The notes beneath the pieces are model-generated. The model was not told where the DNA came from. It was given only the letters and a program-made list of their open reading frames with translations, and made no database searches. A stretch of DNA of 64,000 bases from Nitrospira sp. (GTDB lineage: Bacteria; Nitrospirota; Nitrospiria; Nitrospirales; Nitrospiraceae): NCBI GenBank assembly GCA_005116955.1, contig SWDI01000005.1, positions 307,063 to 371,062 of the forward strand. The letters run 5' to 3'. Below, piece by piece: positions 1 through 64,000 of the stretch. The translations under genes were made by a program, and so were the position numbers. The first letter of the stretch is position 1. Every line of letters begins with the position of its first letter.

Positions 1-322
1 AGGTAGACGGAGGCAACACCTGCGCCCCGGATCGGTCCGAGCGAGGGGGCGGCTCGACCGGACATCGATAGCTCGATACTTTCTTCCGTTTCCTGTTCCG
101 CGTGCATGGACCGGAATGGGGGCTTCCATGGGATGGGAAAACCCTGCCCTGATCCTCCGAGAGAGGCGGGCCACCACTCTCGGGATATCATTCTATTGTT
201 CCGATGGACTCACAGATGGATCGGGATGACTCAGGCGGAATACGTTCCAGAGAAGCGAGACAAGCCGGATCGGCAGACCGGCCATCTACTCGATACACAT
301 GAGGGAACGTGTCCCACCTGAA
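1..322. other. No recognisable gene at the left edge
   Basis: This stretch has no reading frame with a convincing ribosome site or protein-like composition. A short plus-strand ORF begins at 106 but lacks a Shine-Dalgarno sequence and looks like random GC-rich coding potential. A gene running off the left edge cannot be excluded. Confidence 0.4.
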
Positions 323-652
323 TCATCCGAGCGTGAAAACAGGCGGAGCGCGAGCGGGGCGTGAACTAGGGTGAGCAACCGAATGCGAATGGGCAAGAGG
401 TACTGCCTCGGAGACTACGACGAGACTGACCAACACAGTGGGTACCGATGCCACTAGCCCAGTCTGTGAGACCATCTGGCAAGACCAGGCACAGAGCGGT
501 GAGTGGGCTGACTCTTGTGAATGGTGATGGGCCCCGGACGGTACGATAGGCATAGAGGCACACCCGGACGCCGCCACAACCAGTCCCACATATACCAGGA
601 CAGTCAAGCACGCGACAGAACGAGATAACCAAGCGAACCGACGGGCAATCAT
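323..652 (-). CDS. Small exported His/Cys-containing hypothetical protein
   Basis: The family is not recognised. The 109-residue product starts with an Arg-rich tip and a hydrophobic segment (about residues 10-30) ending in ASGC, which could be a signal peptide or an atypical lipobox. A cluster with three consecutive His follows, then a further His and a CxxxC (CAWSC) at about residues 41-58. A second hydrophobic stretch lies near residues 66-82. The ATG is preceded by an AAGGAAGG purine run at good spacing, which supports real translation. The His/Cys pattern suggests metal binding, and another small exported protein of heavy-metal-domain type lies about 1 kb away. Function is unknown. Confidence 0.55.
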   Translation of the reverse strand: MIARRFAWLSRSVACLTVLVYVGLVVAASGCASMPIVPSGAHHHSQESAHSPLCAWSCQMVSQTGLVASVPTVLVSLVVVSEAVPLAHSHSVAHPSSRPARAPPVFTLG

Positions 653-1319
653 GACACCTTCCTTCTGATTCTCTTTACATACACCGGTCCCGCGTCCCTG
701 TCCACAACGGGTGCCCCGGTTGCAACAGAAATCGCGGTTCTATTCGTTTTCCACGACAACCTACGATCACACCTTGTACCGTGCATTCGCTCAGAACATA
801 TACAATGCAGGGCATGAGGCACGCTCGGCAAAGGATACCCTTTGCGCGGGAACATTCTTCCACATTAAGTCCACCCTGTGCGCAGGCAGATGAGGCACTG
901 AACCCTTTGCCAGCTCATTCCGGTCAAGCACTTCTCACCGACATGCAGGAATCTGAGGCCTACCCGAACGAAAACAGACTGGACAGACTCAGACCCGCTG
1001 GGCGTTGGTCATCGCAGAGCAAACTTACTCTCAATAGCATGGGAAGTTAGAAAGCGTGAGAATCTATCGGTCCAAATACTTCAAGTAACAAAAGGCCAGA
1101 CGCTTTGAAAGGTGCTGTCGCAAGCCAGCCACGCGCTGACTATAAATAGAAGCTACGGGGGGAAGGTCTAAACCCAATGAGCTGACTGTCGGCCATCGAA
1201 TTCAGCTGCGTAGCATGGGCTTGATTGGGCCAAATCCCACATCGTGTCATGAGTCCAAGACTCTCAACAGCGCTGACGGTGGTTTTGCGTTTACCTCCAA
1301 TCCAACCACGCTCTTATGA
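653..1319. other. 667-bp stretch without a supported gene
   Basis: Several short overlapping ORFs occur on both strands (for example 711-893 and 781-1050 on plus, 649-855 on minus). None has a domain, a good ribosome site or a hydrophobicity pattern that would support it. No tRNA, repeat or clear terminator was seen. Confidence 0.4.
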
Positions 1320-1568
1320 CTATGGGTGGGGTTTCCTTTTTACTGGACGTGTCTCAAGCGCTTTACTCCGAGGATTGGCCCGAGTTGGGTCTAGATTCAC
1401 CTTGGCTTTGTCAATCAGCTCATTCACCGATGTTCGAAACACCCGCAGGCTGCCTTGACCGATCTTGGTGGCGCGCAAGCGACCCTCATCGATCCATCGA
1501 TAGACTGTCCACTTACTCACCCCCAACAATTTGGCCGTCTCTTGAATACGGAGCAACAGCGATTCCAT
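1320..1568 (-). CDS. Excisionase-type helix-turn-helix DNA-binding protein
   Basis: The 82-residue product matches the small MerR/excisionase-like fold (HTH_17 type). It has an N-terminal 'IQETAKLLGVSKWTVYRWIDEG' style helix-turn-helix at about residues 7-28, followed by the typical basic strand containing 'RVFRTSVNELID' at about residues 43-54. The C-terminal 25 residues are basic and probably disordered. Such proteins act as phage or plasmid excisionases or as small chromosomal regulators. No integrase or att site is visible nearby, so a stand-alone regulator or a relic of a mobile element are both possible. Confidence 0.75.
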   Translation of the reverse strand: MESLLLRIQETAKLLGVSKWTVYRWIDEGRLRATKIGQGSLRVFRTSVNELIDKAKVNLDPTRANPRSKALETRPVKRKPHP

Positions 1569-1634
1569 CGCCTTAGATCCCAGTCAAAGGATAACCACTC
1601 ACAGAGCCGACTGGCCAAAGCCGGTACGGCCTCA

Positions 1635-1940
1635 CTACTTCATCACCTGGGCGCTGCAGTGCCACCCGTCTCCCTTGACTCCATTCACGGCTTTCACAAG
1701 TTGATTCGGAGTGGCCTTGTCGTGCTCAACCATCACAATGGCGTGTCCTTTCAGGCTCTTGAGATCAACCGCTTTAACACCTGCCACGTTTTTCAAGGCC
1801 GACTCGACTTCGCCGAGATACACATCACAATAGGTTCCAGCCAGCATCAGCATCACCTTTTGCTCGGCTGCCGCCTGCGCCAGGCTCACACAGCCGGACA
1901 ATGCCACAAGAAGCACGATTCCAATCCGTATCCTTTGCAT
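1635..1940 (-). CDS. Exported heavy-metal-associated (HMA) domain protein
   Basis: The 101-residue product has an N-terminal signal sequence (residues 1-26) with both an LSGC lipobox-like site and an AQA type-I site. A ferredoxin-like HMA domain of the MerP/CopZ type follows: 'MLMLAGTYCDVYLGEVESAL', then 'NVAGVKAVDLKSLKGHAIV'. The usual metal-binding CxxC is reduced to one Cys in the loop, and a second Cys lies near the C-terminus in GWHC. The start is set by a GGAGGCGG ribosome site 5-9 bases upstream. A longer in-frame start at 2009 would place this Shine-Dalgarno inside the gene. A periplasmic metal-binding role is likely but the metal cannot be read from sequence. Confidence 0.75.
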   Translation of the reverse strand: MQRIRIGIVLLVALSGCVSLAQAAAEQKVMLMLAGTYCDVYLGEVESALKNVAGVKAVDLKSLKGHAIVMVEHDKATPNQLVKAVNGVKGDGWHCSAQVMK

Positions 1941-2288
1941 ATTCACCGCCTCCATACAGTCCGTCCGAGGTGTTCTGTCACGATCTATTGATCCATTAAC
2001 ATTCTCCATTCGTCCCGATGGCCTGGGGGAGGAGCCCTACCCCAGGCAGATGTAGAAGGGCATCTGACTCGAATGCAGCAGTGGTGTTTGCGATCATAGA
2101 CACACCGCAAGCCGAGATGATCTATCCGGCCAGCGCAGCATCATGGAGATGGGACATGGCGGTGGCTTTCCGAGGCATACCGACGTGTCGTCGTCGCCCG
2201 GCACGCGTCAGGACGGGAATTCGACATGTTGTCTGTGAGTGATCGGTTACGATGCCGCCATTCCCGGGTTTGGCATCAGCGGTGGCTC
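1941..2288. other. Intergenic region with a stem-loop
   Basis: No supported gene. A perfect 7-bp stem (CCTGGGG paired with CCCCAGG, about 2025-2049) lies between the regulator gene and the HMA gene. It has no clear T-run, so its role as a terminator for the regulator transcript is uncertain. Confidence 0.4.
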
Positions 2289-3632
2289 TCAGCTCAACCG
2301 GACCGAAAGTGGGAATAGGGGCAGAGCTGTTGGACGGCTCTTCGTCTTCGAAGAGCCGGAAACTGCATCGACGGCCTTTAGTTTGAACCCAACCCCCTTG
2401 ATCGTCACCAGTCGACAGAGGCCGTCTGGATCACGCTGAAGATGGTGACGCAAGGCATGAACATGAACGTCTAGCGTGTGCTCGCCGATGGCAAAATCCG
2501 GGCCCCACACACGATCGACCAATTCGTGACGGCTGAACACTTTGGACGGCGCCTGCATGAGTGTCTGCAGAATCGCAAAAGGCTTCGAGGAAAGCTGAAC
2601 GGGCTGTCCCGCCACTCTCACTTCGTGAACGTCGGCATCTAGCTCCACCGATCCAAGCCGGTACAACCCACGGCGGGTCCCGTCATGTCCCATCCGTCGA
2701 AGATACGCGCCAACCTTGGCAGTAAAGAGGCGATGGCCATCGCGAAAATCGTGAATGCCGTCCGCCCCTCGGTCCAGATCTGACATAGACTGCTGCTCAC
2801 CGTACACACCGCCGCAGGGGACCACGATCATGAGTGGAACATGTCTCAGCGCAGGATTGGTGCGAAGGATGTCCCAATCGCTGATACGGTGATCGATGAG
2901 GAGCAGCGACGGCGAGGTATGGTCCGTGAGCAGCATCACCTCGTCCGTCGTTGATACGAGGCGAATTCCATAACCCACCCGATGCAAATGGTCTCGAATC
3001 GAAGCGGCAAATTCAACATCCATCGAAAGCACCGGAATGCAGATCGACATTCCCGCCGAACGTGGACTCGGTTGAGCATCACCTGCTGGTTCGGATGTAG
3101 CCACGCAGGACTGTTCACGGAGAAGCACGCCGAACAACCCGACCAACGCGGGAACAAACAACAGGGCGGACGACGGTGCAGGAGTAAGCGGGACCACCGG
3201 GGAAGTGCTGGCCAGATTAACTGCGCCAATAGGCAGTTGTATCGGACCGTAGCCCCATTGCTCTTGAAGAACAAGATTGAACGTAAATCGTCGCGCATCC
3301 TGTTCGATCTCAAACAAGGAGTTCCAGGTGACCGGCGTGAGGTCATGATGGGGAATCGTCAACGCGTGCACCAGATCGTTCGGCGAGGTGGACAACGACA
3401 GCAGCATTGACTCGCTTTCCCCCCTCAACCCGACACGATCATCAGACTCCCACAGATCGACATCGGCCGGAATGAGGATCGCGACCTGCCGATCGCCGGC
3501 CTGAAACAACACCGCAGCATCTGCCTCTCCGGCTATTCCTACGAGGCAGATCAATAGACTAGCGAGGAAGGGGAGCCCCCCCCAAAACGATCGCAGATCC
3601 GCTCGTAACCAGGCCTTCATCTTGTGTTGCAT
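2289..3632 (-). CDS. Membrane-spanning regulator: exported domain, PEP-CTERM-like anchor, receiver-like domain, OmpR-type winged helix
   Basis: With the ATG at 3632 (AAGGA ribosome site about 8 bases upstream) the product has 447 residues. Order: signal peptide 1-39 ending in EADA; exported domain 40-145 with no recognised family; a PEP-CTERM-like segment at 146-172 (VVPLTPAPSS, then a hydrophobic helix, then LRE); a receiver-like domain 195-312; a winged-helix OmpR/PhoB DNA-binding domain 324-420. The receiver keeps an Asp in LLLIDH but has HDF where the conserved Lys-Pro-Phe should be, so phosphorylation is doubtful. A GTG at 3728 gives 479 residues with an extra N-terminal hydrophobic segment. 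The gene follows a PEP-CTERM gene on the same strand and is probably co-transcribed. The likely role is transmembrane control of surface-protein or exopolysaccharide genes. Confidence 0.8.
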   Translation of the reverse strand: MQHKMKAWLRADLRSFWGGLPFLASLLICLVGIAGEADAAVLFQAGDRQVAILIPADVDLWESDDRVGLRGESESMLLSLSTSPNDLVHALTIPHHDLTPVTWNSLFEIEQDARRFTFNLVLQEQWGYGPIQLPIGAVNLASTSPVVPLTPAPSSALLFVPALVGLFGVLLREQSCVATSEPAGDAQPSPRSAGMSICIPVLSMDVEFAASIRDHLHRVGYGIRLVSTTDEVMLLTDHTSPSLLLIDHRISDWDILRTNPALRHVPLMIVVPCGGVYGEQQSMSDLDRGADGIHDFRDGHRLFTAKVGAYLRRMGHDGTRRGLYRLGSVELDADVHEVRVAGQPVQLSSKPFAILQTLMQAPSKVFSRHELVDRVWGPDFAIGEHTLDVHVHALRHHLQRDPDGLCRLVTIKGVGFKLKAVDAVSGSSKTKSRPTALPLFPLSVRLS

Positions 3633-3756
3633 GACAATTTCCTTAGATTCTTGCGGACTGGTACAGAACCAGGCGACTGCGGCGGCCATCGCCGCCGCAG
3701 TCCAAATACCTAAGAAGAACCAGCGCACAGCCCTTCTGATGTAATTGATCTCGATG

Positions 3757-4320
3757 TTAGGCCGAGGCCCCCATCATCTTGCGACGAGCCAAGCTCGCCA
3801 GGCCGATCACGCCGCTGCCGAACAGCCACGCTGCGGCAGGAAGTGGGACACCAGGACCACCAGCATTCGAACCCCAGAGGGTCAAGGTATAGCCTACTCC
3901 CGCTGGAACAAGCCCTGCTGGATGCAGGTGATAATCACGCGTAAGTCCAAGGTCAGCCAGCGCTAGTGCAGTGAACGTATCAGCGGCGCCTTGATACCCG
4001 CCAATCGTTACGGGAAGCTCAGAGTCACCATTGTTTTCAAAAATGGTGGAGCCAAAGGCAGTGATACCGGTGGCTACGGAGGTCATGTTGAAATGAGTGA
4101 ATGAACCCAAATCAAAATTGATCGTATCCAAGAAAATACCACTCCCTCCGGCGAGCCCCGGATCTGGGATATTAAGGACGACCGGGTTCGCCAGATCTCC
4201 GTTGCCTACCGCAAAGACCCCCGCATTGAGCGTGACGGCCTGCGCGGTTGGGCCCAAGGCTAAGGCGCTTGCAGCGAACAAGCCAGCTACGGCTAATTTC
4301 AACCTATGTGTGCGTATCAT
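3757..4320 (-). CDS. PEP-CTERM (VPLPA-type) surface protein
   Basis: The 187-residue product has a classic signal peptide (MIRTHRLKLAVAGLFAASAL, cleavage after AQA at about residue 28). A Gly/Ala/Thr-rich exported domain without a recognised family follows. The C-terminal tripartite sorting signal is VPLPAAAWLFGSG, a hydrophobic helix, then ARRK. Such tails are processed by exosortase, and xrtA lies 10 kb away on the same strand. The gene precedes the membrane regulator at 2289-3632 by only 28-124 bases, which suggests an operon. The substrate protein's own function is unknown. Confidence 0.85.
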   Translation of the reverse strand: MIRTHRLKLAVAGLFAASALALGPTAQAVTLNAGVFAVGNGDLANPVVLNIPDPGLAGGSGIFLDTINFDLGSFTHFNMTSVATGITAFGSTIFENNGDSELPVTIGGYQGAADTFTALALADLGLTRDYHLHPAGLVPAGVGYTLTLWGSNAGGPGVPLPAAAWLFGSGVIGLASLARRKMMGASA

Positions 4321-4431
4321 GCTGAACTCCTTTGTGAAGGTGAACCATATCTACACGAAGCATCAACTTGACCTTATTGAATAGAGCTCTATCCGATCAC
4401 GAGTATGCTTATAGCCCGATGCCGGAAGCGG

Positions 4432-4472
4432 ATCTACCGACCAAAGCACCGGATGCTACCGTATGTGACAAT
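4432..4472 (-). promoter_or_regulatory. PEP-CTERM-gene upstream element, copy 1
   Basis: Read on the minus strand this contains TGTCACATACGGTAGCAT, then 17 bases later GTAGAT. It sits about 112 bases upstream of the PEP-CTERM start at 4320. It resembles the elements at 31710-31752 and 33897-33940, with one extra base in the centre. Confidence 0.45.
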
Positions 4473-4628
4473 AAAATCGTGTGCCGCACGAAACACTGTG
4501 CTTTCCGAATAATCTCCGCTGTCATTCTCATTCCTCAGGACCAGCACTCACTCATCAGTCGGAACCGTGCGCCAAGAAACGACTCCTAGTACCTCGCGAT
4601 GGTACCAAGAGAGGTCGAACGGCTACTA

Positions 4629-4666
4629 CTACCGGATACAACGGATGCTACAGATGTGACAGAAAA
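4629..4666 (-). promoter_or_regulatory. PEP-CTERM-gene upstream element, copy 2
   Basis: Read on the minus strand this contains TTTTCTGTCACATCTGTAGC followed by ATCCG and, after a short gap, GTAGTAG. It is a second, diverged copy of the block at 4432-4472, about 300 bases further from the gene. Confidence 0.4.
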
Positions 4667-4805
4667 TGGGGGTTGGAAGCTGGATTCTCTAGAGATTTCC
4701 ACGCAAAGACGGGAGGTGCGCCGGTGCCGGTATGAAAGGTCGGTGTGAAACCTTCGTCGATACTCGACCGGGTCGTACCGTAGGATGAGTGCCTGGAACG
4801 CTGAG

Positions 4806-6245
4806 CTATTTCGAATTGAAGAATCGCTGGGGTCGTTCGCCCCGAAACACGGATCCGTGCTTTTTTCGGTTTCCCCTAAAGAGAGAGTCCAGCCAGGACG
4901 AAGGAGCGGATCCAGCCTGAGTCTCGCTCTTCATCTGCGAACCATTGAGACGAGCGATTCGAGCCTCCACATCGCGATAGGAATGCCCCGGTTGCTGAAG
5001 CCGTCGATAGGTCTCGACCGCTTCGGCCATGTTCCCTGCCTCTTCGAACGTGCGACCCAGCATATATTGCAGTGCCGTTCGATCTTCGACTCTGGCCGAC
5101 GGCCGGTTGATGGCATTGTGGAACATACCGATCGCCTCTTTGTGTTGTCCGATGGCTTTCAAGCAGAGCCCTTTCTGAGCCAGCGCCTTCACGACCCATA
5201 GCTCCTGTTCGGCCAGCAGGTCGAGGAGGACGATGGCCCGGTCGTAGTTGCCGGTTTCTTTCAAGGCCACGGCTTGATGGTAAATGGACACAGGATCCTG
5301 CGCCTCAGGCAGAGGCTCGGATCGGCTCGCTCCCGGATTATCCACGTTCCGTGCTTGCCATGTTTCGACTTCAGCCCGTTCCTTTTCGAACTCGCTCGGA
5401 GACCACTCTACAGATTCCGGTGAGACTTTGAACGGAAATACACCATGACGGTCCCGAGCTGACGCAGTCTCCAGTACAATGCGGGCCGTCATGGCCTCGG
5501 TCTGAGCGGCAAATCCGTACACCAGCGCATGATCGCAGAGCTGATTGATCAGACGCGGCGTGCCGCCGGTCAGCCGGAACACCGAACGGCCTGCCAAGGT
5601 TGTAAACAGCGGCGCGCGTCTGCCTGCGACTTCCAACCGATGTATCATGTACCCCAGTGTTTCCTCTTCCGAGAGTGCGTCCAGCGTGTACTCGACACCG
5701 ATCCGTTGGGCGAATTGCACCATGCCCGGTCCCTTCAACAGATCCCGCAAACCCAGCTGCCCCGACAAGAGAATCTGTAACGATCGACGACGTCCGTCAT
5801 TGAGATTCGAGAGTAACCGAAGCTCTTCCAACATCGTGGCCCCGATATTTTGCGCTTCGTCGACCATCAGCAGCACCCGACGTCCGGCAGTTCGTTCACG
5901 TTCAAGAAATTTTGAAAACTCATGGAACGCGTCCACATCACTCTTGCCGGTAATCGACAGATCAAAGGAGGCGGCGATCCACGGCAGCAGCCCACCGATG
6001 CCGACATGCGTGTTCGACAACACGCCGACGGTCCAGGGATGGCGGGTCTCATCCAGCAACCGGTTCAACAATGTGGTTTTCCCCGTGCCGGGATCTCCGG
6101 CAATGACAATCAAGGCCGATCCGTTTGTCAGCCCATACTCTAAAAGGCTGAGCGCCATCTTGTGCTTGGCCCCCAAATAGAGGAATTCCGGATCCGGCAG
6201 CAACGTGAAGGGCTTCGTCTTCAATTGATAGTATGTTTCGTACAT
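4806..6245 (-). CDS. XrtA/PEP-CTERM-associated secretion ATPase with TPR tail
   Basis: The 479-residue product opens with 'MYETYYQLKTKPFTLLPDP', typical of ExeA/GspA-like AAA ATPases of the PEP-CTERM locus subfamily. Walker A is GDPGTGKTT (about residues 50-58) and Walker B is LLMVDEAQN (about 125-133). A region ending 'GTPRLINQLCDHAL' (about 228-241) is the sensor/lid part. Residues about 310-440 form several TPR-like helices (YHQAVALKETGNYDRAIVLL and similar), which is an addition to the usual ATPase. It is the last gene of exosortase operon 1, 5 bases after the kinase gene. It probably powers or gates export of the polysaccharide or its partner proteins at the inner membrane. Confidence 0.88.
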   Translation of the reverse strand: MYETYYQLKTKPFTLLPDPEFLYLGAKHKMALSLLEYGLTNGSALIVIAGDPGTGKTTLLNRLLDETRHPWTVGVLSNTHVGIGGLLPWIAASFDLSITGKSDVDAFHEFSKFLERERTAGRRVLLMVDEAQNIGATMLEELRLLSNLNDGRRRSLQILLSGQLGLRDLLKGPGMVQFAQRIGVEYTLDALSEEETLGYMIHRLEVAGRRAPLFTTLAGRSVFRLTGGTPRLINQLCDHALVYGFAAQTEAMTARIVLETASARDRHGVFPFKVSPESVEWSPSEFEKERAEVETWQARNVDNPGASRSEPLPEAQDPVSIYHQAVALKETGNYDRAIVLLDLLAEQELWVVKALAQKGLCLKAIGQHKEAIGMFHNAINRPSARVEDRTALQYMLGRTFEEAGNMAEAVETYRRLQQPGHSYRDVEARIARLNGSQMKSETQAGSAPSSWLDSLFRGNRKKHGSVFRGERPQRFFNSK

Positions 6246-6250
6246 GATTC

Positions 6251-7087
6251 CTACGCAGAGTGGCTGTGCAGCAAGCCCATCGCTCGCCGCTTGGTCAATT
6301 GCGTACGCCCCGATTTATTGAGAACACCCCCAAGAATGGGCACACTCCCCGCAATAGCCGCCACAGCCTGCTCCACCTCAACCGACGAGGTTCGGCTTTC
6401 TTCCACCACCAGCAACAGCGCATCGAGGTGCGGGCTGAACCCTAAGACGTCGGCGCGAGACAAAATCGGCGGCAGATCCAACACCACGAACCGAGATGGA
6501 TACCGATGCTTGAGCTCTTGGGCAAGCGCAGCCATTTTGGGAGACGCCAAGGCCTCCGTAGAGTTCTTGATCGAGCGCCCTCCCGGCAGAAAGACCAGCC
6601 GACCAACTCCGGGGTGAACCAGCAACGGCGCAAGCGGCACTTGGTCGAACAGATATTCCGTCAACCCCGGGGCCTGTTCCATTCCAAACAATCGGTGCAC
6701 GGCGGGGCGACCCATGTCAGCATCAACCAGTAACACTGTATGGGTGAGGTCCATGGCAAGGGCAAGAGAAAGATTCACCGATGTCAGCGTCTTTCCCTCG
6801 TGCGCGGTGGGACTGGATACCCCGAGCACATTCCACCCTTTTTGGCGAAATTGCTGCATCACCTGGGCTCGGAGTCGTTTATAGGCATCGACAAACGGTC
6901 CTTCCTCGTACCCGGTTATTAAGCGTTGGTCTCGCATCAGCTCTTCGGAGAGCGAGATTGCTCTGGTCGACGAGTAGATCAGAGGAGGTGCTTGGGTCAC
7001 CGAGTAGTCCTCGGGTCTGTGCGCGCCGGGACCGGCTGAGCCGGATTGCTGCTTCAATCGTTCCTGAGCTTGCTGGAGATATTCCAT
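6251..7087 (-). CDS. XrtA-associated CpsD/CapB-type tyrosine kinase-like ATPase
   Basis: The 278-residue product is a cytoplasmic P-loop ATPase of the bacterial tyrosine autokinase family that partners Wzz-type proteins. Walker A reads SSPTAHEGKTLTSVN (about residues 91-105), with Ala-His in place of the usual Gly pair. Walker A-prime is VLLVDADMGRP (about 116-126) and the Walker B strand is VVLDLPP. The C-terminus ends in HSHSA and lacks the tyrosine cluster that these kinases normally phosphorylate. The ATG at 7087 has GGAGG 8 bases upstream; a GTG at 7093 is the alternative. It follows the Wzz-like gene by 30 bases and should control polymer length or export. Confidence 0.87.
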   Translation of the reverse strand: MEYLQQAQERLKQQSGSAGPGAHRPEDYSVTQAPPLIYSSTRAISLSEELMRDQRLITGYEEGPFVDAYKRLRAQVMQQFRQKGWNVLGVSSPTAHEGKTLTSVNLSLALAMDLTHTVLLVDADMGRPAVHRLFGMEQAPGLTEYLFDQVPLAPLLVHPGVGRLVFLPGGRSIKNSTEALASPKMAALAQELKHRYPSRFVVLDLPPILSRADVLGFSPHLDALLLVVEESRTSSVEVEQAVAAIAGSVPILGGVLNKSGRTQLTKRRAMGLLHSHSA

Positions 7088-7117
7088 CAGCACTCCCTCC
7101 TCATCAATTCCTCATCA

Positions 7118-8902
7118 TCATCCGAGTTTTCGCCAAATGGCATACCACAAGACATCCAGAGGCATCCATGCCAGATGGACAATCACCGCACTACCCACCA
7201 GAATACCGAGTCCTGCAAAACCGACGACTGCCCGCCGGCGTCCGAGAGTCGCGAGTTCCCGTTCCGACGGAAGATAGGGGATCACGGCCAGGGGCACCCC
7301 CCGTAACACTCGGCCAAACTGTTCGGAGGTATGAATCGTCCGATCGACATTGTCCACGACCACACCAGTTCCGATCCCTCCCCCCACGGCAAGAAAGGTT
7401 CCGAGCAATAGAATCGCCAAACGATTGGGCCGTTCCGGTTTTTCCGGCAACTCCGGAGGGTTGATGAGTGAAAACCGTTCGCCCTTTCGCTGCACTTCCA
7501 ACTCCGCCGACACTTGAGCCTCCATCAGTCGGGACGTGATCTCTTGATGCTTGCGCATGGAATTCTCTCGATCTCTGAGCAGATCCATATAGTCTGGCTC
7601 GATGGTCGGCGTCATTTCTACTCGTTTCGCATACTCTGCCATCCGACGCTTGAGATCGATACGAGCCGACTCCAACGATCCCAACATGGCCTGAGTCGAC
7701 GCCAACTGAGATTGAATGTTGATGTAGGCAGGATTTTCCGGCCTCACTGCCGGAGGCGGTGCCGGACGACCCGCCGCAGCCTGCAGTTTCTGCTCCAGCG
7801 ACGTTGCAACTTCTTGGGCGCGAATTACATCGGGATGGGAGTCCTTCATACGCTCTCGGAGATCGGCCAGTGTGGCGCGCGTTGCCGTCAGCCGTTTCGA
7901 AAGTTCATCGCGTTCATCGATGCCGCCCGTTTCTTTTTCCAGCGAATCGATCTCTTGTTTGAGTTTGATGAAATCGGGATGATCGGGCAACATGTAGGCG
8001 GAGACACTGGCATACTGCGCGCGCAGCGCTTTCAGTCGTTCCCCTGTATCCAAGAGCCGGTCACCACCCGCAGTAATGATCGGCGTATGGGGCTTCAGCT
8101 GAGCCAACTCGCCTTCCAAATACGTTTTCTTCTCGCGCAGGCTTCGGATATCGCGATCAGCATCGAGCAGCTCTCGCTGCGTCTGATTCATCAGTTGCAT
8201 ATTCAACTGCATCAGCTCCGGCAGCGCCCCATCGGCCTTGTGCTTCACGGTGGCGAGCATGCCTTCCAGCTCCTGGATATGCTTGTCCAGATTCTCCGCT
8301 TCTCGCTTCAGAAAGGCGGTGGTTTCTTGCGCATGCCGTTCGCGGCTCTTCAAGTTTTCCGCCAGAAAGAGACTCGTCAATTCGCTGGCGACCTTTTGCG
8401 CGGACACCGGAGTTTCGCCATCATAGGCCAAGGTAAACGCGATGGTAGCCTGAGTCGGGTTCTGCGTCCGTTTATCGACCACCTTGACGTTCATCACATC
8501 GATCTGAATGTCCTTTGTAAATCGCTCCAGCACTTCCTCCGTTGGGCTCCGTTTTCGGAGCTTCTCATAAAGGCCATACTGTTCAACGATGCGCCAGAGC
8601 GTGGCTCGACTGAGAACTTGTTGCTTGATCGTCTCGATGCGCTGATCGGCATAGGTCGCGATCGCCGACCGAACCAGATCCGGGGGAATCTCTTGCTCCT
8701 CAATGAGAATCGTGGCAGTCGAGCGATAGACGGATGGAAGGAGAAATGCCAGCGCGGTACTCGCGGCCATGAGTGCCGCCCAGACCACCAGAATCACGGT
8801 TCGGCGCCGGCGCAAGAGAACCAGATAGTCCGGCAATGTCCGCGCACGCGCGGCTGCCCGTCCCTGCAATCTCTGATCTTGACTCATCGCGACACTGACC
8901 AT
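7118..8902 (-). CDS. XrtA-associated chain-length determinant (Wzz family)
   Basis: The 594-residue inner-membrane protein has a transmembrane helix at about 38-58 (TVILVVWAALMAASTALAF), a long periplasmic region rich in coiled coil (about 170-460, with repeated LREKKTYLEGEL-type heptads), and a second helix near 500-520 preceded by the Wzz proline-rich motif (NPPELPEKPERPNR). A further hydrophobic helix near 560-580 is unusual for simple Wzz proteins but known in the PEP-CTERM subfamily. It lacks a fused kinase domain, which is supplied by the next gene. The ATG at 8902 has a strong GGAGG and overlaps the upstream gene by 19 bases. An alternative ATG at 8887 would give an ATGA overlap. Confidence 0.9.
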   Translation of the reverse strand: MVSVAMSQDQRLQGRAAARARTLPDYLVLLRRRRTVILVVWAALMAASTALAFLLPSVYRSTATILIEEQEIPPDLVRSAIATYADQRIETIKQQVLSRATLWRIVEQYGLYEKLRKRSPTEEVLERFTKDIQIDVMNVKVVDKRTQNPTQATIAFTLAYDGETPVSAQKVASELTSLFLAENLKSRERHAQETTAFLKREAENLDKHIQELEGMLATVKHKADGALPELMQLNMQLMNQTQRELLDADRDIRSLREKKTYLEGELAQLKPHTPIITAGGDRLLDTGERLKALRAQYASVSAYMLPDHPDFIKLKQEIDSLEKETGGIDERDELSKRLTATRATLADLRERMKDSHPDVIRAQEVATSLEQKLQAAAGRPAPPPAVRPENPAYINIQSQLASTQAMLGSLESARIDLKRRMAEYAKRVEMTPTIEPDYMDLLRDRENSMRKHQEITSRLMEAQVSAELEVQRKGERFSLINPPELPEKPERPNRLAILLLGTFLAVGGGIGTGVVVDNVDRTIHTSEQFGRVLRGVPLAVIPYLPSERELATLGRRRAVVGFAGLGILVGSAVIVHLAWMPLDVLWYAIWRKLG

Positions 8903-10161
8903 TTATCGCCTCCGTACGTCAACATGATAAAAGTCGAATTTGAATTGTACCGTTGATCGAGATCATCCACGGCTCGTTCCGCATATGTATAGGACACGGC
9001 GACCGACCACCATTGGGCGAACTGCCACGAAAGCGTGGGACTGACGGAGAAAAACGTCGTACGGGGCAACGGCCGGCTGCCTTCCGTTGTGCTGAGCCCC
9101 GAGACAAAATAGAGCGCTCCGGAAACTGAGAGATTGATCGACTCGCTGATGCTGTGAGAAAGTGATCCGCCCACGCGGTCGGTTTGCAACAGACGGCCGA
9201 ACCCGCTGGGGTTAATTTCTCGGCTTCCGTCGATCTGAACCGTCGTCCGCTCGAATTGTTTTCGTAGAGACCCTCGATACACCCACACAACCTCTTCGCT
9301 GGTGAGCGTGCGGTCACGGCTTCTTCCGAGTAGAATCCCAAGAATCCCTGGTATGGCCGGCACATCCTGCGCCGAACTCACCAATCGACTTCCTCCTGAT
9401 ATCGATCCGATCAGCTGATTACCGAAATCGTGCACCCACGAACCTTGTGCCCCGTAATACGTCGATTCAAGTCCAACCGAAGGAATTCTGACCAAGTTGT
9501 ATTCACCCGTCAGACTCACTTCATCCAACTCCGTCAGGTGATAGGTCGGTCCGGCATTCACTCCATGAACTTGATAATTCGCAAATCCGAGTCGGCTGCC
9601 GTCCTGATACTGCGCGTCCATGAAGTGATACCCGCTCTTCCAGGACAACCGCTCGGTGATGCCAATCTTCCACGTCGGCATGGCCGTCCACATACTCCGT
9701 TGCGTAAAGCCCAGCACCAACCCGGTCCTTTGCAGTTCTCCAACTAACGTATTGTCACGGGTAAAGCCGCCATCGAACTCAAAGCTGTGTCGGTCCAAGC
9801 GATATGATGCCCTCAGCGGAAAATACAGGTTGGTGAGCTCTCTCTCATTGCTCCCATAATAGTGAATAAAATCCGCTCTGGTCTCTCCCTGAACTTCGAA
9901 GTTTTCCGTCGCTCCCTTGAACTTGAGATCCGGCGTAACCCAATGGCCAATCACTTCGTTGTTCCCACCACTCAACAGCAAATTACTGTTGTATACGCCC
10001 TTCACGCTCAACGACGGAGCCGCCGACCATTCGGCGGCGGTACCCACCCCGTTCCCAGCTCCCATGGTCAACACCGCCAGGCCCCACGTTCCGGCAAGGG
10101 CCCAAACCCATATTCGAGCCCGAGTACCCGTTGGCCTGTGAACCACAAAGGGACGATCCAT
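8884..10161 (-). CDS. XrtA-associated outer-membrane beta-barrel protein
   Basis: The 425-residue product has a signal peptide (to about residue 43, GTAAEW). It then shows many alternating amphipathic strands with aromatic girdles (for example FIHYYGSNERELTNLYFPL, and SYRLDRHSFEFDGGFTRDN), and ends in a beta-signal-like strand with WSVSR. This agrees with the uncharacterised barrel protein found in PEP-CTERM/exosortase loci, likely the outer-membrane channel or scaffold for the polysaccharide. It lies 4 bases after the Wza-like gene and overlaps the Wzz gene. Confidence 0.8.
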   Translation of the reverse strand: MDRPFVVHRPTGTRARIWVWALAGTWGLAVLTMGAGNGVGTAAEWSAAPSLSVKGVYNSNLLLSGGNNEVIGHWVTPDLKFKGATENFEVQGETRADFIHYYGSNERELTNLYFPLRASYRLDRHSFEFDGGFTRDNTLVGELQRTGLVLGFTQRSMWTAMPTWKIGITERLSWKSGYHFMDAQYQDGSRLGFANYQVHGVNAGPTYHLTELDEVSLTGEYNLVRIPSVGLESTYYGAQGSWVHDFGNQLIGSISGGSRLVSSAQDVPAIPGILGILLGRSRDRTLTSEEVVWVYRGSLRKQFERTTVQIDGSREINPSGFGRLLQTDRVGGSLSHSISESINLSVSGALYFVSGLSTTEGSRPLPRTTFFSVSPTLSWQFAQWWSVAVSYTYAERAVDDLDQRYNSNSTFIMLTYGGDKWSVSR

Positions 10162-10165
10162 TCCG

Positions 10166-10777
10166 TCACGGCACCATCACCACATCGCCGCGCTGCAGGA
10201 CGATGTTCTGGTGTAATTCTTTGCCCTTTCGGGCATCGCCGTAGCGGAAGGAAAAGACGAGCTCCTCACTGCCTTGCTGCCGACGGATGATCTTGATGTC
10301 GTTCTCCGCAGCATACGGAGTGAGCCCTCCGGCCATACTCAGTGCCTGCAGCACATCGGTATGATGCCCTGCCTGATACTCTCCCGGTTTAAGAACGCGT
10401 CCCAACACATAAATGCGATAACTCTGTACCTTGAGCACCGTGACCGTCACATTCGGTGTCGGAAGATATTTCATCAGGCGTTTCGTGATGTCCAAACGCA
10501 CATCCTCGGCCGTTCGCCCTGCGGCTATGACCTCTCCGATCAAGGGGAACGTGATCATCCCATCGGGTCGCACCACCATCTCTTGCGTCAATTGTTCATC
10601 CTTCCAGACCGCGACCTTAAGGACATCTTCCGGCCCAAGAAGATACGACGGTTCGGCACTGACCGGTTCCGATGCAAAGACAGCTTCCTGACTCAGAATC
10701 GACAGGCAGAGACTTGCGATCAATAGCACCAGCCCTTCCCACCAAAAGTTAGACTTTTCTTCTCGTGGCGTTTTCAT
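10166..10777 (-). CDS. Polysaccharide export protein, Wza/XrtA type
   Basis: The 203-residue product has a signal sequence or anchor (about residues 12-35). The polysaccharide-export domain begins YLLGPEDVLKVAVWKDEQLT, followed by the 'VRPDGMITFPLIGEV' motif and an SLBB-like region (YRIYVLGRVLKPGEY, then LQALSMAGGLTPYA). It is shorter than classical Wza (about 380 residues), as usual for the exosortase-locus version. The ATG at 10777 shares one base with the stop of the PrsT gene (TGATG) and has a GAGAGG site upstream. A longer ORF to 10819 lies inside prsT and is less likely. It would form the periplasmic or outer-membrane exit for the polymer. Confidence 0.88.
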   Translation of the reverse strand: MKTPREEKSNFWWEGLVLLIASLCLSILSQEAVFASEPVSAEPSYLLGPEDVLKVAVWKDEQLTQEMVVRPDGMITFPLIGEVIAAGRTAEDVRLDITKRLMKYLPTPNVTVTVLKVQSYRIYVLGRVLKPGEYQAGHHTDVLQALSMAGGLTPYAAENDIKIIRRQQGSEELVFSFRYGDARKGKELHQNIVLQRGDVVMVP

Positions 10778-13161
10778 CAGGAGACCTCTCCCAGCAACGT
10801 TTTCGCTGTATCGGTCCACTCAAACATGGTGCTGGACGCCAGCGCTTTCTTGAGATGTGTGACGGCTTCGGCACGCTGCCCGGCTTTGGCGTAAGCGGAG
10901 CCGAGGTGATAATTAAGAATCGGGTGTTCCGGAACCAGTGTCGTGGCCTTTTGGAGGATACGGACGGCATCGGCTCCGTGCCCCGACTTATAATAGGCCC
11001 AGCCCAGCGTGTCGAGGAGGTAGGGATTCGGCTTCTGCGACTCGAATCCACGACTCAACGCCAACGCACGCTCCAAGCTCTGCGGATCACCTTTGTGATC
11101 GACCAGGGCGACGGCAAGATTGTTCGCCGCCAGGAGCGATCCAGGAGCATGCTTCAGCACGGTCTCGTAGTGTGTAATGGCTTCATCATGACGACGTTGC
11201 GCCGTGAGGCTTAAGGCCAACATCAATCGTAGCTGCTCATGCTTGGGATTAACTTCCAGCCCCTTCAACAGCGCCGCATCGCCTTCAACCACCTGCTTTT
11301 GACCGAATCGAGCCCGCGCCAGGTGGACCCATGGAGTCGTCCATTTGGGATTGATACGAGTCGCAGCTTCAAAGTGTGGCACCGCTGACGCCGAATCTCC
11401 CTTCGTCAGCAGCAGTTCGCCGAGAAAGCCGTCGGCGTACGGATGGTCTGGGAACTTGGCCAACAGACCCTCTAAACGTTTCTGCGCATGCGCCGGCCGG
11501 CCACGTCGCATATCCAACTGCACCAGCGCCAGCAGCGGCTCAGGGGCCGTCGGATGTTGCTGAGCCGCCTTGGTATAGGCACTCTCCGCGGCATCCCACT
11601 GCTGCTGCCCGAGCGCGACGTGCCCCTCGGCCAAGCTGGCAAGCGCTTCGTTCGCCCCGGCTTTCCGCAACTGCTTCAAAGTATCCTGACTCTTACCCCA
11701 ATCTTTTTCCTTCAACTGCAACTGAAACTGCATGCCGAGCAGCGCCACATTGTTCGGGTCCTGAGCGATCAGCAGATCCAGTCGCTGTTTGGCCTCTTTA
11801 ATCTGGCCGGCTGCAGCATCCAATCCCACCAACAAAGTCTGTGCCTCTGCCATGGAAGGCTTCAAGGCAACCGCCCGATCCAGGCTCTCGCGAGCCAGCG
11901 ACTGCTCGCCGGTGAGCAGATAGGCTCTCGCCAGTAGCACATGCCCCTCCACTAATTCCGGCTGATCTTTCAGGATGGAGCGAAAGTCGAGAACGGCGTC
12001 TTGGCCCTTGCCACGCTTGAGCGCCATCTGTCCACGCAACATCAAGGCATCCGTGGAGCGGGGGTTCTCCTTCAAGACCGCCTCGATCTGTCGCTCGGCG
12101 TCTTCAGTCTTTCCAGCTCCCCAATCCATCCCTGCCAACTTCACCTGAGCTTCCGACGCTTCCGGCTTGCCGGCGAACTCTTTCTGAATGTCGCGATACA
12201 CGTCACGCGCCTGGTCGCCTCGCTTGGTCGATTCGTAGAGACGTCCGAGTGCGAACCACAGCTTCCCGGCATGCGGCAGCTCTTTCTTCGCTTGCTGCAG
12301 CGCCGCTTCAGCCTGCTCGATGCCGCGACGACGGGCAATATAGTCGACCTGCGCCATCCGTCGCTGTTCATCCTCCGGGTTCAATCGGATGGCCTCCTGC
12401 AGAATCGCTTCGGCCTTGTCGTACTGCTGCTGTTGGTCGTAAAAAGCAACTTGCCGCAGTCGGTGACTGAGGACCGTCGGTTCCAGTTTGGCGATCTGTT
12501 CAAACATCGACTCCGCATCCGCGATCTTCCCCAGCTTCATCGATGTGGTCGCCATGGCATCCAACAATTCGAGGTTGTTCGGGTTCGCGCCGAGCGCACG
12601 GCGCAGATGGGGCATCGCGTCTGCCGGACGTTGAGTCGAGGTGTACAGCGAAGCCATGAGAAGGACTGCATCGATTTCCGCCGGAGCGTCGGTGACGAGC
12701 TGTTCAGCCTGTTTCACGGCCCCGCTCAGGTTTCCCCCTAAGGCGACGATCGCAATTTTGATGGCCCGGGCCTGGACATGCTCCGGTCGGCTGGCCAGGA
12801 GCTGGTCCGCAAGTTTTCCCGCCTGTTCGAGCGCTCGAAACTCCAGATAGAATTTGGCCAACTTGATCATCGCCCGGTCATGCCCCGGGCTCAATTCGAT
12901 CACCTGTTGATAGGCTCCGGCGGCATTCCGGTAATTGCGCTCTTTCTCTTCCACTTGCGCATAGAGCAGGTACGCTTCGACATCCTTGGGATCGATTTGG
13001 AGCACATTCCTGAGCTCAACCCGTGCTTTCGCGTAATCTCCTTGCTGAAAATATTCCTGCGCTCGCAGGCGGTATTTCTCCTTGCGTTCTTCCGGCCCGC
13101 CGCAGGCGACGATGCCGCCCAACAGAAGTGCAACCACCCACAGCACCGCATATCGTTTCAT
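10777..13161 (-). CDS. prsT: XrtA/PEP-CTERM system TPR lipoprotein PrsT
   Basis: The product (794 residues from the ATG at 13161) has a lipoprotein signal ending GGIVAC. The rest is about twenty TPR-type helical repeats across the whole length, for example 'RAQEYFQQGDYAKARVELRN' near the N-terminus and 'AYYKSGHGADAVRILQKAT' near the end. Size and architecture match the PEP-CTERM TPR lipoprotein family. It is thought to be a periplasmic scaffold for polysaccharide assembly or export. A longer ORF to 13203 would overlap the WecA-like gene by 22 bases, but the hydrophobic signal starts at the chosen Met. Confidence 0.9.
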   Translation of the reverse strand: MKRYAVLWVVALLLGGIVACGGPEERKEKYRLRAQEYFQQGDYAKARVELRNVLQIDPKDVEAYLLYAQVEEKERNYRNAAGAYQQVIELSPGHDRAMIKLAKFYLEFRALEQAGKLADQLLASRPEHVQARAIKIAIVALGGNLSGAVKQAEQLVTDAPAEIDAVLLMASLYTSTQRPADAMPHLRRALGANPNNLELLDAMATTSMKLGKIADAESMFEQIAKLEPTVLSHRLRQVAFYDQQQQYDKAEAILQEAIRLNPEDEQRRMAQVDYIARRRGIEQAEAALQQAKKELPHAGKLWFALGRLYESTKRGDQARDVYRDIQKEFAGKPEASEAQVKLAGMDWGAGKTEDAERQIEAVLKENPRSTDALMLRGQMALKRGKGQDAVLDFRSILKDQPELVEGHVLLARAYLLTGEQSLARESLDRAVALKPSMAEAQTLLVGLDAAAGQIKEAKQRLDLLIAQDPNNVALLGMQFQLQLKEKDWGKSQDTLKQLRKAGANEALASLAEGHVALGQQQWDAAESAYTKAAQQHPTAPEPLLALVQLDMRRGRPAHAQKRLEGLLAKFPDHPYADGFLGELLLTKGDSASAVPHFEAATRINPKWTTPWVHLARARFGQKQVVEGDAALLKGLEVNPKHEQLRLMLALSLTAQRRHDEAITHYETVLKHAPGSLLAANNLAVALVDHKGDPQSLERALALSRGFESQKPNPYLLDTLGWAYYKSGHGADAVRILQKATTLVPEHPILNYHLGSAYAKAGQRAEAVTHLKKALASSTMFEWTDTAKTLLGEVS

Positions 13162-13181
13162 CACCTTGCCCCCTCCTCCCA

Positions 13182-14813
13182 TCATGGCCACCAGGCTCGC
13201 CACATCATCCCGGTCAATATCGCCAGGGACACCAGCCCCAGGCGCATGGCCGCCGATGCCCGAAGATACAACAGCAACTCAAACGCAAAGAACAACACGA
13301 CGGCTTTCGCCATGAGCGGACCGACAGACACATTGCCAATGGTCATCTCCGGCAAAAACGGCATGGCCACGGCCAACAATCCGATCAAGTGATCGAGCGG
13401 AGTGGTTTGAAATTGGCCGTCTCCCGCCCAGCGAATCGCGAGGAAGACCAACACAGCCAAGATCACCATCGCCATATTCGTAGGCGTCAGTAATGTCGTG
13501 ACGCCCGTACGCGGAAACGCCTCTCCGTAATACAGAAGACACATGGACCCGATGTAGAGCGCCGCACGCACCACCCACGCAATTGCGGAACGACTCACCA
13601 ATGACCCAATCACGACGAGCGCCAGACCGGCTGCAACCACTCCTCCATCAGAAGGAATTTCCTTTGGAGCCGTCACCGCCCAGGCCAGATAGCAAGGGAC
13701 GGTCACGTACAGGAGATTAAGCGGCCACTCACTTTTCGGCTGACTCTTGGACACGGTGTGTATGATCGCCCGAAGCGGCTGGGCCGACGGCGACGCACGA
13801 TGCGCCCCCATCCGTCCAGGCGGTTGGGCAAAAACGAACAGGACGGGGCCCGCACACGCAAGATACATCGCCAGGAGCACCGCATCGGACTGCCATCGCA
13901 GGAAATACGCGCAACTCACCATGAGACCATGCACAAGATAAATGGCCGTGACAGCCTGACCATGATTCAGGCCGAAGGACAGGAGTCGGTGATGAATATG
14001 GTTTCGATCGCCGACGAACGGTGACCGCCCTTCCAGCACCCGTTGCCCCATGACGCCGACCATATCGAGCAACGGAACACCCCAAATGAACAGGGCCAGC
14101 AGTGGACTATACGCCGCACGATGGGCATCGATCAGCATGAGCGCGGCAACGGCCAGATAGTAACCAAGAAATTGACTGCCTGCGTCGCCCATGAAAACAC
14201 GCGCAGGGTACGTGTTGAATCGAAGAAAACCCAGGAGGCCCCCGAGAATGGACACGATCAAGAGGATGAGCAGCGGCTCGTTGACCTGATAGGCAAGGCA
14301 GGCCAACCCGATGAAACTGATGAGCGACAACCCTCCGGCCAAACCATCCAGGCCATCGGACAGATTGACGGCATTGGTCACCGCGACGATGATGAGCAAA
14401 GTCAGCGGGAGCGCTACCACGGAGGGAAGCGTCAGCTCATCAAAAAATGGGAGTGAAGAGAAGTGGACTCCGGCGACGCCCATGGCCACCAAGGCAGCCA
14501 GCACTTGTCCGGCAAACTTCACGCGATAATGCAGATCGGCCCGATCGTCCCATATCCCGAAGAACAGGATGACGGCGCCACCCAGAAGGCTGGAAAGGAG
14601 AAACGAGTCTTTCGGAGCCCACACCAACACGGCGATGAACGTCGCAAAGGCAAAGGCAATTCCTCCCACCTTGGCCATGGGCTCACAATGCACATGCCGC
14701 TCTCGCGGTGAATCGATGAAGCTCAATCGGCTGGCCGACGTAGACAAAACCGGGATGAGCGCCATACAGATGACGAGAGATCCGATAAAGCTTAAGAACA
14801 ATGCCGAACTCAT
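13182..14813 (-). CDS. WecA/MraY-family polyprenyl-phosphate glycosyl-1-phosphate transferase with C-terminal membrane extension
   Basis: The 543-residue multi-pass membrane protein carries all signature motifs of the family: WDDRADL (about 88-94), NAVNLSDGLDGLAGG (about 146-160), VFMGDAGSQFLGY (about 210-222) and NHIHHRL (about 271-277). It should transfer a sugar-1-phosphate from a UDP-sugar to undecaprenyl phosphate, starting polymer synthesis on the cytoplasmic side. It is about 200 residues longer than ordinary WecA, with five or so extra hydrophobic helices at the C-terminus (about 360-540). It begins 12 bases after xrtA, with GAGGTG as ribosome site. Confidence 0.88.
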   Translation of the reverse strand: MSSALFLSFIGSLVICMALIPVLSTSASRLSFIDSPRERHVHCEPMAKVGGIAFAFATFIAVLVWAPKDSFLLSSLLGGAVILFFGIWDDRADLHYRVKFAGQVLAALVAMGVAGVHFSSLPFFDELTLPSVVALPLTLLIIVAVTNAVNLSDGLDGLAGGLSLISFIGLACLAYQVNEPLLILLIVSILGGLLGFLRFNTYPARVFMGDAGSQFLGYYLAVAALMLIDAHRAAYSPLLALFIWGVPLLDMVGVMGQRVLEGRSPFVGDRNHIHHRLLSFGLNHGQAVTAIYLVHGLMVSCAYFLRWQSDAVLLAMYLACAGPVLFVFAQPPGRMGAHRASPSAQPLRAIIHTVSKSQPKSEWPLNLLYVTVPCYLAWAVTAPKEIPSDGGVVAAGLALVVIGSLVSRSAIAWVVRAALYIGSMCLLYYGEAFPRTGVTTLLTPTNMAMVILAVLVFLAIRWAGDGQFQTTPLDHLIGLLAVAMPFLPEMTIGNVSVGPLMAKAVVLFFAFELLLYLRASAAMRLGLVSLAILTGMMWRAWWP

Positions 14814-14825
14814 ACTGCAAGCACC

Positions 14826-16463
14826 TCAATCAGGAACATACCGACCCAACAACGGCGTCACCAAGCCCGCCATCGCCTGGAGCCGTTCGTCGACGATCGC
14901 TTCGTTTTCTCCGGGATGCACCGACGAGGACAACCGTACGAGCGCTCCATCGGCGCGATGTCTGGTCAGGGAATCCCAAAAGAGGAAAAACTTCACCAGA
15001 TATTCGCTCGTAATCCAGCGGTCGCGCTGTTTGAACCAGTAATAGACGATCTGTTTATATCCATCTTTCTGCACGACGACGCGATTGATCTCCTGGCCAG
15101 GCCTGATCTCCGACACGTGATTCATCCGTGTCGGTTCAAAAGACGTGATTTCCCATCCGCCCCCCGGAATACATTGCTTCGGCGAATGCGACGAACGACC
15201 CTTCTTCGGAGAGAGATAGTAGGCAACGTAGACATTGACTGGGCGGCGATCGGCTGCCGTGTAATCCGCCATCACATAATCGTCCAGCGCCAACGCATCG
15301 AGGTACTGTCGCTCCATCGGAGAAGTGACTCCCATCCACCCTCCAAGCTGCAAAGGAAAGTCGACCAACTGTTGCCGACCGGGTGGAGGAGGAAACTCCT
15401 CGGGATTGATGGTGGGAGCAGCGACGACCGCCACAGCAAGCAATCCACCCGCGACGACCAGGGGTGAATAGGAAATTGCCGCAGCTGGTTGAGTGATGTT
15501 GGAGGCGATCGCACTGCCCGCAGCCGGCAGACCGATCAATTCGGCGAATGAACGGCGAGGTCCGCTCGAACCGACTCTCGCGAGAACCCACATTTCGCCA
15601 CACAGCAAGGCGAGACTTGCAACAAAGATAATCCACCCTTCGAAAAAGTGGGTAAACCCTTCGGCAGCGCCCTGCCCATAAAAGCCGACCAGCACACCAA
15701 TCGCAGCAATCCGAAAGCCGTTTAAGATAATTGAGATAGGAATGCTCGACAGTACGAGAACGACGCGCTTCCACAGCGATTCTCGGTAGAGATAGGCCAC
15801 GAGCAATGTCAAGGCCGTGAGTGGAAACAGATACCGAAGGCCGCTGCAAGCCTCGACTACTTGAAGTTGCGTCGGTCCAAGATCGATCACGTTTCCTTCC
15901 CGATAAGCTGTCACGCCGATCACGTGAAGAAAGCCAACACCCAAGGTCGATGACCACAGTTGAAGTTTGCTTGATAACTCGTATTGCAGAAAGACCGGTA
16001 GGGGAACGGCTGCGAGCAAATACAACAAAGGAAACGTGAGCTGACGAATGCCGGCCAAGCCGATCGCACAGCCCAGCAATCCGACGATCACCATCCAGAG
16101 CGAGAAATGTACGACCGCGTGCATGGCCGCAAACTGGCCGACCACGTACACGCACAGCCCGATCCCGACGATTGATAACCCCCACCATGAGCCGCGATGC
16201 TCAATGGCATGGAGTGTCGGCCACCGAAGCCAAATCATGTACAGTACGATCAACGGGATGAAGGGCCCGTGGCTGTTGTTGTCCTCCAACCATGACTCCC
16301 CCAAGAACCGCAGGCTGTCCGCGTAGAGATAGCCAAGGACCGTCATGATTGCGGCAAGGATCGCCCATTGCACCGAGGCGCTCTTCTGCCTCGACGAGTG
16401 AATCAAGGGTGGTCCGGAAGGGGAAGGCAACGACTGTCCTAACACCGTAGGTTGAGTACTCAT
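14826..16463 (-). CDS. xrtA: Exosortase A fused to EpsI domain
   Basis: The 545-residue membrane protein has an N-terminal exosortase domain with about eight helices. The catalytic residues are present: Cys206 in VVEACSGLRY, Arg251 in NGFRIAA and His272 in THFFEGW. This protease/transpeptidase recognises PEP-CTERM tails. The C-terminal half (about 330-530) is an EpsI domain (LGGWMG, then HSPKQCIPGGGWEI, then VYYWFKQRDRWI), as usual in XrtA. It heads operon 1 and is preceded by the conserved upstream signature at 16492-16560. The ribosome site is GAGGAG, 6 bases from ATG. The five PEP-CTERM proteins in the window are its likely substrates. Confidence 0.93.
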   Translation of the reverse strand: MSTQPTVLGQSLPSPSGPPLIHSSRQKSASVQWAILAAIMTVLGYLYADSLRFLGESWLEDNNSHGPFIPLIVLYMIWLRWPTLHAIEHRGSWWGLSIVGIGLCVYVVGQFAAMHAVVHFSLWMVIVGLLGCAIGLAGIRQLTFPLLYLLAAVPLPVFLQYELSSKLQLWSSTLGVGFLHVIGVTAYREGNVIDLGPTQLQVVEACSGLRYLFPLTALTLLVAYLYRESLWKRVVLVLSSIPISIILNGFRIAAIGVLVGFYGQGAAEGFTHFFEGWIIFVASLALLCGEMWVLARVGSSGPRRSFAELIGLPAAGSAIASNITQPAAAISYSPLVVAGGLLAVAVVAAPTINPEEFPPPPGRQQLVDFPLQLGGWMGVTSPMERQYLDALALDDYVMADYTAADRRPVNVYVAYYLSPKKGRSSHSPKQCIPGGGWEITSFEPTRMNHVSEIRPGQEINRVVVQKDGYKQIVYYWFKQRDRWITSEYLVKFFLFWDSLTRHRADGALVRLSSSVHPGENEAIVDERLQAMAGLVTPLLGRYVPD

Positions 16464-16788
16464 GACAGCTCCTCAGTAGCAACGATGCAGGAGTCTACCG
16501 TCCGCCGATCGGTCGTGGGCCACGTCAATCTCAAGTTTGTGTTAACAGATCGTTAAAATGGGTGTGAATGTGAAAGGGCCGGCTGATCATCTGTAGCGAG
16601 ACAAGCTGGCAAGAAACAGCCCTTTGCGGCAACCCAGACGAAGCTGAAGAAGCAGCACTCGACCGGCCTCTAACCGGACCTATCGGCGGAGCGAGTCCGG
16701 GGGAACAGGTGTCGATTCATTCCCTCAGAACCGATAGCTAAGAACCAGACCAACCACAATCGAGCGCCATCCAGCGGTCAGCTCAGCG
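16464..16788. other. Intergenic region before xrtA
   Basis: It holds the upstream signature of operon 1 (16492-16560). The rest (about 16561-16788) lies downstream of the hydrolase gene and shows no supported gene or clear T-tailed terminator. Confidence 0.5.
16492..16560 (-). promoter_or_regulatory. EPS-operon upstream signature, site A (before xrtA)
   Basis: Plus-strand order: AGTCTAC at 16492-16498, 20 bases, GCCAC at 16519-16523, 7 bases, TCAA at 16531, GTTAAC at 16541, TTAAAA at 16553. The same parts with the same spacing occur before the other three exopolysaccharide operons. It ends 29 bases upstream of the xrtA start codon. Confidence 0.75.
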
Positions 16789-17700
16789 CTATTGCGTTTT
16801 CAAACCTGAAGGAGCTTTGGGGGCAACTTCGTCGATTCGCTTCATGAACCGCTTGGTCACCTGCCACCAGGGAGCAGCTTCGTTCCACGGTTCCGGCTCA
16901 TTCTTCCCCCACCCGCCCCAGATCACGACTCCATCCGCATGTTGAGAGACCGTATTCAGTTGCAGCTCCCAATAATCTGGCTCGATCGGTTCGAGACCAA
17001 TGAGATGGTTCGACTCATGATACTGCGGCCACAGAAATGCATAGACCGGCTTTCCCTTGGCCTTTCGGCGAGCCTCCCCGATCTGCGCAATCGCATAGGT
17101 GACCCAGCCTTGTCGATCGGAGTAGAAGGTATAGAGAGAGGGATATAAGGCATCCATATGGACGAGTAACTCATCCAATCGATCATTATCCTGCTGCCAG
17201 GTTTGAAACTCTGCATTCGTCGGCCCACGAATAGCCCGCCAATAGTCCGGCAACGGGACAGTTCCATAGGTCCCGATCTTGGCACGGGGCATTTCATGCT
17301 TGATCCAGGACAACACCGCCAACAACTTACTGACGCTCGTCTTCACGGCCTGAGCATCGCCCTTGAGTGGCCAGCGCTCGATATCGAGAACGACCGGCTC
17401 CGACGCCTCGCCCAACTCCTTGACGACGGATCGCACCGTCTGCTCCGACGGCAATCCGGTTGACGACTGACCGGTGAGAAACAACGGCCATTCATAGAGC
17501 ACCGTGATTGGACGAAGGCCGGGATAACCCGAGAAGGAAGGTTTGTTCTTATACAACGTCGCGTCAAACACGATGAACGGTGGTGGCACAGTGGGAGGAC
17601 CTTCGACCTCCGCAGCTCTCGTCACACCAGGCCCCATCCCTCCAACCACGGCGAGGCCGGTTACAAACAACCGAAGCCATTTCAATCGTCGGGATCGCAT
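16789..17700 (-). CDS. Exported TIM-barrel-like glycoside hydrolase, hyaluronidase-like (tentative)
   Basis: The 303-residue product has a signal peptide (to about residue 29, TRAAEVE). The body shows features like GH56 hyaluronidases: PIVxx-type opening (FIVFDATLYKNKPSF), an acidic strand 'VVLDIERWPL' (about 97-106) that would carry the catalytic Glu, then 'PVYAFLWPQYHES' and 'ADGVVIWGGWG'. The similarity was recognised by eye and is distant. It is the last gene of operon 2; its ATG shares one base with the GT4 stop (TGATG), with AAAGG upstream. An exported hydrolase in a polysaccharide operon would fit trimming or releasing the polymer in the periplasm. Confidence 0.55.
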   Translation of the reverse strand: MRSRRLKWLRLFVTGLAVVGGMGPGVTRAAEVEGPPTVPPPFIVFDATLYKNKPSFSGYPGLRPITVLYEWPLFLTGQSSTGLPSEQTVRSVVKELGEASEPVVLDIERWPLKGDAQAVKTSVSKLLAVLSWIKHEMPRAKIGTYGTVPLPDYWRAIRGPTNAEFQTWQQDNDRLDELLVHMDALYPSLYTFYSDRQGWVTYAIAQIGEARRKAKGKPVYAFLWPQYHESNHLIGLEPIEPDYWELQLNTVSQHADGVVIWGGWGKNEPEPWNEAAPWWQVTKRFMKRIDEVAPKAPSGLKTQ

Positions 17701-18989
17701 CACGGCCTTTCTCCACCAACCGGTTGCTCCACAGCCGCTTCAATATTCGCTGAAGCAAGATCGGTCGAAGCCGCCTTCAACAACACCCGCCAACTGTCGA
17801 GCGCATGCTCACGTGAATACTTCCGGTCGAAAGCTCGCCGCGCACAGCGTCCTGCGTCGACGACCTCAATCTTGTGGCGGAACAGTCTGAGGATACAGGC
17901 CGCCAGTGCGTCGACTTCACCGATACAGAAGCTCCACCCGCACCGTTCGCGATCAAGAATACGGGCGATCTCTCCGTCGGGATCGCCGATGTGGATGATC
18001 GGTCGGCCCGCTGCCGCGATGCCGTAGAACTTGCTTGGCACGATGAGCCCCTCCAGGGTTGGTCGCAGCGACACGAAATGCACGTCAGGCACGCTCAGAC
18101 TCCACCGCAATCGATCGGCAGATTGGTATGGATAAAACTGCACATTTTTCAAACCACGCCCCGCCGCCTCCGACTCGAGCCATCGTCTGGCTATGCCATC
18201 GCCGATAAATACAAAGGCGATTTCATCCACGACCTTCAGCCTCTCCGCCACATCGATCATGGTCTTGAATTCATGTACACGACCCATGTTTCCGGAATAA
18301 CCAAGAACAAACTTGCCGTCGAGACCCCACTCATGGAGAAGGGGATTGTCGTGTCGTCGGACAGGCTGGATGGCATCACCATCCGCCCAGTTTTCGATGA
18401 TCGTAATCTGATCGGATGGGATACCTTCTTCACGGAGACGCTCAGCCATCACCTCACCCAACACCACATTGGCTCGGCCCGATCGCAAGGATTGGTTACG
18501 CAGCCGCTTGAGCATCGGAGCGGCAAATCGAAGTCCGTACACATCCATAGAGGTGGCGACTTCCGGAAATAAATCCTGCACCCAATTGACCAGCACTCCT
18601 CGCTTGAGCTTGACCGCCCATGAGGCGGGAACCGACATCATCGGCGGATCGGTCTTGGCGACCACGATGTCTCCTTGGCCTACCAGTCGAAGAAGGCGCA
18701 CAGTTGCGCCAAGATAAAACGTCAGATAATCAGCAGCTCGCCCCCAGAGGTTGGTTCGCCCAAACCGCGAGGTGGGCACGCGATGCACATGCACGCCGTG
18801 GATCAACTCCTCAGCGGACAGTGCAGCGTGGGGATCGCCATACAACTGACAACCGGTGATGACATGAATCTCCTGACCACGAGAGGCAAGATCAAAAGCC
18901 AGGTCGCTTAGGAGCTGACTCGTCGCGGAATGATCGGGGTAGAAGTACCGATTGATGAAGATTATTTTTCTCGGCAGATCCGTGGGCAT
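17700..18989 (-). CDS. Glycosyltransferase family 4, WcaI-like
   Basis: The 429-residue product begins 'IIFINRYFYPDHSATSQLLS', the acceptor-binding start of WcaI-like GT4 enzymes. It has a GT-B nucleotide-sugar domain with 'KFVLGYSGNMGRVHEF' (about 227-242), 'VQFYPYQSADRL' and 'VPSKFYGIAAAGRPIIHIG' (about 319-337). It should add a sugar to the lipid-linked repeat unit on the cytoplasmic face. The ATG has GGAGG upstream and overlaps the GT2 gene by 98 bases, so translation is probably coupled. Confidence 0.88.
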   Translation of the reverse strand: MPTDLPRKIIFINRYFYPDHSATSQLLSDLAFDLASRGQEIHVITGCQLYGDPHAALSAEELIHGVHVHRVPTSRFGRTNLWGRAADYLTFYLGATVRLLRLVGQGDIVVAKTDPPMMSVPASWAVKLKRGVLVNWVQDLFPEVATSMDVYGLRFAAPMLKRLRNQSLRSGRANVVLGEVMAERLREEGIPSDQITIIENWADGDAIQPVRRHDNPLLHEWGLDGKFVLGYSGNMGRVHEFKTMIDVAERLKVVDEIAFVFIGDGIARRWLESEAAGRGLKNVQFYPYQSADRLRWSLSVPDVHFVSLRPTLEGLIVPSKFYGIAAAGRPIIHIGDPDGEIARILDRERCGWSFCIGEVDALAACILRLFRHKIEVVDAGRCARRAFDRKYSREHALDSWRVLLKAASTDLASANIEAAVEQPVGGERP

Positions 18990-19803
18990 TCCGTTCCTCC
19001 AATTGTTCCTTCACCTTGAGGTCGATCATGTACTCGTAGATCGCCCGGAGGATGCAATACCGTAATCCCGCGCGACCATCGAGAAACCCTCTTCGCACCA
19101 CGCACAGATACAGGAAGACCCAGAGCGGGCGCCCTGGAAGTCGGTACGCAATCTGCTTCATAGTTTTCCGGCGAATGATCGGCGTTGTCGACCAGAGTCC
19201 CTGAAGCACGATGTTCTCCCGTCGTTCTCCGACGAGCGCGTTCGCCTCCATCGACGAATATCGGTTATGCCGTTCAAGCCAATAGGCAACTTTCTTATTG
19301 AATGGGTAATGCAGCAGATGTTCCTTCAGAAATCTTGATTCCCCATGCGCCACATACTGCTCATTGATCTCCCGCTCGACCGTCACATGCCCAACACGAA
19401 CTAATCTGCCGAACCACGTAGGATAGCCGCTGCTCCGCCGGATCCACCGTCTAAACCAATAGTCTTTTCTCCTCATATGAAACATACTGACCGCCGGCTC
19501 AGCGGTCCCTATAGCCGCTCGCATCTCCGCCCAGAGCTCGGGTGTGACTCGTTCGTCGGCATCGACCATGAGCACCCATGAATGCTTGTACGACACCTCG
19601 TTCAACCCAGCATTTCGTTGGGCAGCGTAATTATCAAACCGTCGCTGAACCACGCGTGCGCCCATCTCTTCCGCGATCTTGACCGTCCGGTCGCTGCTGA
19701 AAGAATCCAGAACGACGATGTCGTCAGCCTCACTCACCGACCGGATACAGTCGGCAAGGCTGCATTCTTCATTCAGAGTCAAGATAAGGATAGACAGGCT
19801 CAT
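18892..19803 (-). CDS. Glycosyltransferase family 2
   Basis: The 303-residue product begins 'MSLSILILTLNEE' and has the GT-A motifs 'VVLDSFSSDRT' (about 31-41), 'AAQRNAGL' and the metal-binding 'MVDADERVTPE' (about 81-91). The C-terminal part is basic and similar to WaaE/KdtX-type enzymes (NRYSSMEANALV). It is the first gene of operon 2. The start agrees with the family start, yet the conserved AGTCTAC/GTAGACT element lies only 11 bases upstream and no Shine-Dalgarno is seen, which limits where transcription can start. Confidence 0.88.
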   Translation of the reverse strand: MSLSILILTLNEECSLADCIRSVSEADDIVVLDSFSSDRTVKIAEEMGARVVQRRFDNYAAQRNAGLNEVSYKHSWVLMVDADERVTPELWAEMRAAIGTAEPAVSMFHMRRKDYWFRRWIRRSSGYPTWFGRLVRVGHVTVEREINEQYVAHGESRFLKEHLLHYPFNKKVAYWLERHNRYSSMEANALVGERRENIVLQGLWSTTPIIRRKTMKQIAYRLPGRPLWVFLYLCVVRRGFLDGRAGLRYCILRAIYEYMIDLKVKEQLEERNAHGSAEKNNLHQSVLLPRSFRDESAPKRPGF

Positions 19804-19814
19804 AATCTCGGCAC

Positions 19815-19882
19815 AGTCTACCCCCGGAGATCAGGGGTCATGGCAACGGCAGACTTAAGTTCTTGTTACGGGAAGATTAAAA
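19815..19882 (-). promoter_or_regulatory. EPS-operon upstream signature, site D (before GT2 operon)
   Basis: Plus-strand order: AGTCTAC at 19815-19821, 21 bases, GCAAC at 19843-19847, 7 bases, TTAA at 19855, GTTACG at 19865, TTAAAA at 19877. The spacing equals that of sites A, B and C. It is the most diverged of the four in the GTTAAC part. Confidence 0.7.
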
Positions 19883-20066
19883 GAGGAACGGACCTGGCAG
19901 TCGACCAACACTCAGAACATAGCGGATCCTGTAGCCTGGTGAGGCCATCGGACAACGTCGACACAGCCTTCGTGGGAATTTAACAATAGGCTCGGCGTCG
20001 CGATAACCCTACCAGGCGATCCCGCTGGACCGCTCACCGGGAAGGAGAGCAAGGGACGCAGGATGG

Positions 20067-20768
20067 CTAGCTCGCTCGGATAGCCTGGATATGCGAGCTA
20101 TCCGTATATTTCACCTCAAACCCCGCATGAGTCAGTAGTCGTTCAATCTCAACTGGAGCCAACATCTGTCCCCGGCTTTCGAGGAGTGCAAAATGCATCT
20201 CACAGAACACCCCTCTCAACTTTGGCTCCGTCAGCAGTGCCTTCATGCCCTTGAACACCTCGTATTCGAAACCTTCGACGTCGATTTTGATGACGTTCGG
20301 AACAGTCCGGCTGCGCGCGACATAGCTATCAGCCGTCACAACCGTAACCTGAGCGGATGCTTCGGAACCTGGATGCGCATTATGGTCGACCAATTGATGT
20401 GTGGCCCCGAGCGGATCTGCCGCGAGCTTCATCGTCCCCATTCCATTACTTGAAGACAAGGCAAGAGGCTCCAGCGTCACGTTAGGCTTACCGGCAAACT
20501 TTGAGCGGAGCACAGTGAAGCAGTCTGAAACAGGCTCAAACGCGACAACGGCTCCTCCACGTCCTACCTTCTCCAAGAACTTTTCGGTGTACAGACCAAG
20601 GTTTGCCCCGATATCCCATACGACATCCCCGGACTGAATGTGAGCAAGAAGCGCGGTATCGAAGTGCTCTTCGTACCCCCGCTGAAACACAGAATGGACG
20701 GCCTTCAACTGAGATAAGATGCCCAGCTTCCTAGCGACCGATCGGGCACGAATGAGCAGGGTGTTCAT
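20067..20768 (-). CDS. FkbM-family methyltransferase
   Basis: The 233-residue product has the SAM-binding motif 'VVWDIGANLGLYTEKFL' (about 46-62) and 'VVAFEPVSDCFTVL' as motif II. The FkbM signature 'VIKIDVEGFEYEVFKGM' lies at about 154-170. It should methylate a sugar or other small-molecule hydroxyl. The ATG at 20768 has GAGG seven bases upstream. A longer ORF to 20849 overlaps the upstream gene and lacks such a site. It is the last gene of operon 3, suggesting polymer decoration. Confidence 0.85.
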   Translation of the reverse strand: MNTLLIRARSVARKLGILSQLKAVHSVFQRGYEEHFDTALLAHIQSGDVVWDIGANLGLYTEKFLEKVGRGGAVVAFEPVSDCFTVLRSKFAGKPNVTLEPLALSSSNGMGTMKLAADPLGATHQLVDHNAHPGSEASAQVTVVTADSYVARSRTVPNVIKIDVEGFEYEVFKGMKALLTEPKLRGVFCEMHFALLESRGQMLAPVEIERLLTHAGFEVKYTDSSHIQAIRAS

Positions 20769-20811
20769 GAGGTAACCTCTAGAAGGTGGAATAATATGCC
20801 TAACATTTCGC

Positions 20812-22455
20812 CTACGCTGTACTAGGACATTCGCAATCCTCTTGGGCATTCACATGCAACGGACTTGCGTCGGCAGCCAGCAACGCCCGCAGATGATCGG
20901 CCAACCGCACGGTCAATGCCAACAGCGTGAACGTGGGGTTCGCACTTCCGGCAGAGGGGAAGACCGAACAACTCGCGAGAAACAAGTTGGCAACGCCGTG
21001 AACACGCAGTTGCGGATCGGCCACACCTTCACTCGGATGCTCGCTCATCGTCGTTCCGCCGGTTTGATGATAGACATCAATGACATCTTCAAGCCACCGA
21101 TCTCCTTCTTCAAACAACTTTTGATTCCATCGTGCATCGCCAAGATCCAGCCGCTCCCATTCATGACGGAATAGGCGGACATATTCCTGCATGGTCTGTT
21201 TCTCAAGGTGCTTGATTCGCCAATTGAGGGTCAGGATCGGCATCCCCAACACATCGCGGTCGTGCCCCAAGCTCACTGTGCTCTCAGAGTTTGGACATTG
21301 CTCCACATCCACTTGAAGGTGAAACCGCGCATTGTCGGGGTAGGCGACTCGTTGCTTTAGAAATCTGACCGCCCCAAGTCGACACATATTAGGAATATCC
21401 CTCAGGATATTGGTCCATCCCTTGACACTCGGCCAAGGATTGCGACGAGCCTGAAAACGGCGCAATCCCTCACGAAGCTCAGCAAACCCTGAATCATCAG
21501 GAGTCTCGAACAACACCTGCCCAAAACAACTCAGCAGCCTCCTGTCCCGCTGCACATCCGCACTCAGTTCAAGGCGAGCGGTACGCATCGTACCATCGAT
21601 GAAGAACGGAGCAAATCCGTGCTCGAAGTTGCGTATTGACCGAGGAAATAACTCCGCCGCACGAATCGAGAGATGGTCTTGGAAATTCTTCCCAAGATGG
21701 CCGGAATGGTTTCCAATGCCGCATGGAACCACGCCGCTGGACGCCAACAAGAGTCGTATCGTCTCCAGTGTTCCTGTCGCCACGACAACGTGCTTCGCCT
21801 TGACGTCGATCACAGCCCCGTCCAGGGTACAGGCTTTGACGGAGACCACCCGTGTTCCATCATCACTGAGAGAAATCTCTGTTACGTTCGCATGAAGGAC
21901 CACCTCCACCGAGTGTGACTCCGCACAGTCCTTCCCGACAAGACGAGCCAGATTTCGCCTTACAAATGGAGGCCATTTGGCATACCGTGCGGTGAATTGA
22001 TTCGCATCGAAATCCGTCCCATGAATCGGCCATCGATTCAGTGCTCCAGACTCGTACGGATAACCATCTACACCAAATAAATGTTCAACCCGCTGGTAAT
22101 AGTCCTGCAGATCGGCATACGTGAGCGGCCATGCAACCGCACCAATCCAATCCCGATGCTCGATATCGAGCGCCGTGAGCGGCAACAGTTGCCCCCCCCA
22201 ACGCGTAGAAGTCCCTCCAAGCGTTCTAAAGCGGCCCTGAAGGTACCCTCGATGTGGTAAGCCGGCAACCGTACAGTCATAGAGCCGCTGAGTCTCCTCT
22301 TCGAGCGTGATCCCTCCGGATTCCAGCACCACGACCGTATGACCACTGCCGAGCAACTCACGAACAAGCGTCAGGCCGGCCGTCCCTGCACCGATCACGC
22401 AAATGTCCGCCGTGCGGGTTTGGCGACGGCCTCCGCGAACGAGATCGGTAATCAT
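20812..22455 (-). CDS. GMC-type FAD-dependent oxidoreductase
   Basis: The 547-residue product has an N-terminal dinucleotide-binding motif 'VIGAGTAGLTLVRELL' (about 17-32) with the acidic strand end 'VVLESGG'. The GMC C-terminal domain contains 'GGTTMSEHPSEGVAD' and 'LFLASCSVFPSAGSANPTFT' (about 490-530), with a conserved-type His/Asn pair. No signal peptide is seen. Relatives oxidise alcohol groups of sugars. The ATG overlaps the stop of the aldo/keto reductase gene (ATGA), so the two are likely co-translated. The substrate is probably a nucleotide- or lipid-linked sugar, but this is inference. Confidence 0.82.
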   Translation of the reverse strand: MITDLVRGGRRQTRTADICVIGAGTAGLTLVRELLGSGHTVVVLESGGITLEEETQRLYDCTVAGLPHRGYLQGRFRTLGGTSTRWGGQLLPLTALDIEHRDWIGAVAWPLTYADLQDYYQRVEHLFGVDGYPYESGALNRWPIHGTDFDANQFTARYAKWPPFVRRNLARLVGKDCAESHSVEVVLHANVTEISLSDDGTRVVSVKACTLDGAVIDVKAKHVVVATGTLETIRLLLASSGVVPCGIGNHSGHLGKNFQDHLSIRAAELFPRSIRNFEHGFAPFFIDGTMRTARLELSADVQRDRRLLSCFGQVLFETPDDSGFAELREGLRRFQARRNPWPSVKGWTNILRDIPNMCRLGAVRFLKQRVAYPDNARFHLQVDVEQCPNSESTVSLGHDRDVLGMPILTLNWRIKHLEKQTMQEYVRLFRHEWERLDLGDARWNQKLFEEGDRWLEDVIDVYHQTGGTTMSEHPSEGVADPQLRVHGVANLFLASCSVFPSAGSANPTFTLLALTVRLADHLRALLAADASPLHVNAQEDCECPSTA

Positions 22456-23510
22456 GAGCTGCCCATCCGAACTCCGGAGTCGATGCACAACAATCCGAGT
22501 TCCTCAAGGATCACTCGGACCTTATCGTCTCCGATCAATTCACTCCGAACATGCTTCGTCACCGCAGCAATGTGGTGAACATTCGTGGACGCAAAGACCA
22601 CCATCCCTTGTGGATTGGCATGGAGGGCATAGCTGAGCAAGAGTCGAATCTGTTCCTGAGGCGACCGAAGATCAACACCGGTTCGCTCAGCGACGTTCTT
22701 GACCACGGAAGGCACCTGTTCACATCGTGTTTGGACCACAGGGAGTGCCGTTGAAAATGGCGCGAAGGTGAACAGGCTTGAATGTGGCGGAAGAGGGAGG
22801 CTGTTGATTTGGCGACCAGCCGCGTCGTTATCGAACTGCAGCACAGGGGTCAGACCAGGATACTGTTCGATCAGAGACAGGAGGCTGTTCGCCGTCGATG
22901 ACATACCAAATCTCCGGATTTTCCCCTGCGTCTGAAGATCTTTCAGACTATCGTTCAGTTCATTCGCTATGTGGTCGCCCGGCATCGGCTCATGCAAAAA
23001 CAGGATATCGACATAGTCCGTCCCAAGCTGTCGAAGGCTCATGTCCAGACTCGCTCGAAGGGAGTCCGGGGTGAACCGCTTGGGACGATACAAAGGCTGA
23101 CGAGTCTCGGCTGCGGCAGCTTTCAAACCAGGAAGCCTTGTGAAGAACCACCGGACAGGCGTCTGAAGGGACGACAGACAACGAGTCGCCAGAGTGGGTT
23201 CAATACCGAATTTAGTGGCGACCGTAACCTGCGTTCGTTTCGACCGGATCAGCGTTCCTAGTTCTCTCTCACTCGCGCCAAGCCCATACATGCGGGCGAC
23301 ATCGAAATGGCGGATCCCTTGATCATAGACGGTGTCCAAAAGTCGCTGCCGGTCCGCACGAGAAGGGATACGCATCAGCTTGGACAGGCCAAACCCCAAC
23401 CGTTCCATCCCAGCCGCTGGCTCACTGACGAGTCTAATCCCGACCGACTCCCGATCCGGATCGAGAGCTGCAGTGGCCTGATTCGTTCCATTGGTCAGCC
23501 GGTTCGACAC
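22452..23510 (-). CDS. Aldo/keto reductase
   Basis: The 352-residue product is an NAD(P)H-dependent (beta/alpha)8 barrel of the AKR family. It shows 'IRHFDVARMYGLGASERELG' (about 70-89) with the catalytic Asp and Tyr, 'VTVATKFGIEP' with the catalytic Lys, and 'YVDILFLHEP' with the usual His. The first 35 residues are a poorly conserved extension. The start is a GTG preceded by AAGGAG. It lies in operon 3, 60 bases after the acetyltransferase, and is followed by an FAD oxidoreductase. The pair may set the redox state of an unusual sugar. Confidence 0.85.
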   Translation of the reverse strand: MSNRLTNGTNQATAALDPDRESVGIRLVSEPAAGMERLGFGLSKLMRIPSRADRQRLLDTVYDQGIRHFDVARMYGLGASERELGTLIRSKRTQVTVATKFGIEPTLATRCLSSLQTPVRWFFTRLPGLKAAAAETRQPLYRPKRFTPDSLRASLDMSLRQLGTDYVDILFLHEPMPGDHIANELNDSLKDLQTQGKIRRFGMSSTANSLLSLIEQYPGLTPVLQFDNDAAGRQINSLPLPPHSSLFTFAPFSTALPVVQTRCEQVPSVVKNVAERTGVDLRSPQEQIRLLLSYALHANPQGMVVFASTNVHHIAAVTKHVRSELIGDDKVRVILEELGLLCIDSGVRMGSS

Positions 23511-23570
23511 AAGGCGCTCTCCTTGCCTGCTATTTACCCTACCCGCACATGATGCCGGAATTGTCCGACC

Positions 23571-24143
23571 CTATTCCCCCGGCTCAGGCTGGTATGTTCG
23601 AATCACCCGAGCGGGGTTCCCTCCCACGACGGTCCAGGGATCCACATCACGAAACACGCTGGCACGCGCACCCACAATAGCTCCCTCCCCAATCCTCACG
23701 CCGGGGCCGATAAAGGCATCCGCCGCCACCCAGGCACGTTGCCCAATGGTAATAGGAGCAGTCGTCATCGGCCTATTGGGCAGTCGGTAGTCATGACTGG
23801 CCGTACATAAAAAGCTATACTGGCTCACCGTTGCGCCGGCACAGAGCACGACTTTGTCCACGCAATAACAATTCACGTCCGGTCCCAAGCAACTCATGTC
23901 ACCCATCTCCAAATTCCAGGGCACCCACACCTTCACCGAGGGATAGGGATACGCACGTCGTGAAATCTTCGCGCCGAACAGACGGAGTAGAAATCGCCTC
24001 CAGCCATGGAACGCCTTGGGACTCGGACGATACGCAACCAGCCACACAAGTCGCCACAGGAACCGCAGGACTTGATTCATGCGAGAGTGCGGACTCGGAT
24101 AATACGAAGGCTCTGCGCCTTCCATGGCGCACGGTTGTGACAT
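23571..24143 (-). CDS. WcaF-like hexapeptide acetyltransferase
   Basis: The 190-residue product is a left-handed beta-helix acetyltransferase. It has the WcaF-type N-terminal region (LVWLVAYRPSPKAFHGWRRF), the active-site His in 'LCTASHDYR' (about 112-120), hexapeptide turns ('ITIGQRAWVAADAFIGPGVR', then IGEGAIVGA) and the closing 'VVGGNPARVIR'. It should O-acetylate a sugar of the exopolysaccharide. It is the first gene of operon 3, with the signature site B 28 bases upstream of its ATG. Confidence 0.88.
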   Translation of the reverse strand: MSQPCAMEGAEPSYYPSPHSRMNQVLRFLWRLVWLVAYRPSPKAFHGWRRFLLRLFGAKISRRAYPYPSVKVWVPWNLEMGDMSCLGPDVNCYCVDKVVLCAGATVSQYSFLCTASHDYRLPNRPMTTAPITIGQRAWVAADAFIGPGVRIGEGAIVGARASVFRDVDPWTVVGGNPARVIRTYQPEPGE

Positions 24144-24473
24144 GCCAAATTCCTACATTACCTCTTTGCCAACTGTACCTTGTCGAGCAACGCCTCATCG
24201 CAACAGCGGTCTCAAATCTGTGTTATCAGAACATTAAATTGTGGTGGAGCTGATGCCTACGAGCCACCCGACAAAGTCTGACAGCGCTCAGCACCTTCCA
24301 CGCCCCCAATGCCTGAGGATGTAGGAGGGAACGCAGCTCGGGAAGTCAGCCATACCACAGAGCGCTTCATCAAGATCAAGACGCTCAGTCAGGCTCCCAC
24401 TCCACACAGTCACCCAGGCCACGTGCATGCTAAATTTCCATGAGCCTGATGCGTTCACATGCGGCTTCGGTCA
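24144..24473. other. Intergenic region before operon 3
   Basis: It contains site B (24172-24240). The remainder, down to the end of operon 4 at 24474, has no supported gene and no obvious terminator hairpin. Confidence 0.5.
24172..24240 (-). promoter_or_regulatory. EPS-operon upstream signature, site B (before WcaF-like operon)
   Basis: Plus-strand order: ACTGTAC at 24172-24178, 21 bases, GCAAC at 24200-24204, 7 bases, TCAA at 24212, GTTATC at 24222, TTAAAT at 24234. All offsets match the other three sites. Confidence 0.72.
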
Positions 24474-25091
24474 TTATCTGGGCCGGCCTGGATGCGTCCC
24501 TCGTCTCGTCGGTTCTGCCAACATGGCTTCATGGATCGCGTGCTCCTGCTCGTTGAATCGATAGCGCAGTACTCGGGCCGGAACGCCTCCGACGATCGCA
24601 TAGGGGGGAACATCTTTGGTCACGACAGCGCCGGCCCCGACGATTGCCCCGTTGCCGATCGTAATTCCGCGCAGGAGGATGGCCCCATGGCCCACAAGCA
24701 CATCAGCGCCGATTCTCGTGACACAAGACGGAGGGCGACCTGAAAATACGATCGGTGTGCCGGGTGTGTCGCAATAGTGGTCGCGCCCGACGACAGCGAC
24801 ATGCGCGGACAGCGACGAGTAGTGTCCGATGTGAACCTGTGGTGACAGTTGGCTATATGGGCCGATGTACACGTAGTCGCCCGCAATCAGCCCCTCCTCA
24901 ATGTACACCGCCTTTCCAACATGGAAGCCCTTTCCGGTTCGAGCATCCGGATACCACACCATCCGCAGGAACCAGGCACGAAGCCCCTTGAGTTGCTCTT
25001 TCGCAAGCTGCCATACCGCGAGCGAATCACGCGGTGACGTGTCTCGTCTCTCCACGTTCTTGCGCAACGGAATGGAACGTGGATCATCCAA
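24474..25091 (-). CDS. Hexapeptide-repeat acetyltransferase
   Basis: The 205-residue product is a left-handed beta-helix acyltransferase: '[18 protein letters not shown]', '[20 protein letters not shown]' (His of the active site near residue 113), '[20 protein letters not shown]' and '[20 protein letters not shown]', then [11 protein letters not shown]. It resembles CatB/WbbJ-type O-acetyltransferases. It overlaps the polymerase gene by 8 bases and closes operon 4, so it most likely decorates the polymer. Confidence 0.87.
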
Positions 25092-26334
25092 CGGTCGAAT
25101 CCTCGATCACGGGAAAGGCCAGTTCATCCTCTTCCGGCAGAGGATCAGCATCCCATTGTGGTTGCATCACCGCGAGCAGAAACAGGAGTGACGTCGGATT
25201 CCCGACATTGAGCAGAAATCGCTCGAACACGGCGAGAAAAAGATAGCCGACACTCAGTCCCAAGAGAAGGCTTGGGACGAATCCCCCTTCCGGCCGTTGT
25301 GCTCTCATCCAAAGGAGATGCAGACCTCGTACGATCAGGCAGGCAATCGCTAGAAACCCAATGAGTCCAAGCTCAGCAAGTGTCGCGAGGTAGCCGTTGT
25401 GCGAGGATGAGTCGACGCGGAGCAGGAATTCATGCGCACGAAAGCCCACGCCGATGAAGGGATTGCGCAGAAACAACTCCCAGGTCCACTTCCAGGCTTC
25501 CAGACGTCCTGATGCCCCCGATCCGATGCCTCGATCGGCCGTGCTAAGTGAATAGAGACGGTCCAAGGTGTCGTACACCTGTCCTCCGTACATCAGTACC
25601 GTACCGGCGACGAACAGACATCCGACACCAAACAGCAACAGCACCGGTCTTCCGTGACTGCGGAGACGGAGCCATCCAGTCACCGTCAGCCCCAGCACAA
25701 CCGCGATGGCAGCGGCTCGCGAACCGGTAAGAACGATCACCGTCGCGATTAATCCCATCACGACCAACCTGATTGCCAGTGTGCGGATGGCCATGGCCGC
25801 CATGAACACCGACGCGGACACCAGAGCGATGGTATTCGGGTTCAAAATATTTTTCCCCGTCCCTAACCTGGTCCCAGGCACATAGTCATACCAGGCGAAG
25901 GCGACTAAGAGTCCGGTCGTCAGCACCGCAAACAGTTTTAATCCCTGCTCATACTGCTCCGCATCGAGATTGCTGTTGAATTGCAGGGCCAGCCAGAGGC
26001 CCAGCAATGTCAGCACGACATACCCGGACGAGAGGAGCGCGACAGGACTGAAAAAACTCGACAAGATCGAGAATATTCCGAACAGCACCACGGTCACCGT
26101 CCCGAGCATGGACATGGCATCAGGAACGAATCGACAACGCGAGACCATGAAATAGGCGAGCGGCCACGTCACAGCAGCGCCAATCCATACCATCGACGTA
26201 ATGGCTTCCCGTCCAGCGTCTAATCTCCCAAACAAGGAGGCAGCGAACACTCCCGCCAGCCAGACACCCAACACGATGCCTACCCACGAACGCGGGTGAG
26301 TTTCATCTAGAGACATGTCATCTGCATCAGTCAT
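25084..26334 (-). CDS. O-antigen ligase/polymerase (Wzy/WaaL family)
   Basis: The 416-residue protein has about ten to twelve hydrophobic helices and the large periplasmic loop typical of the Wzy_C domain: '[20 protein letters not shown]' then 'GVGFRAHEF' and '[20 protein letters not shown]' (about 320-340). It should polymerise or ligate the flipped repeat units on the outer face of the inner membrane. The start overlaps the flippase stop by four bases (ATGA). Confidence 0.87.
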
Positions 26335-27707
26335 GATCGTGGCACATGTCTCATCAGGAGGAGTCCCGTCACGCCCAGCACCGCTGCTTCACCGCTGACG
26401 AGCGCAGTCGCTAATCCCGGCGCACCGTAACGTGGCATCAGAAGGGTTCCGAGTCCGATCACCATCATCCACTGGACGACCAGCCCCGCAATGGGGCTTC
26501 GATAGTCCGAGAGCGAATAGCACGCATTCCGGATCAGCTGCCCCACACTCATGAAGGGCAATGCGCAAATCGTCACTGACAGAATTGAGGCGGTCAGCTT
26601 GGCATGATCAAGCGAGAACCGCCCTCGCACAAATACCGTTTCGACGATCGGCTCGGTCAAGAGAGACACAAGCAAGACAACGACGGCACTCGCCGACACA
26701 AGCGCCACGATTGGCAGCCGCAAGGTACTGAGCCCGGCTCGTACGTCTTCCTTAAACGTTTTGACCATGCGCGGAAAGAGCATGGTCGTGACTGGGCGCA
26801 CAATCAGAGAGAGCGGGACCGACACGATCGTGCTGGCATAGAAGAAGGCTGCGATCGAGCCGGGAGGCAACCGGGACGCCAAGCTACGCTCAGTGAGAGC
26901 CATTCCGGCATAGACGAGCTCCCCGATCAGCACCGTTGTCGCGGCTCCCCACAGCACGAACCAGCTACCATCCGCCGACTGTGACCACGCCGGAGGGGAG
27001 GTGGACGCCACGTCGCGTTTGAGAAACATCAGCCGTCCCGCAAATAGGCTGAGCACGCCGAGATTTCCGATCGACACTCCCAATGTCAATGCATCAATTC
27101 CGAGGCTGGAAGAAAAGAGGACAACCGAAACGATCGTACAGCACGACACAATCGACCCGGCTAGAAAACCAGGTGCAAATGATCCCAACACGGCAAGTGC
27201 CCCCCGCAACAGACCGGCGGTACAGGCGAAGATGATCGGGAGAAACAGGGCGTGCAGCGTATGGGATGCCAGCGCGAGCTGGCCATGGTCAAAACTCGGG
27301 AAGATGGTGTCGAGCAAGAACGATCCCGTGACCGAGAGGCAACCGATGATGCCGACATGAACCAGCAACAGCCCATAGATCGCCGGCCACAACGATCGAT
27401 AGACATTGAGGGTCTTCCCCTCCGCCGCTACACGGCTGATGAAGGCGGTCTCCAACGCGTTCCCAACCTGGGCACCGAAAAACAATTGGATGGTCAGGAC
27501 CGCGACAAAGACGTCTAACTGAGGGCTGAGGCCGAATGCCGAAGCGACCGCCAGTTCGCGTGCGAGCCCGAGGAGTAGCCCAAGACCAGTGAGGAGTGAA
27601 TACCCTGACAGGGTGCGAGCGGAACCGGCAAGTTCTCGCAGGGTTTCCAGTACCATATCGCCGCGCAGGCGTGTGGGCCACACTACTGATCGTGTGAAGA
27701 GTGCCAT
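26331..27707 (-). CDS. MurJ/MviN-like lipid-linked oligosaccharide flippase
   Basis: The 458-residue protein has about 12-14 membrane helices and the MurJ-like opening 'LGLARELAVASAFGLSPQLD' (about 43-62), where the Arg-Glu and the later Asp are typical. 'RSLASRLPPGSIAAFFYAST' and 'LFPRMVKTF' in the middle also match. Within an exopolysaccharide operon it is the likely Wzx-equivalent. A downstream ATG at 27656 is possible; neither start has a clear Shine-Dalgarno. Confidence 0.82.
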   Translation of the reverse strand: MALFTRSVVWPTRLRGDMVLETLRELAGSARTLSGYSLLTGLGLLLGLARELAVASAFGLSPQLDVFVAVLTIQLFFGAQVGNALETAFISRVAAEGKTLNVYRSLWPAIYGLLLVHVGIIGCLSVTGSFLLDTIFPSFDHGQLALASHTLHALFLPIIFACTAGLLRGALAVLGSFAPGFLAGSIVSCCTIVSVVLFSSSLGIDALTLGVSIGNLGVLSLFAGRLMFLKRDVASTSPPAWSQSADGSWFVLWGAATTVLIGELVYAGMALTERSLASRLPPGSIAAFFYASTIVSVPLSLIVRPVTTMLFPRMVKTFKEDVRAGLSTLRLPIVALVSASAVVVLLVSLLTEPIVETVFVRGRFSLDHAKLTASILSVTICALPFMSVGQLIRNACYSLSDYRSPIAGLVVQWMMVIGLGTLLMPRYGAPGLATALVSGEAAVLGVTGLLLMRHVPRS

Positions 27708-27718
27708 AGCGTCTACGC

Positions 27719-28930
27719 TCAGCTTGGTTGGTTTTCCGGCTGAAAGGATTTCGTCATGCCGGTCGCAGGTCTTAATGCTGGCTCACGGCGCCCTGCGGCT
27801 GTTCGTTCAATGCAGTCGGCAAGACTGTTCGCCCAAGTTTCGGGTGTATACAGAGCCACAATCTGCCGAGATGCGTCTCCCATGGAGGCACAATCGACTA
27901 GAGTTGATGACATGACCGCCATCGTTCGAGCCATGCCGTCGACATCAAGCGGGTCAACCACGTATCCATTGAAGCCGGGCCGCACAAGCTCTGCCACACA
28001 ACCACATCGATGCGACACGATGACAGGAAGACCCGCCGCCATCGCTTCATTCACGACGAGGCCCCATGTTTCGCTCACGCTCGGCAAGATCAAGCAGGAG
28101 GCCAATCCATAATAGAGCCCGAGCTCATCAGATCGATGAGAACCCGCAAAGACAACCCCCGGAATCCCCTGAGTTTGCTGATGCAACAGCGCTTCTTGAG
28201 GCCCCCCTCCCACAAGAACAAGCCCCCATGCATCGGTTCCGGCAGCCTGACGGTACGCGGCATAGGCTTCCACCAGGCGAGGCAGATTCTTTTCCGGGGC
28301 GAAACGTCCCACAAAGAGGAAGAACTTCTCGGGAAGGTTGAGACGCATGCGCAGCACGGTGGCATCCTGCCTGGCAAGAGCCGCCCCTGTTGCAAAGGTC
28401 TGGTTGTCGACGACGTCATAACCCGTCCAAATCTTCTCTCGTGGGAACCCCATCATCTGGAGATACGCCGCCGCACGCTCGCCGGCGGCAAACGCGGCAT
28501 CGTAATGACGGCGTGCCCACCATCCCTTGATCCACTCCTTGACGGGGTTTCGTCGACGGTCTCCCCATTGCGAGTCCCCGATGTAGATACTGAGCCGCTG
28601 GTGTTGTCTGGTCCATCGGGCCGCCGCGCGCATACCGGCAAGGAAGTAGCCCGTAATCACAACTACCGCCGGATCTTCACGCTTCAGCCATTGAATCACT
28701 CGCTCCGCCTGCGCCTGCGAATTGAGATTTTCCAAGCTCTCTTCAGAGAAGGCTTCAACATAGTCAAATCCGAGATCTTGCTTGCGAATCCCCCACTCCC
28801 GCAGTCGTTCCCTGGCGCTCAACGCCATCACTTTCACGGAATAGTCCGGTCTGAGCGATTGAAACGCCTTGAACCGCGGAATACTGTAGGGAGCGAGAAC
28901 CGGCTCCAGGCAGCAGATCGTCGTCTTCAT
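27719..28930 (-). CDS. Glycosyltransferase family 4
   Basis: The 403-residue GT-B enzyme has the acceptor-domain start 'YSIPRFKAFQSL', the donor-domain strand 'KFFLFVGRFAPEKNLPRLVE' (about 197-216), 'GVVFAGSHRSDELGLYYGLA' and the EX7E-type 'PSVSETWGLVVNEAMAAGLP' (about 285-304), which carries both conserved Glu. It should extend the lipid-linked repeat unit. It heads operon 4, with AAGGA as ribosome site and signature site C 42 bases upstream. Confidence 0.9.
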   Translation of the reverse strand: MKTTICCLEPVLAPYSIPRFKAFQSLRPDYSVKVMALSARERLREWGIRKQDLGFDYVEAFSEESLENLNSQAQAERVIQWLKREDPAVVVITGYFLAGMRAAARWTRQHQRLSIYIGDSQWGDRRRNPVKEWIKGWWARRHYDAAFAAGERAAAYLQMMGFPREKIWTGYDVVDNQTFATGAALARQDATVLRMRLNLPEKFFLFVGRFAPEKNLPRLVEAYAAYRQAAGTDAWGLVLVGGGPQEALLHQQTQGIPGVVFAGSHRSDELGLYYGLASCLILPSVSETWGLVVNEAMAAGLPVIVSHRCGCVAELVRPGFNGYVVDPLDVDGMARTMAVMSSTLVDCASMGDASRQIVALYTPETWANSLADCIERTAAGRREPALRPATGMTKSFQPENQPS

Positions 28931-28972
28931 TCCAATGTCCTTAGCAAAGTTGCCACGGCAACCAGAACATAC

Positions 28973-29041
28973 AGTCTACTGCCGGAGACGACCCCGATGG
29001 GCCACAAGGGGTTCAAATCTCTGTTAACAAATTGTCAAAAA
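28973..29041 (-). promoter_or_regulatory. EPS-operon upstream signature, site C (before GT4 operon)
   Basis: Plus-strand order: AGTCTAC at 28973-28979, 21 bases, GCCAC at 29001-29005, 7 bases, TCAA at 29013, GTTAAC at 29023, TCAAAA at 29035. The offsets are the same as at sites A, B and D. Confidence 0.75.
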
Positions 29042-29242
29042 GCGTGAACAGCGACCGCTGGCGCACAGGGGTACCCACGACGGATTGACTCCGCAACTCC
29101 TGATTGGACGCACCTCTTCCCACTAACTCCCGCCGAAGCAGGGGCGGCGAAGGCTGTATTGTCGTGAGATCTGCTGCAGCCGCCGTTGTTGTTCGTTCAG
29201 GCAAGAGGCGACAAGACTTCCAAATTTCTTGACACATTAATG

Positions 29243-29270
29243 TGTTGCATCTGTTGCACTCAGTCTAGAC
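29243..29270 (+). promoter_or_regulatory. PEP-CTERM-gene upstream element
   Basis: The plus strand reads TGTTGCATCTGTTGCA, identical in its core to the elements before the PEP-CTERM genes at 30482-31507 and 32985-33758. The palindrome GTCTAGAC follows at 29263-29270. It lies about 100 bases before the start at 29363. Confidence 0.5.
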
Positions 29271-29362
29271 GATGCATCTTCATGTCCGCTATGCTCATGC
29301 CCTGATTGTAACAACCTGAGTCTCAAACAGGGATTCAGTCCGGTGACGAAAGGATGTGGAGC

Positions 29363-29962
29363 ATGAAATGGGACAGGTCGATTCTGGCGTGGGGGCTCTT
29401 CAGCGTCGGGGTGTTTCTCCAATCGCCTGCTCACGCGGTAACCGTGACGCATCTCGAGGTGACCAGAGGCGCCGTGAATTACGATGGACCGAACCAGGAC
29501 GCGCTCGATCGGCTGCTCGCGCAGGACGGCGTCATGCAGATGGGACGATTTCAAGGAGTCGGCGAACTTGTCCCGACGATCAACCGATCCAACGAGACCC
29601 ATGCGCTATTCACCTCCGGCTTCAGCGGGGCCTCGGCTCCGTCCGCCGTCATCACCGACTCCGTCATCACGGTCGACCTCTCCTCCCTGTTCTTCAGCGT
29701 GAATCAGGGCAATGCCTATCGACTGTGGAACATCGGCACCGTTGTCACCGGCCTCTACAATCCGACGTCGAAAGAGTTTGCGCTTTCATGGGATCGCGTC
29801 TTTGGTGAAAACTGTCAACAAGGACAAGCCTCGTTCTTCGTGAATGGACTGGTCCATTTCGACTCCGATGTGCAACCTGTCCCCATTCCCGCCGCCGTCT
29901 GGCTGTTCGGAAGCGGGTTGACCGGGATCGCCGCCCTGGTGCGCCGTCGGCGCTCTTGCTAG
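29363..29962 (+). CDS. PEP-CTERM (VPIPA-type) surface protein
   Basis: The 199-residue product has a signal peptide (to SPAHA, about residue 25) and a compact exported domain (VTVTHLEVTRGAVNYDGPNQ at its start) with no recognised family. The exosortase signal is VPIPAAVWLFGSG, a hydrophobic helix and a VRRRR cluster. An ATG three codons upstream (29354) exists, but AAGGA is spaced 8 bases from the ATG at 29363. It is transcribed away from operon 4. Confidence 0.85.
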   Translation: MKWDRSILAWGLFSVGVFLQSPAHAVTVTHLEVTRGAVNYDGPNQDALDRLLAQDGVMQMGRFQGVGELVPTINRSNETHALFTSGFSGASAPSAVITDSVITVDLSSLFFSVNQGNAYRLWNIGTVVTGLYNPTSKEFALSWDRVFGENCQQGQASFFVNGLVHFDSDVQPVPIPAAVWLFGSGLTGIAALVRRRRSC

Positions 29963-30437
29963 CAGTCTGTTGGTAAAGTCCCCGAGCGGCGTGCTCTCAT
30001 CGATTTCAAGCGTGTGAAGCGTTTCTCGTGAAGCGGCGTTCGCTTGCGAGGTGCGAGAGACAACGACCAGATACGAGAGTGCAATTCAGGTCGGTGAAAT
30101 GCGTGTCCCACGCGCGGCTCGCCTGAGCTCGCCGAAGTCCTGGGGCAGGGCGGGTGAAACGCGATGGCCTCTCCGTACAGGCTGCGAGACATTCAGGCTC
30201 TGTCTGTGATCTTCTGCAAAACTCCAACTCCGGGTCATTACATACCTTATCGACTACCTGCTCGTTGCTTTCCATCGAACGATTCGCAAACCAACACAAT
30301 ATCATTCCCTTCCCTACAAGGGATCAGTGTCCTCTGACCAACCCAGAATCTGTGTACCGTTTCCAGACTTTCCCGATTAGCAGGGGGGATCAGGTAGGTA
30401 AAGCAGACCTACCGCCTCCCAACTCTGCAATATCGAA
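29963..30437. other. Intergenic region with short repeat-like sequence
   Basis: No gene is supported. About 30010-30085 contains repeated GTGAAGCG and GCGAG/CTCG words of the kind seen in degenerate intergenic repeats. ORFs on both strands here overlap each other and lack ribosome sites. Confidence 0.4.
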
Positions 30438-30466
30438 CTCGGCGGGATCGTAACGACCCCGCCGAG
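30438..30466 (-). terminator. Terminator hairpin after PEP-CTERM gene
   Basis: On the minus strand CTCGGCGGGGTCG pairs with CGATCCCGCCGAG across a TTA loop, a 13-bp stem with one G-T pair. It starts 15 bases after the stop codon at 30482. The T-run after it is short and interrupted. Confidence 0.7.
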
Positions 30467-30481
30467 CGAACACATCTGCGC

Positions 30482-31507
30482 TTAGGCCTTCGCCGTCATC
30501 TTCCGGCGAGCCATGCCGGCCAAGCCGACGAGGCCGCTGCCGAACAGATAGACCGCCGCCGGCACCGGGACGGGGCTGACATTCCCGTTCACGTCCATGC
30601 TGATGAACATGTTCCGAGCCAAACGCAAGTTCGTATAGTCCGTGCCATACGCCGTACCATTGCAGGTCGTGGAGACGCCCGTGCAGCCGATCGGTGTACC
30701 GGCTTGCACCGCCGTAAAGAGCGAGCTCAGCGCATTCGAGTCGGCGCCGCCGATCACCAGCGAATAGGTACCGGGGCCGAGACTACCGGTCCAGGTAACC
30801 TGATTATCAAGGGTATCGCCGTTATGACCGTCTCCGACGGCAGTACCCGTGAAGGTGGCTGTGCTCACTTGACCATTGTTATTACCCATGGCGAAGTTGC
30901 CATCCGCTCGGTACACACCCCAATTGGCCCCCAGGGCATCGACCGCCCCACCGCCCTCAGCGGTGATTTCATCCATGGCGTCGAAGAAGGGCGACCAGGT
31001 GGCAAGGGCCGCCTGGCCTTGCAGATAGCCTCCATCACCAGGGGTGTTGGCGGCAGTTCCCACGATCGCCGCACTTTGCAAGGTCGTGATCTGGGCCGGG
31101 GTCAATCCATTAAGGTCACCCACTCCGTCGTGGGATGAGGCCGGCACCAGGCCGCTGAACAGGGAGAACCCCGGATTCAGCACCGATGCGCCGTTGCTGT
31201 TGGCCGTGCCGGTCACCGTGATGCTGACGGTGGACGCCGAGTCGAGGGTGAAGAACCGGAAACGGTTGTTATGGGTATCCGCCAGCGTATCGACCGCCCC
31301 GGTGCGATTGACGCCGTTGTTGCTCATGCCTGATATCCACCCCGCATTGCTGCTGGCGGTGGGGGTAAAGTTGTTCAGCGCGCCGAAGGTATTGGTAGAT
31401 TGATCGTAGAGCGAGCTACCGTACCCGACGTGCGCGGAGGCGACACCGGCCGCCAGCGTGAGAGCCAGGGCGGAGAGAGATCCGACTATGAGTGATTTGT
31501 TACGCAT
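30482..31507 (-). CDS. PEP-CTERM surface protein, AHVxY paralogue 1
   Basis: The 341-residue product has a signal peptide ending GVASA, so the mature protein should start HVGYG. Shared with its two neighbours are a 'DTHNNRFRFF' block (about 84-93) and 'NPGFSLFSGL' followed by SHDG (about 120-140). It ends VPVPAAVYLFGSGLVG, hydrophobic helix, ARRK. The start is the ATG at 31507 with AAGGAG 7 bases upstream (a TTG at 31513 is unlikely). It is anchored or released by exosortase; the function of the family is unknown. Confidence 0.87.
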   Translation of the reverse strand: MRNKSLIVGSLSALALTLAAGVASAHVGYGSSLYDQSTNTFGALNNFTPTASSNAGWISGMSNNGVNRTGAVDTLADTHNNRFRFFTLDSASTVSITVTGTANSNGASVLNPGFSLFSGLVPASSHDGVGDLNGLTPAQITTLQSAAIVGTAANTPGDGGYLQGQAALATWSPFFDAMDEITAEGGGAVDALGANWGVYRADGNFAMGNNNGQVSTATFTGTAVGDGHNGDTLDNQVTWTGSLGPGTYSLVIGGADSNALSSLFTAVQAGTPIGCTGVSTTCNGTAYGTDYTNLRLARNMFISMDVNGNVSPVPVPAAVYLFGSGLVGLAGMARRKMTAKA

Positions 31508-31709
31508 GCACAATCTCCTTGCTGTTTATGGTTGAGCACTTCTCTGGATTGCCTATAGATTAGGAACAGGCAAGACGGACCATCCTAGTACGATCGCGCA
31601 CCACTAGCGGCTTCACGATCTTTGTATTCCTCCTCTTCCTTGAACTAGGTTTACACCCGTCCCTCTCCAGCATATGGTCGCAATCGGTCTATCAAATGTT
31701 GACCGCGTG

Positions 31710-31752
31710 CTCTACAGACGCCTACCTACTTATGCAACAGATGCGACAGAAA
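31710..31752 (-). promoter_or_regulatory. PEP-CTERM-gene upstream element
   Basis: Minus strand: TTTCTGTCGCATCTGTTGCA, then 18 bases after GTTGC the word GTAGAG. It matches the block at 33897-33940 at most positions, including AAGT, GGTA and GCGTC between the two parts. It lies about 200 bases upstream of the start at 31507. Confidence 0.6.
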
Positions 31753-31950
31753 CTGCTCGCGGCTCGCGACTGTTCCCGCTCCACTCATCAACGGTAGCTT
31801 AGTTCGACGTCAGGAACGAACTGGCTGCACCTCACTGCCCTGATTGTGACGCGAGCATCGGGCGGGATGTGTCATCGGAATAGATCTACCGCAAAAGAAA
31901 TTGAACGATTGAAAAATGGCTGGATGTGGGGAGAGAGCCGTCTTAATAAG

Positions 31951-32022
31951 AAAAACCCCAAAGCGACTGCCCGAGCCTGAATCGCACGAAGCGATTCATT
32001 CAACGCACAGGCACCTTGGGGC
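31951..32022 (-). terminator. Rho-independent terminator after PEP-CTERM gene
   Basis: On the minus strand CCCCAAGG is matched by CTTTGGGG with an inner GAATCGC/GCGATTC hairpin, and the outer stem is followed directly by TTTTTCTT. It lies 20 bases after the stop at 32043. Confidence 0.8.
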
Positions 32023-32042
32023 TCTCCTACCGATCGTGCCGC

Positions 32043-32933
32043 TTAGGCTGAGGCCTTCATCCTACGGCGAGCCAGTCCGGCAAGGCCGACCAGGCCGCTG
32101 CCGAACAGATAGACCGCCGCCGGTACCGGCACTGGAGCTGCGGTGAACTGAATGTTGAACCCTCGGCCGATACGAGCTGCCGTATAGGCATCGCACGCTG
32201 CACCGGCTGTCCCACACCCGTTCGATGCGACGACATTACTGAACACGGTATCGAGATTGTCCTGATTGACGCCGCCGACGACCAAGTTATACACACCGGG
32301 GCCCAGCACATAATTCCCGGTAATGCTGTTTCCAGTGGGGTTGCCATCGCCGAACAAAAAGTGCGAGGTCGCAGACGCTGGAACATCGTTCGCCATCGTG
32401 AAGTCGGCATTGGAGCGATATTCTCCCCATTTTTGTGAATTGGGGTCGGTCGGGGCTCCAGGCTGGCCGTCATGGGGAAGCGCAAAGGGAGACCAAGTTG
32501 CAAAGGGCGTTTGGCCAGGATACGCGGCCCCGTCATGGACTAAGTCTAAAGCGATCGGAGTAAACAGTGAGTAGCCCGGGTTCAAGTCATTCAAAGCTGT
32601 CACGATGGTCGTGGTGCCGAAGGGCACATATTGGAACCCGCTGATCGCCGAGATCGTGAAATCAACGGTCGAGGTCTCCGTCAGCTCAAACTTAAAGAAC
32701 CGGTTGAGATGGCTATCCGTCTGCGTGGTCGCATTCTGCCCGGCCAGCCAACCGGCATTGCTGGAGACGTAGTTGTTTTGGTTGCCGTTGACGTTCAACG
32801 GATCGCCATAGACGACGTGCGCGGAGGCCTGTCCGGTGGTCAGGCCCATGCCACCCACGAGGCAGGCTATCGCCAGCAGCACACGTGCGGCCCGTCGCGG
32901 TTGTGTATACGCACTTGGTTGTCTGTTTCTCAT
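32043..32933 (-). CDS. PEP-CTERM surface protein, AHVxY paralogue 2
   Basis: The 296-residue product has a signal peptide ending GQASA, giving a mature N-terminus HVVYG. It shares with its neighbours 'SSNAGWLAGQ', 'DSHLNRFFKFEL' and 'NPGYSLFTPI' followed by VHDG. The tail is VPVPAAVYLFGSGLVG, helix, ARRRMK. The ATG at 32933 is preceded by AAGGAG. It lies 51 bases downstream of paralogue 3 and is probably in the same transcript. Confidence 0.87.
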   Translation of the reverse strand: MRNRQPSAYTQPRRAARVLLAIACLVGGMGLTTGQASAHVVYGDPLNVNGNQNNYVSSNAGWLAGQNATTQTDSHLNRFFKFELTETSTVDFTISAISGFQYVPFGTTTIVTALNDLNPGYSLFTPIALDLVHDGAAYPGQTPFATWSPFALPHDGQPGAPTDPNSQKWGEYRSNADFTMANDVPASATSHFLFGDGNPTGNSITGNYVLGPGVYNLVVGGVNQDNLDTVFSNVVASNGCGTAGAACDAYTAARIGRGFNIQFTAAPVPVPAAVYLFGSGLVGLAGLARRRMKASA

Positions 32934-32984
32934 CAATGATCTCCTTGTTTAGGTGTTTAAGAATACGTGCACTCCACTGGCTCA

Positions 32985-33758
32985 TTAACTTCGGCGGCGA
33001 GCCAGACCCGCCAAACCGATAAGCCCTGTTCCGAACAAATACAGCGCCGCCGGTACCGGCACCGGGGAGGCGTTCAAACTGATGGTTCCATTGATAAAGG
33101 GACCGGTGCAGTCAGCTCCCGGGGTCGTGCAAGCGGCGCCTCCGGCGACGATGGTGTAACTTCCAGCGGGAAGAAAATATCCGAGCAGTGATTCGTTGCC
33201 GGCGGTATCGTTCTTGTGCGTGAGATATTCGATGACGCTCCACGCGCCGGAGTCGGTCGCCATACTCCACGAACCGAGCGCGTTGAACTGCCCGTCAAAG
33301 TCGATGTTGACGGTATCTCGGAAGGGCGACACGCGACCGGCTGCATCCGTGTTGACGCCGTTATCCACGGGAGAGGCAATTTTATTGAAGCCCCCGTCCA
33401 CGGGATTGAGCGGATCGAACCCCGTATCATCATGCGCCTGACCGGGTAAGAGCCCCCCATACAATGTAAAGGCCGGATTCAACCCCAGTTCGTTCGCGCC
33501 GGTCATCGTGATATTGACCAACGAATCCTCGTTCAGTTGAAACGCAAAAAACGAGACTTGGTGGCTATCGCCCAGATTCACATCGGTGCCGTCGATCCAG
33601 CCAAACCGCTTCATGGGCGCGCTCGCCGATCCCCCGGCTGCATTGATAAAACTGTAGTCCACGTGGGCGATGGCGTTGCCTGCCCATGTCATGGCGCCGA
33701 CGGCGATTGCCGCCGCGACCATTGTTCTGACTGCGCCATTCGCCTCCTTGGTATTCAT
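32985..33758 (-). CDS. PEP-CTERM surface protein, AHVxY paralogue 3
   Basis: The 257-residue product has a signal peptide ending NAIA, giving a mature N-terminus HVDYS. It carries 'RFGWIDGTD', 'DSHQVSFFAFQL' and 'NPAFTLYGGL' followed by AHDD, aligning with paralogues 1 and 2. The tail is VPVPAALYLFGTGLIG, helix, ARRRS. GGAGG lies 7 bases before ATG. It is the first gene of a two-gene unit with paralogue 2. Confidence 0.87.
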   Translation of the reverse strand: MNTKEANGAVRTMVAAAIAVGAMTWAGNAIAHVDYSFINAAGGSASAPMKRFGWIDGTDVNLGDSHQVSFFAFQLNEDSLVNITMTGANELGLNPAFTLYGGLLPGQAHDDTGFDPLNPVDGGFNKIASPVDNGVNTDAAGRVSPFRDTVNIDFDGQFNALGSWSMATDSGAWSVIEYLTHKNDTAGNESLLGYFLPAGSYTIVAGGAACTTPGADCTGPFINGTISLNASPVPVPAALYLFGTGLIGLAGLARRRS

Positions 33759-33896
33759 CGTCGATCCTCCTGTCGCAAACCGATCTGGACTGTCAGTTGA
33801 GTGAACGTCATCTCACGTTCCCTCCTTCCGTTGTGGGAGATGCTGTATCTGCTTCCCGTACACCAGTGTGTCTGTGTAACAAAGGTAGCCCTCGCC

Positions 33897-33940
33897 CTCT
33901 ACCGACGCATACCCACTTATGCAACAGATGCAACGGAAAC
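33897..33940 (-). promoter_or_regulatory. PEP-CTERM-gene upstream element
   Basis: Minus strand: TTTCCGTTGCATCTGTTGCA, then 18 bases after GTTGC the word GTAGAG, with the same intervening AAGT, GGTA and GCGTC words as the block at 31710-31752. It lies about 140 bases upstream of the start at 33758. Confidence 0.6.
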
Positions 33941-34033
33941 TACCTATGGATCACGCCGCCTCCCCTGACTGTTTCACCTTTTGGTCTTGATTCATGATAG
34001 ATGTGGGCACAGAAAGGGCCGCACAGTCGCTCC

Positions 34034-35569
34034 ATGCAAACCAACCCTGACATTGACCGTACCCGGCACATGCCGGTGCTCTACGCGACCGTTACCATGA
34101 CCGGCGCTGCCGTGATGATCCTGGAATTACTGGGCACGCGCATCATCGGGCCGTTTTACGGGGTCAGCCTCTACGTGTGGGCGTCGCTCATCGCGGTGAC
34201 GCTGATCGCACTGGCGCTCGGATATTTCCTCGGCGGCTATCTGGCTGACCGATTCGCCACGGTGCGATTGAGCCATGTGATACTCACCGCAGCCCTCGGC
34301 ACGGCGGTCATTCCTTTGCTCACCAGCCCGGTTCTCCGCTTGACGGATTCATTCGGGCTCCGTGGCGGCGCCTTCGCCAGCGCGCTGGTACTCTTTACCT
34401 TTCCGTTGACCGCTCTGGCGATGGTGGGCCCCTATGTGATCAAGCGCGCAACGCATGACCTCCGGGGCGTGGGAACCGTGGCCGGCTCGGTCTATGCCGT
34501 CAGCACGGTCGGCAGTGTCGCGGGCACCTTGCTCCTGGGATTTTATCTGTTGCCGCTGTTCGGGACCAAGACGATCCTCATCGCCCTCAGTCTGCTGTTG
34601 GCCGTCCTCGCCCTGCTGGTCGCCTGGTACGAACATGCGGCAGGCGCAAAAGCCAAAACCCTAGTGGCGACCGCCATGATGCTCGGCATCCTGACCATGT
34701 CCGGCCTGGTGGCCGCCCCGAAGCCGGTCGAGGGATTTAGGGTCCGGTCGGAAGCGGAAAGTCTCTATGGCTGGGTGCGTGTGGTGGACGACGAACGGAA
34801 CGGCTACCGCTTGATGCTCTCCGACGCCTCGGTCATCAGCGCCGTGGACCTCAGGCTCAACCGGAGTCTACTCAACTATCAACAGGTCCTAGGCCTCTTG
34901 CCTGTCTTCCGACCACATGCCTCCGAGGCGCTGCTCATCGGCCTGGGCGGGGGGCACGTCGCCCGCGATCTCCGTTCGAAAGGCATCGTGACCGACACAA
35001 TCGAAATCGACCAGGCCGTGGCCGACGCCGCGCGGACCCTGTTCCACTTTGAGCCGACCGGTCGTTTCCTCGTCGGCGACGCACGATATGAAATCAAACA
35101 CCTCAATCAGCGGTATGACCTGATCATCCACGATTGCTTCACCGGCGGGACGGAGCCGACGCATCTGCTTGCGCGAGAGATGCTGGACGAACTGCGTGGA
35201 CTCTTACGTGAAGGCGGGATCCTCGCGCTCAACTATGTCGGCTTTCAAACAGGCGAGGGTTCCGATGCGGTTACGGCCGTGTATCGCACACTCAAGAGCC
35301 TCTTTCCTCACCTCCGCGTGTTCATCACAGAAAAGACCGAGTTCACCGACTTTGTGTTTCTGGCATCCAACCAACCAATCGCCCTCGACACCTCCAGTCA
35401 GGACCGACGGATTCACTGGCTGATCGACCATGAACACCGGATCTCCGACACGGACGGCTTCCTCATCACCGACGACTACAATCCGATGGAAAGCCGCCAA
35501 GTCCGCAAGTCCGAAGCCTACCGAAAGCTGTTCCTCGAACGCATCGCCTTCGACCTGCTGCTGCGCTAA
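34034..35569 (+). CDS. Membrane-anchored spermidine synthase-like protein
   Basis: The product (511 residues from 34034; 522 from 34001) has an N-terminal half with about seven hydrophobic helices ('[20 protein letters not shown]' at its start). A class-I methyltransferase-like domain of the spermidine-synthase fold follows, with '[15 protein letters not shown]' (motif I), '[13 protein letters not shown]' (motif II) and '[19 protein letters not shown]'. Many bacteria encode such fusions with unknown substrates, so polyamine synthesis is not proven. Neither start has a strong ribosome site. A SEC-C motif follows in the next frame directly after the stop (see 35566-35669). Confidence 0.8.
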
Positions 35570-35669
35570 GGCACAGGCCCCCGCCCAGAGGACAGAAAAC
35601 AAGGTTGGCCGTAATGATCCCTGCCCCTGCGGCAGCGGCAAGAAATATAAAAAGTGCCACGGGACGTGA
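35566..35669 (+). pseudogene. Out-of-frame SEC-C metal-binding tail
   Basis: Directly behind the stop of the spermidine-synthase-like gene, the +1 frame encodes about 30 residues ending [20 protein letters not shown] and a stop. This is the SEC-C zinc-binding motif known from the C-terminus of SecA and many other proteins. There is no start codon or ribosome site of its own in good position. Skipping one base near the CTGCTGCTGC run (about 35555-35565) would join it to the upstream protein. It may be a frameshift mutation, a sequencing error or programmed frameshifting. Confidence 0.6.
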
Positions 35670-36030
35670 AGAGTGCCGCGCTGGCCATGAGGCCAGAGCA
35701 CGACCATGTCATGAGGCGATAGATCCCTGCCGCTACTGACCCATCTCCACTTTCCCGCGCACGCCCGGAAGACCGTCGGCCAGCCCTGTGGATCTTTGGC
35801 AAGAACGGTTGCCGTGTCCCCTGGCAAGTCATCACAGGGTCCCCGATCTCCTGCGCTCTCGTATCTATCCCCAGCAAGCAGCATGGCCCCATTCTCCCTG
35901 ACTCTGCCTTGACTTAACGCACTTCCGAAGGCTACTCTACGGCCCCTTCGACACTACGCGATGGGCTGACGTTGCCCATAGGCTAGGGGTGTTGCTTTTT
36001 TCATCTAGGCTGGTGAATTTGGAGCTTTCC
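35670..36030. other. Intergenic region before midA and nuo
   Basis: It holds a short perfect hairpin CTGGCC-ATGA-GGCCAG at 35681-35696 without a T-run. No gene is supported; a long minus-strand ORF here runs antisense into the upstream gene and was rejected. A promoter for midA-nuo is expected but not identified. Confidence 0.4.
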
Positions 36031-37206
36031 GTGAGCACAGGGCACCCGGAACTTGTTGCTACTATTGCCTCTGAGATCGCTACGTCAGGCCCGATCCCGT
36101 TCGCACGTTTCATGGAGTTGGCGCTGTACCACCCACAATTTGGCTATTACATGCGTAGTACTCCACCAGCCCACGAACGGATCGGTTGGCGAGGTGATTT
36201 TTACACAAGCTCAGATGTCCATCCCATCCTTGGGCAAGCTCTGGCCGCACAAGCCGAACAAATGTACCGATTACTCGGCCAACCCCCTTCCTTTACCATC
36301 GTTGAAATGGGGCCTGGCAAAGGCCTATTGGCGAAACATATTCTGGAAACGTGCGCGCATCGCTACTGTTCGTTTTTTCAGCGTCTTCGGTATGTCCTGA
36401 TCGACCGAAGCCCGGCTATGCGCGAGATGCAGCGCAGGAACCTAGCTCCTTGGCTAGATCGAGCAGCTCTCCTGACATGGGCAGAGGATCTTCCGACGGT
36501 CGCTCCTCATGGTCTGACTGGTTTGCTCTTGAGTAATGAGCTCGTCGATTCGTTTCCCGTCCACCGCGTCCAGGTCACAGCAGAAGGAATCAAGGAACTC
36601 TGGGTGGACTATCGAGATGGACAGTTCCTTGAATGTCTCAAGCCGCTGTCCTCCGATGCCCTCGCCGTGCACCTAGACCGGTTGAGCCCTGAGTGGCCGG
36701 AAGGCTATCGAACCGAAATCAATCTCCAAGCCCTGGATTGGATGAAGCAAGTCGCTCAACATCTGGATCGTGGCTTTGTGCTCACCATCGATTATGGCCA
36801 CACGGCACAGGACCTCTATCGGTCCGACCGAAAAGGTGGGACATTTCTCTGCTACTCCCAGCAATCCGTCAATGAAGATCCGTTCCTCCGAGTGGGAGAT
36901 CAAGATATGACCGCCCATGTGGATTTTTCGTGCTTAGCGACGACCGGTGAAGAACAGGGACTCCAGACGACCGGCTTCACGAACCAGATGAGTTTTCTCA
37001 TGGGACTCGATGTCGAACAGATGATTGCGAAGTTGGAACAGGATAGCCCGGAGTTCAACGCAGCGATTCATCTGCTTAGGCCGAACGGGATGGGCACGAC
37101 ATTCAAGGTGCTCATCCAACACAAAGGCCTCGTGCGCCCTGAACTCGATGGCTTGCAGTACAAGCCGTTCTTTGGTTCAGCACTGACAACGCAATCTGCT
37201 GCCTGA
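36031..37206 (+). CDS. midA: MidA/NDUFAF7-family SAM-dependent methyltransferase (complex I assembly)
   Basis: The 391-residue product matches the COG1565/MidA family: 'GPIPFARFMELALYHPQFGYY' (about 18-38), 'GDFYTSSDVHPILGQALA', the SAM motif 'IVEMGPGKGLLAKHIL' (about 91-106), 'LLSNELVDSFPVHRV' and 'GFVLTIDYGHTAQDLY'. In mitochondria NDUFAF7 dimethylates an arginine of the NDUFS2 subunit (bacterial NuoD) during complex I assembly. Here it lies 53 bases upstream of nuoA on the same strand, which supports the same role. The GTG start at 36031 has TTTGGAG upstream; a GTG at 35989 is an alternative without a site. Confidence 0.88.
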   Translation: MSTGHPELVATIASEIATSGPIPFARFMELALYHPQFGYYMRSTPPAHERIGWRGDFYTSSDVHPILGQALAAQAEQMYRLLGQPPSFTIVEMGPGKGLLAKHILETCAHRYCSFFQRLRYVLIDRSPAMREMQRRNLAPWLDRAALLTWAEDLPTVAPHGLTGLLLSNELVDSFPVHRVQVTAEGIKELWVDYRDGQFLECLKPLSSDALAVHLDRLSPEWPEGYRTEINLQALDWMKQVAQHLDRGFVLTIDYGHTAQDLYRSDRKGGTFLCYSQQSVNEDPFLRVGDQDMTAHVDFSCLATTGEEQGLQTTGFTNQMSFLMGLDVEQMIAKLEQDSPEFNAAIHLLRPNGMGTTFKVLIQHKGLVRPELDGLQYKPFFGSALTTQSAA

Positions 37207-37259
37207 GGAACTACGTATGACGACATCACCAACGCTCCGTAACGTGTTCTGAGGTCTGA

Positions 37260-37631
37260 ATGGGCGACACAGCCGTCCCAGATAACTATGTCCCGATTCT
37301 CATGTTCATCGGCGTGGGCATCGCCTTGGGGACACTGACGCTCTTGCTCGGCTGGTTCGTCCGTCCAAATCAGCCCTATCGAGCAAAGTTGGCCCCCTAC
37401 GAGAGCGGGAGCCCGCTGTTTCAGGACGCCCGTGTCCAGTTTCCGATGCGGTATTACGTCATCGCGATGCTGTTTGTGATCTTCGATATTGAAATTGTCT
37501 TTATGTTTCCTTGGGCCATTGCCTTCACCAGTCTCGGACTAGTTGGATTAGTGGAGATGATCCTGTTCATCGCCATTCTGGTGGTGGGGTTCTGGTACGC
37601 ATGGAAAAAAGGGGCATTGGAGTGGGATTGA
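37260..37631 (+). CDS. nuoA: NADH-quinone oxidoreductase subunit A
   Basis: The 123-residue membrane protein has three helices and the family motif 'KLAPYESGSPLFQDARVQFP' (about 43-62), followed by 'YYVIAMLFVIFDIEIVFMFP'. It belongs to the proton-pumping arm at the interface with the peripheral arm. It opens the nuo operon and has GAGG upstream of ATG. Confidence 0.96.
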   Translation: MGDTAVPDNYVPILMFIGVGIALGTLTLLLGWFVRPNQPYRAKLAPYESGSPLFQDARVQFPMRYYVIAMLFVIFDIEIVFMFPWAIAFTSLGLVGLVEMILFIAILVVGFWYAWKKGALEWD

Positions 37632-37677
37632 AGGGAAGCTGGGCCTACCCTCCATCTGAGAAAGGGCGTAAGAACAC

Positions 37678-38157
37678 GTGAGTCTGTTGGAGCGCCAGTT
37701 TGACGCGAACATCATAACAACGAATCTGGACGCGGTCGTCAACTGGGCCCGGAAGTCCGCGCTCTGGCCCATGACCTTCGGACTGGCCTGCTGCGCCATC
37801 GAGATGATCGCGAGCGTCTCTTCCCGATACGACCTGGACCGCTTCGGCGCAGGGGTCTTTCGCGCCTCCCCCAGGCAATCGGATCTCATGATCGTCGCGG
37901 GAACGGTCTCGCGCAAAATGGCCCCGGTTATTCGCCGGATTTACGACCAAATGCCCGAACCCCGATACGTCATCTGCATGGGCTCGTGCGCAACCTCGGG
38001 CAATCATTACAACAGCTACGCGGTCGTGCAGGGTGTGGATCAAATCATACCGGTCGACGTCTATGTACCAGGGTGTCCACCGAGGCCAGAGGCCTTGCTG
38101 GACGGACTATTAAAGTTACAGGAGAAGATTCAGCGCGAGAAAGTCTTCGTGAAGTAA
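37678..38157 (+). CDS. nuoB: NADH-quinone oxidoreductase subunit B
   Basis: The 159-residue product carries the ligands of cluster N2: the tandem Cys in '[12 protein letters not shown]' (about 37-48), Cys in '[12 protein letters not shown]' (about 97-108) and '[17 protein letters not shown]'. It lies at the quinone site together with NuoCD. The start is GTG. A perfect inverted repeat follows the gene (38158-38218). Confidence 0.96.
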
Positions 38158-38218
38158 CTGACAAGCTGGCAGGTACTATACTCGCGCCTGTCAGCTCTCC
38201 GATGTGTCAGCTTGTCAG
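38158..38218. repeat. Inverted repeat between nuoB and nuoCD
   Basis: CTGACAAGCTG at 38158-38168 and its exact complement CAGCTTGTCAG at 38208-38218 enclose 39 bases that include a further small GCAGG/CCTGT stem. The word AGCTTGTCAGC recurs at 40008-40018 on the other side of nuoCD. Confidence 0.65.
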
Positions 38219-38233
38219 CGGCAGCAAGAACTT

Positions 38234-39985
38234 ATGCAATCCCTTATTGAAACCTTACTCAAGAAGTTCCCGGAAGGGGTCCTTTCCGTCGATGTCGACA
38301 CGGCCCGATCGGAAGTGACCGTCCATGTCGCTGCATCAAGGATCTTGGAGATCGCCCGGTTTTTGCACGACGACCCCGAGGCGTGCTTTGACCACATCAC
38401 CGATATCTGCTCCGCTGACTATCCATCCGATCAACAGCGGTTTGAAGTCATCTATCTCTTGTTATCTCTCCCGCACGGCAAACGAATTCGCCTAAAAGCA
38501 CGAATCACCGAAGACAACCCGTCACTGGATTCCGTAACGAGCATATGGCGCGGCGCGGAATTCTTGGAACGGGAAGTGTACGACATGATGGGAATTCGGT
38601 TTACAGGCCACCCGGACCTGCGCCGCATCCTTCTGCCGGAAGACTATGCGGAAGGCTATCCGTTACGGAAGGATTTCCCGACGGAAGGCCGCGGTTGGCG
38701 CAGTCAGTTCGACTTTATCCCTCGCCTGGATGAGCCGCCGGTGGAGCAGATCGAAAGTGAAGTGTCCGAAGCCGACAGGAAGGTATTCCTGTTGGAGCCG
38801 AACAGCTCTTCATCAACCCGGCGGGAAGAACTGTTGTTGAACATGGGCCCGCAACATCCAAGCACGCATGGAGTGGTGCGGGTTGTCCTGGAGCTGGATG
38901 GAGAACGGATCGTCAAGGCCACACCGGATCTCGGCTATCTCCATCGGGGAGTGGAAAAACTGGCGGAAGGTCTGGCCTACATGCAGATCATCCCTCATAC
39001 CGACCGGCTCGACTATGTCTGCGCGATGGCGAATAACTACGCCTATGTCCGGGCCGTTGAGAAACTCCTCGATATCACCGTGCCTGAACGAGCGGAGTAT
39101 ATCCGCACCCTTGTCGCAGAGATGCAGCGCATTTTGGGACATCTGTTCTGGTTGGGCGCCCAGGCCTTGGATATCGGAGCCATGACGGTCTTCTTCTGGA
39201 CGTTTCGCGAGCGGGAAACCTTGCTCGACATGTTCGAACGGCTGTGTGGTGCCAGGCTGACGTTGAATTATTATCGGATCGGCGGCGTAGATAGCGACTT
39301 CACTCCGGAATTAGTGACCTGTCTGAAGGAGTTCTTGGAGACCTTCCCCCAGAAGGTGGATGAGTACGATTCCCTGCTCGCGAGCAATCGGATTTGGCTG
39401 GGACGAACCAAGCATATCGCCGTCATCTCCGGAGAGGATGCCATCAATTTCGGCATGACCGGCCCGACCTTGCGGGGGTCCGGCGTGTCCTACGATGTAC
39501 GCAAACTCGAGCCCTACGGGGTCTACCATAAGGTGGACTGGGACGTGCCGGTCGGGAAAAATGGCGACACCTACGATCGTTATTGGATTCGTGTCGAAGA
39601 GATGCGCCAGAGCGCGCGGATCATCTCGCAATGTCTCGACCAGATGCCGCCTGGACCCATCATCGCCGACATACCGCAATACATTCCTCCACCCAAACTG
39701 CAAGTGATGCGTGACATGGAAAGCTTGATTCACCATTTCGTCATCTTCACGCAAGGGTTTAAGCCCCCGAAGGGGGAAACGTATTGCGCGACCGAAGCGC
39801 CGAAGGGGGAATTGGGATTTTTCATCATCAGCGACGGGAGCCCCCGCCCCTACCGGCTGAAAATACGGTCTCCTTCTTTTATTCACCTGGGTGCATTCGA
39901 CCATATGGCGCGTGGCTATTTGATTTCCGACATCATCACGATTTTCGGGACCTATGATGTGGTCATGGGGGAATGTGATCGGTGA
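38234..39985 (+). CDS. nuoCD: NADH-quinone oxidoreductase subunits C and D, fused
   Basis: The product (583 residues from the ATG at 38234; 593 from 38204) has an N-terminal NuoC domain (about 1-170: 'IWRGAEFLEREVYDMMGIRF', then GHPDLRRILLPEDY). A NuoD domain follows (about 195-583: 'NMGPQHPSTHGVVRVVLELD', 'YLHRGVEKLAEG', and a C-terminal 'DIITIFGTYDVVMGECDR'). The two are separate genes in many bacteria but fused in E. coli and others. NuoD forms the quinone-binding pocket. It is the predicted target type of the upstream MidA. Confidence 0.95.
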   Translation: MQSLIETLLKKFPEGVLSVDVDTARSEVTVHVAASRILEIARFLHDDPEACFDHITDICSADYPSDQQRFEVIYLLLSLPHGKRIRLKARITEDNPSLDSVTSIWRGAEFLEREVYDMMGIRFTGHPDLRRILLPEDYAEGYPLRKDFPTEGRGWRSQFDFIPRLDEPPVEQIESEVSEADRKVFLLEPNSSSSTRREELLLNMGPQHPSTHGVVRVVLELDGERIVKATPDLGYLHRGVEKLAEGLAYMQIIPHTDRLDYVCAMANNYAYVRAVEKLLDITVPERAEYIRTLVAEMQRILGHLFWLGAQALDIGAMTVFFWTFRERETLLDMFERLCGARLTLNYYRIGGVDSDFTPELVTCLKEFLETFPQKVDEYDSLLASNRIWLGRTKHIAVISGEDAINFGMTGPTLRGSGVSYDVRKLEPYGVYHKVDWDVPVGKNGDTYDRYWIRVEEMRQSARIISQCLDQMPPGPIIADIPQYIPPPKLQVMRDMESLIHHFVIFTQGFKPPKGETYCATEAPKGELGFFIISDGSPRPYRLKIRSPSFIHLGAFDHMARGYLISDIITIFGTYDVVMGECDR

Positions 39986-40057
39986 GACACGAGTGGCTGA
40001 TATCCGGAGCTTGTCAGCTTGCCCTTGCGCACGTCTCAGCACCAGGACTGTGAAAGT

Positions 40058-40585
40058 ATGACGTTCGTAGAAAAATATAAAGACGAAATCGCGGACATCC
40101 TGTCTCGCTATCCGGTTAGGCGTTCCGCGTTAATCCCACTCCTCTACGTCGCCCAGCGTGATCAGGGCTATGTAACCGAGTCGGCGATGCAGGAGATCGC
40201 CCATCTTCTCAGGCTGACGCCTCCCCAAGTCTATGAGACGATCACCTTTTACACGATGTTTAATCTGAAACCGGTGGGCACGTTCCATATTCAAGTGTGC
40301 AAATCCCTCATGTGCGCCCTTGTCGGCTCGGATACCGTGATCGAATGGATCAAGACGAAGTTGGGCATTGGGCCGGGGGAATCGACAGCGGATGGCCTGT
40401 TTAGTCTTAGCGTGGTGGAGTGTTTGGCGGCTTGCGGGACCGGCCCTATGATGCAAATCAACGAGGACTATTACGAGCAATTGACCGAAAATAAACTGGA
40501 CCGGATTTTGACCGATCTCCGATCCACTGGAACCAGCCCGCTGAAAAGTGGACCGTTCATGTGGCCGGAACCGGTAAAGACGTAA
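40058..40585 (+). CDS. nuoE: NADH-quinone oxidoreductase subunit E
   Basis: The 175-residue product (from the ATG at 40058) has the thioredoxin-like 2Fe-2S domain of NuoE with four Cys ligands in 'VCKSLMCALVG' (about 84-94) and 'VVECLAACGTGPMMQIN' (about 123-139). It accepts electrons next to the FMN site in NuoF. An upstream in-frame start at 40019 is less likely because the intervening sequence looks intergenic. Confidence 0.94.
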   Translation: MTFVEKYKDEIADILSRYPVRRSALIPLLYVAQRDQGYVTESAMQEIAHLLRLTPPQVYETITFYTMFNLKPVGTFHIQVCKSLMCALVGSDTVIEWIKTKLGIGPGESTADGLFSLSVVECLAACGTGPMMQINEDYYEQLTENKLDRILTDLRSTGTSPLKSGPFMWPEPVKT

Positions 40586-40650
40586 GCAGTGAGACGTTGG
40601 GGGAAGCGGGCACGCCCCTGTTTATTGTACGTTTAGCGTGTAACGATCCT

Positions 40651-41955
40651 ATGCCGAAACACGAACTCATTCTTCTGAAAAATATGATGCAACCCGGCTA
40701 TACCGGGTCTCTAGCGGACTATGAAAAAACGGGTGGTTATCAAGCCTTGCGCAATACCCTCGGAAAGCTCGCCCCAGCAGACGTCACGGCCATCGTCCGA
40801 AAATCAGGCCTGCGCGGTCGAGGCGGCGCGGGATTCCCGACCGGCGTGAAGTGGGGATTCCTCCCGAAAGATTATCAAGGACCCCGCTACCTGTGCTGCA
40901 ACGCCGACGAGAGCGAGCCGGGCACGTTTAAGGACCGGCAACTCATGGAGCGGGACCCCCATCAAGTCTTAGAAGGCATCGTGTTGGCCTGCTACGCCAT
41001 CGGTTCAGAAACCGCCTATATCTACATTCGTGGCGAAATGGTTCTCGGCTCAAAGATTTTGGAGCATGCCATCGGTGAAGCACGAGCCGCCGGTTATATC
41101 GGCAAGAATGTTTTAGGCTCCGGCATCAATGTCGACGTGTGGGTGCATCGCGGAGCAGGCGCCTACATCTGCGGTGAAGAAACCGCCCTCTTGGAATCGC
41201 TTGAAGGCAAACGTGGTCTTCCTCGCATTAAGCCACCGTTTCCCGCCACGCATGGGCTCTACAACAAGCCGACCGTCGTCAACAACGTCGAGACGCTGGC
41301 GAACCTCCCCCACATCATCACCCGAGGCCCCGAATGGTTTGCGGCGATCGGGTCGCCGCCAAAGAGCACCGGCACTCGAGTCTTCTGCGTGAGCGGACAT
41401 GTGAAACGACCGGGCAATTACGAAGTTCCGATGGGCATGACCGTCCGAGAATTAGTATACGAGTATGCTGGTGGTATGCGGTCGGACAAGCCCCTGAAAG
41501 CCTTTATTCCCGGTGGCGCGTCAGCGCCGTTTCTGACTCCGGCTCATCTCGACGTGAAACTCGATTTCGAACATGTCGCGGCAGCGGGATCGATGCTGGG
41601 TTCCGGCGGTGTGACCGTGATGGAAGAAGGCACCAGCATGGTCTGGGCGGCGCTTCGGCTGATGGAATTTTTCTACCATGAGTCTTGTGGGAAATGTAGC
41701 CCGTGCCGAGAAGGCAGTTCCTGGCTCGTCCAGACCATGCGCAGAATCTTTGCGAAACGTGGCCGGATGGAGGATCTTGAAACCTTGTTGGATCTATGCA
41801 AAAACATCGCAGGCCGCACGGTCTGTGCCTTCGGTGACGCGGAAGTCGCTCCGATTCAAAGCACGCTCAAGCACTGGCGTCATGAATACGTTGATCTCAT
41901 CAATGAAGCAGAAGCCGCGAATTTAATCAGACCTGAACCGGTGGCAAGACGATGA
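40651..41955 (+). CDS. nuoF: NADH-quinone oxidoreductase subunit F
   Basis: The product (434 residues from 40651) has the FMN/NADH-binding region 'SGLRGRGGAGFPTGVKWGFL' (about 52-71), 'CNADESEPGTFKDR', 'GAGAYICGEETALLESLEG' and the N3 4Fe-4S ligands in 'ESCGKCSPCREG' (about 344-355) plus a later Cys in GRTVCAFGD. It is the NADH-oxidising subunit. A GTG at 40561 inside nuoE is the longer alternative. Confidence 0.95.
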   Translation: MPKHELILLKNMMQPGYTGSLADYEKTGGYQALRNTLGKLAPADVTAIVRKSGLRGRGGAGFPTGVKWGFLPKDYQGPRYLCCNADESEPGTFKDRQLMERDPHQVLEGIVLACYAIGSETAYIYIRGEMVLGSKILEHAIGEARAAGYIGKNVLGSGINVDVWVHRGAGAYICGEETALLESLEGKRGLPRIKPPFPATHGLYNKPTVVNNVETLANLPHIITRGPEWFAAIGSPPKSTGTRVFCVSGHVKRPGNYEVPMGMTVRELVYEYAGGMRSDKPLKAFIPGGASAPFLTPAHLDVKLDFEHVAAAGSMLGSGGVTVMEEGTSMVWAALRLMEFFYHESCGKCSPCREGSSWLVQTMRRIFAKRGRMEDLETLLDLCKNIAGRTVCAFGDAEVAPIQSTLKHWRHEYVDLINEAEAANLIRPEPVARR

Positions 41956-44618
41956 CGACCCCCACGGCACAGATGGTTCGCATCATGATCGACGGGATGA
42001 CGGTCAACGTCCCCAAAGGCACGTTGGTGATCGAGGCCGCCCGCCGTGTCGGCGTCATGATTCCGCATTTCTGCTACCACCCGAAACTCAAGCCGGATGC
42101 CAATTGCCGCATGTGCCTGGTTGAAATTGAAAAGGTACCCAAGTTACAAACGGCATGCAGCACGCCGGTTGATGAAGGCATGAACGTACGGACGGCCACC
42201 ACCGTGGTCAACGACGCGCATAAATCCGTGCTCGAGTTCATCCTCGCCAACCATCCACTCGATTGCCCGGTCTGCGATCAGGGTGGAAAATGCGACCTCC
42301 AAGACTTTTCTCACCAGTACACCGCAACCAGTCGGTTCACGGAAACCAAGCGCGTCTTCCAAAAGGAGTATTTCAGCCCACTCATCGAAACACAGATGAA
42401 TCGCTGCGTGCAGTGCCTCCGCTGCGTCCGATACTGCGATGAAGTCATGGACGTCAAAGCGCTGGCCCCGGTCGGTCGCGGCACCATGACGGAAATCAAG
42501 CACTTCGGCTTTCACCCGCTCGATTGCGAGTTCTGTGGAGGCTGCGTCCAGATCTGCCCGGTTGGAGCGATTACCAGCCGGCTGTCCATGTACGAATATC
42601 GGCCCTGGATGTTGAAACGAGCCGAAACCATCTGCGGCTACTGCGGAGATGGGTGTCAAATGACCGTCCAGACGAAGGGACAGGAACTCATTGAGGTGAA
42701 CTCGGCACATGGAGCGGGACGCAACAACGGCGACCTGTGTGCTCGTGGATTTTTTGGATTCCATGCGGCCAGTCATCCCCAGCGGCTCACTCATCCGCTC
42801 ATTCGGCGTCACGGCGCACTCGTGCAAGTCACATGGGAAGAAGCCCTGGAATATGTTGCGGATCGTGTGAACGAGATTAAAGCTGCCCATGGTGGACCGA
42901 GCTTCGGTGGGCTGATTTCTGGGCGGTGCACCAACGAGGAACTGTATCTGTTTCAGAAATTTCTCCGTATGGCGATCGGGACCAACCATATCGACAGCAG
43001 CGCGCGTTATGGCCACGTCAATGGCCTACAGGCCATGCAACTCGTGCAAGGGACGCATCGATGGACCGTCACCTTCGAGGACATCCTGGACGCGGATGTC
43101 CTCATCCTCGTCGGCACGAACATCACCGAGACCAATCCCATCACCGGCCTCAAAGTGAAAGAGGCGGTCAAGAAGCGCCAGGCGACGCTGATCACGATCG
43201 AATCACTGGAACCCGTCGTCGATACGATGAGCAATATCGCCAATCTTTCGCACCATCATTTCCGTATTCCGACCAGCGACACACACCATGCGATCGTCGG
43301 TCTGGTGAAGGCCGTCCTCGAACAGAATTTGACACAACCAGACCTCGCGCAACGACATCCGACGTATGTCAACGCCATGACGAGCGCACTACAACAGATC
43401 TCGTGGCAAGACCTCCAGGCAGCCACCGGGATCGAGCCGGATGCGTTTGTGAGGGCAGCCAAAGTGGCGGCAGGAGCGCGCCGGGTCGTGATCATGGCCG
43501 GGCAGCTCTTGTTGCGAAGCGAACAGGGCTACAGTGGGTGTTTGACCCTCCTCGATCTCCTTCTTCTGACAGGGAAGTTGGATGCCCCTGGCTGTGGATT
43601 TGCCCCGCTCGCCGAAGAAAATAACGACCAGGGCGCGATCGAAATGGGAACCGTCACCGAGCTGCTTCCCGGAGCACAGCCCATCACCAACGACACAGAG
43701 CGCGAGCGGATCGCGAAACAATGGAAAGGCGAACTTCCAACTGACAAAGGAGCGTCCCTCATCGAGATGTTGGAGCGAGCCCGCGTGGGATCTCTCAAGG
43801 CCATGTTCATCGTTGGAGAGAATCCAGTCGGAAGCCTCCCTGCGGTGATCCATGCCGAGGCCTCGCTGCGCAATCTTGATCTCTTGGTATGCCAGGAGCT
43901 ATTTTTAACGGAGACGGCCGCCTTGGCTCACGTCGTATTACCGGCCGCGAGTTCCCTGGAAAAACATGGAACGTTTACCAATACCGAGGGACATGTGCAG
44001 GCTGTTCGTCCGGCGATCGAGCCCGTCGGAGACAGTCGCCCCGACTGGGAGATCTTTTCCGCGCTTTCTATCTTATTGAACTCACCCATGGAATATGCCG
44101 AGAGCAAGGAAATCCTGAAGGAAATTCGAAGCCTCATTCCTGGCTATAGCTCGCTGGGGCCCACACCGTTGCCGCCCAAAGTGGATCACTCGGCCGTGGA
44201 CCGCTATCTCACCGATGGCTATCAGCGTGACCTCGCATCGAGGTATCACCCGATCTCACGCGCGTCTAGGCCGGATGGAACCGTACGACTAGAATTGGCA
44301 CAGAGTCTCTTCCATTCTGGAAAATTATCCACACGATCAAAGGGATTGTTACAAGTCGAAGGAAGTGGTCGGCTCCGTATCAGTCCATCTGACGCCGCAC
44401 GCTTTGCCTTGTCAGATGGCGATCGTGTCCGCCTCTCCAGCACCTCCGGGGAAATGACAACCGAGGTCAAAATTATGGAACGGGTCCCACAAGGAACGGC
44501 CTGGTTCCCGTCTCACTTTGGTCAAGCGGCCGTCCAACTATTTGAATGTGCTATCGATCCGATCACCCATGTGCCGTCGTTCCGGACGGCGACGGTGTCC
44601 ATGATGAAGGTGGCGTGA
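41952..44618 (+). CDS. nuoG: NADH-quinone oxidoreductase subunit G
   Basis: The 888-residue iron-sulphur protein has a 2Fe-2S domain ('HFCYHPKLKPDANCRMCLVE'), the His/Cys cluster region 'CPVCDQGGKCDLQDF' (about 98-112), two 4Fe-4S motifs ('RCVQCLRCVRYC' and 'CEFCGGCVQICPVGAI') and a molybdopterin-oxidoreductase-like domain starting with 'CGYCGDGCQMTV', which would hold the extra N7 cluster. The start overlaps nuoF by four bases (ATGA). It relays electrons from NuoF toward NuoI and NuoB. Confidence 0.95.
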   Translation: MTTPTAQMVRIMIDGMTVNVPKGTLVIEAARRVGVMIPHFCYHPKLKPDANCRMCLVEIEKVPKLQTACSTPVDEGMNVRTATTVVNDAHKSVLEFILANHPLDCPVCDQGGKCDLQDFSHQYTATSRFTETKRVFQKEYFSPLIETQMNRCVQCLRCVRYCDEVMDVKALAPVGRGTMTEIKHFGFHPLDCEFCGGCVQICPVGAITSRLSMYEYRPWMLKRAETICGYCGDGCQMTVQTKGQELIEVNSAHGAGRNNGDLCARGFFGFHAASHPQRLTHPLIRRHGALVQVTWEEALEYVADRVNEIKAAHGGPSFGGLISGRCTNEELYLFQKFLRMAIGTNHIDSSARYGHVNGLQAMQLVQGTHRWTVTFEDILDADVLILVGTNITETNPITGLKVKEAVKKRQATLITIESLEPVVDTMSNIANLSHHHFRIPTSDTHHAIVGLVKAVLEQNLTQPDLAQRHPTYVNAMTSALQQISWQDLQAATGIEPDAFVRAAKVAAGARRVVIMAGQLLLRSEQGYSGCLTLLDLLLLTGKLDAPGCGFAPLAEENNDQGAIEMGTVTELLPGAQPITNDTERERIAKQWKGELPTDKGASLIEMLERARVGSLKAMFIVGENPVGSLPAVIHAEASLRNLDLLVCQELFLTETAALAHVVLPAASSLEKHGTFTNTEGHVQAVRPAIEPVGDSRPDWEIFSALSILLNSPMEYAESKEILKEIRSLIPGYSSLGPTPLPPKVDHSAVDRYLTDGYQRDLASRYHPISRASRPDGTVRLELAQSLFHSGKLSTRSKGLLQVEGSGRLRISPSDAARFALSDGDRVRLSSTSGEMTTEVKIMERVPQGTAWFPSHFGQAAVQLFECAIDPITHVPSFRTATVSMMKVA

Positions 44619-44665
44619 TGAGGCTCGTTCAACGCGGATCACTGTGCTAATCGAGGAGTCCTATC

Positions 44666-45742
44666 GTGACTGAATTCGGATTGCGTCTCGCTATCTCCCT
44701 GACCCAGATCGCCGCGGTCATGGGCATCGTGGTCATCACGGTCCTTCTCCTCACCCTTGCGGAACGAAAAGTTCTCGGCTGGATGCAGGACCGCATGGGT
44801 CCCATGGAGGTGGGTCCCTACGGCATTCTTCAACCCTTTGCGGATGCCATCAAGCTCTTCTTTAAGGAGGACATTATCCCTGCCGGGGCCAACAAATTTC
44901 TGTTTACCATGGCCCCAATCCTCTGTTTAGTTCCTGCATTCATCGGATTTGCCGTCATTCCGTGGGGTCCCAATCAAACGTTTGAGGTCGGCGGCGTCAC
45001 TGTGAGACCGTTTATCATTAGTGACATCAATATTGGCATTCTGTACATCTTGGCCTTCGCGTCGCTCGGGGCCTACGGCATCATCCTGGGAGGATGGGCG
45101 TCCAACAGTAAATACTCCTTGCTTGGTGGGCTACGGTCGGCGGCGCAGATCATCAGTTACGAGCTCAATGTGGGACTGTCCATTGTCGGCGTGTTGATTC
45201 TGGGCGGTTCACTCAGCCTGGTGTCAATCACCGATGCCCAGGCCGGAGGATTTTGGCATTGGTATCTCTTCGCATTACCGGCCCCTCAAATTTTCGCGTT
45301 TGTCATCTATGTGATCTCAGCGGTAGCGGAAACCAACCGGGTCCCGTTCGATCTGCCGGAAGCGGAGAGCGAGCTTGTCGCTGGTTTCTTTACCGAGTAC
45401 AGCGGCTTGCGATTCGCCTTCTTCTTCCTCGCCGAATACGCCAATATGGTCCTGGTCTCGTGTGTCGCTGCCGCACTATTTCTCGGTGGCTGGAATGCGC
45501 CATATCCCGGAACGATTATGGGGTTCATCGGCCTGCCGTCCCTGGCCTGGGTCGAGAACACCATGTGGTTTGCGGTCAAGACCTACTCACTTTTATTTCT
45601 CTTCTTTTGGCTGAGAGCCACGTTGCCAAGATTGCGATACGATCAGCTGATGAGGTTCGGCTGGAAAGTGCTGTTGCCCATAGCGTTAGGGAACATCGTC
45701 GTGACGGCTATTGCCGTATTTATCTACCAACAGATGAAGTAG
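44666..45742 (+). CDS. nuoH: NADH-quinone oxidoreductase subunit H
   Basis: The 358-residue membrane protein has about eight or nine helices and the family motifs 'LTLAERKVLGWMQDRMGP' (about 29-46), 'QPFADAIKLFFKED' and 'AETNRVPFDLPEAESELVAG' (about 220-239). It forms part of the quinone chamber and its charged channel. The GTG start has GAGGAG upstream. Confidence 0.96.
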   Translation: MTEFGLRLAISLTQIAAVMGIVVITVLLLTLAERKVLGWMQDRMGPMEVGPYGILQPFADAIKLFFKEDIIPAGANKFLFTMAPILCLVPAFIGFAVIPWGPNQTFEVGGVTVRPFIISDINIGILYILAFASLGAYGIILGGWASNSKYSLLGGLRSAAQIISYELNVGLSIVGVLILGGSLSLVSITDAQAGGFWHWYLFALPAPQIFAFVIYVISAVAETNRVPFDLPEAESELVAGFFTEYSGLRFAFFFLAEYANMVLVSCVAAALFLGGWNAPYPGTIMGFIGLPSLAWVENTMWFAVKTYSLLFLFFWLRATLPRLRYDQLMRFGWKVLLPIALGNIVVTAIAVFIYQQMK

Positions 45743-45756
45743 TGCACGAGACCGAT

Positions 45757-46323
45757 ATGGCATCGACCGCAAGCACCAAACGTCTGAGCCTATCTGCATG
45801 GCTCAAAACCATCACCTTCTATGAGATCCTCGTCGGCATGAAAGCAACGCTCTCTCACCTATTAAATTACCGTCCGGTCACGCTGCAATATCCTCATGAG
45901 AAGCGCACGCTGCCGGACAACTATCGAGGCATGCTCGCGCTGCTCCGATATGACGATGGGACCGAGAAGTGCGTGGGATGCGACCTCTGTGAAGCCGCCT
46001 GTCCGTCTCGCGTCATCCGGGTCGTCAGCGCCGAAGTGCCGGGTGAACCGACGAAGCGATACTCAAAAGAATATTACATGGACATGACTCGCTGCCTGTT
46101 CTGCGGGATGTGCGTGGACGCCTGTCCCGTCGATGCGCTGGGTATGACGAGAGAATTTGAATGGGCAGTCTACGACAAGCGCCAGCTGCACCTGAATAAA
46201 CAACAATTGCTCGCGATCGGCGACCGTTCGTTCCCAGTCCAAGAGAAACGTCTGGAGCTGCAACATCCAAACGTCGCGTTCTTCAACGTGGCATTCAAGC
46301 ACGTGCCACCAAAACCGGACTGA
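45757..46323 (+). CDS. nuoI: NADH-quinone oxidoreductase subunit I
   Basis: The 188-residue product has two 4Fe-4S motifs: 'CVGCDLCEAACPSRVI' (about 72-87) and 'CLFCGMCVDACPVDAL' (about 112-127), for clusters N6a and N6b. The frame stays open far upstream into nuoH, but that part is out of frame with nuoH and not real. The ATG at 45757, 14 bases after the nuoH stop, gives the normal length. Confidence 0.95.
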   Translation: MASTASTKRLSLSAWLKTITFYEILVGMKATLSHLLNYRPVTLQYPHEKRTLPDNYRGMLALLRYDDGTEKCVGCDLCEAACPSRVIRVVSAEVPGEPTKRYSKEYYMDMTRCLFCGMCVDACPVDALGMTREFEWAVYDKRQLHLNKQQLLAIGDRSFPVQEKRLELQHPNVAFFNVAFKHVPPKPD

Positions 46324-46411
46324 CTCTTAAAGAGTGCTCATTAGACGAGTAATAACTGCATCACCGTTGCGTTAGGCTAGCCCAGGTCGGCCGCTAACCC
46401 AGGAATCATCC

Positions 46412-46936
46412 ATGTCGCAGCTGTTTTTTGGATACTTCGCCGGAATGATCGCCATCACCGCCATTCTCGTGGTGGTGTTCAGAAATCCTGTCTACAGTGC
46501 GCTTTCACTCTTGGTCATGTTTTTCCATGTCGCGGGACTCTTCATCACACTCCATGCTGAATTTCTCGCGGCCGTGCAGATCATCGTCTATGCCGGGGCT
46601 ATTCTCGTGCTGTATCTGTTCGTCGTCATGATACTCAATGTCACGCAAGACGACCATTACCACAGCCAATGGCGGATTGCCGGAGTGGTCTGCATTCCAT
46701 TGTTCATTGAGTTCATGCTGCTTCTCTCCGGAGGGGCCGGCGCACTCAACACGGGGAGTCCATCGCTCCAGTCCGGACCGCATGAGGCTATTACCGCCAA
46801 CAATACGTTGGCCATCGGCAAGACACTTTTTTCAACCTATTTATTTCCGTTCGAGGTGGCCTCCTTGGTACTCCTTGTGGCAATGATCGGCGCCATCGTC
46901 ATCGCCAAACGCGACATTGGCGAACACGACGCATAA
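46412..46936 (+). CDS. nuoJ: NADH-quinone oxidoreductase subunit J
   Basis: The 174-residue membrane protein has five helices. It has the NuoJ motif 'NPVYSALSLLVMFFHVAGLF' (about 29-48), then 'AEFLAAVQIIVYAGAILVLY' and 'LYLFVVMILN'. AGGA lies upstream of the ATG. It belongs to the antenna-like part of the proton-pumping arm. Confidence 0.95.
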   Translation: MSQLFFGYFAGMIAITAILVVVFRNPVYSALSLLVMFFHVAGLFITLHAEFLAAVQIIVYAGAILVLYLFVVMILNVTQDDHYHSQWRIAGVVCIPLFIEFMLLLSGGAGALNTGSPSLQSGPHEAITANNTLAIGKTLFSTYLFPFEVASLVLLVAMIGAIVIAKRDIGEHDA

Positions 46937-46962
46937 CACATGACACAAACGGGCGGTGACGA

Positions 46963-47268
46963 ATGACCATTCCCATCTCGTACTACCTTATCTTGAGTGC
47001 CATCGTCTTCTTCACAGGCGTGATGGGTGTGCTCATCCGGCGCAATATCATTGCCATTCTGCTGTCGGTGGAACTGATGCTGAACGCCACCAACATTAAC
47101 TTCGTCGCGTTCTCCCACCATCTGCAGGATCTTGGCGGTCAAGTGTTCGTCTTTTTTGCCTTAACGGTGGCCGCAGCGGAGGTTGCCGTCGGACTCGCGA
47201 TTATCATCGCCCTGCACCGATCGAGATCCACGATCAATGTTGAAGAGTTCAACCTGCTCAAATGGTAA
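46963..47268 (+). CDS. nuoK: NADH-quinone oxidoreductase subunit K
   Basis: The 101-residue protein has three helices with the conserved membrane Glu in '[20 protein letters not shown]' (about 31-50) and '[18 protein letters not shown]' (about 67-84). It is part of the Mrp-like proton path. Confidence 0.96.
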
Positions 47269-47280
47269 AGGACGTCACGA

Positions 47281-47356
47281 GTCAGCCGTCATTGGTGAAA
47301 AACCATGTCTATCACCCTGATTGTTCCAAGTGACCGACTGACCAATGACGATTGAC
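47281..47356. repeat. Inverted repeat between nuoK and nuoL
   Basis: CGTCATTGGT at 47287-47296 is matched exactly by ACCAATGACG at 47341-47350, and GTCAG and TTGACC words extend the arms. The right arm ends 11 bases before the nuoL ATG. A closely related repeat is found at 57139-57210. Confidence 0.65.
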
Positions 47357-47361
47357 CATTT

Positions 47362-49257
47362 ATGATCTACGCTCTTATCCCACTCCTTCCACTGACCGCT
47401 TTTTTGATCCTTGGCTTGGCTGGCCGGCACATCAACGCCCGCGCCCATCTTGTCGCGGTCCCGGCAGTCCTGTTGTCGCTCGCCTTGTCGGTGGGGGCCT
47501 TTATAGAAGTGGCTTCTGGCTCTGTCATTTCGCTTCCGCTCTATACCTGGTTGACATCCGGAACTCTGGATATTCACATCGGTCTTCATATCGACCGACT
47601 CACCGCCGTGATGCTGCTACTGGTCACCGGTGTGAGTTCGCTTGTACACGTCTATACCATCGGTTACATGCATGGTGATCCAGGCTATGCCCGTTTCTTC
47701 GGCTACATCGCCTTGTTCACCTTCTCCATGTTGATGTTGGTGCTGGCCGACAACTTATTACAGCTCTTCGTGTTCTGGGAAGCCGTTGGACTGTGCTCCT
47801 ATCTGCTGATCGGCCATTGGTACGAACGGGCGTCCGCCTGTGCAGCCGCCACCAAGGCGTTCCTCGTCAATCGCGTGGGCGATTTCGGGTTCATGCTGGG
47901 CCTACTGCTTGTCTGGTACAGCTTTGGTTCGCTAAACTACCTCGACATCTTTCCTGCCCTCCACGAAGCGACTGAAGTGACGATGAACCTCCTCGGTCCT
48001 TTCGGTGGAACATGGGAGGTTTCCGTCTTCACTCTCATCGCACTCTTGCTCTTCACCGGCGCGGTGGGTAAATCGGCTCAAGTTCCGCTGCACGTGTGGC
48101 TGCCGGACGCGATGGAAGGTCCCACACCAATCTCGGCTCTTATCCATGCCGCCACAATGGTCACAGCCGGCGTGTTCATGGTGGCACGACTGGCTCCAAT
48201 CTATAACCTGTCTCCGACCGCAATGAGTGTCGTCGCGATCACAGGTGCCGTGACGATGGTCCTCGGCGCCACGATCGCATTGACTCAAACCGACATCAAG
48301 CGTGTCGTCGCATATTCGACGGTTAGTCAGCTCGGATACATGATCATGGCGTGCGGGCTCGGCGCCTATGCCTCGGGCATGTACCATCTGCTCACGCACG
48401 GCGCGTTCAAGGCCTTGCTGTTTTTAGGCTGCGGCTCCGTGATTATTGCCCTGCACCATGAGCAAGATATGAGGCACATGGGCGGTCTCAAAGACAAGTT
48501 ACCAATTACCTACTGGACGTTTGTGGTGGGCTCGCTGGCGCTTGCCGGTTTTCCTCTGACCGCTGGCTTCTTCAGTAAGGATGACATTCTCGTGTCTGCC
48601 TGGTCGTCTGGCGACCTTGGCCGGACCCTGACGCTCCTGGGTCTACTGACGGCGCTCCTGACCGCTTTCTATAGCTTCCGGCTCGTGTTCGTGACCTTCT
48701 GGGGAACGTCCCATGTTGATCCGCACCATGCGGAGCACCTCCACGAGCCTTCACGGACAATCACGACACCGCTCATCATTCTCGCAGTTTTCAGTGTTCT
48801 GACTGGTTATCTCGGCATCCCATCGTTCCTAGAACCTATTTTTCAAACCGGGGGTGAACCAGCCGTCCCTCATGGCTCGGATGGGCTCATGATTATGGCA
48901 GCGGCGACAGCGATGGGTCTGATCGGCATGGCCGCCGCCTATTACGTGTATGTCCTCAACCCGGATCTTCCGGAACGCTTGGCGCGACAGTGGGGTCGTC
49001 TCTATCGGGGCTCGTTGAACAAGTGGTATGTCGATGAGGCCTACGATTGCCTATTCGTACGACCAACACTTGCGGCAGCTTCCAAACTCTGGAAGCATGT
49101 TGATGTCCACGTGATCGATGGAACCGTCAATGGTATCGCACGCGCCATCACCTGGGGGGGATGGCTGTTACGGCTGGTCCAGAGCGGGCAGACCCAGCAC
49201 TATGCCTTGGCGATGGCGGTGGGGATCGTCGTGTTAACGGCGTATCTCCTTCTTTGA
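47362..49257 (+). CDS. nuoL: NADH-quinone oxidoreductase subunit L
   Basis: The 631-residue antiporter-like subunit has about 16 helices. Motifs include 'LFVFWEAVGLCSYLLIGHWY' (about 134-153), 'AVGKSAQVPLHVWLPDAMEG' (about 234-253), 'PTPISALIHAATMVTAGVFM' and 'DIKRVVAYSTVSQLGYM'. The C-terminal part contains the lateral helix region. It is the distal proton pump. The ribosome site is weak because the repeat lies just upstream. Confidence 0.96.
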   Translation: MIYALIPLLPLTAFLILGLAGRHINARAHLVAVPAVLLSLALSVGAFIEVASGSVISLPLYTWLTSGTLDIHIGLHIDRLTAVMLLLVTGVSSLVHVYTIGYMHGDPGYARFFGYIALFTFSMLMLVLADNLLQLFVFWEAVGLCSYLLIGHWYERASACAAATKAFLVNRVGDFGFMLGLLLVWYSFGSLNYLDIFPALHEATEVTMNLLGPFGGTWEVSVFTLIALLLFTGAVGKSAQVPLHVWLPDAMEGPTPISALIHAATMVTAGVFMVARLAPIYNLSPTAMSVVAITGAVTMVLGATIALTQTDIKRVVAYSTVSQLGYMIMACGLGAYASGMYHLLTHGAFKALLFLGCGSVIIALHHEQDMRHMGGLKDKLPITYWTFVVGSLALAGFPLTAGFFSKDDILVSAWSSGDLGRTLTLLGLLTALLTAFYSFRLVFVTFWGTSHVDPHHAEHLHEPSRTITTPLIILAVFSVLTGYLGIPSFLEPIFQTGGEPAVPHGSDGLMIMAAATAMGLIGMAAAYYVYVLNPDLPERLARQWGRLYRGSLNKWYVDEAYDCLFVRPTLAAASKLWKHVDVHVIDGTVNGIARAITWGGWLLRLVQSGQTQHYALAMAVGIVVLTAYLLL

Positions 49258-49347
49258 AACACCACGGATACGTAGCGAGATTGACGTTACAATGACCGAT
49301 TTCACACGATGCCGTTTGTATTTGGTATCACTGATGCAGGAGTCCAG

Positions 49348-50934
49348 ATGACCGGCTTTCCGTGGCTCACAGTACTGGTCGTCCTCCCGCTGGCCGGGGC
49401 CATTGCTGTCTTCGCGGCGAACGAGCGCTCCATCAAGGTGACGGCTCTCGCTGTAGCCGTAGCCAACCTCCTGATCTCACTCCCGCTCTGGTGGTTGTTC
49501 GATGCGTCGTCCGGTGAGATGCAGTTCGTGGAATCGGCGCGGTGGATCCCGTCGCTGTCCATCAATTATCGGCTTGGACTTGATGGAATCAGCCTCCCGC
49601 TCGTTCTCATGACGACGGTCCTGATGCCGCTCTGCATTCTGATCTCATGGCACTCCATCGAGATCAGAATGCGGAGTTTCATGGCCATGCTGCTCATTAT
49701 GGAAAGCGCCATGATCGGCGTGTTCACCGCGCTGGACTTTGTGTTGTTCTATGTCTTTTGGGAAGCAATGCTGATTCCGATGTACCTGTTGATCGGGATC
49801 TGGGGTGGGCCGAATCGGCTCTACGCCGCGATCAAATTCTTGCTCTATACGCTCGCCGGCAGTGTCTTGCTACTAGTCGCGATCTTGGTGCTGTATTTCC
49901 AGGGCGGCCAGACGTTCGACATTCTTCAATTGAGTCAAGGCACCTATTCCCATTCATTGCAATTCTGGCTCTTCCTTGCGTTCTTCGCCGCATTCGCCGT
50001 CAAAGTTCCCATGTTCCCCTTCCATACCTGGCTGCCTGATGCGCACGTGGAAGCACCCACAGCCGGCAGCGTCATACTCGCCAGCGTACTGCTCAAGATG
50101 GGCACCTATGGGTTTCTCCGTTTCAGCCTGCCGATGTTGCCTGACGCCTCTCAAGCATTTACGCCAGTGATGGTGGTGCTCTCCATTGTCGCCATCATCT
50201 ATGGGGCCTACATGGCACTCGCTCAGTCCGACTTAAAAAAACTCATCGCCTATTCGAGTGTGAGCCACATGGGATTTGTCACACTCGGCCTCTTTATGTT
50301 TAATATTCAAGGAATCGAAGGCGCCGTTATGCAGATGGTGAACCACGGCATCACCACTGGTGGACTCTTTCTCTGCGTTGGAATGATTTATGAACGCACC
50401 CATAGCCGACAGATCGCTGACAATACTGGGCTCACCAAGCCGATGCCACGGTATGCGACCTTCCTCGTCATTTTTTCATTGTCTTCATTGGGGCTGCCCG
50501 GCACAAACAGTTTTGTCGGGGAGTTTATGATTCTTGCAGGTGCCTTCCTCTGGAGCAAGATCGCCACGGCCTTTGCGTTGTTGGGAATTATCCTGGCGGC
50601 AGCCTACTTGCTCTGGATGGTCCAGCGTGTCGCCTTCGGCGTCCCCGATCCGCATATCCTCCCGAAGCTTCGCGATGTGAACCTGCGTGAGATGATCACC
50701 GTGGTGCCGCTTGTCGTCTTGATCTTCGTGATCGGGATCTTCCCGAACCCCATCCTGACTCGCATGCATCCCAGCGTAGAGAAAGTCATCGCGCGCGTCT
50801 TCCCGCCAGCTGCTGAACACGCGTCGGTCATACCTAGGATGACCCCATTCACTCCATCTGTGGAACGAATCACCGCACCGACTGGACCGATGTTCAGTCA
50901 AGAAACGAAGACCGCATCTGAGGGCCGACCATGA
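49348..50934 (+). CDS. nuoM: NADH-quinone oxidoreductase subunit M
   Basis: The product has 528 residues from the ATG at 49348 (CAGGAG 5 bases upstream; the ATG at 49309 has no site). About 14 helices are present, with 'VLFYVFWEAMLIPMYLLIGI' (about 134-153), 'AFAVKVPMFPFHTWLPDAHV' (about 216-235) and 'DLKKLIAYSSVSHMGFV'. It is the second antiporter-like proton pump. The C-terminal 60 residues are hydrophilic and Pro/Thr-rich. Confidence 0.95.
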   Translation: MTGFPWLTVLVVLPLAGAIAVFAANERSIKVTALAVAVANLLISLPLWWLFDASSGEMQFVESARWIPSLSINYRLGLDGISLPLVLMTTVLMPLCILISWHSIEIRMRSFMAMLLIMESAMIGVFTALDFVLFYVFWEAMLIPMYLLIGIWGGPNRLYAAIKFLLYTLAGSVLLLVAILVLYFQGGQTFDILQLSQGTYSHSLQFWLFLAFFAAFAVKVPMFPFHTWLPDAHVEAPTAGSVILASVLLKMGTYGFLRFSLPMLPDASQAFTPVMVVLSIVAIIYGAYMALAQSDLKKLIAYSSVSHMGFVTLGLFMFNIQGIEGAVMQMVNHGITTGGLFLCVGMIYERTHSRQIADNTGLTKPMPRYATFLVIFSLSSLGLPGTNSFVGEFMILAGAFLWSKIATAFALLGIILAAAYLLWMVQRVAFGVPDPHILPKLRDVNLREMITVVPLVVLIFVIGIFPNPILTRMHPSVEKVIARVFPPAAEHASVIPRMTPFTPSVERITAPTGPMFSQETKTASEGRP

Positions 50935-52400
50935 TGCCCTTCTCGTCGGCAGACCTCTTCCTCATCCTACCGGAGTTGCTGATCATCACGGCAGCCTGCA
51001 TCGTGTTCGTGCTCGATCCGGTGCTGCGGACATCCGACAAAGACGGCTTGGTCTGGCTGAGCCTGGGAACACTGGCCGTCTGCATGGGGTTGACGGCGTC
51101 CCAGATACAGGCTCCCGCCACAATCTTTAGTGGACTCGTCGTAATCGATGCGTACGGAGCCTTCTGGAAACTGCTCCTCTACTTCGTCACCGGTCTGACC
51201 ATTCTCCTCTCTCATTCCTACTTGAAGGAAGAGCGGCTGTACTTCGGCGAATATTACGGCTTCGTCTTACTCTCGCTCGTGGGAATGATGGTCATGGTCT
51301 CGTCGTCCGATTTATTGACACTCTATCTGGGCACTGAACTGATGTCCCTCTCGCTGTATGTCATGGCGGGCCTGAAGCGATCGGAACCTCGCTCCTTGGA
51401 AGCCTCGGCCAAGTACTTCGTGTTGGGAGCGTTTTCATCGGGCATCCTCCTCTACGGCATCTCGCTCCTCTATGGAGCGACCGGAAGCACCAGACTTCCG
51501 GAGATCGCCGCAGCGATCTCCAGCCGTAACCTGGATGATCCGCTCTTGTTGTTTGCCACGATCCTGCTCACGGTCGGATTCGGGTTCAAACTTGCCGTCG
51601 TGCCGTTTCACATGTGGACGCCGGATGTTTACCAAGGCGCACCGACCTCCGTCACCGCCTTCATGGCGGTGGCCGCCAAAGCTGCAAGCTTCGGCGCATT
51701 CCTCAGAGTGTTCATTGAAGGGCTCGGTGGCTTGAAAGCCAACTGGTCTGCGATGTTCCTCATCCTGTGCCTCGCCACCCTGATCTTGGGAAATATCCTC
51801 GCATTGGTACAGATCAATGTGAAACGCATGCTGGCCTACTCAAGCATTGCCCATGCCGGCTACGCATTGGTCGGCGTGGTGGCAACGGGACACATGGGAA
51901 ACTCGTCCGGCATTGCCAGCGTGCTGCTCTATCTCTCGCTCTACGCATTCATGACGTTCGGCGCGTTCGCCATCGTCGCCATGCTTCGCAAGGGCGGGAT
52001 CGAAGGAGACAACATCGAAGATTTTACCGGTCTTGCCAAACGGCATCCTGTGGCTGCGCTGCTCATGTTGATCTTCATGGTCTCACTGGCAGGCATTCCT
52101 CCGACCGCAGGGTTCATCGGAAAACTGTATGTCTTCATGTCGGCAGTGGAAGCCGGCCTGCCATGGCTCGCTGCCGTTGCGCTCATCTTTGCCGTCATCT
52201 CGGCCTATTACTACCTCCGGCTAGTGATGGTCATGTACATGCGCGAGCCGAGTGACCTATCGAGCACCAGCCCTCGGATGGTCATGTCACCGAGTCTCTC
52301 CATCGTGTTGGCCTGCGCGGTGGCCGGGGTGGTGATCTTTGGGATCTATCCCAACCCACTCGTGAACTTCGCCATACAAGCGGTATCGGCGCTCAAGTAA
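50931..52400 (+). CDS. nuoN: NADH-quinone oxidoreductase subunit N
   Basis: The 489-residue antiporter-like subunit has about 14 helices, with 'LYLGTELMSLSLYVMAGLKR' (about 131-150), 'GFKLAVVPFHMWTPDVYQGA' (about 220-239) and 'INVKRMLAYSSIAHAGYALV'. The start overlaps nuoM by four bases (ATGA). It completes the nuo operon, so every standard bacterial complex I subunit is encoded here. Confidence 0.96.
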   Translation: MMPFSSADLFLILPELLIITAACIVFVLDPVLRTSDKDGLVWLSLGTLAVCMGLTASQIQAPATIFSGLVVIDAYGAFWKLLLYFVTGLTILLSHSYLKEERLYFGEYYGFVLLSLVGMMVMVSSSDLLTLYLGTELMSLSLYVMAGLKRSEPRSLEASAKYFVLGAFSSGILLYGISLLYGATGSTRLPEIAAAISSRNLDDPLLLFATILLTVGFGFKLAVVPFHMWTPDVYQGAPTSVTAFMAVAAKAASFGAFLRVFIEGLGGLKANWSAMFLILCLATLILGNILALVQINVKRMLAYSSIAHAGYALVGVVATGHMGNSSGIASVLLYLSLYAFMTFGAFAIVAMLRKGGIEGDNIEDFTGLAKRHPVAALLMLIFMVSLAGIPPTAGFIGKLYVFMSAVEAGLPWLAAVALIFAVISAYYYLRLVMVMYMREPSDLSSTSPRMVMSPSLSIVLACAVAGVVIFGIYPNPLVNFAIQAVSALK

Positions 52401-52436
52401 GGTCGTCGTGGTTTGCCGATCCGCATGCGGAGCATC

Positions 52437-53279
52437 ATGACCATCCTCCGCTTTCTGATCGAGACATTGACCACCTTCTTGCGCCAGGGCTGCCCGAGCC
52501 TCGCTGCAGCCTTAGCCTTTTTCTCCTTACTCTCGCTCTTTCCTCTCGTCTTTCTTCTCCTGTATGGGATCAGCTTTCTCGTCAGCCAAAACATCATCGG
52601 CGAGCAATTCATCCTAAGCTTCCTGAAGGGCTTTCTGCCGTCATTGGGTGAACGATTGGCTGAAGAGATCCATCAAATCAGCGTACTAGAAGGTGTGCGC
52701 TGGCTGGTATTGCTGTCGTTCTTCTGGTTTGGAGGGCTCGTCTTTTATGAGCTCGACTACGCACTCAACGTGGTATTTGAAAGCACCCAAAAGCGTCACC
52801 CGTTGATTTCCAGCGCGATCTCCATCGCCCTGCTGGGATCGACAGGACTACTATTGTTCCTCTCCTATGTCGCCACGCAGACCATTGCCTTTTTGACCGC
52901 CTATGCCCCAAAGCTGTGGGGGCTCGATCTTGTCGCCCTTGCCGCCCATGATTTTCATCTCACATATACGCTCCCTTTTTCCCTGGCGTTCCTGACGGTG
53001 AGTCTGTTGTACCGCCTGGTGCCTCGCCGCCGCCCACGATGGAACCAAGCCATGGCAGGCGGGCTGACATTCAGCTTGCTCTGGGTTTCGGCGAAGTTGC
53101 TATTCGTCAACTACAGCGACTATGCCACGGTATACGCACGACTTTATGGATCGTTGTTGGAGGTCGTCCTCTTGCTTCTGTGGGTCTATTATTCCGCAGG
53201 ACTCTTGCTGTTCGGTGGGATCATCGCTCGCAAGCTACAACAGCTTGCCTACTCGTCACAGGTGCCGCCAGCCGGGTGA
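52437..53279 (+). CDS. YihY/BrkB-family inner-membrane protein
   Basis: The product (280 residues from the ATG at 52437; a TTG at 52413 and an ATG at 52425 are alternatives) has six hydrophobic helices. It has the family motifs 'CPSLAAALAFFSLLSLFPLV' (about 19-38) and 'LYRLVPRRRPRWNQAMAGGL' followed by 'YGSLLEVVLLLLWVYYSAGL'. Members were once called RNase BN, but are membrane proteins of unclear function. It lies 36 bases after nuoN on the same strand. Confidence 0.85.
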   Translation: MTILRFLIETLTTFLRQGCPSLAAALAFFSLLSLFPLVFLLLYGISFLVSQNIIGEQFILSFLKGFLPSLGERLAEEIHQISVLEGVRWLVLLSFFWFGGLVFYELDYALNVVFESTQKRHPLISSAISIALLGSTGLLLFLSYVATQTIAFLTAYAPKLWGLDLVALAAHDFHLTYTLPFSLAFLTVSLLYRLVPRRRPRWNQAMAGGLTFSLLWVSAKLLFVNYSDYATVYARLYGSLLEVVLLLLWVYYSAGLLLFGGIIARKLQQLAYSSQVPPAG

Positions 53280-53319
53280 ATCTAATTCGATTCAGGTGAG
53301 AATCAAAATAGATTCACCC
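53274..53319 (+). terminator. Stem-loop at the end of the nuo/YihY unit
   Basis: GGGTGAATCTA pairs perfectly with TAGATTCACCC, with an inner GATTC/GAATC stem. The left arm covers the stop codon of the YihY-type gene. No T-run follows, so termination efficiency is uncertain. Confidence 0.6.
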
Positions 53320-53459
53320 AGACGTCTACTGTCCCTCGCGCCACGCGAAAAACTCCATTTTTCACGCTCAACTTCGTTCCCGTATCATGGTTCATGATTT
53401 GCACCACGGTTCAGACAAGCAGGTGGACTTTTCGGTGAATCGAGAACAAGGAGGCACGC

Positions 53460-54566
53460 ATGAAGCGAAGAGCACAACTTATCATGCTTGGACTAGGTGG
53501 CCTGCTATTGGCCGCTTGTAGTCCTACAGGGGCGAAGTATTGGCTGCTTTATGAACACGACTCTACAATTGCTCCACAGTCGGTATACAAGGGGTACTAC
53601 ACAGATCATGGCAAAAAGTGGGACCAAAAAGAAGTGCAGGGGTGCATTACTCCACAACTAAAACAGCCATGTGTTGATCCCAATGAAAAAGATAAGAAGC
53701 CTTCGATGACTCTTGAAAAAACAGCGGAGAAGCCTCCCATTACCGACCGTGATTACGCAACCGTCATGTATTACGCCAAGGCTGAAAAAGATCCGTTCGG
53801 TAATCTGACATGTTCGCATACATTGACACCAATCAAGCGCCCAGCCCAGGCAGTTTATCCAAACGCTTCACTGGCGGCAGAGTCAGTTCCCAACTTCCAT
53901 CTCCATCATTGTGAGTTTCCTCTCGCTGATGCTGGAGGAAACCGATTGGATTATCTAATTACAGAAGGAGAAGCCAAACCTGTGAACGCGCGGGTGGCCG
54001 ACAGCTTTGAGGTCCATACGACCTATCGCTTTCGTGTGATGCTCGGACCTGTGTACAGCAGCCTCTCGAATGACAACCGGAAATATTCAATTGCGTCTCG
54101 CGCAGGAGGCGACTCGATTATTACGTCAAGTGTGGATGGGAACCCCGCCTCCGCCGCTGTGTTCCTCAAGTATTTTTGGTACCCTCGTGATGTCTATGAT
54201 ACGAGGAACTGGTGGGATGGGTGGAAGGAACCTTGGTATAGATTAGATAAGAATGAAGATCAAATGCTTTCACTCTTAAAAAGAATTAATCCCATTGTCG
54301 GAGTCAGCGTCAGTGAGAATCCATTCAAGAATGTGTACGTTGGCCTGAGTGCGGAGCTATTTTCGGGCATCGATATCGTCGGCGGGGCTCACTGGTCGGC
54401 GGTCGATGTGCTGACCGGTGGATTTTCCCCAGGGCAGGTGGTCCCGACCGGAACAATGCTTCCGACGGAAACGAGATTTCTGACGGGGTGGTTTGCCGGC
54501 GTGACGGTTGACTTGGGCGTGGCCGGAACCTGGTTAGGGAAATCGGTTACAGGTTTCATGAAGTAA
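53460..54566 (+). CDS. Orphan lipoprotein
   Basis: The family is not recognised. The 368-residue product has a clear lipoprotein signal (MKRRAQLIMLGLGGLLLAAC, Cys20). The N-terminal part contains Lys-rich sequence and four or five Cys (QGCITPQLKQPC, LTCSH, HHCEF). The C-terminal 100 residues contain short beta strands like an outer-membrane or sheet-forming domain ('VGVSVSENPFKNVYVGLSAE'). AAGGAGG is well spaced from ATG. Composition is richer in A/T and Lys than its neighbours, which suggests transfer. Confidence 0.75.
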   Translation: MKRRAQLIMLGLGGLLLAACSPTGAKYWLLYEHDSTIAPQSVYKGYYTDHGKKWDQKEVQGCITPQLKQPCVDPNEKDKKPSMTLEKTAEKPPITDRDYATVMYYAKAEKDPFGNLTCSHTLTPIKRPAQAVYPNASLAAESVPNFHLHHCEFPLADAGGNRLDYLITEGEAKPVNARVADSFEVHTTYRFRVMLGPVYSSLSNDNRKYSIASRAGGDSIITSSVDGNPASAAVFLKYFWYPRDVYDTRNWWDGWKEPWYRLDKNEDQMLSLLKRINPIVGVSVSENPFKNVYVGLSAELFSGIDIVGGAHWSAVDVLTGGFSPGQVVPTGTMLPTETRFLTGWFAGVTVDLGVAGTWLGKSVTGFMK

Positions 54567-54585
54567 CCACCAAGAGATTGACGTC

Positions 54586-54641
54586 AGTCACGAGTCGTGA
54601 CCGATGAAGACTCTCGGCCTGTACAGCCGGGGGTCTTCATC
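54586..54641. repeat. Two inverted repeats after the lipoprotein gene
   Basis: GTCACGA-G-TCGTGAC is a near-perfect palindrome at 54586-54600. It is followed by a 16-bp stem with two G-T pairs, GATGAAGACTCTCGGC against GCCGGGGGTCTTCATC (54603-54641), with a 7-base loop. No T-run follows. The second may terminate transcripts from both sides, and the word GTCACGAGTC also occurs at the nuoK-nuoL junction. Confidence 0.6.
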
Positions 54642-54726
54642 AAGTACCACAATCGCGAATTAGGATTAAAAAGGAACAACATTCATCGAACAGTCTTCCT
54701 GCCTTGCCCCTCTATCCGTTCACTAT

Positions 54727-55878
54727 CTAGACTCTCCGCAATTGCAAAAAACGAACAATGGCTGAATGCGTCACAAGCCCGATAATCTTTTCATCTTGCA
54801 TCACAATCAACCGACCCCACCCTTCACGGGCCATACGCTCTAGCGCATGCATCACAGGAATATCCGGCTCAATCACTAACGATTCCGAACGGGGGCGCAT
54901 CACCTGCTCGACCCTGCGCCAAGGCCACAGCGACGGCGGAACGCTCTGAATCTCAACCGTGGTGATGAGTCCCACCAGTCGCCCACCCTCTAACACTGGG
55001 AACCCGCCGTAGCCATAGGATTGGAAGTGCTGATTCACCGCGACATCCAACGTGCAATGCGACGGAATCGAGGTGACCGTCGTCACCATGACATCCCGAA
55101 TAAGGACCGTCGCCAGGGTCTGACGCATGACCGCTTGACGACGACTCGCCAGGGCTGCGGCGAAGAGAAACATGCCGATGACCACAACCCAACCACCGTT
55201 CGATGCCATTGACGTAGGTAATCCACCGCTGGCAGACCCATACAGCACGACAAGGCCCGTCAGTCCCAACATCACTCCAAACGCAAGGCCGACTCCCGCG
55301 GCTTGTTTGGTCGCTCGATAAAAATTATCTCCCCATGCCCACAGTCCTGCACGTAACATCCGTCCGCCGTCTAGTGGAAAACCTGGAATCATGTTGAAGA
55401 GCCCGATTTGGATATTCACGAAGCCCAGCAAGGCCCCAAGCATGATCCATCCCTGGAGCCCATGATGCCGTTGAATCGTCTCCGCCAACTCCACACACAC
55501 AAAACAAAGACCGCCGATCACAAAGCTGACTGCCGGCCCGGCCAACGCAATGAGAAATTCAGCACGAGGTGTGGGGGCTTCCTTCCGCATGTGCGCCACG
55601 CCGCCAAAAATAAACAGCGTAATCTTTTCAATCGGAATGTGGTAGTACAACGCGACGTAAGAATGACCGAGCTCATGCAAGAGCACGGAGACGAATAAGA
55701 GGACGGCTGCCAGTCCCCCCATAGCCCAATACCGTTCTGGAGTGAGCCCGGGTAAATTGTCCGGTAGATACCCAGTCGAGAGTGACCAGGTGACCAAGAG
55801 AAACACCACGAACCATGACGCATGGACGCGGATCGGAATTCCCAACGCGCGGCCGATTTCCCAGGAAGGTACCTGCAT
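54727..55878 (-). CDS. Site-2 protease family M50 metalloprotease with CBS pair
   Basis: The product has 383 residues from the ATG at 55878 (386 from a GTG at 55887). It has about six membrane helices, the zinc motif HELGH (about 66-70) and the second ligand motif 'NMIPGFPLDGGR' (about 161-172). A C-terminal CBS-domain pair follows (about 258-380: 'SYGYGGFPVLEGGRLVGLIT', then 'GRLIVMQDEKIIGLVT'). Relatives cut membrane-bound regulators within the bilayer, and CBS domains sense nucleotides. A transmembrane substrate exists in this window (2289-3632), but any link is speculation. Confidence 0.87.
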   Translation of the reverse strand: MQVPSWEIGRALGIPIRVHASWFVVFLLVTWSLSTGYLPDNLPGLTPERYWAMGGLAAVLLFVSVLLHELGHSYVALYYHIPIEKITLFIFGGVAHMRKEAPTPRAEFLIALAGPAVSFVIGGLCFVCVELAETIQRHHGLQGWIMLGALLGFVNIQIGLFNMIPGFPLDGGRMLRAGLWAWGDNFYRATKQAAGVGLAFGVMLGLTGLVVLYGSASGGLPTSMASNGGWVVVIGMFLFAAALASRRQAVMRQTLATVLIRDVMVTTVTSIPSHCTLDVAVNQHFQSYGYGGFPVLEGGRLVGLITTVEIQSVPPSLWPWRRVEQVMRPRSESLVIEPDIPVMHALERMAREGWGRLIVMQDEKIIGLVTHSAIVRFLQLRRV

Positions 55879-55947
55879 TCTCAACACCGTACCAGCGGAA
55901 TACGCAAAGGGTCAATCTTCTCCACTGGTTCAGGTATACTAGCCCCT

Positions 55948-56664
55948 ATGCCACGACACGTTCTGCAACGCCTGTTGATCAGCGTGCTGTTAGCCGCAAC
56001 TCCGGGGCCATTCGTTCCAGTAGACGGTGTGGCTCAAGTGATCAAGTCCGGTCCACGAACCTGCCCGGGCGTGGCGCTGACGTTCGATCTCTGTCCCGTG
56101 CGCAAGGGGTCCGGCTACGATCAGCCGTTGATGGACTATCTCATCGCACACCGGATCCCCGCCACATTCTTCATGTCCGGCAAGTGGATGGCCAAACATG
56201 AGCCAGAAGTGGACCATCTGCTGGGCATGGATTTTTTCGAAGTCGGGACGCATGGTGACGTCCACGCCCACCTTCCCATGCACGATGCCGACGAACAACG
56301 CACGGAGATCCTGGGCCCTGTCAAAATCCTGCAAGACCACTATGCCTATACGGCGACGTTGTTTCGGCCACCGTACGGCGAATACAACGACGAGACCGTC
56401 GCCGTGGTACAGATGCTCGGCCTGCAGTTCATCCAATGGGATATCGAATCGGGTGATCCAGATCCGACACTCTCGGCAGAACACATCTTGGCCAGAGTCG
56501 CCAAGCGGACCAAGCCCGGCAGCATCATCGTCTTCCATGCGAACGGCAAGGGTAAACAGACGCGGCAGGTGATCGAGCAACTGGCAACAAAGGTGCTCCC
56601 TCAGAAGGGGCTCAAACCCATGACCGTCAGCGAACTGTTGAACTGTCAGTCTTCGACTCCATGA
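55948..56664 (+). CDS. Exported polysaccharide deacetylase (NodB-like)
   Basis: The 238-residue product starts at the ATG at 55948, giving a signal peptide to about residue 28 (GVAQV). The NodB domain shows 'GVALTFDLCP' (the second metal-binding Asp of the usual TFDD is Leu here), 'GTHGDVHAH' with the His pair, and 'LFRPPYGEYND'. It should remove acetyl groups from a sugar polymer in the cell envelope. TATACT lies at 55935-55940, so the transcript may start almost at the ATG; no Shine-Dalgarno is visible. Confidence 0.83.
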   Translation: MPRHVLQRLLISVLLAATPGPFVPVDGVAQVIKSGPRTCPGVALTFDLCPVRKGSGYDQPLMDYLIAHRIPATFFMSGKWMAKHEPEVDHLLGMDFFEVGTHGDVHAHLPMHDADEQRTEILGPVKILQDHYAYTATLFRPPYGEYNDETVAVVQMLGLQFIQWDIESGDPDPTLSAEHILARVAKRTKPGSIIVFHANGKGKQTRQVIEQLATKVLPQKGLKPMTVSELLNCQSSTP

Positions 56665-57140
56665 GCCAGCCAGTCATCCGGACGATGCAGGCAGACGATC
56701 GGGAAGCCGTGGTTCACCTCCTGGGTGAATCCGATCCCTGGAAGACACTCGGTTATACAAAGGATAATTGGAACCGCATCTTTTGTCCGACTCCCCAGGG
56801 ACGAGACTGCTACGTGGCCCTCCTTGATGGGCGAGTGGCAGGCGTCACCATCGTGAAGCAGAAGTTTCTCCTGGGCGATTATTTGGAGCTGTTAGGCGTG
56901 GCCGAATGGGCTCGTCAGAAGGGAGTCGGTGGGCAGCTGTTACAACACATTGAGGAGCTCGTCTTTGAACGGACCAAGAACCTCTTTGCCTGTGTGTCGG
57001 ATTTCAATGAACCGGCACGATCCTTTTACAATAAGCACGGCTATCAAGAAATCGGGCCTATGCCCAACTTCTTGATACCAGGGAGCGCAGAACTGTTGTT
57101 GCGGAAGACGGCGGGGCCTGCTAGAGGAAGAGGTCAGTAG
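56661..57140 (+). CDS. GNAT-family N-acetyltransferase
   Basis: The 159-residue product shows the GNAT acetyl-CoA motif 'ARQKGVGGQLLQHIEELVFE' (about 87-106) and the late motif 'NEPARSFYNKHGYQEIGPMP' (about 115-134). It overlaps the deacetylase gene by four bases (ATGA), so the two are co-translated. The substrate is unknown; it may be an amino group on a protein or small molecule. Confidence 0.83.
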   Translation: MSQPVIRTMQADDREAVVHLLGESDPWKTLGYTKDNWNRIFCPTPQGRDCYVALLDGRVAGVTIVKQKFLLGDYLELLGVAEWARQKGVGGQLLQHIEELVFERTKNLFACVSDFNEPARSFYNKHGYQEIGPMPNFLIPGSAELLLRKTAGPARGRGQ

Positions 57141-57210
57141 TCATTGGTCATCGGTCAATGATACAGTGACTACCGGCAATCGCTCTTCTAATGTCTATTA
57201 ACCAATGACT
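57139..57210. repeat. Inverted repeat between GNAT and VOC genes
   Basis: AGTCATTGGT at 57139-57148 is matched exactly by ACCAATGACT at 57201-57210, with 52 bases between the arms. The right arm contains the start codon of the VOC gene. It shares the word TCATTGGT...ACCAATGA with 47281-47356. Confidence 0.65.
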
Positions 57211-57612
57211 GATTTGCGAGTCAAAAAACTCCTCCACACAAGAATGCGGGTCAGCGATTTGGATGAGACCATCCGGTTTTACACGACCGTCTTGGGCCTT
57301 GAGGTGATTGAGCGAAAGACATCTCCGCGCGGCTCACACCTCGCGTTTCTAAAAGTACCCAATAGTGACGAGCTCATCGAGTTGACGAGTTTTCCTCCCA
57401 GTGGGCCGGTGAAAATTCAGGAAGATCTCGTTCATCTAGCCTTTCAAGTGGAGAGTCTCGACGAAACGATCGACTCCCTTAACACACAGGGCGTCAAGAT
57501 CACTGACGGTCCGACAAAAACTTCTTCCGGTAGCCGGTTCATCTTCATTGACGCGCCCGACGGCTATGAGATTGAGCTCATCGAACGGCCGGCCGGAGTG
57601 AAGATCGTCTAG
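57205..57612 (+). CDS. VOC-family protein, glyoxalase I-like
   Basis: The 135-residue product has the glyoxalase/bleomycin-resistance fold: 'LLHTRMRVSDLDETIRFYTT' (about 9-28), 'VLGLEVIERK', then 'DLVHLAFQVESLDETIDSL' and the closing 'FIFIDAPDGYEIELIERP'. His11, Glu (ELIEL), His and Glu (YEIELIE) are at the usual metal-ligand places for lactoylglutathione lyase. The ATG lies inside a repeat arm and lacks a ribosome site, so translation may be weak or coupled. Confidence 0.83.
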   Translation: MTDLRVKKLLHTRMRVSDLDETIRFYTTVLGLEVIERKTSPRGSHLAFLKVPNSDELIELTSFPPSGPVKIQEDLVHLAFQVESLDETIDSLNTQGVKITDGPTKTSSGSRFIFIDAPDGYEIELIERPAGVKIV

Positions 57613-57734
57613 CTTCCAGCAAGTAGAGACTCCCCACGTTCACGCTCCGCGCACATTGACGATGTGACTCCCTCCGAAGTACCTTCTTCTCATCACATAC
57701 CGTATGAATTTCCTGAATCAGGAGGACCGCTGAG

Positions 57735-58604
57735 ATGAAGAACGGGTTTTTCCGAGGACATGGGCTTGGTAACGATTATCTCGTGATGGATCCCAAAGAC
57801 CTGACGTTCAAGCTGACGCCAAAGACCATCAAAGCAATTTGCGATCGGAACTGGGGGCTCGGCAGCGACGGGATTTTGTCGTTGGTTCCATCGAAGAAGG
57901 CCAATTTCGGGCTGCGCATTTTCAACCCGGACGGCAGTGAAGCAGAAAAATCAGGGAACGGCCTCCGGATCTTTGCACGCTATCTCCACGCGACCGGGCG
58001 GACGAAGAAGAAGCGCTTCACAGTCGAGACAAAGGGCGGGCTGGTCAGCATTGACCTGCAGATAGACCGGCATGGCGATGCTGCCGCTGCGACGGTCGAG
58101 ATGGGGATCGCCACGTTCAAGCCGGATGCGCTCCCCTGTTCTCTGAACGTGCCCGAGTTAATTCAGCAGCCGATCGAAGCTGCAGACCGCTCGTTGATTT
58201 TTACTGGCGTGAGCGTCGGCAATCCCCATTGTGTCGTCTTCAAGCCAACCGGAGAATCGTGGTCACGGGAAGAACTCTTGGCGCTTGGGCCAGCCCTGGA
58301 ACACCACAAGCTGTTTCCTAAACGGACAAACGTGCAGCTTGTCGTTCCAACCGGACGTAACGAAGTCTTCATTCTGATTTGGGAGCGAGGCGCCGGAGAG
58401 ACGCAGGCCTCCGGCTCGTCCTCCTGTGCGGCAGCCAGCGCGGCGGTGCGTCTTGGATTAGTCAAGAGCCCCGTCACCGTGAAGATGCCAGGGGGAGTGC
58501 TGAACATTGATGTGGCTCTGGACTTCAGCCTCACCATGAAAGGGCCGGTGGCCGAAGTCGCGCGAGGGACATTAAGCCCGTCGTTTATCCGGGGATTGAA
58601 ATAG
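57735..58604 (+). CDS. Diaminopimelate epimerase-family protein with Ser at both catalytic Cys positions
   Basis: The 289-residue product aligns along its length with DapF ('GHGLGNDYLVMD', 'NPDGSEAEKSGNGLRIFARY', 'GNPHCVVF', 'WERGAGETQASGSSSCAAAS'). DapF interconverts LL- and meso-diaminopimelate with two catalytic Cys (Cys73 and Cys217 in E. coli). Here both places are Ser: Ser73 in EKSGNG and Ser226 in TQASGS. It may be a divergent epimerase using other residues, or an isomerase of another substrate. The gene symbol is left empty for that reason. It is transcribed toward uvrC. Confidence 0.8.
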   Translation: MKNGFFRGHGLGNDYLVMDPKDLTFKLTPKTIKAICDRNWGLGSDGILSLVPSKKANFGLRIFNPDGSEAEKSGNGLRIFARYLHATGRTKKKRFTVETKGGLVSIDLQIDRHGDAAAATVEMGIATFKPDALPCSLNVPELIQQPIEAADRSLIFTGVSVGNPHCVVFKPTGESWSREELLALGPALEHHKLFPKRTNVQLVVPTGRNEVFILIWERGAGETQASGSSSCAAASAAVRLGLVKSPVTVKMPGGVLNIDVALDFSLTMKGPVAEVARGTLSPSFIRGLK

Positions 58605-58686
58605 CAACCATCGATCGTTATCGCCAGCCGACGGAACACTCCGGAGTACCCCTGGTATTCTTACGATGATACAGGACGATTGACGC

Positions 58687-60492
58687 ATGACGATCGACGC
58701 GCTCCAGTCCAAACTCGCCCATCTGCCCGGTAGCCCCGGCGTCTACCTATTCAAGAACCAGCAAGGAGAAATCATATACATCGGAAAAGCCGCGGTGCTC
58801 ACCGAGCGCGTCAGATCCTATTTCCAGAAAGGGACTGACCATAGCCTCAAGACCAGTCTTCTCGTCAGCCACGTCACCGACCTAGAGACGATGGTGACCC
58901 GATCGGAGCTTGAAGCTCTGATTCTTGAGAGCAATCTGGTCAAGCGCCACAAACCCCGCTTCAACATCGTGCTGCGGGACGACAAGCAGTACCCCTATGT
59001 GCGGCTGCCCATCAAAGACGATTTCCCCCGCCTCTCGATCGTGCGCCGCGTACAAAAGGATGGAGCCCTCTACTATGGCCCGTATACCCCGGCGAACGCG
59101 CTCCGGGAGACGTTGAAAGTCATCAAACACGTCTTCCCTCTCGCCACGTGCACGATTGACATCAACGGGACCGCTGACCGTGCCTGCATCGAGTTTGAGA
59201 TCAAGCGGTGCATGGCGCCCTGTACTGGCAATCAGTCGAAGGAGCAGTACCATCAGATCGTCAAACAGGTCCGCCAGTTTCTCGAGGGCCGAGATCATGA
59301 GTTGCTGGATGATCTCCGTACCCGCATGGAAATAGCGGCCGAGCATGAGGAATTCGAAGAAGCCGCCCGGCTGCGAGACCGCCTCTTTAAGATCCAGCGC
59401 ATGCTAGAAAAGCAACGAATCACGCAGACCTCGGCAACGGATCAGGACGTGATCGGCTTAGCCAGACAGGGTTCGGCAGTGGACCTGCAAATTCTGTTCG
59501 TGCGCGGAGGGTTGCTGATCGGGCGGAAAGATTTCTTCTGGCCTCAGTCGGCTGATGCCCCGGACGAGGAACTGGTCCGCTCCGCGATCGAACAGTTCTA
59601 TAACAAGGATGGGCAGCCGCCCAGAGAAGTCCTCGTCCCGACTGATCTCGAAGACACCGTACTGATTCAACAATGGCTCTCCGACAAGCGAGGGGAATCT
59701 GTTCATGTGCATTCGCCTGAGCGAGGCGCCAAGCATCAGTTGGTCCTTTTGGCCGAAGAGAATGCGGCTTCGGCTGTCGCCAATCATTTGCGCGATGAGG
59801 AGCGTGACCGGCAAGCGGGCGAGGAACTGAAACGGCTACTGAGACTGGAACAGGCTCCGCGTCGAATCGAAGGATTCGACATCTCGAATACGATGGGCAA
59901 CGACTCCGTCGCCTCAATGGTTGTATGGGAAGACGGACAGATGAAGAAGGCGGACTATCGACGGTTCAAGATCCAAACGGTCGAAGGGGCCAATGACTTC
60001 GCCAGTATGAAAGAGGTGGTGACACGTCGCTATGGGCGAGAGGAGAGCCTGGCTCAGCCGGATCTGATTCTCATCGACGGCGGGTTAGGCCAACTGGCTG
60101 CCGCGCTGGAAGGGCTCAAAGAGACTGGACAATCGGGCCTGCCGATTCTTGGGCTGGCCAAGGCCCGCGGCGACAAAGAGGAGCGTGTCTTCTTAGCAGG
60201 GAGAAAAAACCCGATTATCCTCAGAGCCACCTCTCCGGCCACCCATCTGTTACAACATATTCGTGACGAAGCGCATCGCTTCGCGATTACCTTCCACAGG
60301 AAGCTGCGTGGCAAAGCACTGGTCAGCTCAAAACTGGATCAGGTCATTGGGATCGGGGAGATTCGGCGCAATCAACTCCTAGAGAAATTTGGCAGCCTCG
60401 ACAAAGTGGTGTCGGCCAGCGACGAAGACCTACAGGAGGCCGGACTTAATGCGGAAACCGTGTTGAATCTCCGTCGGGCCCTTGAACAGTAG
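58687..60492 (+). CDS. uvrC: UvrABC system protein C
   Basis: The 601-residue product has the GIY-YIG nuclease ('GSPGVYLFKNQQGEIIYIGK', about 15-34), Cys-rich 'CIEFEIKRCMAPCTG', a UVR domain ('EHEEFEEAARLRDRLFKIQR', about 218-237), the RNase H-like domain with 'GFDISNTMGNDSVASMVVWE' and 'LILIDGGLGQL', and C-terminal helix-hairpin-helix repeats ('IGEIRRNQLLEKFGSLDKVV'). It makes both incisions around DNA lesions with UvrB. Length is normal. Confidence 0.96.
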   Translation: MTIDALQSKLAHLPGSPGVYLFKNQQGEIIYIGKAAVLTERVRSYFQKGTDHSLKTSLLVSHVTDLETMVTRSELEALILESNLVKRHKPRFNIVLRDDKQYPYVRLPIKDDFPRLSIVRRVQKDGALYYGPYTPANALRETLKVIKHVFPLATCTIDINGTADRACIEFEIKRCMAPCTGNQSKEQYHQIVKQVRQFLEGRDHELLDDLRTRMEIAAEHEEFEEAARLRDRLFKIQRMLEKQRITQTSATDQDVIGLARQGSAVDLQILFVRGGLLIGRKDFFWPQSADAPDEELVRSAIEQFYNKDGQPPREVLVPTDLEDTVLIQQWLSDKRGESVHVHSPERGAKHQLVLLAEENAASAVANHLRDEERDRQAGEELKRLLRLEQAPRRIEGFDISNTMGNDSVASMVVWEDGQMKKADYRRFKIQTVEGANDFASMKEVVTRRYGREESLAQPDLILIDGGLGQLAAALEGLKETGQSGLPILGLAKARGDKEERVFLAGRKNPIILRATSPATHLLQHIRDEAHRFAITFHRKLRGKALVSSKLDQVIGIGEIRRNQLLEKFGSLDKVVSASDEDLQEAGLNAETVLNLRRALEQ

Positions 60493-60516
60493 TCGTCATC
60501 GTCCTCCATTCGTCGC

Positions 60517-61887
60517 CTAAAATAGATACCGGAAACTGAACGTCCCCAGATGTACGAACGCGTGGTAGGTCCCGTCCACTGTCGGATTTTGGTTACCGGC
60601 CACCGTGCGTGATTCGTAGAACCACTCCTGATAGGCAAGATCGAGACCGATTCCTTTCGGCCACAAGGCTGACTCTCCACTGCAAGGAATCATGCCTAGA
60701 AAACGTCCGGAGCCCTTACACAGAAAGCCCACGCCAAGAGATAGAGTATGAGCTGGCAGTGAAATGATGCCAGGATTAAAGGTCCGATCAGGGACAGGAT
60801 CTTCCGTATACGTATAACCGGAACGGGCGGCGACCTCCCAATGTGGTAGCCAGCCTGGACTCAGCCACTTATATTCGGTTCCGACTGCAATCACCGCCAC
60901 ATTCTTCCACTGTTGCGGTTGGGGGATTGTGGCTCCATTGGACAGTCGTACATCGAGATTCCTGTTTAAGCTCCACCCCACATACTCAACATCAACTTCA
61001 ACTTTCCATTCTCGTTCTAGGGATCGAACCGGCCAGACTGCGATAGCTCCAGTCACCATTTGCGGCAACACCAAGTCCGTGGAGGCGTCGGCCACCTTCC
61101 CTCCGTTGACTAACAACGACCCATTTAACGGCAACACCGCTTGACTGCGATAGACCAACCCGATTGAGACGACCGGTTTTCCTGCTTCATTTCTGAACGG
61201 AGCATAGAGCAGACTGGCAGTCACACCCGCGCCAGTCCCTGCCCCATTCAGTTCAATGGACGCCCCTGTTGGAATGCCAAGGGCTCCAGCACTCACCTGC
61301 TTCTGCTCCACATGCCCTTCGCCAAGAAAGCTCGCAAAGGTATAAATATCGGCACTCACCCCTACTGAAAGCGCATCGTTTATCTTGTAGGCAATCGTCG
61401 GTTTGATGGCGATCAGCGGCAGTTCCGCCGACGTAATGGCTGTATTGAACGGGCCATCGATCGGGTAGCGTATCCTTAAACCGAAGGGCGATGTCAGCCC
61501 CAGACCTATCGTAACAGCAGAGAAACGTGGTACGCCAAGCGCTCCAAGGTTGGCGCTGAGGTACGTGTGTCCGGGTGGAGGGAAGCTGACGCTTCCTCCG
61601 AAATCACCTCGAGTATCAACTCCTGAAATGCTCTTCGCCTTGATGGAACCGCCAAGTAACGCGATCCCGAATACTCCCTGGATACCAGGGACTTGTGTAA
61701 GGCCAGCAGGGTTATATTGAATAGCTGAGGCATCGTCTGCCTGGGCTGCGAATGCATTTCCTTGAGCTGCGGCGACGGCCCCCTGTGGTTGAAACCTCAG
61801 GGCCTGAGCATGAGCCGTGGACCAGGCCACGACGATTACAACTTCGACTAGCACGCAGAGCACGATACGCAAAGTAAAGTGTTCCAT
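60517..61887 (-). CDS. FadL/OMPP1-family outer-membrane porin
   Basis: The 456-residue product has a signal peptide ending TAHAQA. The FadL family opening follows ('GAVAAAQGNAFAAQADDASA', then 'IQYNPAGLTQVPG', about 36-68). Many amphipathic beta strands and a C-terminal 'FSFRYLF' beta-signal ending in Phe complete the barrel. FadL-type channels bring hydrophobic compounds across the outer membrane. The gene lies between uvrC (convergent) and luxR (divergent), so uptake of an acyl-type signal is a possible but unproven link. Confidence 0.87.
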   Translation of the reverse strand: MEHFTLRIVLCVLVEVVIVVAWSTAHAQALRFQPQGAVAAAQGNAFAAQADDASAIQYNPAGLTQVPGIQGVFGIALLGGSIKAKSISGVDTRGDFGGSVSFPPPGHTYLSANLGALGVPRFSAVTIGLGLTSPFGLRIRYPIDGPFNTAITSAELPLIAIKPTIAYKINDALSVGVSADIYTFASFLGEGHVEQKQVSAGALGIPTGASIELNGAGTGAGVTASLLYAPFRNEAGKPVVSIGLVYRSQAVLPLNGSLLVNGGKVADASTDLVLPQMVTGAIAVWPVRSLEREWKVEVDVEYVGWSLNRNLDVRLSNGATIPQPQQWKNVAVIAVGTEYKWLSPGWLPHWEVAARSGYTYTEDPVPDRTFNPGIISLPAHTLSLGVGFLCKGSGRFLGMIPCSGESALWPKGIGLDLAYQEWFYESRTVAGNQNPTVDGTYHAFVHLGTFSFRYLF

Positions 61888-62075
61888 TAGATCAATAACG
61901 AGACATCCTTCAGGAATAGTGACTAGTCGGATTGAGGAGAATAGACATTCACATTAGCGCTCTTCACGGACACCAAACTAGAGCCATATGGACGTATTGC
62001 AGGGTAACCGCTCGCCAAACTACAGGTCCAATATTTTCGTATTTCCTAGTTGATCTTCGCTTTCAGCGTAAGTAC

Positions 62076-62091
62076 ATTACTGCACTGTAAT
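62076..62091 (+). promoter_or_regulatory. Small dyad upstream of luxR
   Basis: ATTAC and GTAAT flank six bases (TGCACT) about 45 bases before the luxR ATG. It is a weak candidate operator; the inner bases are not symmetric. Confidence 0.25.
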
Positions 62092-62133
62092 ATCCTACTC
62101 CTAACTATTCGCCTCACTGGAGGTGCCATCATC

Positions 62134-63069
62134 ATGGGTGAAGCTCTCAAGTTCGACCATTCAATCTCTGGCAGCCGACTACATAGAGTATTTCCTTTCA
62201 TTCGCGAAAATGGAGGGACGGCCCTTACAAAGTCCCGCTCGGCACAACTCGTCGCTGAGTCTCAGCCTGAAGTTCCCTCTTCGCTTAAGACGCCATCTCA
62301 TCCGTTTACGACTGACATTTTTGATGATCTCACAAGAAGCGAGATGCAGTGTGTGTTGGAAGTCCTTCACCATACAATGCAAGCGACCACTGGAACTGAT
62401 GTGCACCATATTCTTCAGTTAGTTCAACGCGTCGTAGCCTCCCCGCTGGTGATCGGTGGCGTCGCTCAGCTGGACCCCAAGGGGACATTCCAGGACTTCA
62501 ATAGCGTCATCAATGTCAGTTACTCAAACGACTGGCTGTATCATTATGGCACCAAGGCATATGCGGCGGTTGACCCTGTCCTTCAGTCAGTCCTTTCGAC
62601 CTTTCAGACACAGGTATGGGAGCAGACCTACCTGAGCGCCAGTTCCCCGAAGCAATTGGAATTCGTGGAAGAGGCTCGGTCATACGGCCTGACTCATGGT
62701 GTCACGACTGGCATGCTCGAACCGGGCCGCAACTTCGCCTCCTTCTTTTCTTTTGCTGGAGGCGAGCCTGCTCACACAGTTCGCTACAAGAAATTGCTCG
62801 AATACCTGCTTCCCCATCTGCACCGGATCCTGATCGCAAATGTTCATACCCCTTCTTCCAACCGTGTGAAGGGACTTTCTCCTCGCGAGCTGATGGTTCT
62901 CGAATGGATGAAGCAAGGAAAGACGAACTGGGAGATCTCGCGGATCATTGGCGTGAGTGAGCGAACCGTTCGCTTTCACGTAGAAGGCATCTTCATGAAG
63001 CTCGATGTCGGCTCTCGTACACAAGCCGTCGCGTGTGCCATAGAACAAGGCCTATTCCCCAATACGTAA
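62134..63069 (+). CDS. luxR: LuxR-family AHL-responsive transcription regulator
   Basis: The 311-residue product has an autoinducer-binding domain (about 75-225). It has the pocket residues in family positions: Trp and Tyr in 'NDWLYHYG', Asp-Pro in 'AAVDPVLQ', Trp in VWEQ and Gly in 'YGLTHGVT'. The C-terminal LuxR-type HTH (about 247-305) is 'GLSPRELMVLEWMKQGKTNW' then 'EISRIIGVSERTVRFHVEGI'. The N-terminal 70 residues are an extension beyond normal LuxR (about 240). GGAGG lies 10 bases before the ATG at 62134; the longer ORF to 62050 is unlikely. It converges with luxI, whose 3' end is 30 bases away. Confidence 0.88.
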   Translation: MGEALKFDHSISGSRLHRVFPFIRENGGTALTKSRSAQLVAESQPEVPSSLKTPSHPFTTDIFDDLTRSEMQCVLEVLHHTMQATTGTDVHHILQLVQRVVASPLVIGGVAQLDPKGTFQDFNSVINVSYSNDWLYHYGTKAYAAVDPVLQSVLSTFQTQVWEQTYLSASSPKQLEFVEEARSYGLTHGVTTGMLEPGRNFASFFSFAGGEPAHTVRYKKLLEYLLPHLHRILIANVHTPSSNRVKGLSPRELMVLEWMKQGKTNWEISRIIGVSERTVRFHVEGIFMKLDVGSRTQAVACAIEQGLFPNT

Positions 63070-63099
63070 TTCAGCGAGCCCCGCCCCACCCTTTGCCAG

Positions 63100-63885
63100 C
63101 TACGCTGCAACCAACACCTGATCGGCTTCTACCGACGTCGCAGGATCTCTTAACCCAAGGTGGTACGGCTGCGCCTCACTATCCCCTTCCTTCAAATCTC
63201 TAGCGACAAATCTGCTCCGCTCAAACGACCAAGAACCATCGATGGCGTTCATCCAACGGTAAAAGGACGGTTGCTTCTGGGGACAGGTTTGATGAAACTG
63301 CCCCCAGTCAAGCACTGCGGCGATCGAAACTGCCTGCGCTGGAGGTAGAGACACAGCGGGACTGATCGCTTCGCAGGTGAAACCCATTCCGCGTAAGACC
63401 CGCAGGAATCGTTTTTCAACAACCATGTACAAATAACGCACGTCATTGTGCATCGACCACTGGTAAACACTTTTAAAGAGAACTTGCATCAGGCGATTGG
63501 AAAGCCCCTTATCGGTCAACCTCGGATCGATCGCCAATCGGGTGATCTCCGCCGCATCAGGCGATTTTCTAACCTCACACGTCGGGAGCAGACACGCGCG
63601 GAATTCACTTTCCAACATGAAAGGGAATGAAGAGTTGACCATCCGAAACACTCCGCGGAGTTCCCCACCGCCATCAAATAACCCGACAGAGGTCGCAAAC
63701 GCATCGTACGTATCGTATTCTAGTTCCTCCGGATTTCTAGCCACCCATTGTAACCGCTCGGCAAATACGCGGTGTCTCAGTTTGTAGGCTTGGATCATAT
63801 CAGCCTCTCCCTTTAGGGTCCTGACCAGAAGATCATCTTCATGGAACGCGATCCCTTTTTCCTCTCCGGCTTCTAATACCTGCAT
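63100..63885 (-). CDS. luxI: LuxI-family acyl-homoserine lactone synthase
   Basis: The 261-residue product has all conserved LuxI residues: Arg37, Phe41 and Trp47 in 'LRHRVFAERLQWV', Glu56, Asp58 and Asp61 in 'LEYDTYD', Arg81 in VFRMV, and Glu113 and Arg116 in 'AAEITRLAID'. It should make an N-acyl-homoserine lactone from SAM and acyl-ACP or acyl-CoA. It is about 40-50 residues longer than typical LuxI, mostly at the C-terminus. The ATG at 63885 has GAAAGGAG 7 bases upstream; the ORF to 63963 has no such site. Confidence 0.92.
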   Translation of the reverse strand: MQVLEAGEEKGIAFHEDDLLVRTLKGEADMIQAYKLRHRVFAERLQWVARNPEELEYDTYDAFATSVGLFDGGGELRGVFRMVNSSFPFMLESEFRACLLPTCEVRKSPDAAEITRLAIDPRLTDKGLSNRLMQVLFKSVYQWSMHNDVRYLYMVVEKRFLRVLRGMGFTCEAISPAVSLPPAQAVSIAAVLDWGQFHQTCPQKQPSFYRWMNAIDGSWSFERSRFVARDLKEGDSEAQPYHLGLRDPATSVEADQVLVAA

Positions 63886-63923
63886 TGGTACGCTCCTTTC
63901 GGTTGGGCCCGTTCGGGCTGAAT

Positions 63924-63962
63924 ATGGAACCAATTGGCTCGCGAAGGTGGCGAATGGTTCCA
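63924..63962 (-). promoter_or_regulatory. Inverted repeat upstream of luxI
   Basis: ATGGAACCA at 63924-63932 and its exact complement TGGTTCCAT at 63954-63962 flank 21 bases, 39 to 77 bases before the luxI ATG. A second hairpin, CCTGGCG against CGCCAGG, lies at 63983-64000. Either could be an operator for the LuxR protein; they are also compatible with a leader hairpin. Confidence 0.4.
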
Positions 63963-64000
63963 TCCTCGGGCACCTGACGTCACCTGGCGTGTCCGCCAGG

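Follow-up and report, generated by a model that had tools for sequence, protein, structure and literature searches.

The described proteins closest to the one reported here are the PEP-CTERM and VPLPA-CTERM substrates of exosortases (TIGR02595, TIGR03370, PF07589), with which it shares a plan of signal peptide, exported part, proline motif, hydrophobic helix, and positive residue. Known PEP-CTERM tails are about three residues long, and Haft (2006) suspected long-tailed ones to be non-functional (PMC1569441). The archaeosortase ArtA processes a tripartite signal that is not necessarily C-terminal (PMC9263693). In Proteobacteria, PEP-CTERM genes are under sigma-54 control by PrsK/PrsR, and PrsR was assigned to its motif, found in Proteobacteria only, by the same profile logic that we use below (PMC1569441). 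Outside this system, it is an open question how the production of exosortase-sorted proteins is matched to sorting and polysaccharide export. Among membrane-bound regulators, ToxR and CadC have an N-terminal cytoplasmic DNA-binding domain and a C-terminal periplasmic sensor (PMC5936718). Here, we analyze a window of 64,000 nucleotides (the whole stretch of Nitrospira sp. DNA under study) in which one gene appears to fuse an exosortase substrate with an OmpR-type regulator of atypical form. We propose, with a probability of roughly 0.5, that its product controls the PEP-CTERM regulon as a membrane-tethered one-component protein whose anchor is the sorting signal itself.

Relative to PEP-CTERM substrates, the signal of the regulator lies mid-protein and is followed by about 270 predicted-cytoplasmic residues that include a DNA-binding domain, and the window copy is degenerate. 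Like the VPLPA-CTERM substrates found with XrtD (TIGR04152), the regulator adjoins XrtD, and a homologous helix is present in its relatives. The ArtA substrate HVO_0405 likewise carries a tripartite sorting signal for which a C-terminal position is not required (PMC9263693). In common with ToxR and CadC, the regulator has one membrane helix, an OmpR-type winged helix predicted to lie inside, and no phosphorelay (PMC5936718). However, its order is inverted, with the DNA-binding domain C-terminal and the exported part N-terminal, and it is therefore not a member of the ToxR/CadC family; it also adds a pseudo-receiver, and its anchor resembles a sorting signal. To our knowledge, HVO_0405 is not a DNA-binding regulator. 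OmpR/PhoB response regulators, including phosphorylation-independent orphan receivers such as 2hqr, have the same cytoplasmic fold and domain order, but in the regulator the phosphorylation machinery is lost except for Asp247 and an exported, membrane-anchored front half is joined on. Finally, the PrsK/PrsR system is likewise devoted to controlling PEP-CTERM genes and acts through a DNA motif common to their upstream regions, whereas here the motif differs and a single tethered protein would be involved; no PrsR or PrsK equivalog scored over cut-off in the window's own genome, and no sigma-54 -24/-12 motif rose above chance near the regulator gene. Within the literature covered, a search returned no paper on a PEP-CTERM-bearing or exosortase-signal-carrying regulator.

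The regulator and its neighborhood

The regulator gene and the segments of its product are as follows.

2289..3632, minus strand: putative PEP-CTERM-anchored OmpR-type regulator, 447 aa plus stop (ORF, RSF5 start, regional dN/dS)
3516..3632, minus strand: predicted signal peptide, residues 1-39, AxA-type cleavage ADA|AV (hydropathy; AxA spotted by eye)
3195..3515, minus strand: predicted exported part, residues 40-146 (about 107 residues), no family match (alignment, AlphaFold low confidence)
3114..3185, minus strand: PEP-CTERM-like helix, residues 150-173, TPAPSSALLFVPALVGLFGVLLRE (PSSM 14.5 bits, column permutation)
2685..3044, minus strand: degenerate receiver, residues 197-316 (family alignment, fold match)
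2373..2666, minus strand: OmpR/PhoB-type winged helix, residues 323-420 (PF00486, pLDDT, 1gxp match)

The original prediction described one open frame with an exosortase-substrate front and a DNA-binding rear, and its position, its single 447-residue frame, and its layout were all confirmed. Translation starts at ATG 3632, with AAGGAA just 5' of it; a longer upstream start (GTG 3728) is closed in the RSF5 orthologue. Hydropathy gives just two hydrophobic segments, residues 16-34 and 153-171. Sigma-70 and terminator scans around the gene returned nothing above chance. The tail of the window copy (2289-2370) is shorter than that of RSF5 (447 vs 502 aa), which fits a frameshift in the tail.

The rear half agrees with the predicted receiver-like domain and OmpR-type winged helix. 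Residues 342-418 match PF00486 at 1.4e-19, and AlphaFold with Foldseek assigns residues ~197-420 to the OmpR/PhoB response regulator fold; the cytoplasmic half matches MtrA (2gwr) at TMt 0.81, and the winged helix, where pLDDT is mostly 70-89, matches the PhoB effector domain (1gxp) at TMt 0.87. In the receiver, all 35 family rows have lost the acidic pair, Ser/Thr, and Lys but keep Asp247. AlphaFold confidence is low for residues 1-195, and we therefore make no claim on the fold of the exported part.

Relatives and 175 genomes of the family Nitrospiraceae were searched, and about 28 copies of the same layout were found in 27 Nitrospiraceae genomes from three genera, with loci near-identical to the window in the Nitrospira MAGs RSF5 and RSF1. 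Among 396 genomes of the phylum, no member of the regulator family turned up outside Nitrospiraceae at E<=1e-60. Because all carriers belong to one family, counts over them are not independent. The following neighbors define the locus.

3757..4320, minus strand: VPLPA-CTERM exported protein, 187 aa, conserved partner (TIGR03370, 27.2 bits, cut-off 25.35)
4806..14813, minus strand: exosortase-linked exopolysaccharide genes, comprising ATPase, tyrosine kinase, chain length, outer-membrane, export, PrsT, and sugar-phosphate transferase genes (family matches)
14826..16463, minus strand: exosortase XrtD with EpsI domain; Cys206, Arg251, and His272 conserved (TIGR04152, 531.6 bits, cut-off 400)

The co-directional PEP-CTERM gene that had been noted upstream is thus the VPLPA-CTERM gene 3757-4320, at a distance of 124 bases. 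In carriers, the usual order is exosortase/exopolysaccharide genes, a VPLPA-CTERM gene homologous to 3757-4320, and then the regulator, which usually follows the VPLPA-CTERM gene directly and often ends the cluster. The exosortase had been taken for XrtA; this assignment is ruled out by the TIGR04152 match (531.6 bits against a cut-off of 400), which identifies the VPLPA-CTERM-specific XrtD. A second XrtD gene lies elsewhere in the same genome (G000:C2:422775-424250). In a second setting (L066, L067, L074, L075, L112, L113, L116, L126), a PEP-CTERM gene and a ~780-aa gene precede the regulator, either tethered or soluble, and a putative CbiX-like gene follows.

An exosortase is present in 25 of the 27 carrier genomes, in line with the expectation that orthologues keep company with one; the two exceptions, G165 (94% complete) and G150 (83% complete), hold 6 and 22 VPLPA-CTERM genes, respectively, so that an assembly gap is likelier than true absence. 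Exosortases occur in 112 of the 175 genomes, and since they are common in the family anyway, their co-occurrence with the regulator (Fisher p = 4e-4, ignoring kinship) is weak evidence. The proposed link to the exosortase/PEP-CTERM system is backed by synteny and by the PEP-CTERM-specific DNA element described below.

One RSF1-like genome (G019) has a broken copy. The first ~90 codons are replaced by unrelated sequence and the remainder lies away from the cluster (L061:8546-9865, L160), a split that reflects a rearrangement or misjoin after about codon 90.

A PEP-CTERM-like helix with a replaceable exported part

On sequence grounds, the regulator helix is a PEP-CTERM derivative, a claim limited for the degenerate window copy by the absence of a model match. 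Two helix types occur in the family: VPLPA-CTERM proper in 11 rows (for example VPIPAAVVLFGSGLCGIVGIVVRRQ) and a "PSS" form in 17, including the window copy. With a local PSSM, canonical VPLPA-type members score 24-44 bits, and the window helix, at 14.5 bits, exceeds every non-PEP-CTERM-related protein of the loci (best 11.5). When 15 distinct PSS rows are set against the local VPLPA-CTERM proteins, the shared columns are P in 15/15, L in 14/15, F in 15/15, G in 15/15, and G in 13/15. PSS helices thus share the invariant VPLPA-CTERM columns (p = 5e-5; core only, p = 6.5e-4) by column permutation, which was used in place of per-sequence shuffling, whose p-values are biased by the choice of the segment scored. 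The helix is under purifying selection, with dN/dS of 0.06-0.28 in five pairs.

The original reading of this segment as a PEP-CTERM helix is borne out far better by relatives than by the window copy, which matches no curated NCBIfam PEP-CTERM model at E<=0.1. In that copy, neither the V-P-L of VPLPA nor a basic tail is present (LLREQSC), and 274 residues follow the helix, which places the signal away from the C terminus. Among relatives, G171 reaches 19.4 bits against PF07589 (cut-off 20.7) and G009 reaches 12.8 bits against TIGR03370 (cut-off 25.35), both below cut-off. The helix is present in all close homologues, and its absence is confined to two derived branches of soluble paralogues; in a tree of the cytoplasmic half, both losses lie inside the tethered branch.

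The exported part is under purifying selection (dN/dS 0.08-0.72), but alignment shows that it is not conserved between clades, and that of the window clade resembles none of the local proteins. A natural domain swap is apparent in two relatives. G180 and G190 each have a stand-alone PEP-CTERM gene (224 and 216 aa, respectively) just before a regulator with its own PSS helix, while in G165 and G171 the product of this gene is matched by regulator residues 1-213 at 67-79% identity. The join point falls inside the PEP-CTERM helix, and the two helices are therefore interchangeable. In the cytoplasmic-half tree, G165/G171 group with G180/G190 within the PSS rows at moderate support (81/76). In G135, the front half aligns with a different PEP-CTERM protein over 155 residues, at 70%. 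That the architecture is kept while the exported part is replaced fits the role of a sorting signal or anchor rather than that of one sensor domain.

A direct-repeat element upstream of VPLPA-CTERM genes

Alignment of promoters of the gene before the regulator revealed a block, TTTTCTTGTCACATCTGTAGCATCCGTTGTATCC..GGTAG, of imperfect 9-base direct repeats. The element, apparently undescribed before, occurs in the window at the following positions.

4619..4666, minus strand: element copy 1, TTTTCTGTCACATCTGTAGCATCCGTTGTATCCGGTAGTAGTAGCCGT (34.5 bits, conserved in orthologous promoters)
4432..4476, minus strand: element copy 2, with a one-base spacing change, closer to the 187-aa gene (conserved in all aligned promoters)
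31732..31753, minus strand: element upstream of VPLPA-CTERM gene 30482-31513 (31.3 bits)
33919..33940, minus strand: element upstream of VPLPA-CTERM gene 32985-33758 (27.1 bits)
29238..29259, plus strand: weaker element upstream of VPLPA-CTERM gene 29354-29962 (20.0 bits)

With one mismatch allowed, a 19-base core has 14 sites in the window's own genome and 0 in the reversed control. Nine of the 14, counted by eye, lie within ~350 bases upstream of same-strand VPLPA-CTERM genes, where ~0.016 would be expected (21 genes, 400 bases each); six of these nine belong to one PEP-CTERM cluster (G000:C2:690-714 kb; L150, L151). The element also precedes most VPLPA-CTERM genes in carrier genomes. Two further sites in the same genome precede a di-haem cytochrome c peroxidase gene, and the element stands upstream of this gene (MauG/CCP type) in two genomes (L150:12327-14429, L156:4307-6346), which suggests a non-PEP-CTERM member of the regulon.

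Across the 175 genomes, 21 of the 25 in which the regulator stands next to a 187-aa homologue have at least two sites, as do 3 of the remaining 150 (Fisher 3e-20, ignoring kinship). The number of VPLPA-CTERM genes is a confounder, and we therefore restricted the comparison to genomes with at least four; the element is present in 23/24 carriers there, compared with 5/17 others (p = 9e-6). G126 (21 VPLPA-CTERM genes) and G025 (11), in which the regulator occurs in the second setting only, lack the element. It thus follows the regulator, not the exosortase or PEP-CTERM number alone, and this distribution points to the tethered regulator as its predicted reader. Among the exceptions, the element is present and the regulator was not detected in G157 (99% complete) or in the incomplete genomes G046 and G173, and G147 has the regulator with a weak site only. 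A strong element (26.5 bits) precedes a TonB-dependent receptor gene in G098 (L162:4593-6932), a genome without a tethered regulator, and similar single sites occur in other genomes of the same genus.

Proposed mechanism and alternative readings

In the proposed mechanism, the signal peptide would send the front part across the inner membrane, and the PEP-CTERM-like helix would stop transfer and span the membrane, keeping the receiver and winged helix on the cytoplasmic side (N-out/C-in). The receiver, judging from its lost phosphorylation residues, would act independently of a kinase and probably serve dimerisation. We hold export, anchoring, and the kinase-independent receiver together to be very probable from sequence features. 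In front of VPLPA-CTERM genes, the winged helix would then bind GTNGCATC-like repeats arranged in tandem, among them those in the promoter of the gene that immediately precedes the regulator, and so feed back on sorted proteins; phylogenetic profile and position make this step likely. Because the anchor itself would be a sorting signal, XrtD could engage or cut it, and the activity of the regulator would then reflect the load on, or the availability of, the sorting machinery. This step is the least certain, and we offer the sorting sensor tentatively, at somewhat less than even odds. With a shade less confidence still, we suggest that competition for XrtD, or cutting by it, sets regulator activity and that the resulting loop keeps the supply of sorted proteins in step with sorting capacity. 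In the window clade, the weakened motif could represent a version that binds without being cut efficiently, or a mere tether.

The novel step, sensing by exosortase, is plausible and still a prediction. With a sorting signal built into a likely regulator, a control link between sorting and genes becomes directly testable through regulator size with and without exosortase. If true, this would be an exosortase-type signal carrying a large cytoplasmic payload. The element adds a case of PEP-CTERM-specific control from beyond the Proteobacteria. Such surface proteins matter in the flocs and biofilms of water treatment, in which Nitrospira live.

It is possible, if doubtful, that the helix was recruited as a membrane anchor only, that exosortase plays no part, and that the envelope is sensed via the exported part of the regulator or the membrane state. 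In favor of such a plain tether, neither V-P-L nor the basic tail survives in the window clade, no PEP-CTERM model recognizes the helix there, and the exported part is under selection in the G000-RSF5 and G000-G032 comparisons. Against it, the positions that stay invariant or almost so in the degenerate helices are precisely those of PEP-CTERM (P, L-F, G, G), 11 members retain canonical motifs, and the exported parts differ between clades and thus provide no shared sensor domain. Constant cutting by exosortase or another intramembrane protease, yielding an exported protein and a freed regulator without any sensing, would suit G165, G171, and G135, in which a complete PEP-CTERM protein forms the front half. 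This we judge improbable, since the exported part of most members is short and unlike any PEP-CTERM protein, so that an exported product is not the conserved thing.

A different question is whether the tethered regulator reads the element at all. A small HTH_17 (excisionase/MerR-like) protein encoded at 1320-1568 on the minus strand is a possible alternative reader. HTH_17-like proteins recur, by eye, near loci L062, L065, and L071, and G157 has the element without the regulator. Moreover, OmpR-type sites usually repeat every 10-11 bases, and the 9-base period of the element would be unusual for such proteins. Nevertheless, we consider it unlikely that this protein or an alternative sigma factor is the reader and that the tethered regulator has other targets, as the element profile over 175 genomes closely fits the regulator, which itself lies downstream of a gene that starts at the element. 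The odd layout could, taken alone, speak for two genes read as one through an ORF or assembly artefact; however, the frame is open in 27 genomes, dN/dS stays below 1 over the junction, and the start is conserved, which makes that explanation scarcely credible.

Beyond the tethered regulator, anchor-less soluble paralogues also exist, and the anchor is therefore dispensable in some settings. At L027 (G003 C74), a copy beside the 187-aa homologue has lost the part from signal peptide to helix, in what looks like an in-frame deletion that left a soluble regulator. Many Nitrospira without a tethered regulator encode a soluble ~240-aa relative at the same XrtD/exopolysaccharide locus (L076-L079 and others), a possible ancestor of the fused form.
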